A DNA stretch of 64,000 nucleotides from Ischnura elegans (Eukaryota > Arthropoda > Insecta > Odonata > Coenagrionidae), in NCBI RefSeq assembly GCF_921293095.1, contig NC_060253.1:96985073-97049072 (forward strand). Direction: 5' to 3'. The notes under the pieces are model-generated. The model saw only the letters and a program-made list of their open reading frames with translations, ran no database searches and had not been told where the DNA came from. This document shows positions 1 to 64,000 of the stretch, one piece after another. How positions within the stretch are numbered: position 1 is the stretch's first letter; every line of letters starts with the position of its first letter. The translations under genes and the position numbers were made by a program.

Positions 1-700
1 CCTGCCTGCTCTCACATGCCGACTGGCGCTCTTTCCTCGCGCGGCCGACGGGCGGCGACACTTGCTCTCACCCCTCCCCTATCCCCTCCTCATTTCGAAC
101 TGTACCGCGCGGCGGCGCTGTGTTCGCTCATCCGTCTCCTTGCTCATCGATAGCCGCTCCTTTCTCTTCTCCTTCTCCCGCCCACGCATTGATTGGCCCA
201 TTCATGGGGTCGAGAGTGATGCTGCAGCACGGTGCGGTGCAATGAGGGAGCGGAGTGCGATGCTCACTTGTTTCGCTTGCGAGCGGGGTGCAGCTAGTCT
301 CTTTAGAATGTCCTGAATTTTTTTCGCGTAGAATAGGATTATCGCCGCTTTTGATGTTTTTGATGTTGAAAGTCCTTTCACTTGGAAAGTAGTATTTCGT
401 AGGAGGAGGGCCTACATTTAAATGAAGCGTGTGCGTCAAGGCCGAATGCCATCCGGGTGGCGGCCGAAGTGTGAAATTCGAAAGCATCTGCTCTCGAGAT
501 AGAAGGAAATTGGGGCGGAAGAGGAATGGTCTGTCCACAAAGCACTTCCATATCCTTAGTGGTCACGTGACAAATGGCAGGAGCACGATAACTACTCTTC
601 AGTGGACGTGATGCGCACCTCATTTTCCGCGGAATCCGAAGAGCGCAAATGGCTGTGCGTGTGGGGGAGAGGGGATAATAAACAATTTTCCGCCTCATTT
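1..700. promoter_or_regulatory. CpG-rich, promoter-like block, no gene recognised
   Basis: The first 300 bases are much richer in CpG than the DNA that follows. They contain a CTATCGATGAG-type DRE-like site (minus strand, near 145-155), an inverted CCAAT box near 190, and CpG runs at 35-60 and 105-120. A perfect palindromic E-box GTCACGTGAC lies at 562-571. Open frames here are short and look like no protein I know. The block resembles a housekeeping-type arthropod promoter or first non-coding exon of a gene lying mostly outside the window. Direction is unknown and this reading is inference. Confidence 0.3.
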
Positions 701-3700
701 ACTGTTTTCTATAAAACTCTTATTTTCTATAAAACTCTGCAAATTATTTTTTCGTGTTGGCAGCAATGTTCATGAATTTAATTAAAATTTCGTACCATTT
801 TAGGTGGAAATTTGTTTAGTAAGTTTAAATTAACTTACCTCTCCCGAGTTAATATAATTACCGGAAGTTATGTGGGGATCGTTAAAGAAGTTACTCCCAA
901 ATATGGCGACAAGAAAACAATACAGGTTTATTTTCATAAATAACTAGCTATAAAAATCTCCACATGAGCACTAGGAAAAAACCAAGAGGGTTTACTAAAA
1001 AATACGTAAACGTCTTGCTACTGAGTGTATAAAAATATCAAAATTGGGCCTAGAAAGTTGCTTAAATCGAGTTTAGTAAAAATTTCAATTGCGATAGGCG
1101 TTTTGTTGGAACCGGGAAACCTCGGGTATCGCGTCATGATGATGAAATTATTCGTGAAGTAAGATTTTCCGTAAATATAGTTTTTTTAGGGTACCAAAGG
1201 TTCAAAGTGCTTCCATGTATTGAAAGGCATCTATGAAAAATGAGCGGATGAGTTCTGAGTGTGAATGTTTTCTTGACGATCTACAAGAAAGGTGTCCGAA
1301 AAGTGTCGCCACCCTGGAAATCATGGTAAATGCTTGAAAGAATTTTAGTGCGCGGCATACAATAATGCATGGAATTTTTAATCCTTTATAAATATATCGG
1401 CTTTACCAACCGCCAATTTGAACTTAAATGAAGCTGTAATTCGATATTCCAGAACTAATTAAGATAAGGCATAAAAAGGGAAATAGCGGGCTAGTGATCA
1501 TTAGGTATCGTATATTTGGGGTGACTTTTTCTCATTTTTGGGAGGTTATTACATTATAAACCCACGGCATTGTTTAAAATATGTTCAAAAAAGCCTTAAA
1601 ATTTACTTTTAATGCGTTGTTTTACTACATAAGAGATGTGCAGTGGAGTGGAAAGTTTGTAGGGTGAAATACAATGGTGCATAAAAAGTTTAATTAAATG
1701 TTGAAGTACTTGCATTATAAAGGGTGAAAGGGCCTGTTTGAGTTACTAAAATTATGGGAATCATTCCTTCCCCTTGCGATAATTTCAAGTTTTCCTTCGG
1801 GATACCCTCTAAATTGGATGAGTAAATAAATTTTGGGAAAATAAATTTTCACCACTATTGACACAAATGAGGCGATATATTTCCTTGTAATTCCATCAAT
1901 TGCCTACTTCTCTAGCTTTCCGCGGTGAAAACTCATCGGACCTAACCATTTTGCTGATAATTTGGTGACGCATACGAAGAGCGTTCCTACCTACCACGTT
2001 CCTACATATCTGTTAGTTTCTGTAGGCTCCTTGCACCAGCATCGCGTGATTTGCAGTTGTTTACGCTATTGGGAACGATTCTTATCCTCAAAGAGCGGTT
2101 TTCCTTTAGGGAGTAATAAACCTGAACTCCATTAAGGTCTGTAAGAGTATTCGGCGAAACTTTGAGGAAATGCCTAATCGCCATGAATAAAAGCCGTAGT
2201 AAATTTCCGCACTATTTAAATATGAAAATAAATGTAAAAACTAGGCCATCTACGGAAAATAATAGCGTTTCCTTTCCTCATAGGGAAATCTTTCCTTTGT
2301 GTAGAAATAGCAAAGCACGGTTTCGCTAGTAGTGGGCCCCGTCGTCCCAATGACGGCGTGGGTTTTTCCATATTCCCTATCTTCCATTCCTGTCCTTTCT
2401 CTGGAGGCGTTGTCGGGCTCTCATCGCATCCTTATTTCCTTCTCTATACTTCCCCTTCAGAGGTGTGCGGGTTAAAAGCAAAGGATTTATACCCTGCCTT
2501 CGGTATAGTAACCCTGTGAGCCCGCATAGGGTACTCGTTTCACCCGTCGAAACCAGGTCATTCAACATTAAGATTGTGTAGAAATTGACTACCGTCTTCC
2601 ATTCTCACCCAATGAGGTCACCAACTCTTAAGAAGTGGGCACTGGGCATCAACTTTCGCTTTTTTAAACTTTGAACGAATGGGAGAATGGATGAACGAGG
2701 AAGATTTTTTTCTCGTCATATCTTATCTTTCCCTTACATCGGTCGAGTTTGTTAAATTGCTCAGCGATTTCGGGTCCGACCCCATTTTGCCGAGTGGTTT
2801 CCGAGGCGTTGTCCCAAGGGTGAGCGCACGCCACCTTTGCCCGAATTCCTATCCGAGTGCTTTAATATATCACTTTCTTTCTTTCCTCGCCAGATGAGCG
2901 CAGATTGTGGGGGATTCCAGAAGGAAAATATGAAATTATCCCAAGATAAAGACCACCCTCATTTGTATTACTTATGTCTGCGGGGCCCTATAATGCATAT
3001 TTCTCACTTATCTCAAGAAAAAAACAGTATGCCATTGCTCTCCAATTAGAGAAAAGGTAACAAGATAAAACTAGCTGTAGTTATATTCCACAATTTAAAC
3101 GGAAATCTTTGTGAAAGCGTAAGACCCGAAATCGCTCGCATTTTAGCAAATTTGACTAATACAAGGGATAAATAAGTTACGACGAGAAAAAATTCTTCAA
3201 ACAGCCATTCTCGCACGATCAAAATTAAAAAGACAGCTCTTGAAAATGGCGTCTAAATTAACGTTGAATACGATTTAGATAAAAACATAAGTGTGGAAAA
3301 TGACCACGGCTGTTTCTATCTTGTTAGTATCAATTTCCACAAAGTGAGCTCATTGGCAATCGACCGGAGTAGAAAAGGTCTTTTTTCAGCCTTATGATAA
3401 ACAAACCATGTGTCAGTGATGAATAACTTGTTAATCCTCCAACACCTTATTGCTTTCTCTCCTCGGTTGATTCGCATTCCAAGTTCAAATTCTCCTATTT
3501 CTTTCCCATCCCTCCTTTCCGTTTTACCATCACTCTTCGAGTTTTCCTACCCTATATTACTCGGATTATTTCTTCTCGATGCTCTTATATCAAATCTAAT
3601 TTCTCCTCCTTAATGTTGCTTGTGGGTATGTAAACTTGAACCACCAAAGGTTGGTGGCTCGTGCCCCAACTTTTACCTCTACATTCCTATCGCTTACCTT

Positions 3701-6700
3701 ATCACTTACCCCTTCCTTACCGTGGTTCACATGTAATACCAAAGTCACCCCTCGTTGACTTTCCTCGCTACCCTTATTTACAGCCCTGTACTCATCACTT
3801 CAGTCGTCCCCACAATCACTCCATCTTACTTCACGCAGTATCAAAGCATCCAGACATCCTTTCTCCATTTCCCTTTTGATGTTTTCTGGCTTACCCACCC
3901 TCATTATTGAGCTAACATCCCTTGTCTCAGGATTCATGGTTCCCTTCTTCCTCTCCATCAACCTGGCCTTCTTTCCTTCTTTCTTGGGTACTGCTGCCAA
4001 TAAGTCTCTGTAAGGGTTTTGCATGACGGCGACTGTGAGGGACTTGTCCACCTCGCTGGTGGGAATGACAACCGCCTTTAAGGGCTGCATCCCATTCGAT
4101 GAGTTTCCGAAGCTTATTTAATTGTACTGCATATTTACAGAAAAGAGGTTGTTCATAGGGTGCGTCCTTTTCGACAGATTTTTTTCCGCGACACCATCAC
4201 GTGGACTATCTTTCATCTGTCTCCTAGCCTTCGACCTTTTTAGAGCCATTACTGGTGGCAATTGAGAATTACTCTCGCCAGAGCAGGTCTAGTAGTCAAA
4301 GAAACGCGAAATCCATTCCACTACGACAAGTTCCAAGGGAAAGGAGAGGGCGTAGAGCTATATAGCTAACCCTCTGTTTGCCATCAAAATTCACCCTTTA
4401 GTTGAGTCATTTTTTTCTATGTAAACTGGCAGCGGAGTGAATAATTCATTCGGAAACGGTGTTTGGCTTTTAAAATTACCGAAACCATTTTATTCACCTA
4501 CACAAATTTCATTAAATTGGCAATGTGAAGCAGATTTCCACGTAAAATATAGTTAGTATGAAGTTGGATTTGGAAGGATCTCTTCCTTAGAAGTCATTCC
4601 TATAATCGTTCGTATTCTTGATGCCGAATCTTCGTTGGAACTAAGTTAGCTCCCGAAACTGATTATTTAACAAGGCAGCTTATTTACTAAGCCGTGGTAA
4701 TGGAAACCAATAGTATCACCGCACAGTTACTTCAATGCATTTCCGGGAGGTCGAAGAACCGCGCAGCTCTCGAGTACGTTAATGTAAATTTAATTTTTTT
4801 TTCTCTTCATGTTTTTTCAGTTTTGGTGGAGTATTTCAAGGGAATATTAAAAAAGATTATTTGGAGTTAATTGGAGTTGCTATCAACATTTAAATATTTG
4901 CAATGTGGCCTTTTTCCATTAGCACCATTGTACCTTTGTCTGCCTTCTCGATAATTTATTCGTGGTCTTTCTCTAGTTTTTCAAAGTGAAAATATGGTAA
5001 AGTATATTTTTAATTTAATTCCTAGCAATGGATTTTCAGATTATAAATCCCGATTCCATGAATTTAATTTACTGAAATTTTATCCAAGCGGTCACCGATA
5101 GATAAATGAATGATAGTACTTTCCATTAGTAAAAAATGCGAAACGCTAAGGTGCCAATTCTCAGATGGCCTTATCGCAGTCAATTGCGATTGCCTAATTT
5201 CAGTTCGAGAGAAGGGCTTTTCTTATTTTATCAAAAATGTTAGCTGGAAAAATTAAAGTAATAAGCAAATGGGTCTAATTCGAGGGTAAAAAACGGAAAA
5301 TTACACCTTCCAGTAGAAGTCATGCAATGGTTCTCATAACGAATTTTTTATTGCCTACTTCGTACTTTATAATTTACCTTACCGGTTAAAAAGCACCTAC
5401 AGAATGAATCAAAAGTTAGTGCGCAAACTTTGCGAAATTTAGCCACGATGATGGGAGTAATAATGACTGTAATAATCCCCACAGCGTTTATTCCCGCGAC
5501 CGTTGTCAGTCCTTATTGCGGTCACAAGCCTCAAGTGATAGTGGAAAAGTCAGTGCCAAAACCGGTTGCGGGAATGTTATAGAGACATTTTAACTACCGT
5601 AAGCAACTGGAAAGGTCGTGTCAAGGTTAGGTGCTAAAAGAAAGGCAGTCAGAGAATCATAATATAAATAATATCACTGGTAAAGTATTTGCATCTTTTA
5701 ATACAAATTACATTCGTTATGAGGTTCATTCAAAGCATACGTAAAATTTATGATTCAAAAAATTCGTAAAATACATGATTAAAGAAGAAAAAATAAGGTT
5801 GTGACACTCGGCAAAAATTAAAAGAGAAAAGAGAAAAAGTCTCCATCAACAACAGTACAAAGGGCCCTGTCAGACGAAAAAGTTAGCCTTCCCTAATTGG
5901 TTTTCAAGAAACTTTGTTGCAACTTCAAACAAAGAAAGACCTGCAGCCAATGTCACATTATTCAGTATGTTAAGTATGATGGTAATCCTATTGTTCGCGG
6001 CTCTCATGTCAGTGCTGTGAAGTTGAGCCAGAGACAGCGGCTTAACTGTGATGGCACCACGCGTGATTGTAGTGGGAAATCTGTCCCCAAATTGGCGTCT
6101 CTGCCTCCCCGTTCTATACCAAGCCTGAGGGGTTAATGCTCCCTACACTCTGTGGGTGGCCCAACATCCTTATTCGAGCTCCGCCCACAATATGCCATCA
6201 ATGATATTGACCGCACGTATGTAAATATTCCCCTCGCGCTGTTCTCCTATCTGCTGTTGCAACCTCTTCTCAACCAATGTTTTCACTACTACCACAAATG
6301 AATCAGTAGACTGCTACACGCACTAGCGCAAGACATGTACACCAATTAATATAATTCACTCAGAAAAAAAACTAGAGGTGATCGAAATTCCAACCAGGGT
6401 CTCTCTAAAAATGATCTGGTGAACCACTATTACATTTTATATACTCTCGAGTTGGGAACCTTTCCGCTGCGTTCAGGTTGGCTAACTTAAAGGGTGAATG
6501 TGAATATGCTTCTAGACTAGCCAATGAAGAACGCGAGTAATTAAATTTTGTTAACATGTATTTATTTTGCCATTTCATACAGGTGATTCGTAAAAGGCAA
6601 AGAATTTCTACAGAATCTGGAATCGAAATAGCATAGCTTATATGATATGGCGTGTCTCCGTGAAGACATTGATCAGACAATGGGCATGTGTTTACTGGAA

Positions 6701-7061
6701 TGCAATCAGCTTCTAATCTCTCTAAACAACCCACTTACTGCTCATTTCAAGGAACAACGTAATGATTCTGCGCAGTTAGCATTGTAATATAGCTATAAAA
6801 GAAATAACTTAATGGATATCCTTCAAATATGAAATTAATTAGAAATACTGTACAATTATTCATTTATCTTAAAAAAAACTCTAGTCTCAGTAGCTGGTGA
6901 TGAAATGAATTTGCGTCTGCTTCCAGGAAAAAAATGGCGAAATGAAATGTGGCGGCAATGTAATCTTTGTTTTCGATAACTATACATACTTCGTGTAGCG
7001 TGCCAATGTAAGGCAACTGTGCGGCTCTATACAAACATTATCGATACGCATAATTTTAGTT
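701..7061. other. AT-rich intergenic DNA, no gene seen
   Basis: No exon-like open frame with splice signals or recognisable protein similarity is visible on either strand. Short open frames are scattered and AT-biased. The only structured part is a CpG-richer patch at about 2340-2570 that matches the tandem repeat at 32905-33561. The stretch ends at the presumed 3' end of the DUF389 gene. Confidence 0.6.
2385..2570 (+). repeat. Dispersed repeat, diverged copy of the 33-kb tandem family
   Basis: The stretch CTGGAGGCGT-T-GTCGGGCTC at 2401-2420 and the bases after it match 33409-33440 nearly base for base. The tail with AGCCCGC followed by GGGTACTCGTTTC (about 2519-2542) matches 51575-51600 and, more loosely, 33535-33560. 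No coding function is visible. It is probably a fragment of a repetitive element present at least four times in the window. Confidence 0.55.
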
Positions 7062-7067
7062 TTTATT
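7062..7067 (-). terminator. Candidate poly(A) signal for the DUF389 gene
   Basis: AATAAA on the minus strand, about 685 bp beyond the stop codon of the DUF389 gene. No earlier canonical hexamer was noticed between the stop and this point, but variants were not excluded. Transcript data would be needed to fix the real 3' end. Confidence 0.35.
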
Positions 7068-7751
7068 TCAGTCACGTCTTGAGTGATTCATTAGTATTAA
7101 ATTTTAAACTTAGTTTAAATTTATGAGCTCAATATATCGCTGTGGCCAGTCTTTGCCCACGCAAAGGGGCGCCTATATGTTCGGAAGAGAGACACTCGCT
7201 GTAATACGGTTTTCACTGCTGCATATTTACTTCAAAGTGTGAGTAATCATTGACAATTTTGGGTTAAATATCGACCGCGACATGTCTGCAGCGAGTCACG
7301 CCATTCCTTTCGCGTGCCGGTGACTGCATTCGCTCACTGCGACCATTCGGACACTGAGTGGGCGGCAGGTCTGCACGGCAATAGCTAGCGGGCGGGCGGG
7401 GGGTGGCGAAGGAGCTCCAGACAGTGGAAACACGCTGTGACAGGAAATACTAATGAGGCAAGAGTGCGCAGATAAAGCGTGTCCCCTCTGAAGCCCTCCT
7501 GCGCCATCTCCAGCCCCCTGCAATGGATGGACGACACACCACAGGGGGTTGGACGCCAAATGCACAACCGGCCACTCAGGCGTCTTTGCAGTCCCCGTGA
7601 CCGCAATGGTGTGAGGGGCCCAGGCCGCCCTCCTCCATGGCGGGCCGCTCGGAGGTATCTGGGCGGAAGAGAGAGGCCCTGTGGGCAGCAGGTGGGCGCG
7701 ATGGTATAGCCTCCGAAGGGGCGTAAGGCGCCAAATGTGGCATCCGTCTAA

Positions 7752-8036
7752 TCAGACGTCTTCGTCGTCCGTGGGCGTGGTGGCGGAGCGCCCTCGGCCC
7801 CCTTCCTCGATGGTGGGCAGCTCGGAGGCGTCTGGGGGCAGCAGAGAGGCCCTGGCGGCGGGGCGTCGTGGAGTGTTGAGGTGCAGGGAGCGGGAGAGGC
7901 GGGTGAGGAGGTGAGGAGCGGGGGGCGTGGGGGTGTGGGGGCGGAGGAGGGATCGTCGGAGGCGGTCGCTCTCGGCTGGGGGCGGTGGCAGCATGCTTAG
8001 AGGCCGACCCCGGGGACGCAGCAGCTGCTCGGTCAC
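7752..8036 (-). CDS. DUF389 gene, terminal coding exon 12 (aa 478-571)
   Basis: Acceptor TTGCAG|GTG, open to TGA 7754-7752. The tail is Pro- and Arg-rich and low in complexity (LLRPRGRPLSMLPPPP, later HTPTPPAPH) and ends in the acidic TTPTDDEDV. It is GC-rich and likely disordered. The frame stays open upstream of the acceptor to 8321, but that part is intron and fold-back repeat. Confidence 0.85.
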   Translation of the reverse strand: MTEQLLRPRGRPLSMLPPPPAESDRLRRSLLRPHTPTPPAPHLLTRLSRSLHLNTPRRPAARASLLPPDASELPTIEEGGRGRSATTPTDDEDV

Positions 8037-11000
8037 CTGCAACACAAAAGTTGTGAATATTCGACCAGAGCTTAGAGTCTCCCGGCGTGTCAATCGCAGA
8101 AAGGTTTCCACCGGGTAATTTTCTCCATGTCTCCCGACGTTTCGAAGAGCAAGTCGCAAAGCGTCTGAATAGAAGATCCCCTGAAGATGAAGAGCAAGCC
8201 GCTGTACGAAACGTCGGGAGTCATGGAGAAAATTACCCGGTGAAAACCCGAAAAACCTTTCTGCATTCGACAGGAGTTCGCTTGATCTGCATCCTGCCAG
8301 GAATGCCCTCTTATAAGCCAAGAAAGATCTGATTCTTTCCGGGGGAATAGACTAAAAAAAAGTTTTCTCGGCTCTCAAGCCGGATGAGATTGTCCATTAC
8401 CTTCAACATTGGGAGGTCCGACACGTTCCTCGTGATCAGGGATTGATGCTGGTGCCATGACAGTGGCCTGAATTTATACTTATATCGCAGCTGTAGTCTC
8501 TTCCCGGTGGTAGGTGCCGATTTTAGTCCTCCAATTACTTAATAGTTTTCAGTTCTGGCTCTTAAAAAATGGACCCTCTCAACCGCCTGATAACCCGAGA
8601 AAATCTTATTCCTCCGGTATAAGAGTCAGTTAGGACTTTAGCCGTTAATATTGAAAGTTATATCTGGGTGTGCGTTGGAATTATTTTGATTTCGTTGGTT
8701 CGGTAATGAAAAGGAGACTTCGTTGACTTTATCAGTGGAAGTCAACGAAGTCTCCTTTTCATTTTCGAATATTAACTTCCACATAGTTGAGCCTAATAAA
8801 ATTGAACGAATTGCGTTGGTTATTTTTTTAAGATGTCTGTAATTGTGCGCGGAAAAGAAGAAATCCATTACCTATCTGTAAGGAGAAACATCTCTCTTTT
8901 TTCTTTCGTTTATTCCGGATATAAATAAAATATTTGGTCCTTAAATGTTGCCTTCTGTGTTTGGTTTAACCGATTAAGGGTTGAAACTCTTCAATAAACG
9001 CAAATTCAAGAGATTGTGGAGAGAACTTTGATCTGCTCCTCGATTTAACCTACCTCTGGTGTGGACTGCTGGAAGTAGCTGACCCTGCGAACTTTTTGGA
9101 AGGTGCGGTCGGCCACGGCTTCCCGCACCGCATCCTCCAGCCGCCGCTCCATCGCAGCTTGCCGCACTCCGCCTACGGACCTGCGCAATGTGAAAACGAG
9201 GAAGGCGTAATATGAGAATCAAACCCATCAAAAGACAAACTCATCTGCATACGGGCATAAAGACAACATGATGGCAAGCCTTTCGACGAAGAAAAAAAAG
9301 TAGCCCCACCAAAGAATGATGGGCGGGCGAAAAACCGAAACATCTATGAATTAAGGCCGTCATTTTCTAGATTGCCACGAGACAAGCACCGGGGTCAATG
9401 CACTCATGAGCCGTGATAAGGCGCCGGTTACCGTCATACATATTTCAGGCCTAAATGTGTATGAGAGGTAATTGCTCAGAGGTGAATTGGTGGAATAAAT
9501 TACATTTTCACCCCGTTATCGAAGGAGTGAACTGAAACGCGGTTTGTGGTTAAGACGATCCACGGTTAAGATTAAATTAAATTCATGACATTTACCGTGC
9601 TCTTGGCGCGAATTTGTTTACCGTTTCAGATTTTAAAATAAAAATAAAGTCAATATTTTAATAAGGATAAAGTCAATATAAAAAAGATTTAATTCAGATG
9701 AAACCCTTTTAAATGGGCAACTACTAAATGTTACTTTTGTTTGAAAAAAGGCAAAATTTGGTATTAGTGTTATGCTTGGATTTACTTCGACTGCTTGCCA
9801 AGGCCAGGCGATTGGCTTATGCCTTACGAGTCTCAAAACTATTGCATTTATAGATCTCGAGAGGGTTGGAGATCAAAGAATTGTTGTAAGCCTCGCTCAC
9901 AACAGCGCATTTTTGCACAACTTATCTACCAATGAATCTAATAAGTTGGATAAATTCTAATAATCTCAGCTTAATATTCTATACATTGATTTTTGGGGCA
10001 ATTACTAAGATCTAGGGCTATTCAAAAACATTGTTAACTTGCAACTGGCCAGCATATGCGGTGACTGATTTTTCCAGAGTTAATATTCAACCAAAGTCGA
10101 GTTTGGTGGCCTTTGATGTTGATTTCAACCAATAGAGATACTTTCCACATTATCCACTATAATTATTGTGAAGTTTCGTCCAGTTAAGTTATTGGGAAAA
10201 GAAATTTTGACGATAACGTCACTTAAAGAGTTTTTTTAGTGAATGTGGCTTTAATACCTATGAATGGACATATGGGTTGACTCTTCTATTTAGGCCCTTT
10301 CCATAGACTTAGCAGCGAGCCGAGTCTCATGCTTTGTGTTGTTTTCGCGTGTTTGTGGCTGGGTTCCCAAGATGGCGTCACTCACCTGGCGTTGAGGTCG
10401 CGGTTCCGGTCGCCGTCGCGAGTGTGCTGCAGCATCACGGAGCGATTGTACTCGCGGGTCACCTTGATGTCATGTTCCCAGAAGCGGCGCATGTCAGGAC
10501 TGGACGTGTAAGGTGCTGCCACCTCCTTCACCTACGCCGTAGGAAAGAAACACTCTTGTTTATTTCACTCATATCACCTCGAGACGATCTTTTTTTTCAT
10601 ACTAAGAATTTATTCAATCGTGCGCTGATTTTGATCCGCGTCCGAGGTTTTCTGTTACGTAATTTTGTTACCTTTATTCATGTCTAGTAGATGAGACTAC
10701 ACGATGAACAATTTTCAAGAAATTTGAAACATTTTGTCTTACACACAGGTTATAAGCGGCTATATGGTTGTTTTACAAACGGCATGGTAAGATCGATATG
10801 TAAGACAAAATTTTGTCTTACATGTCGATCAAAAAGACATTGTGAAATTAATTCCCGTGAACCTTGAGTAGGTACATATTTATGGCACTGGACTCTAAAA
10901 AATGGAATGCCGATACCCCCTCCGAAATTTAAGTCATGAGGTTGCGCATTTGGCCATTTTGAGAAAGATCATAAGTGTTACATCCATTTTTAAATACATG

Positions 11001-14000
11001 GGATTTCGCGCAACTTTGAAATTTTATTTCTCAGCTTATATATTGCGGGTGAGATTGCAACTTGGAAGATTAGTTAGTTGGATCTGCGGCGACAGCTTTT
11101 CCTCTCCAATAGCGTTGTTCTATCAATCGAATTTCGCGCGTTTTTAAATTTAATTTTCACGGGAGTCGGCTATGCTTGGAGGGCCCGGATGTGTACAGCC
11201 TGGATTCAATTACTCCCGTGCGCGTTGCATTGCGACCGGCATGCCATTGTTTTGAGTTCAGTGGCTCATGGTGGCAGCGCGCCATCTCGCAATTTTTCTG
11301 CATTGTGAGTGAAGAATTTGGGCAACATGTGCAGCGGGAATATTCGTTTCTTAATAATCAAAAGTTGTGAATTAGCCCCTGAAGAGCAACAAAGGGTTGC
11401 ATAAGAATTCATCGAGGGGGAGAATAAGGGCCGGATTTATATGAAAAGAAACCCTAGGCTATACCACTTATGAGGCCTATCACCTCCCGTTTTTAAGTTT
11501 TAAATTACATGAAAGATAATAAAATACATCGCTACTGTGTTATGTGAAACATGCTGTGATTGATAGTAACCTTTTAAAAAATAAATGATAGCGTTCACTG
11601 TTTTTAGAATAGTGTAATTTTTATTTTGCTACCAATTTTAATCCAGGCTCCTCTTGATCTTGCTGAGCCTAGAGCTGAAGCCTAGTTAGCCTATAGGAAA
11701 ATCCGGCTCTGTGTATGATAATGGAATTCTCAAGAGCAGGGATCTCCAAAATACGGCCCGCGGGCCGGATGCGGCCCGCGAAGGGCTTTCATCCGGCCCG
11801 CCCACTCGTTTCAAGTAGCGCGCGATTCTCGCTCGTTAAACTCTGTGAGACGCCGCTAGGAGCATTGCAGCGCTGTACTGCACATCAAAGTCGCCTTTAA
11901 CTGTTCGCAAATAAGAAATACGCCACCGGATACTTCAGGAGACGTTGGTATCGAATACTTCAGTCATCGGCAAATTTGCTATCCTGCTCGCGGGGCGATT
12001 CGGAACTTGGAATGTGGCCCTCGTGGCCTAGTAAATTGGAGACCCCTGCTCAAGAGAGATCATGAGGAGATGTCTTACCTTGAGCACGATGATGGCGGCG
12101 ATGAAGATGCAGGCGATGTTGACGAGCGTGAGGCAGAATGAGATGCAGCCGAGGATGGCGAGTTCGGAGGGTATGTAGTGCGAGTAGAGGGGCTCGTATG
12201 TAGAGGTCCAGTTGGCCAGCGACTCCCCCTCTATGTAAGGGATGCGCACTGTGTCCGGGTACATGAGCACGTTGCATGCCAGACCCCACATCATCCCCTG
12301 TGAGGAACAAAAGAAATCCATCCTGTCGTATCATGGCATTACTCTTCGCAAGAATTCGCAACTCCAGTTGTCGCTATTGCTGACTGCCTCACAACAGACT
12401 TACCCTAGGCGGCACTCACGCACACTCCAGGATTAATTGGCTGCTATATCAAGTTATTCTTTATTTAAGGCAATCGGGAGTCATTGACGTGATTATCAAT
12501 GTGGTTATGTCTGTTATTATCAATAAATCGCGATGATTAGGATTAAATTACGAATTTAAATAATGTGAAGTCTTGATAAATTGAAGGTCTGTTTATGCTA
12601 CGTCTGGATACGTCTATTTATGTCAAAAAATCCCGATAGTTAGGATTGAATTATTATGAATTTAAATAATACAAATTCTTGATGATATGATGGTCTAAGT
12701 TCAGGTTATGAATATACATACGTTATCTTGAATCTATAAATGAGCCAATGTGGCTCCTGGAAACTGATTGGTTTGGATAATCTACCTCAAGCTAGGTAAG
12801 CGGAACGCAACGGTTTTCGTTTGCGCCAATGTGAGAAGCGGCGATTCGTGCGCGTATCGCCCTCTGTCGGCGTCCATGTGAAGCAGGCCTAAATACGAGA
12901 AAGTACCCCAAATGGTAATCCGATCTGATTTTGAATGCTGCGAAAAAATATTTCTTTTCTCATTTATATGACCCAGAGACGCCATAATAGTGGAGGGCGA
13001 GGAGGGGGTATCCCTTCCCCCAAGTACGAGTGCGTGCCCCTGTACGGTTCGGGGAGTTGTCGAGGAAATGAAGTGAAACGATTGTGCTGAAGACGATCCT
13101 CGCTAAAGATTAAATGATGTTTATTAAAGCTAACGTCTCACCGTGCCCTAAGCATGCATACTTATTGTTACCATTACAGATTTTCAGTTAGTGGATAAAG
13201 TCAAGATATTCTCATTTTTCAGATTTTATGGAGATAAAACCCTTTAGATTAAACTGATTTGCACCTGATAGAATATTACTTTTGTTTTACAAAAGGGAAT
13301 ATTTGGCAACAGTGGTATTCTTGGATTTATTTCGACTGCTTTCAAACACCCCGCGATCGGCCGATGCTCTACGGGGGTGGGAATATGTTACATTTTAAAA
13401 TGCCGCGTGGGTGGGGGAACAACGATTCAAGCCGCGTTCACGACATCGCATATTTCCAAAATTAGTACACTTTTTTACACCTTTAATTCTAACTCATAAG
13501 TTGCATACATTCTAACGCCCCTTGCGGACGAAAATATTTCAATTTGGACATTCAGGTCGCGAAGGCTCTGTACCATATAACACCACAGTCGCGGATGCCT
13601 CCTGCTCTGAGCTTCCTTTGGTTGAGTCTGTACTTGCCTGATTAAGGCTTGACTGAATCAAACGCTCTAGATGAAAGTACTCGCTCTATTTAATGGACAC
13701 TCACGCAGTTGACAACAGGTGGCAGGAGCGAGGCGGAGATGGCGACGCCGATAAGGGGACCAGCGCTGCCTGCCAGCAATGCCAGCGCCACGCCAGTGCC
13801 GGACGGAAGCGCCACCAGGATTCCCGTCCACAGCGAGCGGTAGTTGCCCCTGCGGAAACGACAAAAAAGGAAAACATGGTCATTCGGTAGGCCTCTCGCA
13901 TCTGATCATGTCAAGGGTTGTATCTGGAAGAGGCACCAGTTCGATCCATTGCAGCTTGATTTTTTTAAAAGCCACTTCGGATGCAATTTTATCGGTTTTC

Positions 14001-17000
14001 CAAAATGCCCTTTGCGCGGCGATGATATAAGAACCAGGGGCGGAGCTAGGACTAAAGACTAGGGGGGGTTTCAGGTGCAACTAATACTGGTATGTGTGGA
14101 GGTATGGCATACCAGCCAGGGTAAGCGGGAGGTTGGAGGGCCCTCCGCCAGAAAAAAAATTATGATAAATGGTTCAAAATGGTGAGTTTTACGGCGTTCT
14201 GAGAGATCTTTTATTAATCCTGACACTATTCTATAAGTAATATTAATCAAATTAAATAAAATAGATTAAACTTAAAAAATTGACTGAGATCTGGGGGGGT
14301 TATCCCCCAAAACCCCCCTCGCTGCGCCACTTCTCTGGACCACCAAAGAGTCGCGCGGCGCAAGCAGAACTCGAATAAAACTGGCTAAAAAGCATTTCAT
14401 GCTGCACCACTGATAACAACGGTCCATTTAATATCAATATTTACCCAATAATATTTAAAATCATGACGAATTGCGTTGAAAAGCCTTCTACTCGGAAAAC
14501 TTAAATGATTGCTGGCATGCACGCTTAAACCATGCCGTTGACTACGCACCACTTCGAGGGAAACCAAGAAGTACGAGAGTTGAGCGAAGCTTTGATGAAA
14601 AATTCGTAATAAATGCCCTGAAAACCTTCTGGGCGGCTGAATATATTCAAATTGAGTATGTTTAAAGAAATTTTGGGTCATGAATAACACCTTAATGATT
14701 TCATTAGCAGGTAAGGCAGCTGCCGTTTACATGCGAGAGATAGTAATATTTATGAAATTTTTATGAATATAAATTAAATCTTCTATATTATTTCTACTGT
14801 GTAGATACCTTTTTCTCAACTTATACGCAACCAAACTCTACAAATGAGGTAACAAAATGCGCAGAATTTATCGGAGAACATGCGACGGCATATCTTACTT
14901 CCTAAATATTGCTATTGTTTCCTAAAATTGGTTTTTAAATAATTTAGAAAAAAAACAAAAACAAAAAAATAAAACAAAAACCGGTAAATATTCCTGACGT
15001 TAACGGCGCACAAACTGATACATTTGTTCATTTGCAACAATTACTCGCATTCTTTAAATAACTTTTATCAAAATGCGGCTGATTCCACATTCAAGTCTCC
15101 TGTTGATACGTGAGTATGAGTCATCATGTGCGTTTAACAGAGGATAGTGTAATTACTTCCAATGTTGTGTTTAAAGAGGTCCTCTGACCTCAATTTGTAC
15201 GTGAAAATTCCAATTAAATTTGTACATTAGACCCTGCCTTTTTTTATACATTTTAAAATTAGAAACGCGCCTATCCCTCTGTGGACCTGCATTGAAAAGA
15301 GTGGGGGAAGCCCGCTGGGAGCTGGCGCAGCACTTTCGTTAACTTTATTTGTAGTATTGAAAAATTAAAATTTCAAAGTTGAAAATCGATATTTTTTGCA
15401 TTTAAAAGTGTTATTTTGATATTACAGTTGAATTTCGAATTGAAAATTTAATTTTAGCGAGTAATCATGAACTGTATCTGTAATTCAAAATTAGGGAGCA
15501 ATTCCTACTTTGAATTTGATGTACAATTGAAATGTATTTCGCTTAACTCTGGCCTATCCTTCATTTCGAAGGAGAACCGAGTCGATTATGGTGACTGCAA
15601 CTCACCTGCCCTTCATCTCGGTGGTGGGCCAGTCGGCAGTTCCCCACGGATTCTCGGCGCTGCCGATGATCAGGCCGAAGATGAATCCGAAGACGAGACA
15701 GAGGCCGAGGCCAGTGAGCTCCGTCCGGACGCCCATCAGCTGCAGACGCCGGTCTGCGATCACCACGCCGAAAGTGGCCGTCACGATGGGACCCTGTCAC
15801 ACGGAAATCATTCATTCACATGTCTGCCAGAACAGAATTCATTCTTCTTCTGGTCGTCGGCAAATTAATCGGTGAATAAAAATAAAATACAATATATCGT
15901 ATGTAATATAAATCGTATAAAAGATAGATAATAAGCTTTTTCCAAAAACATCATAAAATGTGACTAAATGTAAAACATAAGCTTTTCATCACTCGGAGAA
16001 CAATATATGAATACTGATTTGTTTTATTATAAATGTGTTTAGAAGAGCCTGATGGATGATCGATAAGTTTTGCCACGCAATATTGGTATATAAACCTAAT
16101 CATAACCAACGCTTTATTATCCGAATGATGGAAATATTAATTTTTTACTTTTTAGTGCATTTTATGCTATTTTTGGAACAAGTATATTCTTTAATATTTT
16201 TTCTTTTTAGTGTTGAATAATGCAATCGGTTAAACCAGAACCATTGTTTAAGAAATTTATGCCAAAAAATTATAACTAATGCTACCTATTGAAAAAATTA
16301 TTTTCCATGTGTAAAGTTAGATAATTATCTTAATTAGACAATTGAATAAAATTTCAAATGTATGATTATTAAATATTATATTGTCATCAGAAACGAGCAA
16401 GTGTGAAAAATTTCAAGCCAATTCGACGATGAGAAGTGGGTTAAAAATCAATGGCAAGATTCTACCGATGAAACAGACGCAGAAAGTTAAGAAAAATGAT
16501 GTGAAAATTAAATTTACCTTAACAGCGATTCGAACCCAGGCCTCCCGATTGCCGGTCAAGTATGCCAACAATTACACCACCAAGCCATCTTATTCGATCG
16601 TGAATCTCAGACTTTCGATGTGAATCACAGACTTCCAAGGTGAATCTCTCTTCTGAATTGAGACCCATTTCTCTCCGACAGTGGCTTAAGAAGCACGACC
16701 ACCGTCTCTTGTGCCACAATGTGGACTTAAGTTGTCAACACTTAGTTCGGTAAATATTGTCAGAGATTGGTCTTGAAAGAAGAGGGCTTGTGGTGGCGTA
16801 ACTGGTATCACACCTGACCATCGTTCGGAAAATCCAGGTTCGAATCTCGGTTAAGTCAAATGATTTTTCCAAGGCGAAATTTATCCATGATGTTAATTTA
16901 CACCCGTGAGGGTGACTGAGTACAGCGTTATTCGTTCGCTGCAGTGCTTTGTGATTCATGGGTGGTTGTGGTTAACTAGTCATATTCTCCATTTAATGCA

Positions 17001-20000
17001 AGAATGGCTTCTCTCCGTCACCCAATCGTGTGTTTCATGGAATTTAGTCTTCCAGATGTAGTCGAGATTTTGGAATAGATTTTCCCGTGGTGGTCAGTTA
17101 CGCATGGATCTGTGTGCAAATAAAGTATCACTCCCTTTCCTTCCATCACCAATCATAAGTTCCCCAAATTACTCAACTCGACGGCAGGATTTGGATTTGT
17201 GAGGTCAGGTCTTTTCCCAGTAGCCGCAAGAATCTCACAGATTCAGGGTAGGTGGGTTACAGCCATTCTTTGGCCTACCTCGAACTTCAAGGATTACCAA
17301 TTGGGAGTGTTATATGGCTTTACCCGGGATTTGAACCACGGGCTGTTCGATCAGTTGCTCAAAGCCACATCCACTGGGCCACCACGCTCCCCTCTACCGA
17401 TAGGGAGAATAACTGAGAATTCTCCATTTCATTAATTATTTGGTGAAAAAGTATTGAAAATATTTTATAATCATATGTTTTTAAATAAATAAAAGATCTT
17501 TCCAAGTAGGCTTGGTGGGAAATATTTCCAAGTGGGAAAAATTCCAAGGTGGGAAATAAAAGATCGTAGCACTTTTCCACAAGATTTTTTAATGCGCACA
17601 ACGCGTTTCGGCTCACTGAGCCATCATCTGGTACAAGACACTGCAAAATATTTGAAAATCTCCTTTATACCCTTGAGAAATATAGTTGGGGAGGATTTGA
17701 CATCTTTGAAGGAGGGGGTGGGAACGGGCATACAGAGTAGAGACAGTGGGAAAAGATACAACTACGGGATGTGGAAGCCGCGTTGGAAGGAGGGCTCTAG
17801 TCATAACTGTAAAATAACGACACGTGGGGAAGAACCGTAGAAAAACTGGAGGGGGGTTGAGAAGAGTGAAAAAAGGGGGGGCGTTAGGGTAAAAAGAGAG
17901 GCCGCGTATCTTTAGAAAGGGAGAGGAGTAAGTAGCGACGCAGGAAAAGAGGCGGGGGTGAGGAGTCCCTTTGGGTTAGCTGAGAAGGAGTGAAAGTTAG
18001 CGGGGGTACCGGGAGGAAATTGCCAGCAAAAGAAAATGGTCAAACACAATACGAAGAGACGCTGGGCGGACGGGAAACACCCTGTGGATGTTGGGGTCAG
18101 TTAAGGCGTGGGTGAAAAAAGAATTTGATCATTTGTTTTCGGGAAGGGGAAGGAGAGGAGAGTGGGTGAAAAACACTTGCTCATTCATGAGCATATTCAT
18201 ATCACTCTGTACAATTTCGAATTGTTCTAAAACATCAAGTCTTGTGCCCTTACTTTCGAAGTGTAGAATTTCAAGTTGAAAATGACAACAATGCAAAGTC
18301 TATAGTAAGTGTTTGGCGAGAAGTGACGTTTCACCTCCATTTTTCCAGCACCCTTTATGTTCTTTCATTCTGGTAATGAAACTTATAATTATATGTAAAG
18401 CTTTGAAGTGATCACAAAATCCGGGAATTTTCGACTTTGGACGAGTCCATTGTATGGTCCTACCGAGACCTCAGAGAAAATCGTATTGGCAAAGTGATGA
18501 CAACATCACTCCCGTTCTCTTCAGAAACGATGATCATGAGGCAGGCATTGAAGTTAATCTCTTCGCAGATATGAAGTTAGAGCCGGGTGAGGAATATACG
18601 GTCTGAGTGGATGCCGGAGATGTCTACAGCGGTATCAACTATGGGCGGCGGAGACAATGACCGCATGAGCTTCAGACTTTACAACTCGCGCGACACCCCA
18701 GCTGCACCCGATTAGAATTTATCTTCGATATATTACGCAAACAATCAGTTGGACTCTTCCATAGAAAATTGGGCTCGGGGTAATTGTGGTTCAATTCGAG
18801 TGTGGAGTTGGTGTGAAGTGGATCTCGAATTGTTTTCTTACCATGAGCGGTGAGATGAGCATGGCCGCCACGATGTTAACAGAGCTGTTTTCCACGAGGC
18901 CCATCGCTGCCACCATCCTGCGAAAGAATCACGTGATCAATTGACCGATAATCCAGCGCACTAGGCCGTGCAAGGGCGGTGAAAAAAATCGTAGAAAAAG
19001 AGGGAAATCGTCGACAACGCTGTTTCGAATAACACTGAATTGGTGGGAAAACCTGCGAGAGGAAACAAAATGTTCGATTAATAAATTCTTCTCGGGTTCT
19101 CCATTGGTTAAAATTCTTCATAGCCGACGTTTCAATGGTCGATTAGTACATCGTCCTCAGGGTAGGTGATTGTCAAATTGTTATCTGGAAGTTAGGTTTC
19201 ACGCGATTGGTCGCCACAGTGGACTGGCTTTTTGACAGCCATACCGGTGTGATCCTTTGATTTTTCCAAAATTTCAAAACGGATTTCCAGGTATTGTTAA
19301 TGGCATAGCCTGTCTAACGATTGCAATTGTGACCACCCAATCGAATTTCTTTGGCATCACTAACAACCCTATCCCAAGATTATGCGGATCACGTCAATGT
19401 GTTGGCATCATCGAATCTGTTGGCGTGGTCATGTTGGATGCCATGTCCAGCGATGGCTAAGTTTTGTGATTACCCCATTCTTAGGTTCCGGTTATACTCT
19501 TTCAGCCTAGATTTTAACTTTCGATATTTTGGCTGTCATCAGTCATCCTCCTCCGCGGGCTAAATACATAGATACCTTGCATTAAATACATGTTCGCAAA
19601 ATTTTTTTTACGTACTTTAAGGCATTAATTGCCTGTAGAGAAACAAAAACCCAAGGTATAATCAATTGAATAGGGCATCAAAAGCTCGAAGCCGGACTTG
19701 CTATGAAATGTTTTAGACCAGAGCATCGAAGCTCACTGAATATTTGAGGAAAACTTTTATGGAAATCATACGATTGAGGTGTGAGGGAAAAATTTGGAAG
19801 TTAAATTTAACATAATTTTGATATTGATTAACGTGCATGTCATTACACGTAAGCTTTACTTCAATACTATAACTTAATAGGCTAGCAGAAGTTGCAATTT
19901 TCGTACGGTTATAAATATAATATATCTGTTATTTTATTCTTCATCACTATTTCACAGTTATTGCCAGAAAAGCAGAAACTTTCCTGCAGTTTCTTAACTT

Positions 20001-23000
20001 ACAGCTTTTGATGAGACCATTCAAGGTTAGGTCACAAGCGTTTTTCTTGAAGAAGTGTCAACGACTCATAAGATCGTACGCAAATTTATGATACCTGATG
20101 GTCATTAATTGAATAGGACAAACAAAAAATGATGAAATACAGATATTTGGGGCACACCTCATTTCACTCATATGATTTTAGATCAACTGTCATTTTATTC
20201 CATCATAATTTCTTGTGAAATAAAAAATTATGATGTTAATTCCTTACCTCGAATCCCATCATTCTACATTAAATTATGGAGAATTGTATATTCTACGTTT
20301 TCAAAAGATAAGGAAAGGTCCAGCGATGAGAGCGATAACATCCACATAATACCTTGCGACAGCCCCTAAATGATTCAAGACCCCAACGCCCAACGAGGAG
20401 ATGCTGCTGAGGTCGGAGAAATAGAGTATAGTAAACTTGAGCTTATCAGTTTTCGAAGGCTTAATCAGCGCTCGAAACCAAAATCTCTTATTGTAAAAAA
20501 CTGAAAATCAAATGCCATCAAGAGTTTAAGTGACAACTCCAGAAAAATAAAAGAATCCGTAAAATAGCTTAAAATTAGATTTTTTTTTCGTGATCAATTT
20601 AGTTTGCTGATATTGCTACTCTTAATGAAAGAAAAATTCTAAAAGGCAGGGAATTTCTTACGGCACCATGGTTGCGGTGGAGGCAGGAGTCATCAGACTT
20701 GTGGCTGACCGAAGTGACAGTGCTGCACTCACCCGGCCGTGACGACAAGCAGGACAAAGTCGAACGTTAGCTCCCCGCTGCTTCGCACTCCGTCCACCAC
20801 CTGTGCCACCGTCAGCTTGGAGCGCACCGAATCCACGAATTTGGCCCATGCGGTCCCTTTGGCGCTGCCGTCGGCCGGACCCCTCTCGTTGCAAGGGAAA
20901 AAAATGACTCATTAGTTGACTATTCATGTGGATTCAAGTACACGATAACTCAAAGGTCAACAGAAGCATCTCGGTGTGAAGGATATTTGTAAAATCTAGT
21001 TTTTTTTGAGAATGTATCGACAAAAATCAAATGTCAAACCTCGAAAGCGAAATAATAGGCTTTGAAAGGTTTCCTGACTGCGCAATAGCAACGAAATTGT
21101 ACGGATATAAAAATACAAAAATGATTTGGATATTGTGCGAATTTCTATTTTATAGCAAAGGAAAGGGCCTCACATTTCATTTTAATTAAAAAGATGCAAC
21201 TGAAGTTGCGTGCCTGTAGAGAAAGAATACCAACTTTTACTGTGAGGAGTGGTAAAATTATGGAGATTTCAGTCACATTACTGGAGACACCCTTTCCTAC
21301 GGATAAAACCTTGTTGCAGTGAAATGATCCCCACTGCTGTTTTATTAAGTCATATTAATCGTGGGTTTTGAATTAATTGTAATTAATAATAATATTTTTA
21401 AGCAATAAATGCTCGCTTGATCCTTGCAACGCCTGGCTAATGGCGTTTGGGGCGGGTTGGAGAATCGTGGGTTCACTTGATCGTGTACTTACTCCACTCC
21501 GTCGCTGGTGGCCTCGTCCTCAATTCCCTCGCTTTGCTTGAACACGCTGCACGGCAGCACGCTGAAACGAACAACGAGGAAATGTAAGCAACATTTTGAA
21601 GGCCAAAATCTCCAATTGATAGGCGAGTTTATCCTTTGTTTTTTTCATGAAATTTCACACGATTGTCTCATTTTTTCATTGGTGTAATTGGTATTATGAT
21701 ATAATTTTCAGAGAGTTAATTTTAAACTAGAAAGAGAAATTGACAAGGGTTGAAATACACTGAACCGAGGTAAAATCCTCTCTCAGTGGTTAACTTTTTA
21801 TGTATTCAAATTCTTGTATTTCCGGAGAATATGGTATTCACTATGATGATATATGGAACAAAACTTTTTTTCTTGAAGGATTATTTCACCCGAATTCAGA
21901 CTGATATTGACCCTGTATATACCACAATTTGATGCAAATTGAAGTAGCTTTTTACCTCCTCAAATTTCACATTTTGTGCTCCAAATATTCCTGTTAACTA
22001 TTTTTCAAATACAATCTTAAGTTCTTGTTAACATAGTAAGAACGCATACCATTTATTACCAGCTGCATTGCTCAAAAAAAGTCGAACGCAGTCAGGGAAA
22101 TATAAAATGTCCTCCGCCATGATTGAAAAAATACGACTGAATTTATTTCTTAGGAAAAACCACCAATTGGGCGCTTTGGCGCCGCAAGTAAAATTCTGAA
22201 ACAAAGCACTCTCAATAATATTAAGACATCCTTTTGTTATTTATTTTGCTTCATGATATTAGCTCAAAAAGTTATTCCAAAAATTATCATTGTGGACGAG
22301 GTTCATGGGAGTGGCTACTGTTAGCTTCGCAGCTGTTTGTCGGTTCTGGATACGCACCTGACGAGAGAGTTGAGTCGCCTGCCGAAGCCCAGTTCGGAGA
22401 GGAAGTGTAGTGTGTTCTCGCACTGGTCGCCAGCGCTCACGGGAAACGTCACCTGCGAACCGAAAATATTTAGATTATTCTACCTCTTTTAAGTCTTGTT
22501 TCATCTCAATGGGTGCCTTAGAGACACGTAATCCAGATTTGGACATTTCTAGCCTCTTCTTGGTAGGTAAAATTAGTGCAGATAATGACGTAAGAAGATG
22601 AATTTGAAACGATGTACAATTTTTGGGAATTCGAGGTCATAGGAGTGGAATTTATAACTTTTTTTCGAGCAATATTCTAGTTGTGAAGAAAGTCGTTCAG
22701 TTAACAAAAGAGAATCACTCTCGCTGCAATTTGCGTAATTTTTCGTAAAAATGGTCATCACGATGCATGAACCAATGGTTCATTGGACCACGTGAACTGA
22801 TTTATTTCTTTCAATTACCGCTATTCGTACAGTGGTGAGACGAAGGTATCCTCTCGGCACTACCATAAACCTTTTTGCATAGTCACCATTGTATGTACGG
22901 ACATGAACCGGAAACAGTCATATGTAACAGAGGTGTTTGACATCAACTGATTTTGACGTGACTTCGTGGAACGAGGGGATATTCATGGTAGAACATAAAA

Positions 23001-26000
23001 ACACAATACAATTTCATAAACTTTATGTTGCTGTCGATACTAGTCGACAGCAACGTAAAGTTTATGGAGCTGTACTGTACTTTTTTGTTCTGCCATGAAA
23101 GAAGAGTTTGTTTTGGTCTGAAACAAGGTATTTTGCACATATATTATTTAGTCCAAGCATTGAATACCAACTAGGAATGCTATTAGGAATGTGTTATTAT
23201 TATCATGCTATATATATTAAGCTTATATCATAGAGTCTGTTTTATGCGATATATACTAGAATATACAATAGGCTGATATCGTTTGCGATGTTGTTTTTAA
23301 TTGCCATTTTGGCCAGTTTGTGTAGAAGATCAATTAAAACACTTCTTGCGCATATGTTTGTGCAATAAAGTTGTACATTCTTTAGTGACAGAATTTTCAA
23401 TGAGGTTTATTCTAAGTACACGAGCATTAGGCGCATTCGATGAGATCACCAATGCCGGAAAACGGAGATTCAGTTGACATATTGGGATAGTTTTCGGGTA
23501 CAGGAAATGCAGAATTGGTTAAAATAGACAATTTTCCTAAAATTACCAACAAAGCACTATTTTTAAGCTCAACATCATCTTGCTTCAGCGATTCATATAA
23601 TGATGGTGGAAAATATTACCGTTTCACTCAATCATTTCCAGGTGATGATTCCAGGGATGGTAATCCCATCCCTTTTTCCTTCACTCAGCGCATTCCTTTT
23701 TCCGTCACTGAAACCATCGCTGGCACCGTCTTTCGACCAATCAGAACATGAGGTCGCTTACAGCGATTATAATGACACGCTTTTAATTGAATCACAGTGG
23801 TCAATACGGTAAGTGACGAAATAAGCGAAGGAAAAAGGGATGGTGGGAATAATTGTGTGATTCAAAAAATTGAGGGGTAGAGTGATCACTCTTACCCCTG
23901 TCCCTGGAAAACCTATCGCTGGAGATATCACTCTGAAGGACGGAAAAAATGATCCCGTGATTCAGGCTTTAAAATAAACCACTTGCTCTCGTTTGATGTT
24001 TTCATGAAATGCTCCTCAAATCATGACTAGAAGCCATTTATGCATTTTTGGCTAGAGCAGGTACACCTACCTGGTAGAAGTTCCCGCTGCGGCATTTGCT
24101 CCATACAGCAGCAGTGTCGAGGGAGAGGCTGGACAGCAATTCCTCCAGCACCTGCCAACGAACAAAATAGTCGATCAAATCATTGCTGCGGTTCAAAAAG
24201 GAGAGCCTCTTTTTCAAAATTTAAATTTGTATATATTAAATACGACTCAAAAAGGTTTCCCAGCACTCTTGGACGAAGTTTAACTTTCTCTTTTGTTGTA
24301 TGTTATTCTGAGGCCATTGACCTGTAGTAAGGTAAGTAATATGGCAATAGATGAATATCCATACCTTTCAATCAGAGGAGTGAATTAAGTAGTTAACGAA
24401 TTTTTATTTACCATGCTTGATCATTATGGCACAATGCTATCCTATCCGTATAGTTGGAAGTCATTAGTATTGTTGCCTACTTGACGCGTATGCAAGATTT
24501 CAGTGAGGAGCGTTGGAAAACTATGACAACCGACCGTGCTAATGCGAGCACAAATTTCAATAATATCGTATTAGCTTTATGTCTAAGTGGAAGGTCTGTA
24601 AAATACTGACTATTCAGAAACAAAATTTATCTCCCGATGTCCGCTTACTCAAAAACTCGGCAAAAAATCCCGGAACGCGTCTTGAAACAGCACATAATCT
24701 ACGTATAATATAGGTACCAAAGATGATAAAATATCTACAGGAAAGTTGAAATTTTCCCTCTTTTAAGAACATATTCCTTTTTTTGAAACTGCTGAAACCA
24801 TTTATGCAAGCTCGATAGTCGGAAATACATTATATTTAATAATTTCTCACATTATAGAGTTCTGGAGTATGTATGTACATATAACTTATTATTTTCCGTC
24901 GAATTTTGGAAGAGCAGGTGAAAAACATTCATTGATAAATATTTTACTTTCAATTACTTTATATTTCACTTTTTACAAGAACTGAGATTTATTTGCTTGA
25001 ATTGTGTATTTTTTCGTTGTAACTGATGCTTGTCTTTCAGGGATTGATAATAATTCAATGAATATTTTAAATTAAAGTCGGCGAAACAAGAAAATGATTT
25101 GAACTCCTGTGGGACGATGCGCTTGCAGTAACGATGCTGGCAAAGTGGGAAATGTACGTTTGTAAGTGCTTAACAAAAATGTCAAACATGTGCGAAATTT
25201 CGAGGAAAACATCCAGGAAAGCATCGGTTGAAAATGTAAGTGGGTAAGTGTAACTGGTAGGAAAATGAGCAGACTTTTATAATTCGACGCAGGCGGCACG
25301 GCGTCCGGGCGTAATTTGTTTTGGAACACGATACACGCTTCGGCGTCGACGAAGATGATTTATACTGTGCGAATAGATACCTATTAATTAAATATTGAAT
25401 TCTATGAATTAATTAGTGCAAAACTAAGTTGAATCCTACTACTGAGTATATTCTAGGAGACGCACGATCAAAAAGTAAAAAAGATATGAGATTTCGGTCA
25501 TAAATAGAAAAATTCAATTTTGTGACTCGCATAATACTATTAAAGATTCCGCGAAGGGAAAATTAGATCCCGAAAGAAGGTATTTTTCGACCCACGCTAA
25601 TACCAGAGCCTAAATATGACCATGATTCACCCATAATAGTCGGTAATCCTTTTTACTGAATATTTAAATGCGATGCGATGGTGGTGGGCGTAACATGGTG
25701 AAACTCCTTCATGATGCACAAAGGTTAAGAAAAGACTTAGCTGTTTCACAAAATAAGGTTTATTTTGTGAAACAGCTAAGTCTTTTCTTAACCTTTGTGC
25801 ATCTGAATATTTAAGTTGAATAGATTGTTAAAGTAAATGCTCACTAAATTGTGCCCACGTAAGCCCCATCGTTAGGGTGTAGGTATAAGGAGAACCAAGG
25901 GTGCAGCTAGGAATTAAGGCTGGGGGGGGGGGGGGGGAGGGTTAAGGTGCAACTAATACCTGGGTGTGTGGGGGTATGGAATACCCACCAGGATAAGCGG

Positions 26001-28009
26001 TAGGTGCGAGATTATTAGTAAATTGAGGTATTTCAAGATAGATAGTTCAAAATGGAGAGTTTTACGGCTTTCTGAGGGATATTTTATTAATCCTTACAAT
26101 ATTCTATTAGTAATATCAATCCAACCAAGTAAAATGGATTAAACTTAAAAATTTCTCTGAGCTCTGGGGGAGGGGTTTATCCCCCTAAAGCCTCCCCTCG
26201 CTGCGCCACTGAGGAGAAACACACCAACGGTGCTGGACCTCTGCATCGCTTTTCGTGGTGAGTGCGCGTTTAATGTGATGGAATGTGCCTTATTATTCTG
26301 GGACTATTTATGTATCGGGGGGAGAATAATAAAGGGGCGACCGAGCAGAAGGTGGCTGGAGAGTGTGAAATCAGGGTATTACATAAAGGAGGCACCTGTC
26401 CCTCCCGTCCGAGCCTGATTTTCGTAGCCACTTTGGGCTTCTTTTAATCAGTATAAAAAAAATCCACAGCGCAGCAATTAGTGAAGAGCGATCTATTTAT
26501 TGTCAGTATTTGCTCAATAATGTTTACAATCTACATCTGCATAATACCCTGCAAGCCGCCTAAAAGGCGTGTGGCAGGGGATGTTAGGACACCAGCCGTT
26601 TACAGCTAAAAAAAGTGCTCTAACGAAATTGGGACTAGCGTTTATTAAAGTCCTTTATGGTTCGGGGGAAAAACGAATTCCCATATCTATCCGTCCGGCA
26701 AAACATCTCTCTTAATTTATCGCTTCTATCGGACCTGGAAATATAGTGTGGCTCTTATATCATGTTCTCTGTGTCACTCTTAAAGATGTCCATTCTCAAT
26801 TGTTCAAGCAATCTAAGCCTAGCGCGCAGCCTCCGAGTCTCCAGCGGCTCCCAGCCTAATTCGCAAACGAATTGTGAGGAATTACGTTGAAAACTATGAA
26901 GTTGATGCATCGCATCATCACGAATATAAATTTCGGTGAATATTCGCATTTATAGCTTATTTCTCCGAAGAATCGTATCGCTCTGCCCGTCATCAACGCG
27001 AGGGAAGACTTTTGCTAACACATTTGAATACACGGCGAGTGATAACACATCTAGAGATCGACTCGGAAATCCCCCATTGTAATATTTGTGATTTGGAAAA
27101 TGACCTGAAAAAAAACTGTGAGAGTGTGTGCTGTCGAGAGATCCCTGGAGAGGAATAGTTGAGGAAGCACCAGCCGTATTCGGATTGTGTCGTCGGTAAA
27201 GCTGGTGTGCTTCAACCTTGCGCGTGAGACCGGGTTTCCGAATGCACTCGAAGTGTGCCCGAGTATCGAAGTCGATTGCCCAAGCATATAGCCTGTGGCC
27301 TAACCTTTTATCATCCATCAAATCTGGTTTGAGGAGTAATTGAGTTATAGGGGTGGGCAGAACTCTGATTTGTGTGCCGAAAACGTGTTATACATTCAAT
27401 TAAAAACACATTATATAATAAAAGAAAGTCTGGCCAAAGAAGTAACTTTGTAATATGTGACATTTAAAAAAGGCAGCAGCATTATACGAAGATCCTACAC
27501 AAACGCTTGATTAACCGAACTTATCAAATGAATAAGACAAAAATATAGTTACAAGGTAGTGTGATACCGGCATTTTAAATCTATATGTGTACATATTTAA
27601 GTAAGTATTTAGTTATGTAATCAATTTCTAATCCATTTCAACTAAAGAGAACGTGTGTAAATATTCGAGCCTCCAAGTCTCCCAAAAATTCTTCGAGAAT
27701 GCTCACTGCTACGTCATCACTACGTCACGCATCCTTGACAATTTCGAGCACGGCTATAGGTTCTTTTAATGCTGTAGTGACAGTTGGTAAGGTTAGGTAA
27801 GGATGTGACGCGTATAGTTAAATCCATATCATTAGAGGCGTGATTATCCATGATGGATTCTGTGCCCCGCTTACCTTCTCCATGGGTGGCGGCTGCTGCG
27901 GCGTCTCCTCCTTGGTGCGGCCCGTTCTGTGAGTGCGGCCCGCGGGCGGCCCGGATGCCGCCTCATAGGCTGCCGTGGGCACGCAGACGAGGAACACGAG
28001 CCCAGACAT
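7752..28009 (-). CDS. DUF389 family multi-pass membrane protein, 12 coding exons, 571 aa
   Basis: Exons, 5' to 3' on the minus strand: 28009-27875, 24151-24071, 22452-22358, 21561-21493, 20882-20733, 18917-18842, 15793-15606, 13849-13705, 12297-12079, 10531-10386, 9180-9054, 8036-7752. Every boundary is GT-AG and the phases agree throughout, giving 571 codons plus TGA. Residues 1-115 form a beta-alpha-beta-beta-alpha-beta pattern (GLVFLVCVP, VLEELLSSL, YQVTFPVS, LHFLSELGFG, LVSVLPC) like the soluble N-terminal domain of prokaryotic DUF389 proteins. Residues 165-386 hold about six membrane segments with the signatures AAMLISPLMGPI (194-205) and GVAISASLLPPVVN (299-312). Residues 387-571 are charged, then Pro/Arg-rich, and probably cytosolic. 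The family has no established biochemical role, so the function is unknown. The family call is firm; exact ends of exons 1 and 5 are less so. Confidence 0.88.
8095..8264. repeat. Fold-back repeat with hammerhead-like core, next to exon 12 acceptor
   Basis: Two inverted arms of about 50 bp (8095-8144 and 8207-8264, a few mismatches) flank a spacer with CTGAAGA at 8181-8187; GAAAC follows at 8208-8212. The CTGANGA plus GAAAC combination is the conserved core of hammerhead ribozymes, which are known from Penelope-like elements and some SINE-like repeats. Stem II is not convincing here. The arm begins 59 bp upstream of the exon 12 splice acceptor. Confidence 0.6.
8705..8763. repeat. Perfect inverted repeat, 25-bp arms
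   Basis: Arms 8705-8729 and 8739-8763 are exact reverse complements with a 9-bp spacer. It lies in intron 11 of the DUF389 gene. There are no terminal duplications or coding content, and its origin is unknown. Confidence 0.85.
9054..9180 (-). CDS. DUF389 gene, coding exon 11 (aa 435-477)
   Basis: Acceptor GCGCAG|G and donor GAG|GTAGGT, 127 bp. It encodes a highly charged, helix-prone stretch (MERRLEDAVREAVADRTFQK) and then SYFQQSTPE. No domain is recognised. Confidence 0.87.
10386..10531 (-). CDS. DUF389 gene, coding exon 10 (aa 387-435)
   Basis: Acceptor GCGTAG|G and donor GCCAG|GTGAGT, 146 bp. It encodes a hydrophilic post-membrane segment (KEVAAPYTSSPDMRRFWEHD ...) rich in Arg and Asp. 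It is probably cytosolic, with no recognised motif. Confidence 0.88.
10791..10830. repeat. 40-bp near-perfect palindrome
   Basis: Two 20-bp halves meet with no spacer and one mismatch pair. It lies in intron 9 of the DUF389 gene, 260 bp upstream of exon 10 in the transcript sense. No known site type fits. Confidence 0.8.
11426..11711. mobile_element. Probable hAT-like miniature element, degraded
   Basis: The left end GGGCCGGATTTATATG and the inverted right end AAATCCGGCTCTG resemble hAT-type termini (CAGGGCCGGATTT). No clear 8-bp target duplication is left and the inside is AT-rich and non-coding. It lies directly beside the better preserved element at 11737-12048. Confidence 0.42.
11737..12048. 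mobile_element. hAT-like MITE with perfect 8-bp target duplication
   Basis: A 312-bp element starting CAGGGATCTCCAAAATACGG and ending TTGGAGACCCCTG, so the termini are inverted. It is flanked on both sides by CTCAAGAG (11729-11736 and 12049-12056). The 8-bp duplication is diagnostic of hAT-type transposition. The inside is GC-rich and non-coding. It lies in intron 9 of the DUF389 gene, with the duplicated site ending 22 bp from the exon 9 edge. A relative lies at 61856-62053. Confidence 0.87.
12079..12297 (-). CDS. DUF389 gene, coding exon 9 (aa 314-386)
   Basis: Acceptor CTCACAG|G and donor AAG|GTAAGA, 219 bp, phase 0. It encodes the end of membrane segment 5 (GMMWGLACNVLMY), an extracellular or lumenal loop with two Asn-X-Ser/Thr-like contexts (NWTS is a canonical sequon), and the last membrane segment ISFCLTLVNIACIFIAAIIV. 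A hAT-like insertion lies just downstream of its donor. Confidence 0.93.
12380..13700. other. Intron 8 of the DUF389 gene, no element recognised
   Basis: AT-rich intronic DNA between exons 9 and 8. Two short related stretches (about 12500-12580 and 12605-12690, both with CGATnnTTAGGATT and AATTTAAATAAT) suggest an old local duplication. No open frame with similarity was seen. Confidence 0.5.
13705..13849 (-). CDS. DUF389 gene, coding exon 8 (aa 265-313)
   Basis: Acceptor TCCGCAG|G and donor TGC|GTGAGT, 145 bp. It encodes membrane segment 4 (GILVALPSGTGVALALLAG) and the second family signature GVAISASLLPPVVN at aa 299-312. Prokaryotic members carry nearly the same string (GVAISASLLPP). Confidence 0.94.
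14035..14332 (+). mobile_element. hAT-like MITE, family A copy 1
   Basis: Starts CAGGGGCGGAGCTAGGACT and ends CTCGCTGCGCCACTT. The inside matches 25896-26211 and, inverted, 31325-31623 over most of its length, for example GTGCAACTAATACTGG and AGGGTAAGCGGGAGG. The target duplication has decayed. It lies in intron 7 of the DUF389 gene and is non-coding. Confidence 0.75.
15606..15793 (-). CDS. DUF389 gene, coding exon 7 (aa 203-265)
   Basis: Acceptor TGACAG|G and donor GCAG|GTGAGT, 188 bp, ending in phase 2. It encodes GPIVTATFGVVIADRRL, then membrane segment 3 (GLCLVFGFIFGLIIGS), then a loop with PWGTADWPTTEMKGR. Confidence 0.93.
16510..16600 (-). mobile_element. tRNA-derived SINE fragment
   Basis: On the minus strand GGCTTGGTGGTGT (A-box-like, 16561-16577) is followed by GGGTTCGAATCG (B box, 16526-16540). 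This is the internal RNA polymerase III promoter arrangement of tRNA-derived SINEs. No tRNA acceptor stem can be formed, so it is not a tRNA gene. Confidence 0.65.
16780..16890 (+). mobile_element. tRNA-derived SINE
   Basis: TGGTGGCGTAACTGGTA is an A-box-like sequence and GGTTCGAATCTC a B box. The body AAATGATTTTTCCAAGG matches the copies at 59945 and 60930, which carry AAATGATTTTTTT. The family is the same as the neighbouring minus-strand piece. Confidence 0.72.
17305..17400 (-). mobile_element. tRNA-derived SINE
   Basis: On the minus strand GTGGCCCAGTGGATGTGG (A box) is followed by CGTGGTTCAAATCCCGGG (B box). Spacing is tRNA-like but no full cloverleaf is formed. It lies in intron 6 of the DUF389 gene. 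Confidence 0.7.
17592..17635 (-). ncRNA. Hammerhead-ribozyme-like motif
   Basis: On the minus strand CAGATGA (17630-17624) is followed by a stem GGCTC-AGT-GAGCC and then GAAAC (17609-17605). This gives a core near the hammerhead consensus CTGANGA-stem II-GAAA, with one core change (U4 to A). It is probably the decayed end of a Penelope-like or related retroelement. Cleavage activity is unlikely because of the core change. Confidence 0.45.
18842..18917 (-). CDS. DUF389 gene, coding exon 6 (aa 177-202)
   Basis: Acceptor TTCGCAG|G and donor ATG|GTAAGA, 76 bp. It encodes the end of membrane segment 1 (MVAAMGLVENSS) and the family signature VNIVAAMLISPLM, which continues in exon 7 as GPI. This signature is the strongest single identifier of the family here. 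Confidence 0.93.
18918..20650. other. Intron 5 of the DUF389 gene
   Basis: AT-rich, no coding similarity. It contains one copy of the recurring ACGTTTC...TCCTCAGGG motif (19126-19162). No SINE or terminal-repeat element was recognised in the remainder. Confidence 0.5.
19126..19162 (-). ncRNA. Hammerhead-like core motif
   Basis: On the minus strand CTGAGGA (19160-19154) is followed 20 bases later by GAAACGTC (19133-19126). The 7-base and GAAAC parts match the hammerhead core exactly. A weak stem could form from CGAT and ATCG between them. No long flanking arms were seen. It is the third copy of this motif in the window. Confidence 0.4.
20733..20882 (-). CDS. DUF389 gene, coding exon 5 (aa 127-177)
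   Basis: Donor GCCGG|GTGAGT is clear. The acceptor GAGAG|G at 20883-20884 is the only nearby AG that keeps the frame (150 bp). It follows a TTTTTTTCCC tract. The exon encodes an amphipathic linker (KFVDSVRSKLTVAQVVDGV), which prokaryotic relatives have before the membrane domain, and the first membrane segment LTFDFVLLVVTAG. Confidence 0.82.
20940..21490. other. Intron 4 of the DUF389 gene
   Basis: AT-rich intronic DNA between exons 5 and 4. I see no element or open frame worth naming. Confidence 0.55.
21493..21561 (-). CDS. DUF389 gene, coding exon 4 (aa 104-127)
   Basis: Acceptor TTTCAG|C and donor GGA|GTAAGT; 69 bp, phase 2 in and out. It encodes SVLPCSVFKQSEG and an acidic linker. The VSVLPC segment formed across the exon 3-4 junction is the last strand of the N-terminal domain. 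Confidence 0.87.
22358..22452 (-). CDS. DUF389 gene, coding exon 3 (aa 73-104)
   Basis: Acceptor TTCGCAG|GTG and donor CAG|GTGCGT, leaving two bases (AG) for the next codon. It encodes strand 2 (VTFPVSAG), helix 2 (ENTLHFLSELGFG) and RRLNSLV leading into strand 3. Confidence 0.9.
22460..24060. other. Intron 2 of the DUF389 gene
   Basis: AT-rich. It contains the long imperfect inverted repeat at 22982-23099. A pyrimidine-rich patch at 23660-23720 and related wording at 23870-23950 (CCTGGAAAACCTATCGCTGG) have no identified origin. No gene was seen. Confidence 0.5.
22982..23099. repeat. Long imperfect inverted repeat, arms about 56 bp
   Basis: Left arm 22982-23037 and right arm 23043-23099 pair with a 5-bp spacer. 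The innermost 20 bp (CATAAACTTTATGTTGCTGT and complement) show one mismatch and the outer part several. No target duplication or coding content is visible. It could be a fold-back element. Confidence 0.75.
24071..24151 (-). CDS. DUF389 gene, coding exon 2 (aa 46-72)
   Basis: Acceptor TTGGCAG|GTG and donor CAG|GTAGGT, phase 0 at both ends, 27 codons. It encodes VLEELLSSLSL through GNFYQ: helix 1 and the start of strand 2 of the N-terminal domain. Confidence 0.88.
25714..25802. repeat. Perfect 42-bp-arm hairpin
   Basis: Arms 25714-25755 and 25761-25802 are exact reverse complements with spacer AGGTT. Flanking DNA is unremarkable and there is no target duplication. Perfect identity over 42 bp in an intron implies a recent origin (snap-back replication or slippage) or an assembly join artefact. 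It lies in intron 1 of the DUF389 gene. Confidence 0.9.
25896..26211 (+). mobile_element. hAT-like MITE, family A copy 2
   Basis: A 316-bp element with termini CAAGGGTGCAGCTAGGAAT and CTCGCTGCGCCACTG. It is flanked by AGGAGAAC (25888-25895) and AGGAGAAA (26212-26219), a 7/8 target duplication. A poly-G tract follows the 5' terminus. Non-coding; it lies in intron 1 of the DUF389 gene. Confidence 0.83.
26525..26950 (-). mobile_element. Non-LTR retrotransposon fragment (C-terminal end and 3' tail)
   Basis: On the minus strand the frame reads [20 protein letters not shown], then, after an in-frame stop, SDRSDKLREMFCRTDRYGNS and FFPRTIKDFN. This is the typical C-terminus of a non-LTR reverse transcriptase (LGWxxLExRR ... 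FFPRTIxxWN). It is followed by a 3' tail (GCCGCCTAAAAGGCGTGTGG) at 26552-26575. The fragment is 5'-truncated and interrupted by a stop. Related fragments lie at 32455, 58870 and 61390. Confidence 0.8.
26966..27870. other. Intron 1 of the DUF389 gene, unassigned
   Basis: A 123-codon open frame on the minus strand (27321-26950) abuts the retrotransposon fragment. It shows no similarity that I recognise and may be upstream retroelement sequence or chance. The rest is AT-rich with no feature. Confidence 0.4.
27875..28009 (-). CDS. DUF389 gene, coding exon 1 (aa 1-45)
   Basis: Starts at ATG 28009 and ends AAG|GTAAGC, phase 0. An in-frame TGA lies upstream at about 28059-28057, and this ATG is the first after it. 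The start MSGLVFLVCVP could be mistaken for a signal peptide. In this family the first strand of the N-terminal domain sits at this point, so I read it as cytosolic beta-strand 1. It is followed by a Pro/Thr/Arg-rich insert (aa 17-45) that prokaryotic members lack as far as I recall. Confidence 0.72.
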
Positions 28010-28118
28010 GCTCCCTATGAGCCGCTCCCTCTCCTCTGAAGTCGTCTCCGTAGGCGCTCACCTCGCGGCGCTCTCGACACCAGCGCCAATGCGTACGCGC
28101 GGCCTTAAGCGTAAACAT
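27963..28118 (-). other. Upstream ORF overlapping the DUF389 start codon
   Basis: An ATG at 28118 (context GACCATGT) opens a 51-codon frame in a different phase. It runs across the main ATG at 28009 and stops at TGA 27965-27963. If transcription starts upstream of 28118, it would be expected to depress translation of the main frame. The same sequence contains a donor-like GAG|GTGAGC near 28062. It could therefore instead be an alternative first exon (MFTLKAARTH onward) that would join exon 2 in phase. Confidence 0.4.
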
Positions 28119-28140
28119 GGTCCGGCTCTTCTCACCTACG
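28010..28140 (-). promoter_or_regulatory. GC-rich 5' flank / probable 5' UTR of the DUF389 gene
   Basis: The 130 bp upstream of the start codon are CpG-rich against an AT-rich background. They include an inverted CCAAT box (near 28084-28090) and several CpG-dense words such as GCGTACGCGCGG. No TATA box is evident. This fits a CpG-type core promoter or 5' UTR, but the transcription start cannot be placed from the sequence. Confidence 0.4.
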
Positions 28141-29640
28141 GTTGAAGTGTTTGTGCTGGACTATTGCGGGCATTACCTTCACATCTCACCACAGCATCCC
28201 TAGATTATATAGGGTGTTGAAACGTGTAAAATATTAAAAAATGTATGTGAAAAAAATTACGTCATACTTGCTAGGACCCCCCCCCCACGTGTGACTGGGT
28301 GAGAATCAGCTTGACCCCCTTACCCTCCAAACGCCTCAAGTAATTAATGGATGCCCCCTTAAAGGAAAAGGGTAGATATCATGTTTCTTTGAAGGTTCGT
28401 CAAACATGTCTTCGGGAACTTAAGAACAGTTAAAATGTTTTCCGGAATCTGTGGAAGCCAAATTACAAACATTTGAAGCGTAACAAGTATGGAAGCATCA
28501 GAAATTATGTGAAACGCATTAATGGAGCTATTATAAAAGTTTAATGCTGAGGAATTCTCCATTTATCTTAAATTTCTATTCCTTTTAATGAAAATCAACA
28601 GAATTCAAACGTCTAAATGTCTATGCTTCAATACAGTCCACCATTGGTGATTTGCCAAACAGTGGTGGAGTATTAAGAGTCCACTTTGAGGTTATTATGA
28701 TTCGATCTAGAGGACACTCCTACAGGTTGGTAGGGACGCCCTCTATGGCCTCCTCTTGAATATGCCATTGGGAAGGAAATTCATTTTCTCGTTACCGTTG
28801 GTGCCGGTATAATTTTTTTAGGGCGCTTCTTTCCCCCATGGTACATGAGAACATATCGAACGCCATTTTGCAGACTTCTCCAAGGCGGAATTTGGTCCCA
28901 TGGTCAGCTCAGACCACCGACCTCACACATGTTCTAGAATTACATTCATCATCTTTCTCGATGAAATTTTCATTTTTGTGATTTAATGCGGAAAATATAT
29001 TTTGATTTCAAGACTTTCCCTTCGTGTCCATTCCCGTAGGTGCGTACAACTTTCGTTTACCAGATATTGAATTCCCGTGTGCCAAAAGTATAAAATTGTA
29101 TGTTTCGAGGGAAACGTTTTGTAGCTCTTTGGAGATGATGCTAGTTGCGGTAAACGAATGACGTGGATAGTTTGGGGAGAGCTCCTAATGTAGATCCTTA
29201 ATAATTTTCTTGGCAAAATATGGAAACATCAAAGTCGAGATTCCTTTCAGTTTCTATTACGTACTCAAGTTGATGCTTTCGATTTCATCATATGCTCCAT
29301 TGCTAAAGTGGTAACTTGTTGGTGGATTATGCTCTAAACATCCGTTCACCTGTTGACGAGAACATCATTAGTTCTGTCGGAAGTGGTCTTTACACGATCA
29401 ATTGGATAACATATATTATGCGTTCTTGTATTGTAGGTGTTAAAAAATGAAGAGAATATTTACCTTAGAAATCAAATATTTTATAAATATTGTAATTTTA
29501 TTAATGGCGCTTAATTTATAAGAGAATAAAAATGGCAAGTTCAAGTTCTTTTATGCCAGAATTCTAAATGAGTTTTCCAAAGGTAGATTTTATCTGGGGC
29601 GTGAACGAGTCATTGATCCGATTCTAACGCTTTCTCTTAA
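28141..29640. other. Intergenic DNA upstream of the DUF389 gene, no gene seen
   Basis: AT-rich. A poly-C tract at 28278-28290 with AGGAC/GGGTGAG around it may be the remnant of a miniature element. No exon-like frame was recognised. Confidence 0.5.
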
Positions 29641-29900
29641 CCATGGGCGACAGCAATATGGCGGCGGCGGCCAGTGATCCTCTTCTATTTTTTGCAAAGG
29701 TGCGTCCCCGTAACGGCCAAGTGCACAACCCTCCTCCCGGATGTGAGTCGTCACTTCCGATGCAAGCGCTAATCTCTGTCGCTGTTTACGCCGCCGGCCG
29801 CTAATGCAATTAGACGCTTCCCTTCGATCCCCGGGGCGCGATGCTCACTTGTCTGTTCGGCAGGGACGGCAGGGACTCTTTCTCTCCCGCCACCAAAGTG
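29640..29900 (+). promoter_or_regulatory. CpG-rich promoter-like patch with candidate first coding exon
   Basis: An isolated CpG-rich block in AT-rich DNA. On the plus strand, ATG at 29643 opens 19 codons (MGDSNMAAAASDPLLFFAK) ending exactly at a consensus donor AAG|GTGCGT (29700). AATATGGCGGC resembles the YY1/Pho-type element found at some transcription or translation starts. The 15-mer GCGATGCTCACTTGT at 29838-29852 recurs at 257-271. It may be the promoter and first exon of a plus-strand gene whose other exons I could not find, or a distal promoter of the DUF389 gene. Weakly supported. Confidence 0.3.
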
Positions 29901-31316
29901 AGCAGGGTGACTGCTTCATGCCCGATTGCAATTCGAGATGCATCGCAATTTAAAAAGAGAGAGAATGGGAATGTTGGCGTTAGAAGGACTGCTACTCCGA
30001 GCTATCCGTAGTCCTTGCATTCATCGCTGTGCATTCCGGAATACGTAACTATGAAAAGGCAAGCGGAATGCAGAGTTGCGTCCAGCCAAGCTCAGTATGT
30101 TGAATTATGATGATGATTCTGATTCACTCCCTGTCCTGGATTACCCTGGGGGAAGTATTCTGTCCAACCCTTTATTTCCTTTATAAGAGATGTTAAGTAC
30201 CGAAAAGTTTCCTCACTCCGTTTTCACTTGTAACTGCATAATTCCTTTTTTTATTTTATTATTACATAAAAAATACATAGGTTTGTAGTGCTTTACAATA
30301 CCTCCCATCTTGAGCTTTCTTGCTTTTCATGTATATTTTTATTCTTCTGTTCGTATCCTCCTCTCTTGCTCCACCCGAGTCTTTAAGGGTCCGGGAAGTT
30401 GTAGACTTCACATCGTTTTTACTTTCGGACTATTTTCTTGAGAATATCGACTGATGAGGGATTAAGGAGGATTTAAGTGAGTCATTCCTTTTTTCATCAC
30501 TCCAGTTGATTTTGAACCTTAACTATATCCGCTCAATTTTGTGGATTTGACATTAATGCACCGTGCAAGGACATAGCCTTAAATTTGTTTCGGGGAGGTC
30601 TATGGGGCAATGCGGGTTGCCTTCAATGGCAATTTACTGTCAAATCACTCGCATAGTAAATCCATATACTATTTTATGAAATAATATATACATTTATTTT
30701 ATATAATTATGAAAGTTAAATTCATCGCCTGTTACTGTCGCTGCTGTTATGGATTGGTCGTCACATGCATTTGATACCGAAATGTGCCAAAAATCTTTGA
30801 AAAATTTTAAATGCTATGGAGCCAGAGGGGTTTTCTAACACTATCCAAAATTTACTAAAAAATCTTAATGTTCGATTGATGAATACACTCGTATTGCAGT
30901 TTTTGATATTCTTGATGCATCCCCTGATAGAAAATTATGAGAATATTCCATAAAAACTATTTTTTCAAATTCAAACCATGTGAATTCAACGGATAGCATA
31001 CAACATATATACTTTTGCACTGTGGTTAAAACAAGGTTTTAGAGTTTTGGGTCAGTAAAGAGGTGCCTCTGGGCAAGTCGTTGCTCCTGAGCGGATGTGA
31101 CACAGGCAATCGCTACAGGGGAGAAAATTCGGGGATGATGGGGCTCATGACCCAGACACCGCAATTGGTGTTTGGTACCTTAATGTGCCCCCTGCGCTCT
31201 ATCCTTCTGCTTCCCTTTACCCTATCTTCGCTAAGAAATTCTGTGTTCTGTATTCGGTTAGAATTCGAATGATTTTCTTGTGCCCTAGGAATTTACTTTC
31301 TGAACGGCCTTTAATG
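29901..31316. other. Intergenic DNA, no gene seen
   Basis: AT-rich with some pyrimidine-rich tracts (30240-30400). No frames with similarity and no recognised repeat. Confidence 0.5.
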
Positions 31317-31324
31317 ATTTGGAG

Positions 31325-31623
31325 TAGTGGCACATCGAGGGGAGGGTTTTGGGGTATAAACCCACCCCAGAGCTCATAAAATTTTTTAAGTTATATCTAT
31401 TTTACTTAATTGGATTAATATTGCTTATAGAATAGTGTGAGGATTTATAAAATATCCCTCAGAAGGCCGTAAAAAATCACCATTTTGAACCGTTTATCTT
31501 AATTTTTCCGGCGGAGGGCCTCCGCACCTCCCGCTTACCCTGGCGGGTATGCAATACCCCAAGCACCCCAGTATTAGTTGCGCCTGAAACCTCCCTTAGC
31601 CTTAATTCCTAGCTGCGCCCCTG
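31325..31623 (-). mobile_element. hAT-like MITE, family A copy 3
   Basis: A 299-bp element in the orientation opposite to copies 1 and 2. It begins TAGTGGCACATCGAGGGGAG and ends CTAGCTGCGCCCCTG. It is flanked by ATTTGGAG (31317-31324) and ATTTCGAG (31624-31631), a 7/8 target duplication. Non-coding and intergenic. Confidence 0.86.
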
Positions 31624-31787
31624 ATTTCGAGTATTTAATCATGGCGGTAATTCTCTTGAAACTACTTCAGATTTACTTGATACACTAAAGAGTGGTTTGA
31701 AATTTAAAAGAATGCTGGCCGAAACCTCTTTTACTTTTTTTTTTTAGCTTGGAAGTGGTTAATCCGCATAGTAACTTTTTTATAGAT

Positions 31788-31981
31788 AAAATCTTCTAGG
31801 GTTTGGCACTGGGTAAGGCTGTTTAAGACCAATGTTTCAATGAGAAACAGAAACGTTGGCCTTATACGGCGGAAACTTAAGGCCAACGCTTCCGTGACAA
31901 ACCTTAAGCAGTCTAACCCGATGGTGAGAAACGTTGGTCTTAAGCAGCCTTTTCCGGTGCCAAACGCGAGAAGATTTAAAA
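31788..31981. repeat. Fold-back element, arms about 50 bp
   Basis: Left arm 31788-31840 (AAATCTTCTAGGGTTTGGCA then GTTTAAGACCAA) pairs with right arm 31930-31981 (TTGGTCTTAAGCAGCC then GAGAAGATTT). A second, inner set of GTTGGCCTTA/TAAGGCCAAC inverted words lies at 31854-31887. No target duplication was recognised. Confidence 0.7.
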
Positions 31982-32454
31982 AATAGTATTCGCCGGGAAA
32001 TTTTACTATCTTTTTTAAAACTTTTTTATAAATTTCCCGATTTATTTTTTTCCTGAGCCCGCGCGTTTAAAGTGTATGTATATGAGAAAGTTATTTCTTA
32101 CCTATTTAGTGATTTTTCAAAGATTTTAATTAATTATTAATTATGGATATATAAATAAATGGCGAACCCAGTTTTCAGCCAACTTTTATACACATGTATG
32201 GGGGAAAAGTAGATACCGCCGCCGAGTTCCACCTCGCCATTTTTCTAAGATCTACGCTGTGCATCTAAAGTATAATTCTACTCATACTTGCAACTCAGTT
32301 ACTTACGAGAGTACGGCCACGAGGAAAGTGTGCGGATGCAATAGGGCCGTATTAATTTTTTCTATCGTGATAATCGATATAATAGGAATGGAAAATAGTC
32401 ACCATAAAATAAAAAAATCATATAATTATGCTACATATGCCTCTTAAAAACTAA

Positions 32455-32850
32455 TCGCCGCAAGAGATGTACTGAGCATGAACATCTCCACGCATAAGTA
32501 TTTGGAAATTACGATAACTTCGAGCCTGTCGCGAGGAACACGTATCAGAAATATTTGTGGTGGAGCCCTGAGACTCGGAGGCTGCGCGTTATATGCTTAG
32601 ATTATCTGAGCAATTAAGAATAGATATATTTGGAGGCGACACGGAGAACATCATATTAGAACCCCACTGCACTTCCAGGTCCGACAGAAACGATAAATTA
32701 AGAGAGATATTTTGCCGAACGGATATGTATGGGTATTCTTTTTCCCTCGAGAAATAAAGGAATTTAATAAATGCTTAGCGAAACTTCGTTAGAACATTTC
32801 CTTTTTATTTGTAAACGGCTGGTAGATATTATTATGCGACTTGCGGGGTA
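32455..32850 (+). mobile_element. Non-LTR retrotransposon fragment
   Basis: Plus-strand copy of the family at 26525-26950. It contains GCAATTAAGAATAGATATAT (LRIDIF-like), the segment encoding RSDRNDKLREIFCRTDMYGY, FFPREIKEFN-like codons, and the inverted 3' tail wording AAACGGCTGGTAG. It is truncated and frame-broken. Confidence 0.72.
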
Positions 32851-32904
32851 ACAGGTAGATTAATCAAATCGCGGCTCTCCGCAAGAGATATACATTAAGC
32901 ACGC

Positions 32905-33561
32905 TGTGCCAATTTTACTATCTAACGATTTGATCGTTGGATTATTCTTCTTCATAGAATAATCCTCTAAGGTCGTTAGAATATTAATTGCGTACGCATG
33001 GTTTCGCTGATGGTAGGACCTGCCCGCCTTGTGACGGTGCAGGATTCCTCGTCCCTTCCTTCCTTCCCCGTCCTTTCCTTGGAGGCGTCATCGGGCTCCT
33101 ATCGCGGTGGCGCCTCCTTTCCTTGTTCCTTTCTGTCCTTCCCCTTCTGGCGGCGAGGAAAAAAGCTAATCGCTTATAGTCCTCGCCTCAGGAGTGTATC
33201 CAACGAACCCGACCCAAGGGTTTCGTTAACATTGTGCCAATTTTACTATCTAACGATTTGATCGTTGGATTATTCTTCCTCATAAAATAATCCTCCAAGG
33301 TCGTTAGTATATTAATTGCGTTTGCTTGGTTTCGCTTATAGTAGGACCTGCCCGCCTTGTGACGGTGCAGGATTCCTCGTCCCCTCCCTTCCTTCCCCGT
33401 CCTTCCCCTGGAGGCGTCGTCGGGCTCTCATCGCGGCGGCGCCTCCTTTCCTTGATCCCTCCCGTCCTTCCCCTTCTGGGTGCAGTGGAGAAAAGCTAGC
33501 GCTTACCGTCCCTGCCCCAGGAGTGTATCCAGCGAGCCCGCCCTAAGGGTTTCGTTCCACC
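32905..33561 (+). repeat. Tandem dimer of a 328-bp unit
   Basis: The unit begins TGTGCCAATTTTACTATCTA and repeats at 32905, 33233 and (15 bp only) 33562, so the periods are 328 and 329 bp. Within each copy lies a hairpin-like CTAACGATTTGATCGTTGG and a CpG-rich half with CCTGCCCGCCTTGTGACGG. Copies differ by scattered substitutions. The 60-110-codon open frames here are side effects of the GC-rich half. A diverged relative lies at 2385-2570. Confidence 0.85.
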
Positions 33562-33576
33562 TGTGCCAATTTTACT

Positions 33577-34760
33577 GTGCCGGCACGCGTTTCATTTCCC
33601 TCATCTCTCTAATGCGTCAATTTGGGACCTTCGTCCTTCCATTTCCTCCGGAGGTTGGAGCTCTCTTCTCTTTGCACGATTTTGAATTGGATGGGAGGAT
33701 ATTCCGGGAGCACCGTTGGCGTCATGTTGCTTTCAGTGTTACAGTTTTTGGTGACTTGGATAGAGCAGTGTGTCTGCGACTCGCGCTGTTTTCTTTTAAT
33801 CCGGCAATAATATAAATTTTCGTCTCAGATTTTACTCTTGCATGCAAGGGTTGGGAAGGCTACTCCTGTGAAGATAGTTCCCCGGTGGGAGGGAGTAAGT
33901 TGGGATTTCCATTCCTGGAGCCATCGCGGTAAATGAGTGCGTGAAACGGCTATCGTTCCGTCATAATTGGAGCGGAAATTGGACATTGGAATTGCTCGGA
34001 AAAAAATGATCCTGTGATTCAGGCTTAAGGTGACGGACTGTTTTACTTTTGGAGATATTTAGGTTGGCCTTTTTGCTTCAATTACCTAAAAACTTGCAAG
34101 CGATCATGAAAATAATCAACTTTTATATTTAACTTCCTTCTGGTTGAGCTCTGCAAGCATCGGCAGCTTGCCATATTCTTAATTCGTCAGGAATATGAAA
34201 TCAATCCTCAGAAAAGTATAATTCGTAATAAAGAGCAAGGTAAGACACTTAGCAAGAAATTTGCTTCGATGTGGTTCTTGGGAAGTATGCGGGTTGCCTT
34301 TGTCAATTTGCACGCATTGAAAAACCATATTTTCATGAAATCAACTAAATAATTCGTGTGGATAGTGCTGACAATTGAATTCATTATTTATTATTGGCAG
34401 ACAATATTAAATGTAACTACATCGAAAAACGGAGTGTCAGAGGATAGATGCCCCAGGGCAGAAGTCTCTTGAGCAGATCAATTGCAGGTGGTCGACAGAA
34501 AGGTAAAAATTTTGGAAAGGGGAAAGGGGGGCTGAAATCCCTGAAGACCCCTCCCCCCCCGGCTATGGGCCTTAGCAAGATTAGAAGTGACCTGTTACTA
34601 CCAGCTTGATAATTTCAATTTTATAAATTGGTTGCATAATTTGATCCAAGTTTCACGCAGTTTGGCGTCAGCATGAGAATATGTTTTGGTATGGTCACTC
34701 GATGATCCAACACATTTCCATCACAAGATAAACATTACCTTGTGATAGAAATATGCAGGA
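33577..34760. other. Intergenic DNA, unassigned
   Basis: Moderately GC-rich to about 33830, then AT-rich. A poly-G/poly-C bounded piece near 34440-34575 (CCCCCCCCGGCTATGGGCCTT) may be a decayed miniature element. No gene was seen. Confidence 0.45.
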
Positions 34761-34768
34761 GAAAAAAA

Positions 34769-35415
34769 ATTGTCATTCCAAACAGTATCCATTGGTAGCA
34801 TATATTCTGTAGAGAATTGAAGAATACAAATGTTTCGCCTGTATGTTTGGGGATTATCAAAAATCCACTGTGGTGGAGCTCTTAGTTTTGAGTGCCACCA
34901 TGAAGGACAGCCACCTGGCTGAGGTCGTTGCCCTGGGACCCTGAGGTCCCTGCTGATGCCACCAGGGTATGCAGAGGCTAGTGCCAGGAAGGCACCGCGA
35001 GAAAGAGACGCTCACAGAAAGGCAACGGAGAAGGACTTCCATGCACGAGAGACGAGAGTACATCGAAAGACACATCTGTATTGTTTGTCATCAGAATAAG
35101 CGTGGTTGAATTTACTTTCGGGTAATTTATTTAAGTGAGGTTAAGTACCGAACTATCCAACCCCTTCACCATAATAATCACACCCAATATCTACTCATTA
35201 GATGCTGTAAAGATATCTAAGAGGTTTTGTAATATGGACGTCCATGCCCATTGTTGGGCATCCGTGCAACGTTGTTTGGTGGGTCCTTTGGATATTTGGC
35301 AGATATCCATTCAACGCTAATTGGATTAACATAGATATTTATCAGATACCATTTGTTAATGCCGACAATGGTGGCTGCATGTTGTGGGGTTATTGATTGC
35401 TGCTTGGGATGTGGA
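34769..35415. repeat. Segmental duplication copy downstream of the NCKX gene
   Basis: Stretches at 34769-34862 and 35180-35415 match 36395-36715 in the same order and orientation, for example GAATTGAAG.A.A.AAATGTTT, AAGATATCTAAGAG and CTAATTGGATTAACAT. In this copy a further 300 bp without similarity to the other copy (34863-35175) separates the two parts. The other copy lies in the last intron of the NCKX gene, so the terminal exon is bracketed by the pair. Confidence 0.7.
34863..35175. other. Unassigned insert inside the segmental duplication
   Basis: This GC-richer piece (GAGTGCCACCATGAAGGACA and after) is absent from the partner copy at 36395-36715, which suggests an insertion. No terminal repeats or coding similarity were recognised; a 72-codon minus-strand frame in it looks like chance. 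Confidence 0.4.
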
Positions 35416-35478
35416 TAAATCATTATAATACGGGTAATAAAAGAAGCATGAGCCTTTTAAACTCATTTAATGACAACG

Positions 35479-35484
35479 TTTATT
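35479..35484 (-). terminator. Poly(A) signal of the NCKX gene
   Basis: Canonical AATAAA on the minus strand, 57 bp beyond the TAA stop of the exchanger gene. It is a close and well-placed signal that implies a very short 3' UTR. Confidence 0.65.
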
Positions 35485-35540
35485 GCTACAAAATATATCA
35501 CTCTTTGGAAATTTTCAGTCTTTAGTCTTAGCAGTGCATT

Positions 35541-35875
35541 TTACCATCCGCAAGTGGGTAAATTAACTTCTTGATAAAAATTGAGTTCATTTAAAGTTGC
35601 AGCAACTACGAAAATGGCGTACGTCAGCAAGCACACCAAACCTATTTTTCGATCCAGCTTAAAGTGGTTGAATACAAATAAAATATACAGCACTATCATG
35701 GCTAAGAGCAATGAAATTGAGCTGTACAGCATGCCCTTGGAGTTGATCTGCACAAAATGTTCATTCTTCTGAGTGGGCATTGCTGTGCTTTTTATTAGCC
35801 ATGGTATTCCAAGGCAGATCAAGATGTCAAAGGAGTTGGAGCCAAGAGAGCTGCTTATGCCCATAGAGCCATAAC
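35541..35875 (-). CDS. NCKX gene, terminal coding exon 8 (aa 351-461)
   Basis: Acceptor CCCGCAG|GT, open to TAA at 35541-35543. It encodes [19 protein letters not shown] (second half of alpha-2, with D367), two further membrane segments ([17 protein letters not shown] and [20 protein letters not shown]) and a short tail. The last codons share bases with intron DNA at 36416-36440 through the local duplication. Confidence 0.93.
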
Positions 35876-38800
35876 CTGCGGGCAGAAGTTGAAATCATCA
35901 TCTGTGCTTTAACTAAAAGTAAGGGCATTCTATGAAATGCCATTTGGTGAGCATGTTAGTTATTCTCATCTTTTCTTCTCTAGATTGTCCTACCTGATGA
36001 ACAAACAACTGCATTTAACCTTCTTTGAAGACATTTGATAATATTGGATGGAATAAGATTTTAAATTCTATAGAAATAATTGGCTTCAAATAAAATGACA
36101 GAGCTACTGAGACAAGCTAGCCAAACGAATCACGCTAAAATAAATCCTGTGGAAATATTGCAATGTCTCATGTAATCAATATTAATAACTCCCACCACAT
36201 CATGCTGCATATCATACAAGATATACATCACTTAACTCCTGAAGAAAGAAATATACATACCCAAGCAGCAGACGATATCCATTAGGTATCTAAATAAGGT
36301 TGATATATCCAAAAAACATTGTTATCACATGATGTATATATTGGCAACGTTACTTAGAGATCCGAGTTGTAATATTCGTGATATTATAAAAAAAATGTGA
36401 TTCCAAACAGTAGCCATAAGTGGGTAAATTAACTTCTTTTTTGTTATTATGTTCTGTATAGAATTGAAGGGCATAAATGTTTTGCTTGTATATCTGGGGA
36501 TCTCCAAAAACAGTAATTAGTATACCCATTACATACTCATTATATGTTGTGAAGATATCTAAGAGATGTTGTAATATTGACCTCTAAGATATGCATACGA
36601 TGTTAATTGGATTAACATGGATATTACACAGAAGTCAAATGTTAACTCCAACAATGTTGTCTGGATGTTGTTGGGACATTGATTGCTACTTGGGATCATT
36701 GCATCCTACACTTGTACTCAAAGAAGGGATTACAAAAAATGAATAGGGTGGTTTCTGCGTGAATTTGTTCCCAATATCACTTGATATGCACACTTGATGA
36801 GGGATCAATATGGATGTCACCCAGCAATCTAGCAAGGCGAATCTGAGCTTATGAAGAGCTAATGTGGGACCCCGGTGGAGTTTAAGTGGATCCCTGTTGG
36901 AATTTATAGTAGCTTACTGGATTTTGGTGGAATCCACGTGAAACCAGGGTAGATCCCATTGAGAAATCTGGCATTTTGGTGATAATTTTGCAGATCTGGA
37001 GACCATATTTAGTTGACTTACATTAAAGATTTCGACCAAATTAGCACCTTACTAGCCATGTAATCCCTGCATTCATTAATAAAACTGGTTCTCATTTTGC
37101 GATTTCTCTTTGAATGAAGTATTGTTGTGCTTAATATTTTTGGAAGACCTGAAGAAACTTTTAAGGCTGCTGGAGCCACACACCTGGCTGTGTACCTGTC
37201 TGCAATAGAAGAAATACAGAATTACTTACCTTTGTTGGTGACTATTATACTTGAAATTGCCTCTGGGAGGCTTGTGCCAGCTGCCAAAAATGTTAGTCCC
37301 ATCACAGAATCAGGTATTCGCAAAGTGTCTCCTGTTAGGAGTAGAGCAAGATTGCATTGAATGTAATCTATGAACTACATCAAACTCTGAAGAAATTCAA
37401 ATTTTGTTTTTCTTTGATCATCTTATACCCTGAAAGTAACCCATGGCTGTTATGCTACTGGTAACATTTTGGGTACAGGTGTATACAGTGGTAGAATCAT
37501 GATAGGGACACGGGGAGGGCTAGGTAGGGGATCTGGGGGTTAACATCACAGCAGTTGCGGGATATGAACAATTTTATCTAGAGTGAATTGGGTACCCAAG
37601 GGGGGGCTATAGCCTCGCCCTATCCCCTCTTTGGATCTGCTACCTGGCGTGTATGCATATATGACAACCTTTGACGAAAATTCAACAAAAAGGTCTCAAG
37701 TCAGCAAAAATATGTTTCATGAAGTGTAAAAATTAGCTAGGACAAAGTTGCGCTGGACTAAGAAGACTTGTTTGCTTGACTACAAGGGTAAACTTAAAAA
37801 TTAGGTCTCCTAAGACAGCAGTGCCAGAATGCACTTTTCTTAACTTTTTTTAGAAGTGAAATATTACTCTGTCCGTTTTTTTTATTACATGTTATTACTT
37901 ACATTTTATAACATTTTTTTGTTTTGGTTATGAATGTATGTATTAAAAATTTTGAGGCAATAAAATTGATAAAATTGTTATTTGACTAGATCATGTTTTT
38001 TGTTAACCAGTGCCGGAACAGAATTCCGGCTCCTTCCGGTACCATGACACCACTGATGGTTTCATATTGTCTTAAGAACTTTAAGTTTGGTTAGGTTATT
38101 TTGCCATTGTGTTTATGTTGGATGGAATGAAATTGAGATAAGCTTTACTTTCACTATTTAGGAAGGGTACAGATGTTTTGCCCAAAGGAACTCCTGAGAC
38201 ACTTTCTTAAATGTATCAATCCACTTAGGGTGCCACATTATTTTTCCGATTCTTTCTTAGAGGGAATTTTTATTTTTACCATTTAATATTCCACCAGGTA
38301 AAATAGGTTTACACAGATTTTTTAAAATGAATAATGATAATAGGCCCATTCCCTTTCATTCTGTCCTTAATCTTATCCTCTTCCTCCCCTTCACCACTCT
38401 CCTAGCATTCTTCCCTCTAATATAGTTTCCAGCATCCTCTTCCCACTTATTATTTACTCCAAGGTATTGATATATGCTATATCTCCTCCACATATCCTCT
38501 AGAAGTTATCTCTCCTCAACCGCCATGTTCAGTTCCTCCTTCCTTCTCCTAATCATCCACTCCCCCTTCTCCATCATACACTTCAACAGTTGAGGCTGGT
38601 ACAGAAGATCAACAATTTGCTGCCTCCCTTAATATTGCCCAATCCACTGCCACCTCCTCCCCTCCTCATCCCACCCCCCAAGCCTCAGGGTGAAAAGTCT
38701 GGAATTTTCAGAGGTATATTAAAGTGGTTGTTCTGGGGTTCATCATTTAATGAGGCGCCATATTGAAATAAAATACCTTACAGGGGTAATGCATATGAGG

Positions 38801-41800
38801 TCTGATATGTGCAAACATGTGGCGTTTGGTTATTCATCAATTGTTTTAAATAACAATGGTGAAATAAAAACTTAAATTGGAGATGCACCTTTATATATTT
38901 TACCCTCTTTTCAATTTTTTCCAGAAATTATGGGGGTAGGGCAGCAGCTTCCCCTTCTCCCCATAGTCCACCAGAGGGAAATGTAATATTTACTATCTCA
39001 CTGGCAAAAATGAAGTCCATATGCTGCTTCTTCCTACAGAATTTATCAATCACCCTGACATTGAACCCTTGCATTGTGTAGGCGGTTTCTCAATGGATAT
39101 CATTGCCATTAGCCACTTCTGTGACACTGTATTCTGTATGAAGGTTGAATTTTTACCAATTTTCTACCAATTTAGAAAGTAATTTGGTGAGCTGACTACT
39201 TTGTCTGTTGAGAAAGGTAAATAATTTTTTTTAAAAGGGGTGATGCACTGCTGGGGCTGGGTCCACAAGCCAGGAACATTTTACCATGACTAAAGAAGGG
39301 GGGAGGAGAGGAATGGAAAAAAGGGGCAGACACTGCGATTTTGGAGTCAGACGATGCTTCCTGAGTATTGATGGGTGTGGAAGGGAAAGGATGGAAGAAT
39401 CCCTTATTGTCATTTGCGAAAGTTTGGCCACCACCTGCTAAACCAGATTTGCTGTTCCAAGAGAAATAATAGATCATCCCATGAAGAGATTGATCTGCAG
39501 ATTTATCTCTGAATAGCCACCTATGACTTCGGATGGAGGCCCGGGGTGTGTCCCTTGAGCTGATAACTACAAGGGCCGGGAACGAAGTTCTGAAGACTAA
39601 TTCACCCAATCACCTCGGGAGGGGAGTGGAGAGGAAGGGAAAATGGAATGGGGGTGCTACCTCAACATGAGCCACCAGGATAGGGAAGGAAGGGTTGGGA
39701 TGGAAGAACCCCACTCTGTCACCAGTGGTGGATCCAGTATAGGGACGACAGGGGCTAAGTGGGGGTTAAAATTCCAGGAGTAGTGAGGGTCGGAAAAAAA
39801 TTACAATTCTCTCTAGCGTAAATTGGATACCCAAGGGGGGAGCTAGAGTCCCCTTTGCTCCCCCCATAGATCAGCCACTGTCCGTCACTAAGGTGGTGTA
39901 GTCTACCATTAGCAAAACCAACAAATACAGAATTGAAAGAAAATTCTATAATTAAGAGCATTCCACATATAAGATATTTCCGTAGATTGTCACCTATGAC
40001 TGTTATCATCCAGGCGACCAGGTACGAGAAGCAGCCAATGTAGAGGATGCTGATTGTGAAGGTCAATGGGTAGAGGCGTTGGTGGCGCCGGCAGTCAGGG
40101 ACAGTGAGCCATAGCAGAGTGTGGATAGGCCAGCCGAGTATCCGCCACACCACCATGGTGGCGTTGCATCGAGGAGGAGATCTCTCCTCACTCCTCCCCT
40201 CCTCTGAGAGGCCACCCTCCTCAGCTTCTCCTGAAAATGATCACAAGCACTGCATAATTTCAAATAGTATATCATATCTATTGGATATCCACATTAGGTT
40301 GCAAATATTCATGGATGTTATGACAAACTTTTAACATTTTGTAAATATTTTATGGCTATTGTGTATTAGGTAACCTATCTAATTTATGGATATCCCGAAA
40401 CTGTTATATTTGCATATTAACATGTCACACATATTTTTATATGAAATTACATGTTTGAAAGCCATAATATAATACATTTTCCTAAGGGTATTCCCTCAGG
40501 GCAATAAATTTATTATCTATTACTATTATTGATATATAATATGAATAATCACTGTTGGCAACAATATGCTTGTGTGGATGCATAAAGGTACTGTAGACAG
40601 GCAAAGTTTGCATTTACGGTGGAACTTTGAGTTAGGCTTGGCTAATCCAAAACTACATTGCAGATATTTTCTTTATCTCACAATTTCCCTTGTATTTATA
40701 AATTCTCATTTATTTTAACCATTTTTGATAGGATTTGTATAATTTATCTCTATGGAGTTGTGTAAATTATCTCCAAATTGTGAGTTGGATGTGCCACTCA
40801 AGCATCTAACCCAGAAATTCATCATTTTTATAAAGAATTTCACCTGGTTTATTGGACAAGGTTTTCATGTGACCTACATCAATAAGTCTGCCTTGTAAAC
40901 GATGGTGAAAATGAAAATAATTCCATTGGTAAAAAATTCTCCTGGACCAGGAATCAAACCTCAGACCCTTGACCCTCAATACCACTGTGAGGAACACTAC
41001 TTTATCTCCTCTTCTACTGCTGTGAGCAATCGCAAGCTCTATTAAGGTATGGAGAGCTGTTTTCAGCCTTAATCTGGGTGGAATTATTGCATATTATGTA
41101 CGTAGTAAATTACATGTTACTAGTGGTATCCCACAATTAATTTCATTTAACTGGATGACCAGTTTCCATACATTTGGTATTACCTTCAGGTTACTTCTTA
41201 TCAAAACATTTCATTTGAAGAGGGGAAGCAAGTGGAGGAAGTTACAGAGGGGAAATGTTGGGCTGAGAAGTCATTGAGCTGCCCTGAAAAGTCCATTAAG
41301 TAAGGAATTCAGGTGTTAAGTTTACTGCAAACTGTCAATTCCTTCCAACTCTGTGGTTTGTACTGTGGGTGGATGGTGGAAGAGTAAGGATTACCCTGGG
41401 TGGGTGTCTGGATTTCAACCCCAGGTAGCATGTTTTGAGGAGACAGGGGATGGTGTTTTTCTCAGTCTGTTATCAGATGAGTATGATACCCGTGGTACAT
41501 GAGCTTATGACTATTTTCTCCTTTATTTCAATTAAAGATAAGTATCATTTATATCTCACAGTTTAATTTGGGAATAACAAAAAAGGAATGCACTTGGAAA
41601 TATTAAAATTGTTTTTAAATTATGGAAAAATAAATTTTAGTCCGCATAACCAGTAAAGACATAAATAAAGAGATAAATTAACAGCCCTATTGTCATTATC
41701 AAAAGAAGTTCTTGATAGTGAAATGGCTGAAAATTGTGATTGGAAAATGAAATGGGGATATGATTGGGGATATGGGAATAATTATGTATTTCTATCTAGG

Positions 41801-44800
41801 CAGTAGTTTTCTGTAATTATTATGTTTTTATCATGTGTGGACTATGCGTACAAACCAGGAGAATATTTTTGATGTTACGACAAATAAAAAATACCGGTCA
41901 AATTTTTAGAAAGTAAAATCTAAAGGTAAATATTGATAATTTTAAATATCCTCTAAAGGACCTATGAGAGCCGATCCCTGAGTTACGAAGTTCATAAGTC
42001 TTTAATCTACTGACACTGCACTCTCAACAACTAAAATTTTTTCCTTGCTTGCTTGCTTGTGCTGTGTTTAATCTTTCACTTCTTGGGTCATGGTAACCAA
42101 CTTGCAGATGCGGTATGTACAAAGGAACATATACCATGTCCATAATATAGGCAACAAAAATGTGTATGGGGAAATGTGCTAGTACTACACAATCTGTCAA
42201 GTTTTGTAGGCATGCAATTTAAATTTGGGATTTGATGACACATATATAGAAATCAATTGACATAGCTGACACAGAGGGTACTAATATTTATTAGAATTTT
42301 AGATTTGGAGTTAATTTTTCCAACTTTACCTGGACATAAACTGCTTTTATCCACCAGTGAGACAACTTCTTCAGGATTCGTGGCCGATAATCTGTGAATA
42401 CATCTCTCCACACAGTCTTTCACTGAATCATTGTAGCACATGACTGCCATAAAAAATAATTCATGCAATAAAAGCAGCCTATGTATGCAAGTCTACTTAG
42501 TAAGGTACACAATGAGTTTGGTGTACAATATCAACAAGTGACCTATGTCCTTGTGCAAATGTAATTCATACTCAATTTTCATCAGGCACAATATTTGAAC
42601 CATTTAGCTCAGGTGCAATGTGCATAAAATAAAAATGCATTATATGTATACTTCTAACACAGCTCAGATGTACAATTTCAAACTTATGAACATCAATATT
42701 CTGTTCATTCAGCCCTTGTACAATATCCTTGGCACCTGGCATTGCCCTCTTTAATCTTACTTAAAGAAATTCACCTCCATGCATGCCCATAACTCATCTT
42801 CCATGGTGACTTCAATGTGCTTCTTAGGGTATTTACCATTAAAATACATTTTAGAGTTCATTTTCCAGGCAACCTGTCACCTAGGTTGACAATTGAAGTT
42901 AACTTGCATGATAGGAAATCGGAAAGATGGACTCTGTCTAAAGATACCCTGGAAACATGCAGTATAACATGCAATTTAGTTTCGTATTCATGGATTACAA
43001 ACAATGATCTTAATTACCCTTATTTCTTTGTCAGGAAGACCTTTATTTTACATTATATTGCACTGCTAATTTTAGCTGAAAATATCAATTTATGACTTTG
43101 ATTAAGTTATTACTTTTCTCCTTTCCTACTTTAACCATCAGTGTATGAAATCATTTCATATTTTTGGGCATTTTCTACACCAATCTTGCTACATAGTTTC
43201 CATATGATAATTTTTCAAGTATCTTATTTCAAAAGTACTTTTAATTCTCCCTGGCTTATCAATGACTCTCGGTAAAAGAGCTTTATCTTGTCTTGGAATG
43301 ATTACCATATCAAATTTCTACATGCGAGATAGAGATGATATTTTCCCTCTTATTGATTAATCTCTGAGTTTTCTTGATCCGCTGTGCATCATAATTTGCT
43401 AGGCCATTATTTTCAAAGTGTAGAAGGGATGACAGAACAAATTTAGATCCTAAGGGGCCTTATATTCTCTTACAGGATAACTATGGTGAAGCCATGAGCA
43501 ACAGTTATGTTGTCACTGCTGCCAGTAAAACTGTTGTCTGAAACCAACAAGCGATGCGGTAGCACTGGAAGGATGGAGGCATTGGAACCTCAATGCTGCG
43601 GAAACCTACGTAGTCACAGACAAATATGAATGCCATGTATTCTGACATAATTCAGCTCTTTCTTGGCTTGCTTTTCCAAGTAGGCATTGGAATTTTCTCA
43701 TACCCTGTGGTGATTGAGTAATTCATGTGCGGGAAGAATTTTTCGGGGTTTGGTGGCCCAATTGGGGGAGATGCATTAGAAGAGACTAGAGATGGGATGA
43801 GAGAATATCTATTTCTTTAGACAACTGGAGTCATCAAGAGATACTAAATATCTCAAGTGATAGCAACTAATGCAGAAATTTTTTATATATCAGCTGAAAT
43901 GTGCTGAGGAGTGTTCGAAGCAGGACAAGGGGTTTTTGCGAAGCCAATTAAAGTGTGCATTTGACGGCAAAAAATTGAAGCTTATAGCGGTGATCATGTG
44001 AATAAAGCTGTTTGAGCGCATGTGGTTTTTGTAATTTTTTGAGGCTGCTCATGCTTGATATAATTTATATTTTATGAGATATCTTTCAAGAAATATATCT
44101 GGTAAATTCATTTTGAATGAAATAAATTTTTATTGACCAAAATTACATCTAAATAGCATTCAGATTACATGCACTTTAGGGAGCTATTGAGTGATATTAC
44201 ATATTTAAACCTTCCTGAACCAGACTGGCACTTAATGTTTCATTTAAATTTGTCATAGAAGCTTTAACTGCACCATTGAACCACCCTTTGCTGACATGAT
44301 CAAAAATTTACGTAAATGAGTTTTTCAATTGAATTTATTTATTTATTATCGCACCACCAAACACAGCGTTATTTGGCCTTTACATATGGGTTTTCATAAC
44401 TTAAACAATTAAATGTAGATGAACATCCATGACCTGGATAGGAGCAACCCATCCAGGTCAATAATAGGTAAACCCAGGTGGGACTTGAACCCGAAACCTT
44501 CCGTTTGGCAAGGAAGGACTTTACCCTGACCCCACCTAGGCCGACTGGAATTAACGTGATTGGAGCACAAATTCATTGACAGGTACTTCATCACACGAGC
44601 TATCACTTTTAACGGTATGAAATTAATTGCTTGATCAGAATGGAATAATTTTATGCCTTCATTCAAAGGCTGCTGGCCAACATCAATGCATTTTACAAGC
44701 TCAAAGATTTCAATTATCTTGACGCACATACTACCCATCTTTTTTTGGTGGTTCAAGTGTACATGCAGATTAGCAACCATAGAGATGAGGAATTAGATAT

Positions 44801-47800
44801 ATGAATAGCATGAGGAAATAAGTCGGATAATCCTAATAAGGATATTTCTCTTAGTGATGTGAAACTGGTATGCTTCAATAGAGGAAGATAGGCAGTGATA
44901 TAGCCAAGAATTTCATTCGGGAAGAGTCCAAAACCAGGGGGGAAAACTTTTGAAAAACAGGGTACTGAGCAATGGATTTTAAACAAATTTTGACACTTTT
45001 CATAATGGAAAAACTTAATATGTGAAAGAAATATTTTGTAAGTTCATTATTTTTTAATATTTTGTTTTCTTTTATGCCGGAAAATAATTGTGTTTTTATA
45101 TTTTGTGGGGGGGGGGGGGGGAATGGACTCCCTGGACCCCCCCCCTGGCTATGCTGCTGATTTAATACGGATGAGTTTCAAAAAATCAGGGACTGCATTA
45201 GGAATGAGAAACAAATGGGGTAAATAGCAGTATAATTTTGCAGAGAGAATAAGCTATTTATAGTACCTAAATACATGGTTTAAAAATTTATTGAATTTTC
45301 TGTACTTAGTAATGTTCAAGTATGCACATACTATTTATTTTTTCCAACACAAAATTTTATTTATTAATTTTTTCCAAGGTGAAGTGCATCTTTTTTCCAG
45401 GTATAGGTGGATATAATGATAATGATGTAGTTTGATGTGAAAGTGCAATTTTGTCTAACATTGATTGTCACTTTGGTTATGTATCAATGATACAAAAATC
45501 ATACTCACCTAAAATGTACATGAAGTAACTTATGACTAGGATGAATGCTTCTTGCCAGGAAACTTTTTCGTCTCCCAGTGATATGATGAGCAGCACTATT
45601 GAAATGCTATATGCGATGCTATCCCGAGTCAAAGGCCACCAGTCCAGTTGCAAGCACTGCAAAAATTGATAGCGATATGAGAGATAACCTTTTGACAAAA
45701 TATATTCATAATACATAATTAGTTTATTGAGACCTTATTCAATATTATTGGATAGAACTTTGATGTTCAATGTAGAGTCAGGGTGGAATGTATCCTGTGC
45801 TTGTTTCTTTAGATATATCTTTTGTGAAATAAGGCCTTTGAATTAGCAATCTGTAATCCACCATGTGGAAATCAGATCGTTCAGATCACCAGAGAGATAA
45901 TGTTTCATTGAGATATTGAAGAGTTACAGGTTTAATCCCAAACTGAAAAAGGATGTGATATGCAAAATGGGGACAAGGTAGCAATATTGATAAAATTTTT
46001 GTCCAATATTCCATATATTCCTATTTAAACTGTAAATTGACTGAGACTACTATATTCTTTTTTGAAGATATAAGCATCTAAACGTTGAGGGTGATAAAAA
46101 ATGTCATATCTTTCATGCTGCAACAAACACCAGTAAAATTCGATTCAAAAGTAAAACGTTTCTCTTTAGTGAGGGTTTTTATCATTAATGTGTGGTGTTC
46201 CAACTTTTTGTTTCTGCATGAAAGTCAAAACCTTATACAAAGTTACACCAAAAGACAATATTTCTATACTCATTATTTCATCCCAGAGTGGAAGTGAGGA
46301 ACTATCACTGAAGGTTATCAGAAATTAGAATTGAGTGAGGTGCAAAGTGGATTCTTTTTTGGCATTGGCTTCTTTACTACATATTGAACAAGATGTTGAG
46401 CATTACTTTAAATTATGAAGTTGATATTCATGACATTTACATATCATACTTTTCCTGCAAACAGGCCACAGCAAGCTGGAACTGCCAAAATGTTGAACAC
46501 TGCTGACCCAACAATAGTGCCAATTCCAAGGTCTCCCTCGGTCACGAAAGTTCCAACAGAGTTAATAAAGAGCTCTGGTGAAGATGTTGCGGCAGCCATA
46601 AATGTTGCTCCAGCAACATCCTCGGACATATGAAGATCTGTGAAGCATTTATTTATGTATTTTTATGATGTAAGCAAACTACAATAAGTTATCCCTTAAG
46701 ATACAAGTTTGTGACATTATTTTTCTGACAAGGTTCAAACTACAACCACATTAGTTTCAAGGAAAATGAATTTGATAAATTGCAATTTATTTTTCACAAA
46801 ATAATGACAACTTTGAAATTATTAGATTATATTTATTGTTTTCCTAACCTCAAAATTGCAGGGTGATTACGTTTTACATTTATATTATGTTTAAAATAGG
46901 AGTTATACCAAGAGACCCCCATTATCATCAACCAGAAAGTAAGTTATACCTTGTCGAACCATTGCAAAAACCCATTTTAACCTTGGGTTAAGCTTAAAGT
47001 TCCTTAGCCATGGAAGCAGGAATGCAAGGCTCTAATAGGGAAATTGCATACTTTTTATAAACAGTATGCTGATATACTACAGTAAATACTTAGTACCGCA
47101 ATATACTTTTTTCCGCTTAAAATTCAGTTTATACACTAGAAAATGACTCCCAAAAGTCGCCCGAGTTTCGCGGGCTAAAAAATACCGCCCCCACTAATCT
47201 TTGGCTGTGACGTCATAGTTCAGTACGAGTCCAAGATCCAAGCCCAGCAACTGCAGGTTTGGAAGAGCCACGTTGCGTTTAAAGGAGAACACGGGTGAAA
47301 TAAGGAAAAATTACAAGTGGTGCATTGTTCCTCTGTGCAATAACACCCCAGAAAAAATTTTCGTCTGCATTCCCACGGAGGAAATTAGAAGAAAAGCCTC
47401 GATGCATGCCGTCTGTCGGGATGAGCGTTGCGGAAAAATAAGAGTATAATAAACGGAATGATAAACCCGTGTGCTATGTGAGCGAAGATAACTTTAATAT
47501 AAATAATATTTCCATATTTCATTGACTGAATAACTTGAAACTGAGATTTTTCGATAATTCGGCCGCCGTAGAATAAAAACTCAACTTCCGAACAAAAATC
47601 GAGATAGCGTGTTTCTCGATGGTTACGATCGTTACGATGGACTCAAATTAAAGTGCCTTAATGATTATTAAGGCACTTGTTCAATTTCAGTTACGGAAGG
47701 ACATAGAAAATTCCATGATGTTTAAAATCAAGGGAGGAAATATGAAAATATAGAGCAACGTTGATCCTCATGCATTCGAGTGCCAGCCAAGAAGACAGCG

Positions 47801-50800
47801 TTTTCTTCTACTCTCGGCGTCAAAATGATGTGCCGCTGTACTTTGCAAATTTATATCCTGGCTTCACTGCATGCTATAATAATGAACTATTCGTCATTTT
47901 AAAGGAAATTTTATCCTAAATTCTGATTTATTTTTTTACAAAAAATTTCAAAAATGTAGACACGGCCAGTGCAATAAATGACTCCGCGCACCGAAAAATT
48001 AGCCGTTTTGTCAACTTCATGAACTTTGCAACTCAACCTAGGGAAAACTACTAGGTACGTCTACAGCATTCATCTTCCACATTAATTTACACTCATTAGT
48101 GCGGATTAATAAAATGACTTTTGGGTATTTTTAGAACTTATATTTTGTTATAAATTAATGAAAATATTTAAACATTATCTTGTCCCATATAGTTTATCCC
48201 GAAAGATAAAGGAAGTTGTAGATGGAAAAAGAATGGAATCCAGAGGTGGTAAAAAAAAAATTAATCGCAGCATTCTTTGATTTTATTCTACGCCGTTGCT
48301 TGCTTTTCAGAAAAAGTTGAGTCACAAGAGAAATGTTCCGCGGCCCTTAATTTGGAAACTGTGGAGATAGAGGAAGACGTGTGGATCAGCAATTTCCATT
48401 TAGTTGGTTTTGTCAGGATAAACCAAGGATCCATTTAAAGGTTGTCAGGCCATCGTATAAAGATAGGATCCTGATGTGCACCACAGGGGAAATGGGGTGT
48501 TTGAGGGAAAGTCAAACCTAAAGTTGCCCAAAGAATGTGCAGTTCTATGTTGCTCTTTCCCCAGTTAAAACCAAATAGAAATTGGATTGGGATGATATTT
48601 TCACCACGGGTTCCAGTGATAGTGAGAGAGGAGGTGATCACGGTCATCGTCGAAGGTCATCCCTCTAGGATTTCCGATACGGAATTTTTAAGTGACAACC
48701 GATCGCAATGACGATGAGCTCGCCTTTAGAGAAGGTTTCAGATATATCGTGAGAAAAGCTCCCAAAATGCATTAAAGCCTATGTTAGGAAAACATGCACA
48801 TTTTAATGCTAATTTAGGAAGTATTTCATTTCAAAAGTAACTTATTAACACCTGAAGACGTTGTGTTTATTATAATGATCGAAGTGCGATTGACCGATTC
48901 TTTCTGCTGAATAGGAAGTGGTTTCGGGGTTTTGAGTAACAAGATGGTAGATTGTGTTGAAAGTTCGTCTATATTATCGCTACTAAATTGAAACATTAAT
49001 ATTCTGGCTTCCTCAGAGCTTCCTGTCGCCCTCCAGGCAAGGTATTTTTAAGTTGAAAGTATCATCGACAGCTTCGAGGTGGAAATAAGTTCACCATAAG
49101 ACTCTACCGGACTGCCAAAAGAATACACATTTCACATGAGTATACGCTTTCGCCAATATTATACGCAAGTCTCACTTTGTTATGAACTATAAAACATTAC
49201 AGATGCTCATCAGCTACCTTTCCATTTCCCGGCATCGACTTTCCGAGCCGACGAAGTCTACAGTTTCACTAAAATACCCTGTTATCATGATGGAATCAGT
49301 AACAGGAAGCTTGCTAGGATCAGCCTAAGAATAACCATATGCCTTCATCTTTACGCAATCTATCGCTTTCAATGGAGGAGAAATAGATCAAATAATAGCC
49401 CTGAAGTCACAATGAACAACTCCGATACGTCTGCACTTCAATAAATGAATCATAACCACGCCGTCGCATGTATTCAAGTATGCAACCTATACTATGGCCG
49501 TGCCGCCGTGCCTCGTACTGAACTATGACGTCACTTTTCTACCAGCCAATCATCGGGCGTTTTCGCTTCTCACTTGAATTTGAAAATTCTCGTGAACTTT
49601 GATGCATTAAATATCGCAAACCACGTCATACAATAATAAAAAAAACTTTCACCGAGGTATGCAAACATATATTTTTATATAATTTTGGGGTTATTGATTA
49701 TATCTGAAATATATGCAAGTTCCCTATTAGGGGGAAAGGGGACGATTGGATCATGGGGTGATAACCCCTCCAAAAAATGGGAAAATAAATAGTTAATTGT
49801 TCCCCCTCCGAAAGATATAAATTACAGGTTTGCATTTATTTTCTCGAAATTTCGCAAGTTTGAGAAAAAAACCGACAGAAACATTAATAGGATTATAAAA
49901 AATTACGTCAATAAAATCGATACGGGTTTGCAAGATTTGGCTAGCATTAAAATTTTCAACCAGGCCGAAAAAAAAGTTATCCTATGAGAACCCCATCGCC
50001 GAAAAAAGGGAAATTTGAAATTTCGGCCCTGCCTATAAAAGGATGGCGCATTTAACTCACGGCGCGCGATTTTTCCGATGGCGGGAACAAAGTAGTCGTC
50101 ACAGACGGCGGCCATGGCGGCGAAGAGGTAGAGTGCCCCAGCGGCGTGGAGCAGCACCGCGCCGCGCCTCCGCTGTGTCGCGTCGAACGCGTCGCCCGGG
50201 AAGTCCAATATGGCGGGCTGCGTGCAGTTGGCCTTGTCTGCGACATTGTCATCTGTAAGGAATAGCAGGGACATAGGCATGGGCAGATTCATGGGGCGGT
50301 CACAGCGGTCATGACCCCCCCCCCCAAGTTTTATAAATTTTACTAGTTTTTGAAATGGAGTAAACGGAGTGTACACTTGTAAATACACAGCTAAAAGTCA
50401 TAAACGTGAGAGAAGTTTGAGTGAGTTGTATATATCATGGAGCGTAGCACTCTCTACTGAAAGAACGCCCCCCTCTACCTCCTCGTCCTAAATAATTAAT
50501 AAACGTGTTTTTAATTGTAATTCGTAAAGTCGTTATGTTATGATATTACGTATGCATTGGGTGTTACAGTGGAACGTGGTCTCAACATTTTTTGTATTTG
50601 AATTGAATAAGTTAGAGATACTCGAAGAAATTTATTTTACTTTTTTAGCCCCTCAGAAAAACGTTTCTCTTTATAAATATTTACATTCATATTGTAGCCT
50701 ACGTACCATGCGCTCGTTTTACGTGAAAGTGGAAATATTGCTTATACCTAAGCTAGCCAGCTTAAAAGTAAACGATCCTTAAGTAACAAGTAGCAAACAA

Positions 50801-53800
50801 AAAGTGTAAGACCCCCCACAGTGAGCATAACAGGCCGCAGGGGGCCTAGGGGGGCAGAGCCCCCCCAGCGAGCAAAGCGAGGAAGAGATAGAGATAGGGT
50901 TCTCCGTACTCCCCGGACCCTGGTCATGACCACACCCGCCAAATTTGATGCTGAATCCGCCCCTGTCTATAGGACTAATGTTAAGTGCTGGGTTACACGA
51001 TGTCCTTTATTTGCGTCGTTAATGAGCTATGCTAAATATTCTCACATTTTGATATGAATTTACCCAAATCTGGGAAGTCCAATTTGGTGGGCTGCGGGCA
51101 GTTGGCCTTGTCTGAGGCAGTGGCCACAGGGCCGGATTTAGGATGTGGATGGCCCGGGCCCATTTTTGTGGGAGCCGGGGAGGCCCACTTTTCGAGGAGT
51201 TGCAATTTGTACAGTAATAACAGGAAATGCAAGTAACACAATTTCCAGCAAAGTGTTTTTTATCAGCAGCGTCATCCATTTATTAATTTCAATGATGACG
51301 ACTATATGTTAATAAAAAATCACCCCGGCTTCACTTCGAATCCCCTTATACATGATGTTTTTCTGTTTTTCCAATTTTGTGAGATTTGCCTCTATATTGG
51401 CGGAAGACTCATGCTTGGCCGGTGGCCCTGGGTTAGTGGGTGGCCCAGGTCCCGGACCTTTTATCCGGCCCTGAGTGGCCACCTTGTCATCTGCAAGGAG
51501 GAGCAGGGGCAGAGGGCTAATTGCAAGTGCTGGGTTGTACTGACTTATAGACCCGGCCCTCGGGTTGTAACCCCGCCAGCCCGCCCTGGGTACTCGTTTC
51601 AGTTGCTGGGCTGTACGATTTGCTTTATTAGTGTGTGTTTAATGAGATATTTTAAATATTCTCATATTTCGCCATAGAATTACCCAAGGTATCTGTGAGT
51701 GGGGGTTCAAGCCCCACGAAATACTTAGAAGATACGTTCTTAGGTGCACCATCTCCCAATAACCGTCCTATGAGTAAATTCCCCCAATACATCCATATCG
51801 CGTTTGAAGATATGGATATATTTGGAGAAGATGACTGGCAGCTGCGGTCATATGCGCCAAGAAGGAATGATAGGGATGGGGAGAAAACCGGCGTTGGCAT
51901 CAGTCTTCTCTTAACTAAAAATGCCAAGGGGAACGGCTTAACGTCCCATCCGACGAACGGAGTGCCGTTCTTGAGGGACCTCCCACACAGCTCTCATCCA
52001 GGGATCAGGCAGCTAGGAAAAATATCTTTTCCGGGATTCGAACCCGGACTCACCTGGTGGGAAGCCAGCACTATAGCTACAACACCAACCCGATCCCCTG
52101 TCAGCGTTTGTTTAGGTACTTATTATTTATTCGGATTGGAATGTTTTCTATAACATTTAATGTAGACGAAGTTGGAGAAAAGCTGGTTTGAATAAAAAAT
52201 TATTGTCCAAGTCTTTCATTGTCTAACTTTTTAAATTGCTATGATAACACTGAAATTCGAGTTTCAATTTAAGTCTCAGATTTTGGTTACTGCACAGCCA
52301 CCTTCTGCGCCCTTGTATATATTTACTCTGAGCTGAGGTCCATTTTCGCTGTCAACATCGGCATCATCTGGTGTGATTGCGGATATTCAAGATTATATAT
52401 CTCTTCCTCTTGCGACAATGAGCCGTATTGACTATTCGTAAAGCCTTTGGATTGCGTGCGATTAAATATTTACTTGTAGTTTCCCGACAATGTATGATAT
52501 CGATTGCGAGATCGCACAAATATACATATCAAATAACCCATTAAATGTATCATTTATCAACCCAATATTTTGTTCAAGTGACTGAATGAAGGAAGCAAAT
52601 CAATATTTATTCTGCTGGCAGCATAGGATGCTTGTGTCTAACATAGCCTCGAATTTGGTTTCAACACCAACCGACTATTTTGGTTTAAGTGCTTATGTCC
52701 GCAACCCACGAAAGCAGTGTGACAGCTCCAAAAAGGAAGAATCTTTTTCTTTGACTCCGAGATGTATAGACCGGAACTCTACCTCCCGCACTTTCATTTC
52801 GTTTCAGTGTTATATTTATATCTTTTTGCTCGCCTCATAGTACGTACCGATTCAGTTTCATTGAAAATATATATGCACTATGGAAAGTATTAGTATCAAT
52901 TAAGATTGAATTTTAAGCAATTATTATCAGAAAATAATAAAAAAGTTTCGTAACGTTATATAGTATACTTATAGCGTAGTTCGAGAGACATAAACAATGA
53001 AATGTATAAACACGGCTTATTTTATGGGTCAATTATATATTATTTAAAATTTGAATGCATTATTTTGACTCAAGACAGTGATTCAACTAGAAGGTTAGTT
53101 TGGTTACGTGAGCGTAGAGCTCATCTCAGACTTACAGAGAAATCCCAAAAGCGTCACCACCAAATCTCATTCAAATTTTGCTTGGTGATAGGAAATTAAA
53201 ATCCATGAGATGTAGCTTTTTGTGTTTCAGCCGCCAAAGCTGAATACTTAATAATACAATGCGTTACGCCGTCAGTGATCTTCATCCTAGCAACAGAGTA
53301 TAAGGGGCTAATGTTATGTTGTGGATTGCATAAATTTAGGAGTTTTACTGTTACTTTCCGTCGCTAATATCCCGAAAAGTATTGAGCGCTGGCGGCTGAC
53401 ACAAAAACTACTCCGCACGGGTATCCATTTTCTATCACATAGCTAAATTCTATTGACTTGAGGGACTTCCCTTGTTAGCCTCAGGCTTGTGAATATAACA
53501 CGGGGTATGGGGGGCAGTATCTTTCCCAGGGCCACGTCGCTTTTCGAGGATTTTGTTTTGGGCAGTCCAAAATCTTCACCCGGGAGTTGAACCCGGGACT
53601 GTTCGGTCAGAGCCATATGCTTTACCTACTAGGCTTCCACGCTTCCTGTTATTGCGTGCTAAGAGAAAAAAAGGTTTCTATTTGTTTAGTACCGTTATTT
53701 ATACCAGGGCAAGTCAATTATTATCCGCAATTTAGATATCTTCGTTTATTTTGGTAGTACTCTCGTTTTGCGTTAATAACGCATGCTTTGTTTATTTGTT

Positions 53801-56800
53801 ATTATGTCTTTACAAGTTTGAAGCTGCTAGGTTAGTTTGGTTATCGCTGTCGTGCTGTTAATCATGGCTGCTCCGCTTTCTGCTTGCGACATATAAATGT
53901 TCAGTGATCCGTTTTATGCAGGGATGGCAGCAGAAACTAAACGAAAGTCAAGGCCAGTAAATTTTTAATCATGCAGAATTCACCTTAAAAACCAAAATAT
54001 CTTAACATTATCATCTTTATACATCCTTAACATACTGATATTTATAAAAAGGTGTGTAAACTCTTTTGTTAAAAATAACGAGTACCATAGCTACAAAACT
54101 AGATCTAGTGATAAACTTCATGTCTTACCGAGAAACACAAAACTTTGCAGTGATGGTCCATACCATGAAGGAATAAAATTATATAACATTCTACCTCAGA
54201 TTATTAGGAATATTACACTGCTTTGGCAGTTTAAAAGGAAACTAAAAACCTTACCACTAATTGAAATTTTTTTATACTGTGGATGAGTTTTCTTTTTTTC
54301 TAAGAAACCAAAATGGACTGTAATTTACGTAATGTTGGAAAATCATGCTTCTAAATATTATCACTCTGAAAACCTACATAAAAATGAATACTGTATTTGC
54401 CAATGTGAAGATATAAATCATATGGAATGTAAATTTTGAATTTTTGTACTCTAAAGGAATAGTTTATTATGACAAAGCCTATATCTGCCTTATGTATGGC
54501 CAAAAAGTTGAATAAAATATAATAATAATTATTATTAAATAACCCCAACTGATGGTTCATGAAGCGTTTAAGGCCATTTATCCTGTTTAAATCTCGTCGT
54601 TCAAAAAATCACGACGATCAAAATATTTTTGTTTTTTAAATTTGTCATTTGTAAGGATATTTTACTTTTATTGCATGCTAGGGAAAAAATATCCGGACAA
54701 ATGGTAAATAAAAATCATTCCGTTCGAAGTTGGCAGCCCAAGAAAACGTTAAATAAGAAAATGCCTTTTAGTATCCCCATTGAGACATGCCATAACGCGG
54801 GCCAGCTGATTTAAAACATTCAGATGTTCTCGGGGGCTACGACCTGAGGGTCTTCCAAATTCGCGCCGACCAATTTTATGATTATATTTCCCTGTTGGAT
54901 ATTTTGACGATACGGGGTCGCGTTCTTGCCGGACGAACAATACCATTTGACACGGCGAGATCATGTACACAGTGCCGGGGCAGCCAAAGACGAACTTTGA
55001 ACGCTGAAGTGTTTGCTCATGGCAAATGTTAGGAAACAACCATGTGTGGAGTTGGTATCCCTCAAATGCACTGGGATTGTCGCATGCTGCCTTATCTGAC
55101 GTCACCCGTAGCGTGAATGCCTTTTGTTATGGAAACGCATGAATTCGAACTGCACGGCATTCCAGGTATTGCAATAACGGAAGTTTTGCTTTCTCTGGCG
55201 TCGCGAGATTATGTCGTTGCTCTATCGACTCATTTATTCCGAGAAGGCTCCTCTGTGCCAAGCGTCTTCTAACGAAGTGACGTCTTTAAAACGAAAGTTT
55301 GAAGGAAACGGAATGTTCGCTGAGTATTAATCTAGAAGGAAAGCCTAATATGCTCGCTGATAAACGAATAATTTTTTTCATTGTGCTGAGGTTAATGCAG
55401 TGGCGGATACAGATGGGGGGCGCAGGGGGCGCGCGCCCCCCCCCCCTTGCGGATCCGCCCGTATTGCCGAACATTGCAAAACCACAATTGCAACTTTTTC
55501 ATATCATAAGGTGGCATTATCTTTTACATATTTACAATCATTTTAAATAAAATTTTCTTATACTTTGGCTGTGACTTGACTGTGATCTTTTATTACGATA
55601 AAAGTAAAGACAACTCAAGATATGTTGCGCCCCCCCCTTGAGTTTTTTCTGTATCCGCCCCTGGGTTAATGTGGTATTTAATGTCCTTTTTAGTTTTACT
55701 GACGCTCTATAAGTTGTTGAATAGACTTTATCGGGAAGTTTCCAGAAAACTTTATATTAAAAACATTATCACCATTCTGCGACAAGGATAATTTAGTAGG
55801 AGGGCGAAAATTGGTGTTTATTTCCATGCATATTTAAATGACCCAAAATCTTCACTGCATAAGACAATCAACAGAAGAAAGTTTCCTTTGAGTAACATTC
55901 GAAAATTGAAGCATGCTTTTTGTGAGTGTTTTTGCATATGTGATGTTCGATGCATTCGCATTCGACGTGTATCCTGTTGATCCTGGTTCGAGTTCATATT
56001 AAGGGAAATGATTTCTTAACTGTGCAACATTCGCACTTCGCGTGCCTCATAATTGTTTCCTCTTCCATACATTATGGTGGCATGAGCGAGAAATTTCCCC
56101 GTGGAAACAACTACCGGAGTAATTTTCTATTGAAAACTATACGCGGGTTAAAGAATGGAAATTTAAAACAAGTGCCTTCTCAATTAAAGGGAAATCATAT
56201 TTATAGAATTTTGGTTTATACGTAATTTATCATTGTTTTTAAGATACCATAAAATAAAAATGAATCTGTAGTCAGATTGCCAACCAAGTTACTTACATAG
56301 ATCCGAAGCCGATCAAATATAGTAACTTAATTGAAGCCTTGTGTCATGCAGAGGCCTCGTATTGGTCGTGTGATGAATACGCAACCCAATAAAATGAGTC
56401 CTCAGACCGATACAAAATCATTTTTTTCTGTGGTAGAAAGATTTTTCCAAAGTTAAGCGTGGAAATTACTACGTTTCTTTTTGGGTTACAACCTACATCG
56501 ATGACTCGCACTTTCATACCACTGAACTGAAAACAATGGAATACTAGTCTCTATGCAACGAGCACGGGAGCAGTGGGAGCTAGGCTGAAGCCCTTTCCGA
56601 TCCTCTAAAGCACGGCCGACTCACATGCATTATAATCGGGAAAATGCGCTTAATTTGGTTGAATGAGTAGAATAGAATACATAATTCTTATGCTATGGGT
56701 ATCATCCTTGGAGAAAATCTCAATTTACGATAAATTTCTGACCAAAAATCTCATAAGGCAAATGAAAAATAAATCAGAAATAGCTTTTGATTCAAAACAA

Positions 56801-59168
56801 AAATAGATGTAGCAGTAAATTAATAGATGCTGCAGTATAATACAAACATTATGACAGTGTAACAAAGAAATAAGGATTTGAATTTTGCACCAAAAAGAGA
56901 AGTATTCTAAAAACCATACGCAGAAGACGAGACAACTTAGTTGGCCACATTATAAGTCATGATGGCCTGATGAAAACGATCATTGAAGGACAGGATCATG
57001 GAAGGGAAGAAGGGCAAGGGACGGCTCCGAATGAGCTATTGGAATTGGAATTGCGCGAATGCATGAAAGAAATTAGAATTGGGGCTATTTTGATGTCTCG
57101 CATCCACGCATTCTCGCACGTGTTCTAGCAATTCACCGCTTTACACGACGCAATTTTGATTGCGCTTTCGCACGTATCTCAGATTGCGCAATTCCGTGTA
57201 CCGTGTAAAACGGCCTTTAGGATTGTTGACTTATGATGACGATCCTATGTAAAAATCTTCCACCGCTGCAAGCGTCACGCGTGTTCTTTCATTTTACAGT
57301 TCACGCACTGAGAGGGTAAAAAAATAAAAGATGCTGAAATAGCCCAGGGTTCCTCGAGGTTCGGTCCTGGGGCCCCACAGGATAAGGGGTTACCCGCCCG
57401 CCGCACAGTGGGTGGAAATCGGAAAAAGCCGGACAAAATTACAAAATGGCTTTTTTTGAGTTATAAACTTGCGCCGGCCCTGGCCAGTCCTCCACAGCCC
57501 ACACTTTGTTTAACCTTCTGCATGACGTGTTGAAAATTTTTAAGAGCACGCTTCTCCAAAACCTCTAATCGTCCTCAACGTTGTGCCCTCCTCAACATAA
57601 ACTGTAGTGCTCAAGAGAAGTAAAGAGCAACAGAGGAACAACTCGGAGCCATCGATTGTGCACCCAAATGGGGGAGGCTTTCGTGATTTCAGCAAATATT
57701 TCTTCCTACACTGTATGCATTCATTTAAACACCTAAAAGTACTTGTGTTCTTGGGTTGCACCTATATCTTAGTGATTTAAGTGTGGGTAAAAATCCTGTG
57801 CCGTTAATATTATTAGTTAAACGAACGATGATTGACATTAAAACTCATACTCATAGATAAACATATCATGTTTGCCAACGATTTGAAACTTGAGATCCTA
57901 AGAGTAACTTTTCCGCATCGAAATAAAAGAAATGTAATTAGGAGTGTAAAGAGTTATATTTAATGTTCGTGTTCTGGGTTTCGTTTTTTTAGCAAAGAAT
58001 AACTTCATTTTACTTAGCAGTCGGGTTTCTATAATTAAATAAAGTTAGTGCACTCTTCAAAAGTATATTTCTTTTATTTATGCGATAAATCCCGGGTTTA
58101 ATTATTATATAATTTTCTATATTTCAAATCAAAATACAAGATCGGAGGCATTATGGACATGCTGCTAAAGCGTTGTCAATATTTTATGCCATTCGGTTGC
58201 AAGTACTTTTGCCTCAAGTGTCGTCTGTGTTTGTTCCGCACTCGAACTTGCTCTTGCGGAAGGAAGCCATCTATACTTCCGCTCCTCTCTGACAGCAATC
58301 GCATTGCAAACATTTACTCGAAATTTCTTCTAAACTCTACGCGCAATACAACGACGATGGCCCACCTCCAAAGCCAAAGCCTAATGTGTCCATTGCGCAT
58401 TGGTAACGAACTTCGAGCATTACCAGGTTATAAATTCTAGGAAAAGGAGCATGTAAATTTGTTCATTTTTTCTCGTATCACATTATTAGGGGAGCATGGT
58501 GGTCCAGTAGGTTGAGCCATGAGATGCTGATCGGAGGGCCCTGGGTCCAAATCTCGGGTGAGTCTTACGGACACCCGTTTAAGAGGTAATCGTTATTTTG
58601 TTGTAAAGAGTTACATATCCCATATCGCCCTCTAGGGGAATACATAACAGTGTTCCCAATTTCATCATATGGAAAAGCGATTCCTGTTCCTACTTTGGTC
58701 AATTCTTAATCAGTTTTCAAAAATGTCCTTACCGGAACGACAAGTGAGTGATACAGTTTTTCTCAAGATCTACAAAATAATATTTGCATTCGCAAGGAAT
58801 AGAATAGGAACATTATGTTTTCGATAGATTACCTCTACTCGAAAATAAATGCCGTTTAACAGCTCTAATTAGAGCTTATTTCTCCGTGAAATTCGGTCGC
58901 TCTGAAAGATATCCAATCCGGATTTCTCGAGCAATCTAAGCCTACCGCGCAGCCTCCGAGTCTCTAGCGGCTTCCAGCCTTATTCGTATTAACATCTGTG
59001 TAATACATCCTATATGACAGTAGAAGTTTTTGACGCAAAAATTATTGGAGGCACCCATCGGTGCCCACAGTGTGTTCTGCACCCGGAGCCGCGCTCACCG
59101 CTGTCCGCATCCGCCGCACTCGCCGCCAGGCAGCAGAGGAGCGCCGTCACCGCGTACCGCGCCGCCAT
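35541..59168 (-). CDS. Potassium-dependent Na+/Ca2+ exchanger (SLC24/NCKX family), 8 coding exons, 461 aa
   Basis: Exons, 5' to 3' on the minus strand: 59168-59099, 50252-50061, 46637-46450, 45656-45509, 42443-42330, 40230-39994, 37331-37230, 35875-35541. All junctions are GT-AG and in phase. The protein has a signal peptide (aa 1-19), an ectodomain start [10 protein letters not shown] (33-42), TM1 (54-73) then CDDYFVP, and the alpha-1 repeat (94-138) with TSSPELF and [12 protein letters not shown]. Next come two TMs and a loop of about 60 residues (shorter than in NCKX1/2), two more TMs, and the alpha-2 repeat (324-372) with [10 protein letters not shown] and LGSNSFDIL. Three C-terminal TMs follow. 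Family members exchange Na+ for Ca2+ plus K+ across plasma or organelle membranes. Key acidic positions are E109, E340 (usually Asp) and D367. Length and loop size are closest to NCKX5-like members, but I cannot assign orthology. Confidence 0.93.
36395..36715. repeat. Segmental duplication copy in the last NCKX intron
   Basis: Partner of 34769-35415. It includes AAGTGGGTAAATTAACTTCT, also present in the coding end of exon 8 (35552-35571), so the duplicated unit once reached into that exon. Divergence is moderate, so this is not recent. Confidence 0.7.
37230..37331 (-). CDS. NCKX gene, coding exon 7 (alpha-2 repeat, first half, aa 317-351)
   Basis: Acceptor CTAACAG|GA and donor AAAG|GTAAGT, 102 bp. 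It encodes [20 protein letters not shown], then [10 protein letters not shown]. The acidic position after the Pro is Glu (E340) where most NCKX proteins have Asp. Confidence 0.95.
37486..37650. mobile_element. hAT-like MITE, family B copy 1
   Basis: Starts CAGTGGTAGAATCATGATAG and ends GGATCTGCTACCTG. The inside matches 39723-39880 (GGGGGTTAA, GAATTGGGTACCCAAGGGGG). The target duplication is not clear. It lies in the intron between exons 7 and 6 of the NCKX gene. Confidence 0.55.
37660..39700. other. NCKX intron 6 remainder
   Basis: AT-rich with pyrimidine-rich patches (38360-38600) and a tiny inverted-end piece at 38009-38056 (CAGTGCCGGAACAG ... CACCACTG). A 137-codon minus-strand frame at 39609-39196 has no recognisable similarity and no splice support. 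Confidence 0.45.
39723..39880. mobile_element. hAT-like MITE, family B copy 2
   Basis: A 158-bp element with termini CAGTGGTGGATCCAG and GATCAGCCACTG. It is flanked by TCTGTCAC (39715-39722) and TCCGTCAC (39881-39888), a 7/8 target duplication. It lies 114 bp from the donor of exon 6 of the NCKX gene. Confidence 0.78.
39994..40230 (-). CDS. NCKX gene, coding exon 6 (loop end and two TMs, aa 238-317)
   Basis: Acceptor TTTTCAG|GA and donor ATAG|GTGACA, 237 bp. It encodes a Glu/Ser/Arg-rich loop, a hydrophobic segment ending in [11 protein letters not shown] (the TVPDC string is typical of the family), and [19 protein letters not shown]. Confidence 0.93.
40231..42329. other. NCKX intron 5
   Basis: AT-rich with one SINE fragment (40915-41000). 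No other element or open frame was recognised. Confidence 0.5.
40915..41000 (-). mobile_element. tRNA-derived SINE fragment
   Basis: On the minus strand an A-box-like CTCACAGTGGTATTG is followed by a diverged B box (GGTTTGATTCC), in the spacing of a tRNA-derived SINE. It is embedded in NCKX intron 5. Confidence 0.5.
42330..42443 (-). CDS. NCKX gene, coding exon 5 (start of cytosolic loop, aa 200-238)
   Basis: Acceptor ATGGCAG|TC and donor CCAG|GTAAAG, 114 bp, 37 full codons. It encodes [20 protein letters not shown] and an acidic stretch. MCYND corresponds to the MKYN segment that ends TM5 in relatives. It is part of the central cytosolic loop. Confidence 0.85.
44455..44545 (-). mobile_element. 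tRNA-derived SINE
   Basis: On the minus strand GGCCTAGGTGGGGTCAGGG is followed by GGTTTCGGGTTCAAGTCCC, matching A-box and B-box placement. The surrounding body is short and degenerate. Confidence 0.65.
44893..45159. mobile_element. Probable hAT-like MITE with poly-G core
   Basis: Starts CAGTGATATAGCCAAG and ends CTGGCTATGCTGCTG, related to the CAGTGGCGTAGCCAGG-type termini. It has G and C runs just inside the right end. No convincing target duplication was found. Confidence 0.5.
45509..45656 (-). CDS. NCKX gene, coding exon 4 (aa 151-200)
   Basis: Acceptor TTTGCAG|TGC and donor TTAG|GTGAGT, 148 bp. It encodes [20 protein letters not shown], a membrane segment, a short acidic turn (GDEKVSW) and a second segment [14 protein letters not shown]. 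The order is as in other NCKX proteins. Confidence 0.93.
46450..46637 (-). CDS. NCKX gene, coding exon 3 (alpha-1 repeat, aa 88-150)
   Basis: Acceptor TTCACAG|AT and donor AAA|GTATGA, 188 bp. It encodes [20 protein letters not shown] then PELF, and [17 protein letters not shown]. This is the first of the two ion-binding repeats; E109 in the PELF motif is the conserved acidic residue. AAATSS replaces the usual AAGSSA, a mild change. Confidence 0.95.
47311..47510 (+). pseudogene. Degenerate THAP zinc-finger coding remnant
   Basis: C-X4-C (WCIVPLC), then [13 protein letters not shown], then RDER. In a shifted frame after two stop codons it continues with CYVSEDNFN at the position of the C-X2-H half. 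THAP domains bind transposon ends or promoters. Frame damage and the loss of the final His mark this as a remnant of the 47032-49730 element. Confidence 0.65.
47651..47678. repeat. Small inverted repeat inside the THAP element
   Basis: AAGTGCCTTAAT and ATTAAGGCACTT separated by GATT, perfect 12-bp arms. It could be an internal regulatory or structural part of the transposon. Confidence 0.6.
50061..50252 (-). CDS. NCKX gene, coding exon 2 (aa 24-88)
   Basis: Acceptor CCTTACAG|AT and donor CGCC|GTGAGT, 192 bp. It encodes [20 protein letters not shown], a linker with [12 protein letters not shown]1 ([11 protein letters not shown]) and [12 protein letters not shown], a hallmark NCKX stretch. It is GC-rich, unlike exons 3-8. 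A broken half-copy lies upstream at 51069-51510. Confidence 0.92.
50278..50965. mobile_element. hAT-like element, 688 bp
   Basis: Starts CATGGGCAGATTCATGGGGC and ends GATGCTGAATCCGCCCCTG. GGTCATGACC words sit inverted inside both ends. Flanks GACATAGG and TCTATAGG are at best a decayed 8-bp duplication (5/8). No transposase frame. It lies 25 bp upstream of the exon 2 acceptor of the NCKX gene in transcript sense, so it is very close to the branch-point region. Confidence 0.6.
51060..51695 (-). pseudogene. Tandem half-copy of NCKX exon 2 with upstream intron, disrupted
   Basis: After removal of the hAT insert (51127-51473), the sequence reads like the 5' half of exon 2 with its acceptor: CTCCTTGCAG, then [20 protein letters not shown] and FPDLG. 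Compare [20 protein letters not shown] in the real exon. The match stops at the FP/G position and AT-rich intron DNA follows. The intron upstream of each copy also matches (GTGCTGGGTT, TATTCTCATAT, GAATTTACCCA against GAATTACCCA). It is a partial tandem duplication that cannot supply TM1. Confidence 0.75.
51127..51473. mobile_element. hAT-like MITE with perfect 8-bp target duplication
   Basis: A 347-bp element with termini CAGGGCCGGATTTAGG and TTTTATCCGGCCCTG. It is flanked on both sides by AGTGGCCA (51119-51126 and 51474-51481). Non-coding. It is inserted inside the duplicated half exon of the NCKX gene, and removal restores an uninterrupted match to exon 2. Confidence 0.88.
51700..52020 (-). 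repeat. Repeat body adjoining a SINE head
   Basis: The stretch CGGCTTAACGTCCCATC (about 51945-51961) recurs inverted near 62100-62116 (GATGGGACGTTAAGCCG), next to CCGTTCTT-like wording in both. It appears to be the body of the SINE family whose tRNA-like head lies at 52020-52105. Confidence 0.5.
52020..52105 (-). mobile_element. tRNA-derived SINE head
   Basis: On the minus strand GGGTTGGTGTTGTAGCTATA (A box) and CCGGGTTCGAATCCCGGAAA (B box) are spaced as in tRNA. It is one of the best preserved SINE heads here. No acceptor stem or 3' CCA-type end, so it is not a tRNA gene. Confidence 0.75.
52106..55397. other. NCKX intron 1, middle part
   Basis: AT-rich. One SINE head lies at 53560-53650. 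Other open frames (for example 55105-54749 minus, 118 codons) have no recognisable similarity or splice support. Confidence 0.5.
53560..53650 (-). mobile_element. tRNA-derived SINE head
   Basis: On the minus strand GTGGAAGCCTAGTAGGTAAA (A-box region) is followed by CCCGGGTTCAACTCCCGGG (B box). Confidence 0.68.
55398..55663. mobile_element. hAT-like MITE with perfect 8-bp target duplication
   Basis: A 266-bp element with termini CAGTGGCGGATACAG and CTGTATCCGCCCCTG. It is flanked by GGTTAATG on both sides (55390-55397 and 55664-55671). A GC-rich hairpin (GGGGGGCGCAGGGGGCGCGC then a C run) lies just inside the left end. Non-coding; in NCKX intron 1. Confidence 0.9.
55672..58480. other. NCKX intron 1, unassigned
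   Basis: Mostly AT-rich. A GC-richer patch at 57345-57490 (CAGGGTTCCTCGAGG ... GCGCCGGCCCTGG, with CACAGTGGGTGGAAATCGG inside) looks like one or two decayed DNA-transposon ends. The 95-codon plus frame at 58153-58440 is Cys-rich at its start but matches nothing that I know. Confidence 0.42.
58485..58600 (+). mobile_element. tRNA-derived SINE
   Basis: GCATGGTGGTCCAGTAGGTT (A-box region) is followed by GGGTCCAAATCTCGGG (diverged B box) and a short body. It lies in NCKX intron 1. Confidence 0.62.
58870..58985 (-). mobile_element. Non-LTR retrotransposon fragment
   Basis: Matches 26800-26970: AGCTTATTTCTCCG and CAATCTAAGCCTA-CGCGCAG then CCTCCGAGTCTC. On the minus strand it encodes an [17 protein letters not shown] string. 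A short, internally deleted piece 115 bp inside intron 1 from the exon 1 donor. Confidence 0.7.
59099..59168 (-). CDS. NCKX gene, coding exon 1 (signal peptide, aa 1-24)
   Basis: ATG 59168 in context AATATGG (A at -3, G at +4), ending GACAGCG|GTGAGC, phase 1. It encodes [20 protein letters not shown], a good signal peptide. The frame is open further upstream but without another ATG. The exon is CpG-rich and sits at the promoter. Confidence 0.8.
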
Positions 59169-59370
59169 ATTCCGCTCCTCTGCGCTCGCAGCCAGCCGCA
59201 CTCGCAGGCAGAGAGTCCGTTGCCGCGCCCCAGGAGCAGGCCTCCAGTGAAAGTGAGAAACTCTACTGCACTCCACTGCTCAAATATTGTCTCTCAAGTC
59301 GAGGGCGGCGCCGCGGAAGAGGGAGTGGGGAGGTCACGTGGTGCGGCTGTTGTCTGTTTAGGGGTTATGC
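59169..59370 (-). promoter_or_regulatory. CpG-rich 5' flank of the NCKX gene with E-box
   Basis: A CpG-dense 200 bp immediately upstream of the start codon. It contains GTCACGTG (59333-59340), an E-box of the kind bound by MiT/TFE and USF bHLH-Zip factors. No TATA box. The GGAATATGGCGGC at the start codon overlaps a YY1/Pho-like sequence. It is probably the core promoter and 5' UTR; the start site is not determinable. Confidence 0.45.
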
Positions 59371-59413
59371 CGAAAGTAAATAGTCATAACAAAGCACCGC
59401 ATATAACAAGTTA

Positions 59414-59857
59414 CAGTAAGTCCTCGACATACGAACGAGATGCATTCCAAGACCTCATTCGTAAGTTGAAAAACCCAAGCAAGGCATCAAAAAGTGTAGT
59501 TATCCTTCAGGATGGAGCAATAAATTTCTATTTTGCATTTACTCACGCCGGTGATGAACTGATTTAGTGCGATTATCAATGGGCCATCCGTTTCGCGACA
59601 TTCTATCAGTCATACTTAATGACGCTTTTTATCAAGCAGTGTGCCCCCGAAGGATAATATCTATCTATTATGATAATGTAGTTAGCATTCGTCACGGAAA
59701 AGAATTGAGCATGTACGCGTTAGGTCCAAGGCCCTCCGCGCCGCACCGATAGATGCATCAGTCAACTTCCAAGGATCCAAATTCGAAATTACGGTCAATA
59801 TATGCTCGTATCTCTGAAAATTTGTGGATCGGATGTACGTAAATAGAGGACTGAATG
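59414..59857. mobile_element. mariner-like MITE with TA target sites
   Basis: Left end CAGTAAGTCCTCGACATACG, inverted right end CGTAAATAGAGGACTGAATG; TA dinucleotides flank both sides (59412-59413, 59858-59859). 444 bp, non-coding. It lies upstream of the NCKX promoter. Confidence 0.62.
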
Positions 59858-59944
59858 TACTTTGTAGGCAGTCGCACGCGAGGGTGCTAAGTTATCTACA
59901 TCAACAGTGAATTTGCCCGATTTTGGATTTCGGCTCGGAAAAAG

Positions 59945-60045
59945 ATGACTTGTTGGTGTAGCTGGTAGTACTCTTGACCGGCAATTTGGAGATATGGGCT
60001 TGAATACCAGCTAAGCCAAATGATTTTTTTTCTCGGGTAATTTCA
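59945..60045 (+). mobile_element. tRNA-derived SINE
   Basis: TTGTTGGTGTAGCTGGTAGT (A box) is followed by GGGCTTGAATACCAG (diverged B box) and the family body AAATGATTTTTTTTCTCGGG shared with 16780 and 60930. Confidence 0.72.
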
Positions 60046-60929
60046 ATCTTGGATTGAATGAATAATCATTGTTTTCCAAGTTAGATTAGATGGTACGGCA
60101 GATATTAAATAATAAAATAATTACGCAGTAGGTTAATCGATGCACCAAAAAAAAAATAAATTAATTCGAGAACGTTGAAGTTCAACAAATCATTATTCCT
60201 GTGCGGCGTGAAAAATCATTACAGAACCCACTGCCATCATCCTTAAAGTACTAGAAAAAGAGAATATACTTAACTCGAAAGTAAGATCATAAACAAATAA
60301 TAATGAATATAAATCATTGTCCGAATATTTCAAATGATATTCAATTGATTTGAAAGAAATTTTTGTACCGTTGAGTCGGTTTTTTTCTAAATGATATATT
60401 TAAGATTTACCTCATATAACCGAGTACGAAGATAGCAGAATTTAATAAAAAAAGGAGCTTTAAAATTTAATGAGAATGAGACTGAAGCTCTACCCCGAAA
60501 TAATTAGAATAGCGGCTTTATTTTTCAATAAATGTCTTTAATATCATTACGTTTTGTTTATAACTATGTTAGTTTAGTATAATAAATAGAAGTAATTAGA
60601 ATGGCGGCTTTATTCTTCAATACACGTCTTAAGGGCTTAATAACTAAATTTACAATGACATTTATCACTCTTCTAGAGAAACAATTGCAACATGTGTCTT
60701 TCGAGCTGAGTTAGACAATTTTTAAAAGAAATATTACACTGGAGATTCGTTTATGAGAATTTTGAGCCGCAATTTAGCTTATGTTCATCAAAAAAATATG
60801 GTGTGCAAATTAATTTTTTTCCTTTAAAATGATCTATACTTAAGAAAAATATAAATACTTTAGTTTCAAGCCTTAAAACAAAAAATTGAAACACATTATT
60901 CCGTTTTTTAATCGTATCTCCAGTTTTTA

Positions 60930-61030
60930 GTTTTGGTAGCTTAAATGACTAAAGCACCAGAAATCGGGGGATCGGTTCGTATCCCGGTAAAGGCGAATGA
61001 TTTTTTTCTCTGTGGAATTTTTGTACGAGA
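60930..61030 (+). mobile_element. tRNA-derived SINE
   Basis: TTTGGTAGCTTAAATGACTA (A-box region), CGGTTCGTATCCCGG (B box) and body GAATGATTTTTTTCTCTGTG. Same family as the copy 1 kb upstream, which suggests a local cluster. Confidence 0.72.
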
Positions 61031-61389
61031 TATACTCTTCAAACTGAAATCGTTCTTAGAGTGCCGCTCTTCTCGGGTGGCGCAGCGGTGGTTACATGCG
61101 TCCAGGGGCTGCTTGTTAATCATAATCTTATTTCACGGATCTGTCGCACACATGTGCATTCATTCGTAGTGCAACACATTTTTGCTTTATTGTCGGAAAA
61201 TTAGATCATTGAAATGGAGATATGTTCAGAATAGCAAGTTTGACATAATATTAACGAAACAAACACCCTTTGATCCTGAAATTTTGTTCCACTCTTTGTA
61301 TCTCTTTTCGGAAAGTGCAATCAACTTTTACTGAGGAACTACTTTATGTATCCTTAAAAGCTTAGCACGAGAGTAATTATACGTCCTCA

Positions 61390-61570
61390 ATAATACTCCG
61401 CAAGCTGCCTCAATAGGCGTGTGACGGTGGTGTTAGGACACCAGCCGTTTGCATAACGAAAATGAAGAGATGAGCTTACTGAGTCCAATGAAGCAGTTAT
61501 TTTAGTCCTTTATTGTTCATAGTAAAACTGAATTCATATACCTAACCATCCGGAAAATATGTGTCTTAAT
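61390..61570 (-). mobile_element. Non-LTR retrotransposon 3' tail fragment
   Basis: AATACTCCGCAAGCTGCCTC, TAGGCGTGTGACGG and GTTAGGACACCAGCCGTTTG match the tail at 26540-26605. This is only the untranslated end and last codons. Confidence 0.68.
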
Positions 61571-61579
61571 TAAACTATT

Positions 61580-61850
61580 TTGTCGGATTCATAAGGGGGT
61601 CGGGTTGGTGTGGTGACTGGAGGACAAGTAAAGCTCAACACCCTCCGCCCGACCTTCCTCTCCTTAGATTGTCTCTGTAAGTACGCCTGTGCAGACCTAC
61701 CAAATACACGGCAAGGATAAAAAAATACTGTTCCCATCATACGTCCTCGGTAAGCAACCAACTTGCGTCCACAAAACCGTGCTGTCCTCGTATGCCAAAA
61801 TTTGGAGAGAATAGGAAATATGGGTTTGTATTGGTGTTGTGACTAGAGCA
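61580..61850 (+). repeat. SINE-like fragments with A box only
   Basis: GGGGTCGGGTTGGTGTGGTG (61587-61606) and GTATTGGTGTTGTGACTAG (61829-61847) resemble the A-box half of the local SINEs but no B box follows in the right place. Degraded. Confidence 0.4.
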
Positions 61851-61855
61851 GGGGT

Positions 61856-62053
61856 CTCCAATTTACTAGGCCACGATGGCCACATTCCAAGTTCCGAATC
61901 GCCCCGCGGGCTGAATAGCAAATTTGCCGATTACTGAAGTATACGATATTCAATACGACATTCGATACTTGAAACGAGTGCGCGGGCCGGATGAAAGCCC
62001 TCCGCCGGCCGGATCCGGCCGCAATGAATTTTCAGAGATTGCCCGATCCCTGC
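61856..62053. mobile_element. hAT-like MITE, relative of 11737-12048
   Basis: Starts CAGGGGTCTCCAATTTACTA and matches the other copy inverted (GGCCACATTCCAAGTTCCGA, AAATTTGCCGATTACTGAAG, GGCCGGATGAAAGCCC). The end CCGATCCCTG is diverged and no target duplication is visible. Confidence 0.65.
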
Positions 62054-62402
62054 TTGAATGATGTGTGTAGGGCATTTCAAGCACAGCACTCCGTTCTTCA
62101 GATGGGACGTTAAGCCGTGGTCCTCCTGGTGTCTTTCGTTAAGAGCAGACTAATGCCAACGCCGGGTTTCTCTCCAACCTTCCTTCCATACCCTTCTCTC
62201 ATGGCGAAAATGACCTCAGTTCTAGGTATCGGACGTATAACAAAGGTGATGTTATAGGATTATGCTTTCAGTGTCCTCCTGAAAGATGCCTTTTCTTAAT
62301 TTGTCAAGCAAGAGTAATGTAAGCACCTTTTTTAATTCAGAAGAAACATTTAAACTGCCGTTTGGGTGCGTACTAGGAGCACTTTAAATACATCACTGTT
62401 CA

Positions 62403-62548
62403 GATGATGTCTCCATGCTTTTGGGTTTCACCGCCTGGGTTTTTCTTTGCGACAATTTCGACCTGAAGACGCCGGTTGGAATACCGGAGAAACTGTCGTC
62501 GCAAAGAAAATCCACGCGGTGAAAACCAAGAAGCATGGACACATCATC
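62403..62548. repeat. Fold-back repeat with hammerhead-like core
   Basis: Arms 62403-62456 and 62498-62548 are imperfect inverted copies (GGGTTTCACCGC / GCGGTGAAAACC). The loop holds CTGAAGA (62463-62469), a hairpin CCGGT-TGGAAT-ACCGG and GAAAC (62489-62493). It is the clearest of the four hammerhead-like cores, with both conserved boxes intact and a real stem between them. Confidence 0.6.
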
Positions 62549-62989
62549 TAGACAACGCCGCGGAAAACTACGCATCAACATGACTGTTCAAAATATTTCT
62601 CAAGCATTGCAGGGCCAATCGATGCAAACTGTGGGAAAAGAAGATATTCAAGAATAAGTCACGGTAAATTTCCTGTGATGAAAATTAAGAACAATACCCA
62701 GTTTTCAAGGTTGCTACTGTTCCTTGGAGGCCCTGTGCGTAATTGGATTATCGCATTAACACACAGAAACGACATTAGCTTCCACATGCCCCCCACACAA
62801 AAGCGAGCGACTAGATGCATTATGCATGGGGCGCCGATTGATGGGCGCCGCGGCGCCAGAGCCAAGGGACACGAGGCCCAGCCCCAGAGAAATATTGCAG
62901 GGTGGAGGGGTGAGTTGTCCACCGCTAACGGCCAACGACCCAGCGGTTGTCTTGACGCAACTCACTCCTTTAAAACGTTATGCCAAATA

Positions 62990-63584
62990 CAGTAGGTTCC
63001 GTTTAATGGGTCCACCGGTTACTTAGGGTAGCCGCTTAATTGAGGCAGATCTTGAAGAACACAACCCAATAGAGGAATATCCCAGAGTATTCTCCGCTTA
63101 ATTGGGACAGTATGCCGCTTTATTGGGCCATAAGTCGGCGACATAGACTCTATACTCGCGACGAAATTAACAGTTTTTGTTTTTCAGAATACTATTTTTT
63201 TTATTTTCCTCCTTTGATATACTCTTATTTTTCACAAATCTTCCTATTCTTGCCCTATTTTGAAAGCTCTTGTTGTTATACTATCCGTAAAAGGACTTAG
63301 TAAAAGACATTCACTCAGCGTCGCCCGAGGCTGTGAAAAATATTTTTTACTAAAAGGGTTATAAATCTTATAAATGATAATAAATTAACTAAACTCGCTG
63401 ATATATTGATCAAATTAATAGTTTAATAAACTTATCTTGCATTATAAACATTCTTTAGTATTATTTCTATCATTTCAACGTTTGTTTATGCCCATATACA
63501 GGATAGTTCGCCTAATTGGGGCAGCCGCTTAATTGGGGCAAAGTGCACAAGTCCCGATATGTCCCAATTAACCGGAATCTACTG
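62990..63584. mobile_element. pogo/Tigger-like MITE with TA target sites
   Basis: Termini CAGTAGGTTCCGTTTAATGG and CCAATTAACCGGAATCTACTG; TA on both sides (62988-62989, 63585-63586). Internally the word GCCGCTTAATTGGGGCA recurs near both ends, giving extended subterminal repeats. 595 bp, with no transposase frame. These ends are typical of pogo/Tigger-derived miniature elements. Confidence 0.8.
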
Positions 63585-63586
63585 TA

Positions 63587-64000
63587 CTTTAATCTTAAGC
63601 GACGTCTATGCCAGGAGTTTCCGGTACAGACATCCAAAAAAATTTTATTTCCTCTCTTGCCGATCATTTCATTCATCAGTAATCTTAAGTATTTTCATCA
63701 GTCCCTTTCAAAGATTTTAAAATTCAGTTTAAATCCTTCAATGATTTTTACCTTTATTCCATTGAGTGTAATTAATTTAATCCCTCCATTACCGTCTCAG
63801 ATCTTTTTATTACCGACTGCCCATTTATTTATTTATGTCATTCTCAGTAAACATCCATGTGCTGAGTCCGTGATGCCTACTCAACGGAGGCTTCGGAAGT
63901 TACATCAGTGGAAGAAGGGAGTTTTCCACACCTGCGACCTCCGGACTTGACTATATACCTTGGCATCACCTAATATGGACTTACCAGTATACATGCAAAT
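63587..64000 (+). other. Window end, unassigned
   Basis: A 144-codon open frame (63516-63950) starts inside the miniature element and runs on in AT-rich, low-complexity DNA. I see no similarity, signal or splice support and do not call it a gene. Confidence 0.4.

What the first reader, a model, noticed from the sequence alone, without database searches (positions are those of the whole stretch)
7752..28009. Intron-rich animal gene for a DUF389 membrane protein of unknown function
The sequence shows 12 coding exons in perfect phase carrying both signatures of a family known mainly from bacteria and archaea (AAMLISPLMGPI and GVAISASLLPPVVN). It also has the preceding ferredoxin-like fold. Eleven spliceosomal introns and AT-rich intron context rule out a bacterial contaminant. 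The role in any organism is, to my knowledge, not established, so this gene may define an undescribed animal membrane system.
Basis: partly seen in the sequence, partly recalled or inferred. Interest (0 to 1): 0.78.

Follow-up and report, generated by a model that had tools for sequence, protein, structure and literature searches.

The report
Animal DUF389 gene, predicted membrane channel
An ordinary-looking animal gene in twelve exons encodes a membrane protein of the unstudied DUF389 family; models of its microbial relatives resemble water and formate channels, which suggests an experiment to find out what it does.

Summary
On the minus strand, 28009-7752, twelve exons join in frame into a 571-aa protein; all eleven introns are GT..AG, exons are 65% GC (GC3 81%), introns 39%. 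The join matches Pfam DUF389 (E 2.1e-30, 106 bits against a cut-off of 23.9). It is an intron-rich eukaryotic gene. No transcript or animal genome could be checked; the whole-genome tool did not complete.

In a tree with 67 prokaryotic rows the protein joins two Asgard archaeal proteins (98/93, then 98/94). A placement with bacteria is not rejected (p-AU 0.146), and sampling was capped.

Best explanation: a passive small-solute channel with a cytosolic alpha/beta sensor domain (confidence 0.45). The gene is a new member of a known, unstudied family.

The parts
27875..28009 (-). exon 1: start codon, predicted first beta strand (GLVFLVCVPT) and a Pro/Thr-rich insert
   Evidence: in-frame ATG, donor GT, upstream in-frame stop; no homologue covers the insert
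24071..24151 (-). exon 2: predicted helix 1 of the N-terminal alpha/beta domain
   Evidence: AG/GT sites, frame
22358..22452 (-). exon 3: VTFPVSAGDQCENTLHFLSELGFG, aligns with archaeal N-domains
   Evidence: alignment
21493..21561 (-). exon 4: end of N-domain and linker
   Evidence: AG/GT sites, frame
20733..20882 (-). exon 5: amphipathic helix and most of TM1
   Evidence: acceptor corrected by 3 nt relative; alignment
18842..18917 (-). exon 6: end of TM1, first half of broken helix TM2 (VAAMLISPLM)
15606..15793 (-). exon 7: GPI... second half of TM2, TM3, TM3-TM4 loop
   Evidence: DUF389 E 3.8e-8 alone
13705..13849 (-). exon 8: TM4 and TM5 with GVAISASLLPPVVN
   Evidence: DUF389 E 3.1e-9 alone
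12079..12297 (-). exon 9: insert in the TM5-TM6 loop with an NWT sequon (residue 342), then TM6 with the invariant Asn (residue 373)
10386..10531 (-). exon 10: predicted cytosolic tail, charged
   Evidence: AG/GT sites, frame
9054..9180 (-). exon 11: predicted cytosolic tail, charged
   Evidence: AG/GT sites, frame
7752..8036 (-). exon 12: Pro/Arg/Ser-rich tail and stop codon
   Evidence: AG site, frame, stop

Best explanation
It is an intact, intron-containing animal DUF389 gene whose protein most likely works as a small-solute channel. Shown here: the gene model; family membership; in models of two relatives, a six-helix membrane domain that realigns best with aquaporins and formate-nitrite transporters; a weak internal repeat that superposes the two signature motifs; positive residues placed so as to fit cytosolic N and C termini. 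Inferred: the animal protein has the same fold; the pore lies within each protomer of an oligomer, as in aquaporins and FNTs (recalled); the two signatures (SPLMGP and LLPP) form the constriction in mid-membrane; the cargo is a small neutral or weak-acid solute moving passively, because none of the highly conserved columns puts an acidic or histidine residue into the animal's membrane helices; the N-terminal PII/ACT-like domain senses something in the cytosol and gates the pore. The animal insert in the TM5-TM6 loop, with its glycosylation sequon, is predicted to face outward or into a lumen.
Against: Z stays below 13, the value under which the tool warns that helical bundles may match by common arrangement only. 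No Foldseek match reaches E 0.001 for either model; TM-scores normalised by the query are 0.32 at most in the 50 rows shown. For the second model Foldseek ranks 1-32 are zinc or manganese transporters of the CDF family; the first FNT is rank 33, E 0.052. No sequence similarity to FNT (hhalign probability 0.2, 0.08, 0.07) or to AqpZ (0.14). The second helix break is not resolved as a break by DSSP in either model. The repeat signal is modest: hhalign probability only 11.5-12.8, and one permutation reached 21.41. Net charge is less clear than K+R: the inner pre-TM1 and TM2-3 segments average -0.58 and -0.12, and the window protein has no K or R in its TM4-5 loop and three in the outer TM3-4 loop. 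The animal protein was not modelled. The Asp of TM4 kept in 74 of 84 rows is Gly in the animal, so function may have shifted. No neighbour gene points to a substrate: no Pfam family occurs in more than 5 of 76 scanned neighbours.
Confidence: 0.45

Rival explanations
1. It is an energy-coupled transporter (for example of metal ions, CDF-like) with a cytosolic alpha/beta domain, and the aquaporin/FNT resemblance is a coincidence of six-helix packing.
For: Foldseek ranks 1-32 for the bacterial model are CDF transporters (ZnT7, ZnT1, YiiP, SLC30A10 and others), E 0.0032 to 0.040; ZnT chains also appear for the archaeal model at E 0.57 and above. One soil survey associates TIGR00271 with high-calcium alkaline soils, beside a calcium/proton exchanger (PMC11237643, passage).
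Against: The CDF superpositions are poor (TM normalised by query 0.15-0.28, rmsd above 11 A). Of the 31 highly conserved columns the only acidic one is Gly in the window protein, and none is His.
Confidence: 0.2
2. It is a membrane-anchored sensor or scaffold: the membrane part holds an oligomer together and the cytosolic domains do the work, without a conducting pore.
For: Cytosolic modules vary: N-terminal alpha/beta domain in the Thorarchaeota protein, Usp domain in 11 of 85 members and OmpA in 4, C-terminal alpha/beta domain in the bacterial model.
Against: All 31 highly conserved columns lie in the membrane domain, L005 residues 125-301. This is partly because the other domains are not shared by all members, so it is a moderate argument only.
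Confidence: 0.2
3. The gene is a recent bacterial insertion or a decaying copy rather than a functional animal gene.
For: All relatives found here are prokaryotic, but no eukaryotic collection was searched; no transcript was available.
Against: Eleven GT..AG introns, open frame throughout, GC3 0.81, 24 of 31 conserved columns kept, a long branch that does not fall inside a sampled bacterial group.
Confidence: 0.03

Closest known systems
DUF389 family (Pfam PF04087; NCBIfam TIGR00341, TIGR00271)
   Same: Match over nearly the whole Pfam model (positions 1-136 of 137, E 2.1e-30), both signatures, 24 of 31 conserved columns
   Different: Scores just below the TIGR00341 cut-off (89.8 of 94.75) and below that of TIGR00271 (85.2 of 146.5); loop insert with NWT sequon between TM5 and TM6, long Pro/Arg-rich tail, introns
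Thorarchaeota DUF389 protein (L005:1922-3070)
   Same: Best blastp match of the fetched loci, 37.6% over 186 aa, sister in the tree, N-terminal domain plus six membrane helices
   Different: No loop insert, shorter tail, no introns; Asn instead of the animal's Ser at L005 position 133
Formate-nitrite transporter (FNT) channels, e.g. HSC, PfFNT, LciA
   Same: Predicted fold of two DUF389 relatives: six helices, first repeat with a broken TM2
   Different: No detectable sequence similarity; I recall no N-terminal sensor domain of this kind in FNTs
Aquaporins (MIP family), e.g. AqpZ
   Same: Highest Z for the archaeal model (10.9, rmsd 3.6 over 175 residues)
   Different: No NPA motif in the window protein, no Pfam MIP match at E 1, no profile match to AqpZ

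Membership tests
DUF389 (PF04087) | Pfam gathering score 23.9 bits | tested here: met
   106 bits, E 2.1e-30
DUF389 (PF04087) | The conserved membrane columns of the family | tested here: met
   24 of 31 columns conserved in at least 85% of 84 rows are kept; 7 differ
TIGR00341 hypothetical equivalog | NCBIfam cut-off 94.75 bits | tested here: not met
   89.8 bits, E 2e-25; so filed under the broader Pfam family only
TIGR00271 hydrophobic domain | NCBIfam cut-off 146.5 bits | tested here: not met
   85.2 bits
Aquaporin (MIP) | NPA motifs and match to the MIP profile | tested here: not met
   no NPA in the 571 residues; DUF389 the only Pfam family at E 1 or better
Aquaporin / FNT | Aquaporin-like fold of two inverted three-helix repeats with broken helices | tested here: inconclusive
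FNT | Sequence profile of the family | tested here: not met
   hhalign probability 0.07 between the DUF389 core profile and 11 FNT sequences; no Pfam match at E 1 for the window protein
Aquaporin / FNT | Passive conduction of a small solute | not testable with these tools
   needs a flux assay

The most novel reading that the evidence does not exclude
Animals keep an Asgard-like member of a third family with the aquaporin/FNT fold: a small-solute channel gated by a cytosolic PII/ACT-like sensor domain, inherited or acquired from archaea and never studied in any organism.
Probability: 0.22. Interest if true: 0.75.

Novelty: new member of a known kind. Interest (0 to 1): 0.42.

Why it matters
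DUF389 occurs in many bacterial and archaeal phyla and here in an animal-type gene, yet no study of its function turned up in the papers searched (passages). If its membrane domain has the aquaporin/FNT fold, a simple flux assay becomes the right first experiment, and the animal gene can be tested by knock-out in an insect that has it. If the Asgard affinity holds with wider sampling, it is one more membrane protein linking animals to archaea rather than to bacteria.

Tried and rejected
Operon partner: 147 neighbour ORFs were chosen (three loci, L002, L075 and L076, gave none); 76 on the same strand were scanned. No Pfam family occurs in more than 5 of 76 (first 25 of 135 families shown); the most frequent are peptidase S46/trypsin and polysaccharide synthase, not traced lineage by lineage.

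Solved homologue by sequence: none for the protein at E 10. The family profile gave 33 chains, E 0.066 or worse, mostly ribosomal S3, taken as chance.

Viral relatives: none confirmed with the single protein (21 pattern matches); 8 loci with the profile, not analysed.

FNT or aquaporin membership by sequence: rejected. One search held one FNT row (L089) in a wrong frame; one search corrected it; one search confirmed the frame of all ten fetched rows and gave 0.07. One search returned zeros through a parsing mistake of mine and was replaced. Circular shifts of half 2 were no useful null, since they keep the alignable part.

CDF fold: Foldseek's first choice for the bacterial model; no CDF chain is among the 50 entries shown after realignment, which does not exclude it.

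Contamination: rejected because of eleven introns.

One truncated row (L047) was dropped; 17 close relatives of other rows were dropped. Window, L083 and L006 are flagged as long branches, L006. p-AU, for groups named after seeing the tree: window with the 10 euryarchaeal rows 0.029, window with 55 bacterial rows 0.146, Asgard pair without window 0.045. By blastp the Njordarchaeota protein is only the eighth match.

Other literature searches, listings only: (1 paper; 3 papers), nothing relevant; one search gave 18 papers, 15 listed, apparently primer or strain names and unrelated families, of which one (PMC11237643) was opened in passages.

Full report
The gene. The minus strand of the window carries a 12-exon gene from 28009 to 7752. 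Exon borders were set by hand from the sequence and checked by script: 1716 coding bases with the stop, 571 residues, all eleven introns GT..AG, lengths 610-3723, phases 0,0,2,2,2,0,2,0,0,2,0. Exons are 64.9% GC with 80.8% at third positions, introns 39.1%. An in-frame stop lies 17 codons upstream of the start codon.

The family. The joined protein has one Pfam match at E 1 or better, DUF389 (E 2.1e-30), and falls just short of the narrower NCBIfam model TIGR00341 and well short of TIGR00271. ORFs with exon 7 or exon 8 match DUF389 alone. No chain in the Protein Data Bank matches by sequence at E 10. Literature: 8 held papers contain a word beginning 'duf389', and I saw the passages in all 8. 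Four concern DUF3892 or DUF3893. Four name DUF389 in passing: an over-expressed gene of unknown function in macrolide-resistant pneumococci (PMC6563660), an unknown gene picked by a classifier (PMC10672838), a flanking gene (PMC7674036) and a domain near a biosynthetic cluster (PMC11888242). One soil survey names TIGR00271 among features of alkaline, high-calcium soils (PMC11237643). None reports a function or an animal member; searches added nothing else. That animal members are already in databases, under a PANTHER family named after a Drosophila cDNA, is recalled and comes from no call.

Relatives. tblastn in plasmid records finds 14 records, 13 haloarchaeal and 1 cyanobacterial, at 30-36% identity. 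A capped scan of one genome per species kept the best 80 of 519 relatives. The two with the lowest E-values are Asgard archaea, a Thorarchaeota contig (L005, 4e-27) and a Njordarchaeota contig (L006, 4e-19); by blastp of the whole protein L005 is first and L006 eighth. L005 carries ordinary uninterrupted ORFs. In a quick tree of 85 rows and a careful tree of 68 rows the window protein joins L005 (98/93 in the careful tree) and then L006 (98/94). All three have Ala where the other 82 of 84 prokaryotic rows have Gly (L005 position 139). The data do not reject placing the window with bacteria (p-AU 0.146), while they speak against placing it with the euryarchaeal rows (0.029) and against leaving it outside the Asgard pair (0.045) (groups named after seeing the tree). 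With long branches, two Asgard rows and no other eukaryote, I regard the affinity as likely but not settled.

Internal repeat and topology. The two membrane halves align with each other over 84 columns, SPLMGP of the first on LMPP of the second. The score, 21.7, is not reached by any of 200 column permutations, though one comes to 21.41, and the hhalign probability is only 11.5; the FNT halves, as positive control, score 41.4 with probability 90.6 (41.2 on rechecked sequences). K and R lie mostly in the segments predicted to be cytosolic and are almost absent from the two short outer loops; net charge is less clear, and the window protein taken alone does not show the pattern well. This fits cytosolic N and C termini. 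The window protein has an insert in the TM5-TM6 loop with an NWT sequon; the topology places this loop outside, where a sugar could be attached. The DUF389 core profile shows no similarity to FNT sequences or AqpZ, so this is a likeness of predicted fold and not membership.

Mechanism. The highly conserved columns lie at the helix breaks, in neighbouring helix positions and at one Asn in TM6; the Asp of TM4 kept in 74 of 84 prokaryotic rows is Gly in the animal. Without a conserved acidic or histidine residue in its membrane helices a coupled pump is less likely than a passive channel. Cytosolic modules vary: Usp in 11 of 85 members, OmpA in 4. The best reading is a small-solute channel gated from the cytosol; substrate and gating signal are unknown, and no neighbour gene points to them. 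The steps from predicted fold to channel to gate are inference.

Limits. The animal protein itself was not modelled; no transcript, no animal genome and not even the window's own assembly could be searched (14 unanswered calls). Exons 1, 2, 4 and 10-12 rest on frame and splice sites.

Noticed in passing
window 35544-35894 (-): Exon of a sodium/calcium exchanger (Pfam Na_Ca_ex, E 5.8e-14; weak PDB match to a mitochondrial Na/Ca exchanger, E 0.0091) upstream of the DUF389 gene on the same strand; ORFs at 39758-40240 and 49906-50397 (-) look to me like further exons of a K-dependent exchanger, from recall only (no Pfam match for either; no PDB match for the second).
   Followed up: partly
window 32905-33576; 14035-14335 and 31322-31623; 11949-12054 and 61843-61948: Dispersed repeats, 85-93% alike, one of them just downstream of exon 9; they look like mobile-element copies of an animal genome.
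   Followed up: partly
window 59034-59564 (+): A 177-codon open stretch containing an ATG-initiated peptide (MPKVNSHNKAPHITSYSKSS...) that could be a first exon of another gene; no Pfam family above its cut-off.
   Followed up: no
loci L001-L084: 11 of 85 prokaryotic DUF389 proteins carry a universal stress protein domain and 4 an OmpA domain (the tool did not list which loci).
   Followed up: partly
L011:5674-6969 and 7453-8748: Two tandem DUF389 genes in a Euryarchaeota MAG, each other's closest relatives in the tree.
   Followed up: no
literature, PMC6563660 and PMC11237643: DUF389/TIGR00271 is reported as over-expressed in macrolide-resistant pneumococci and as a mark of alkaline high-calcium soils (passages); neither was pursued.
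   Followed up: no
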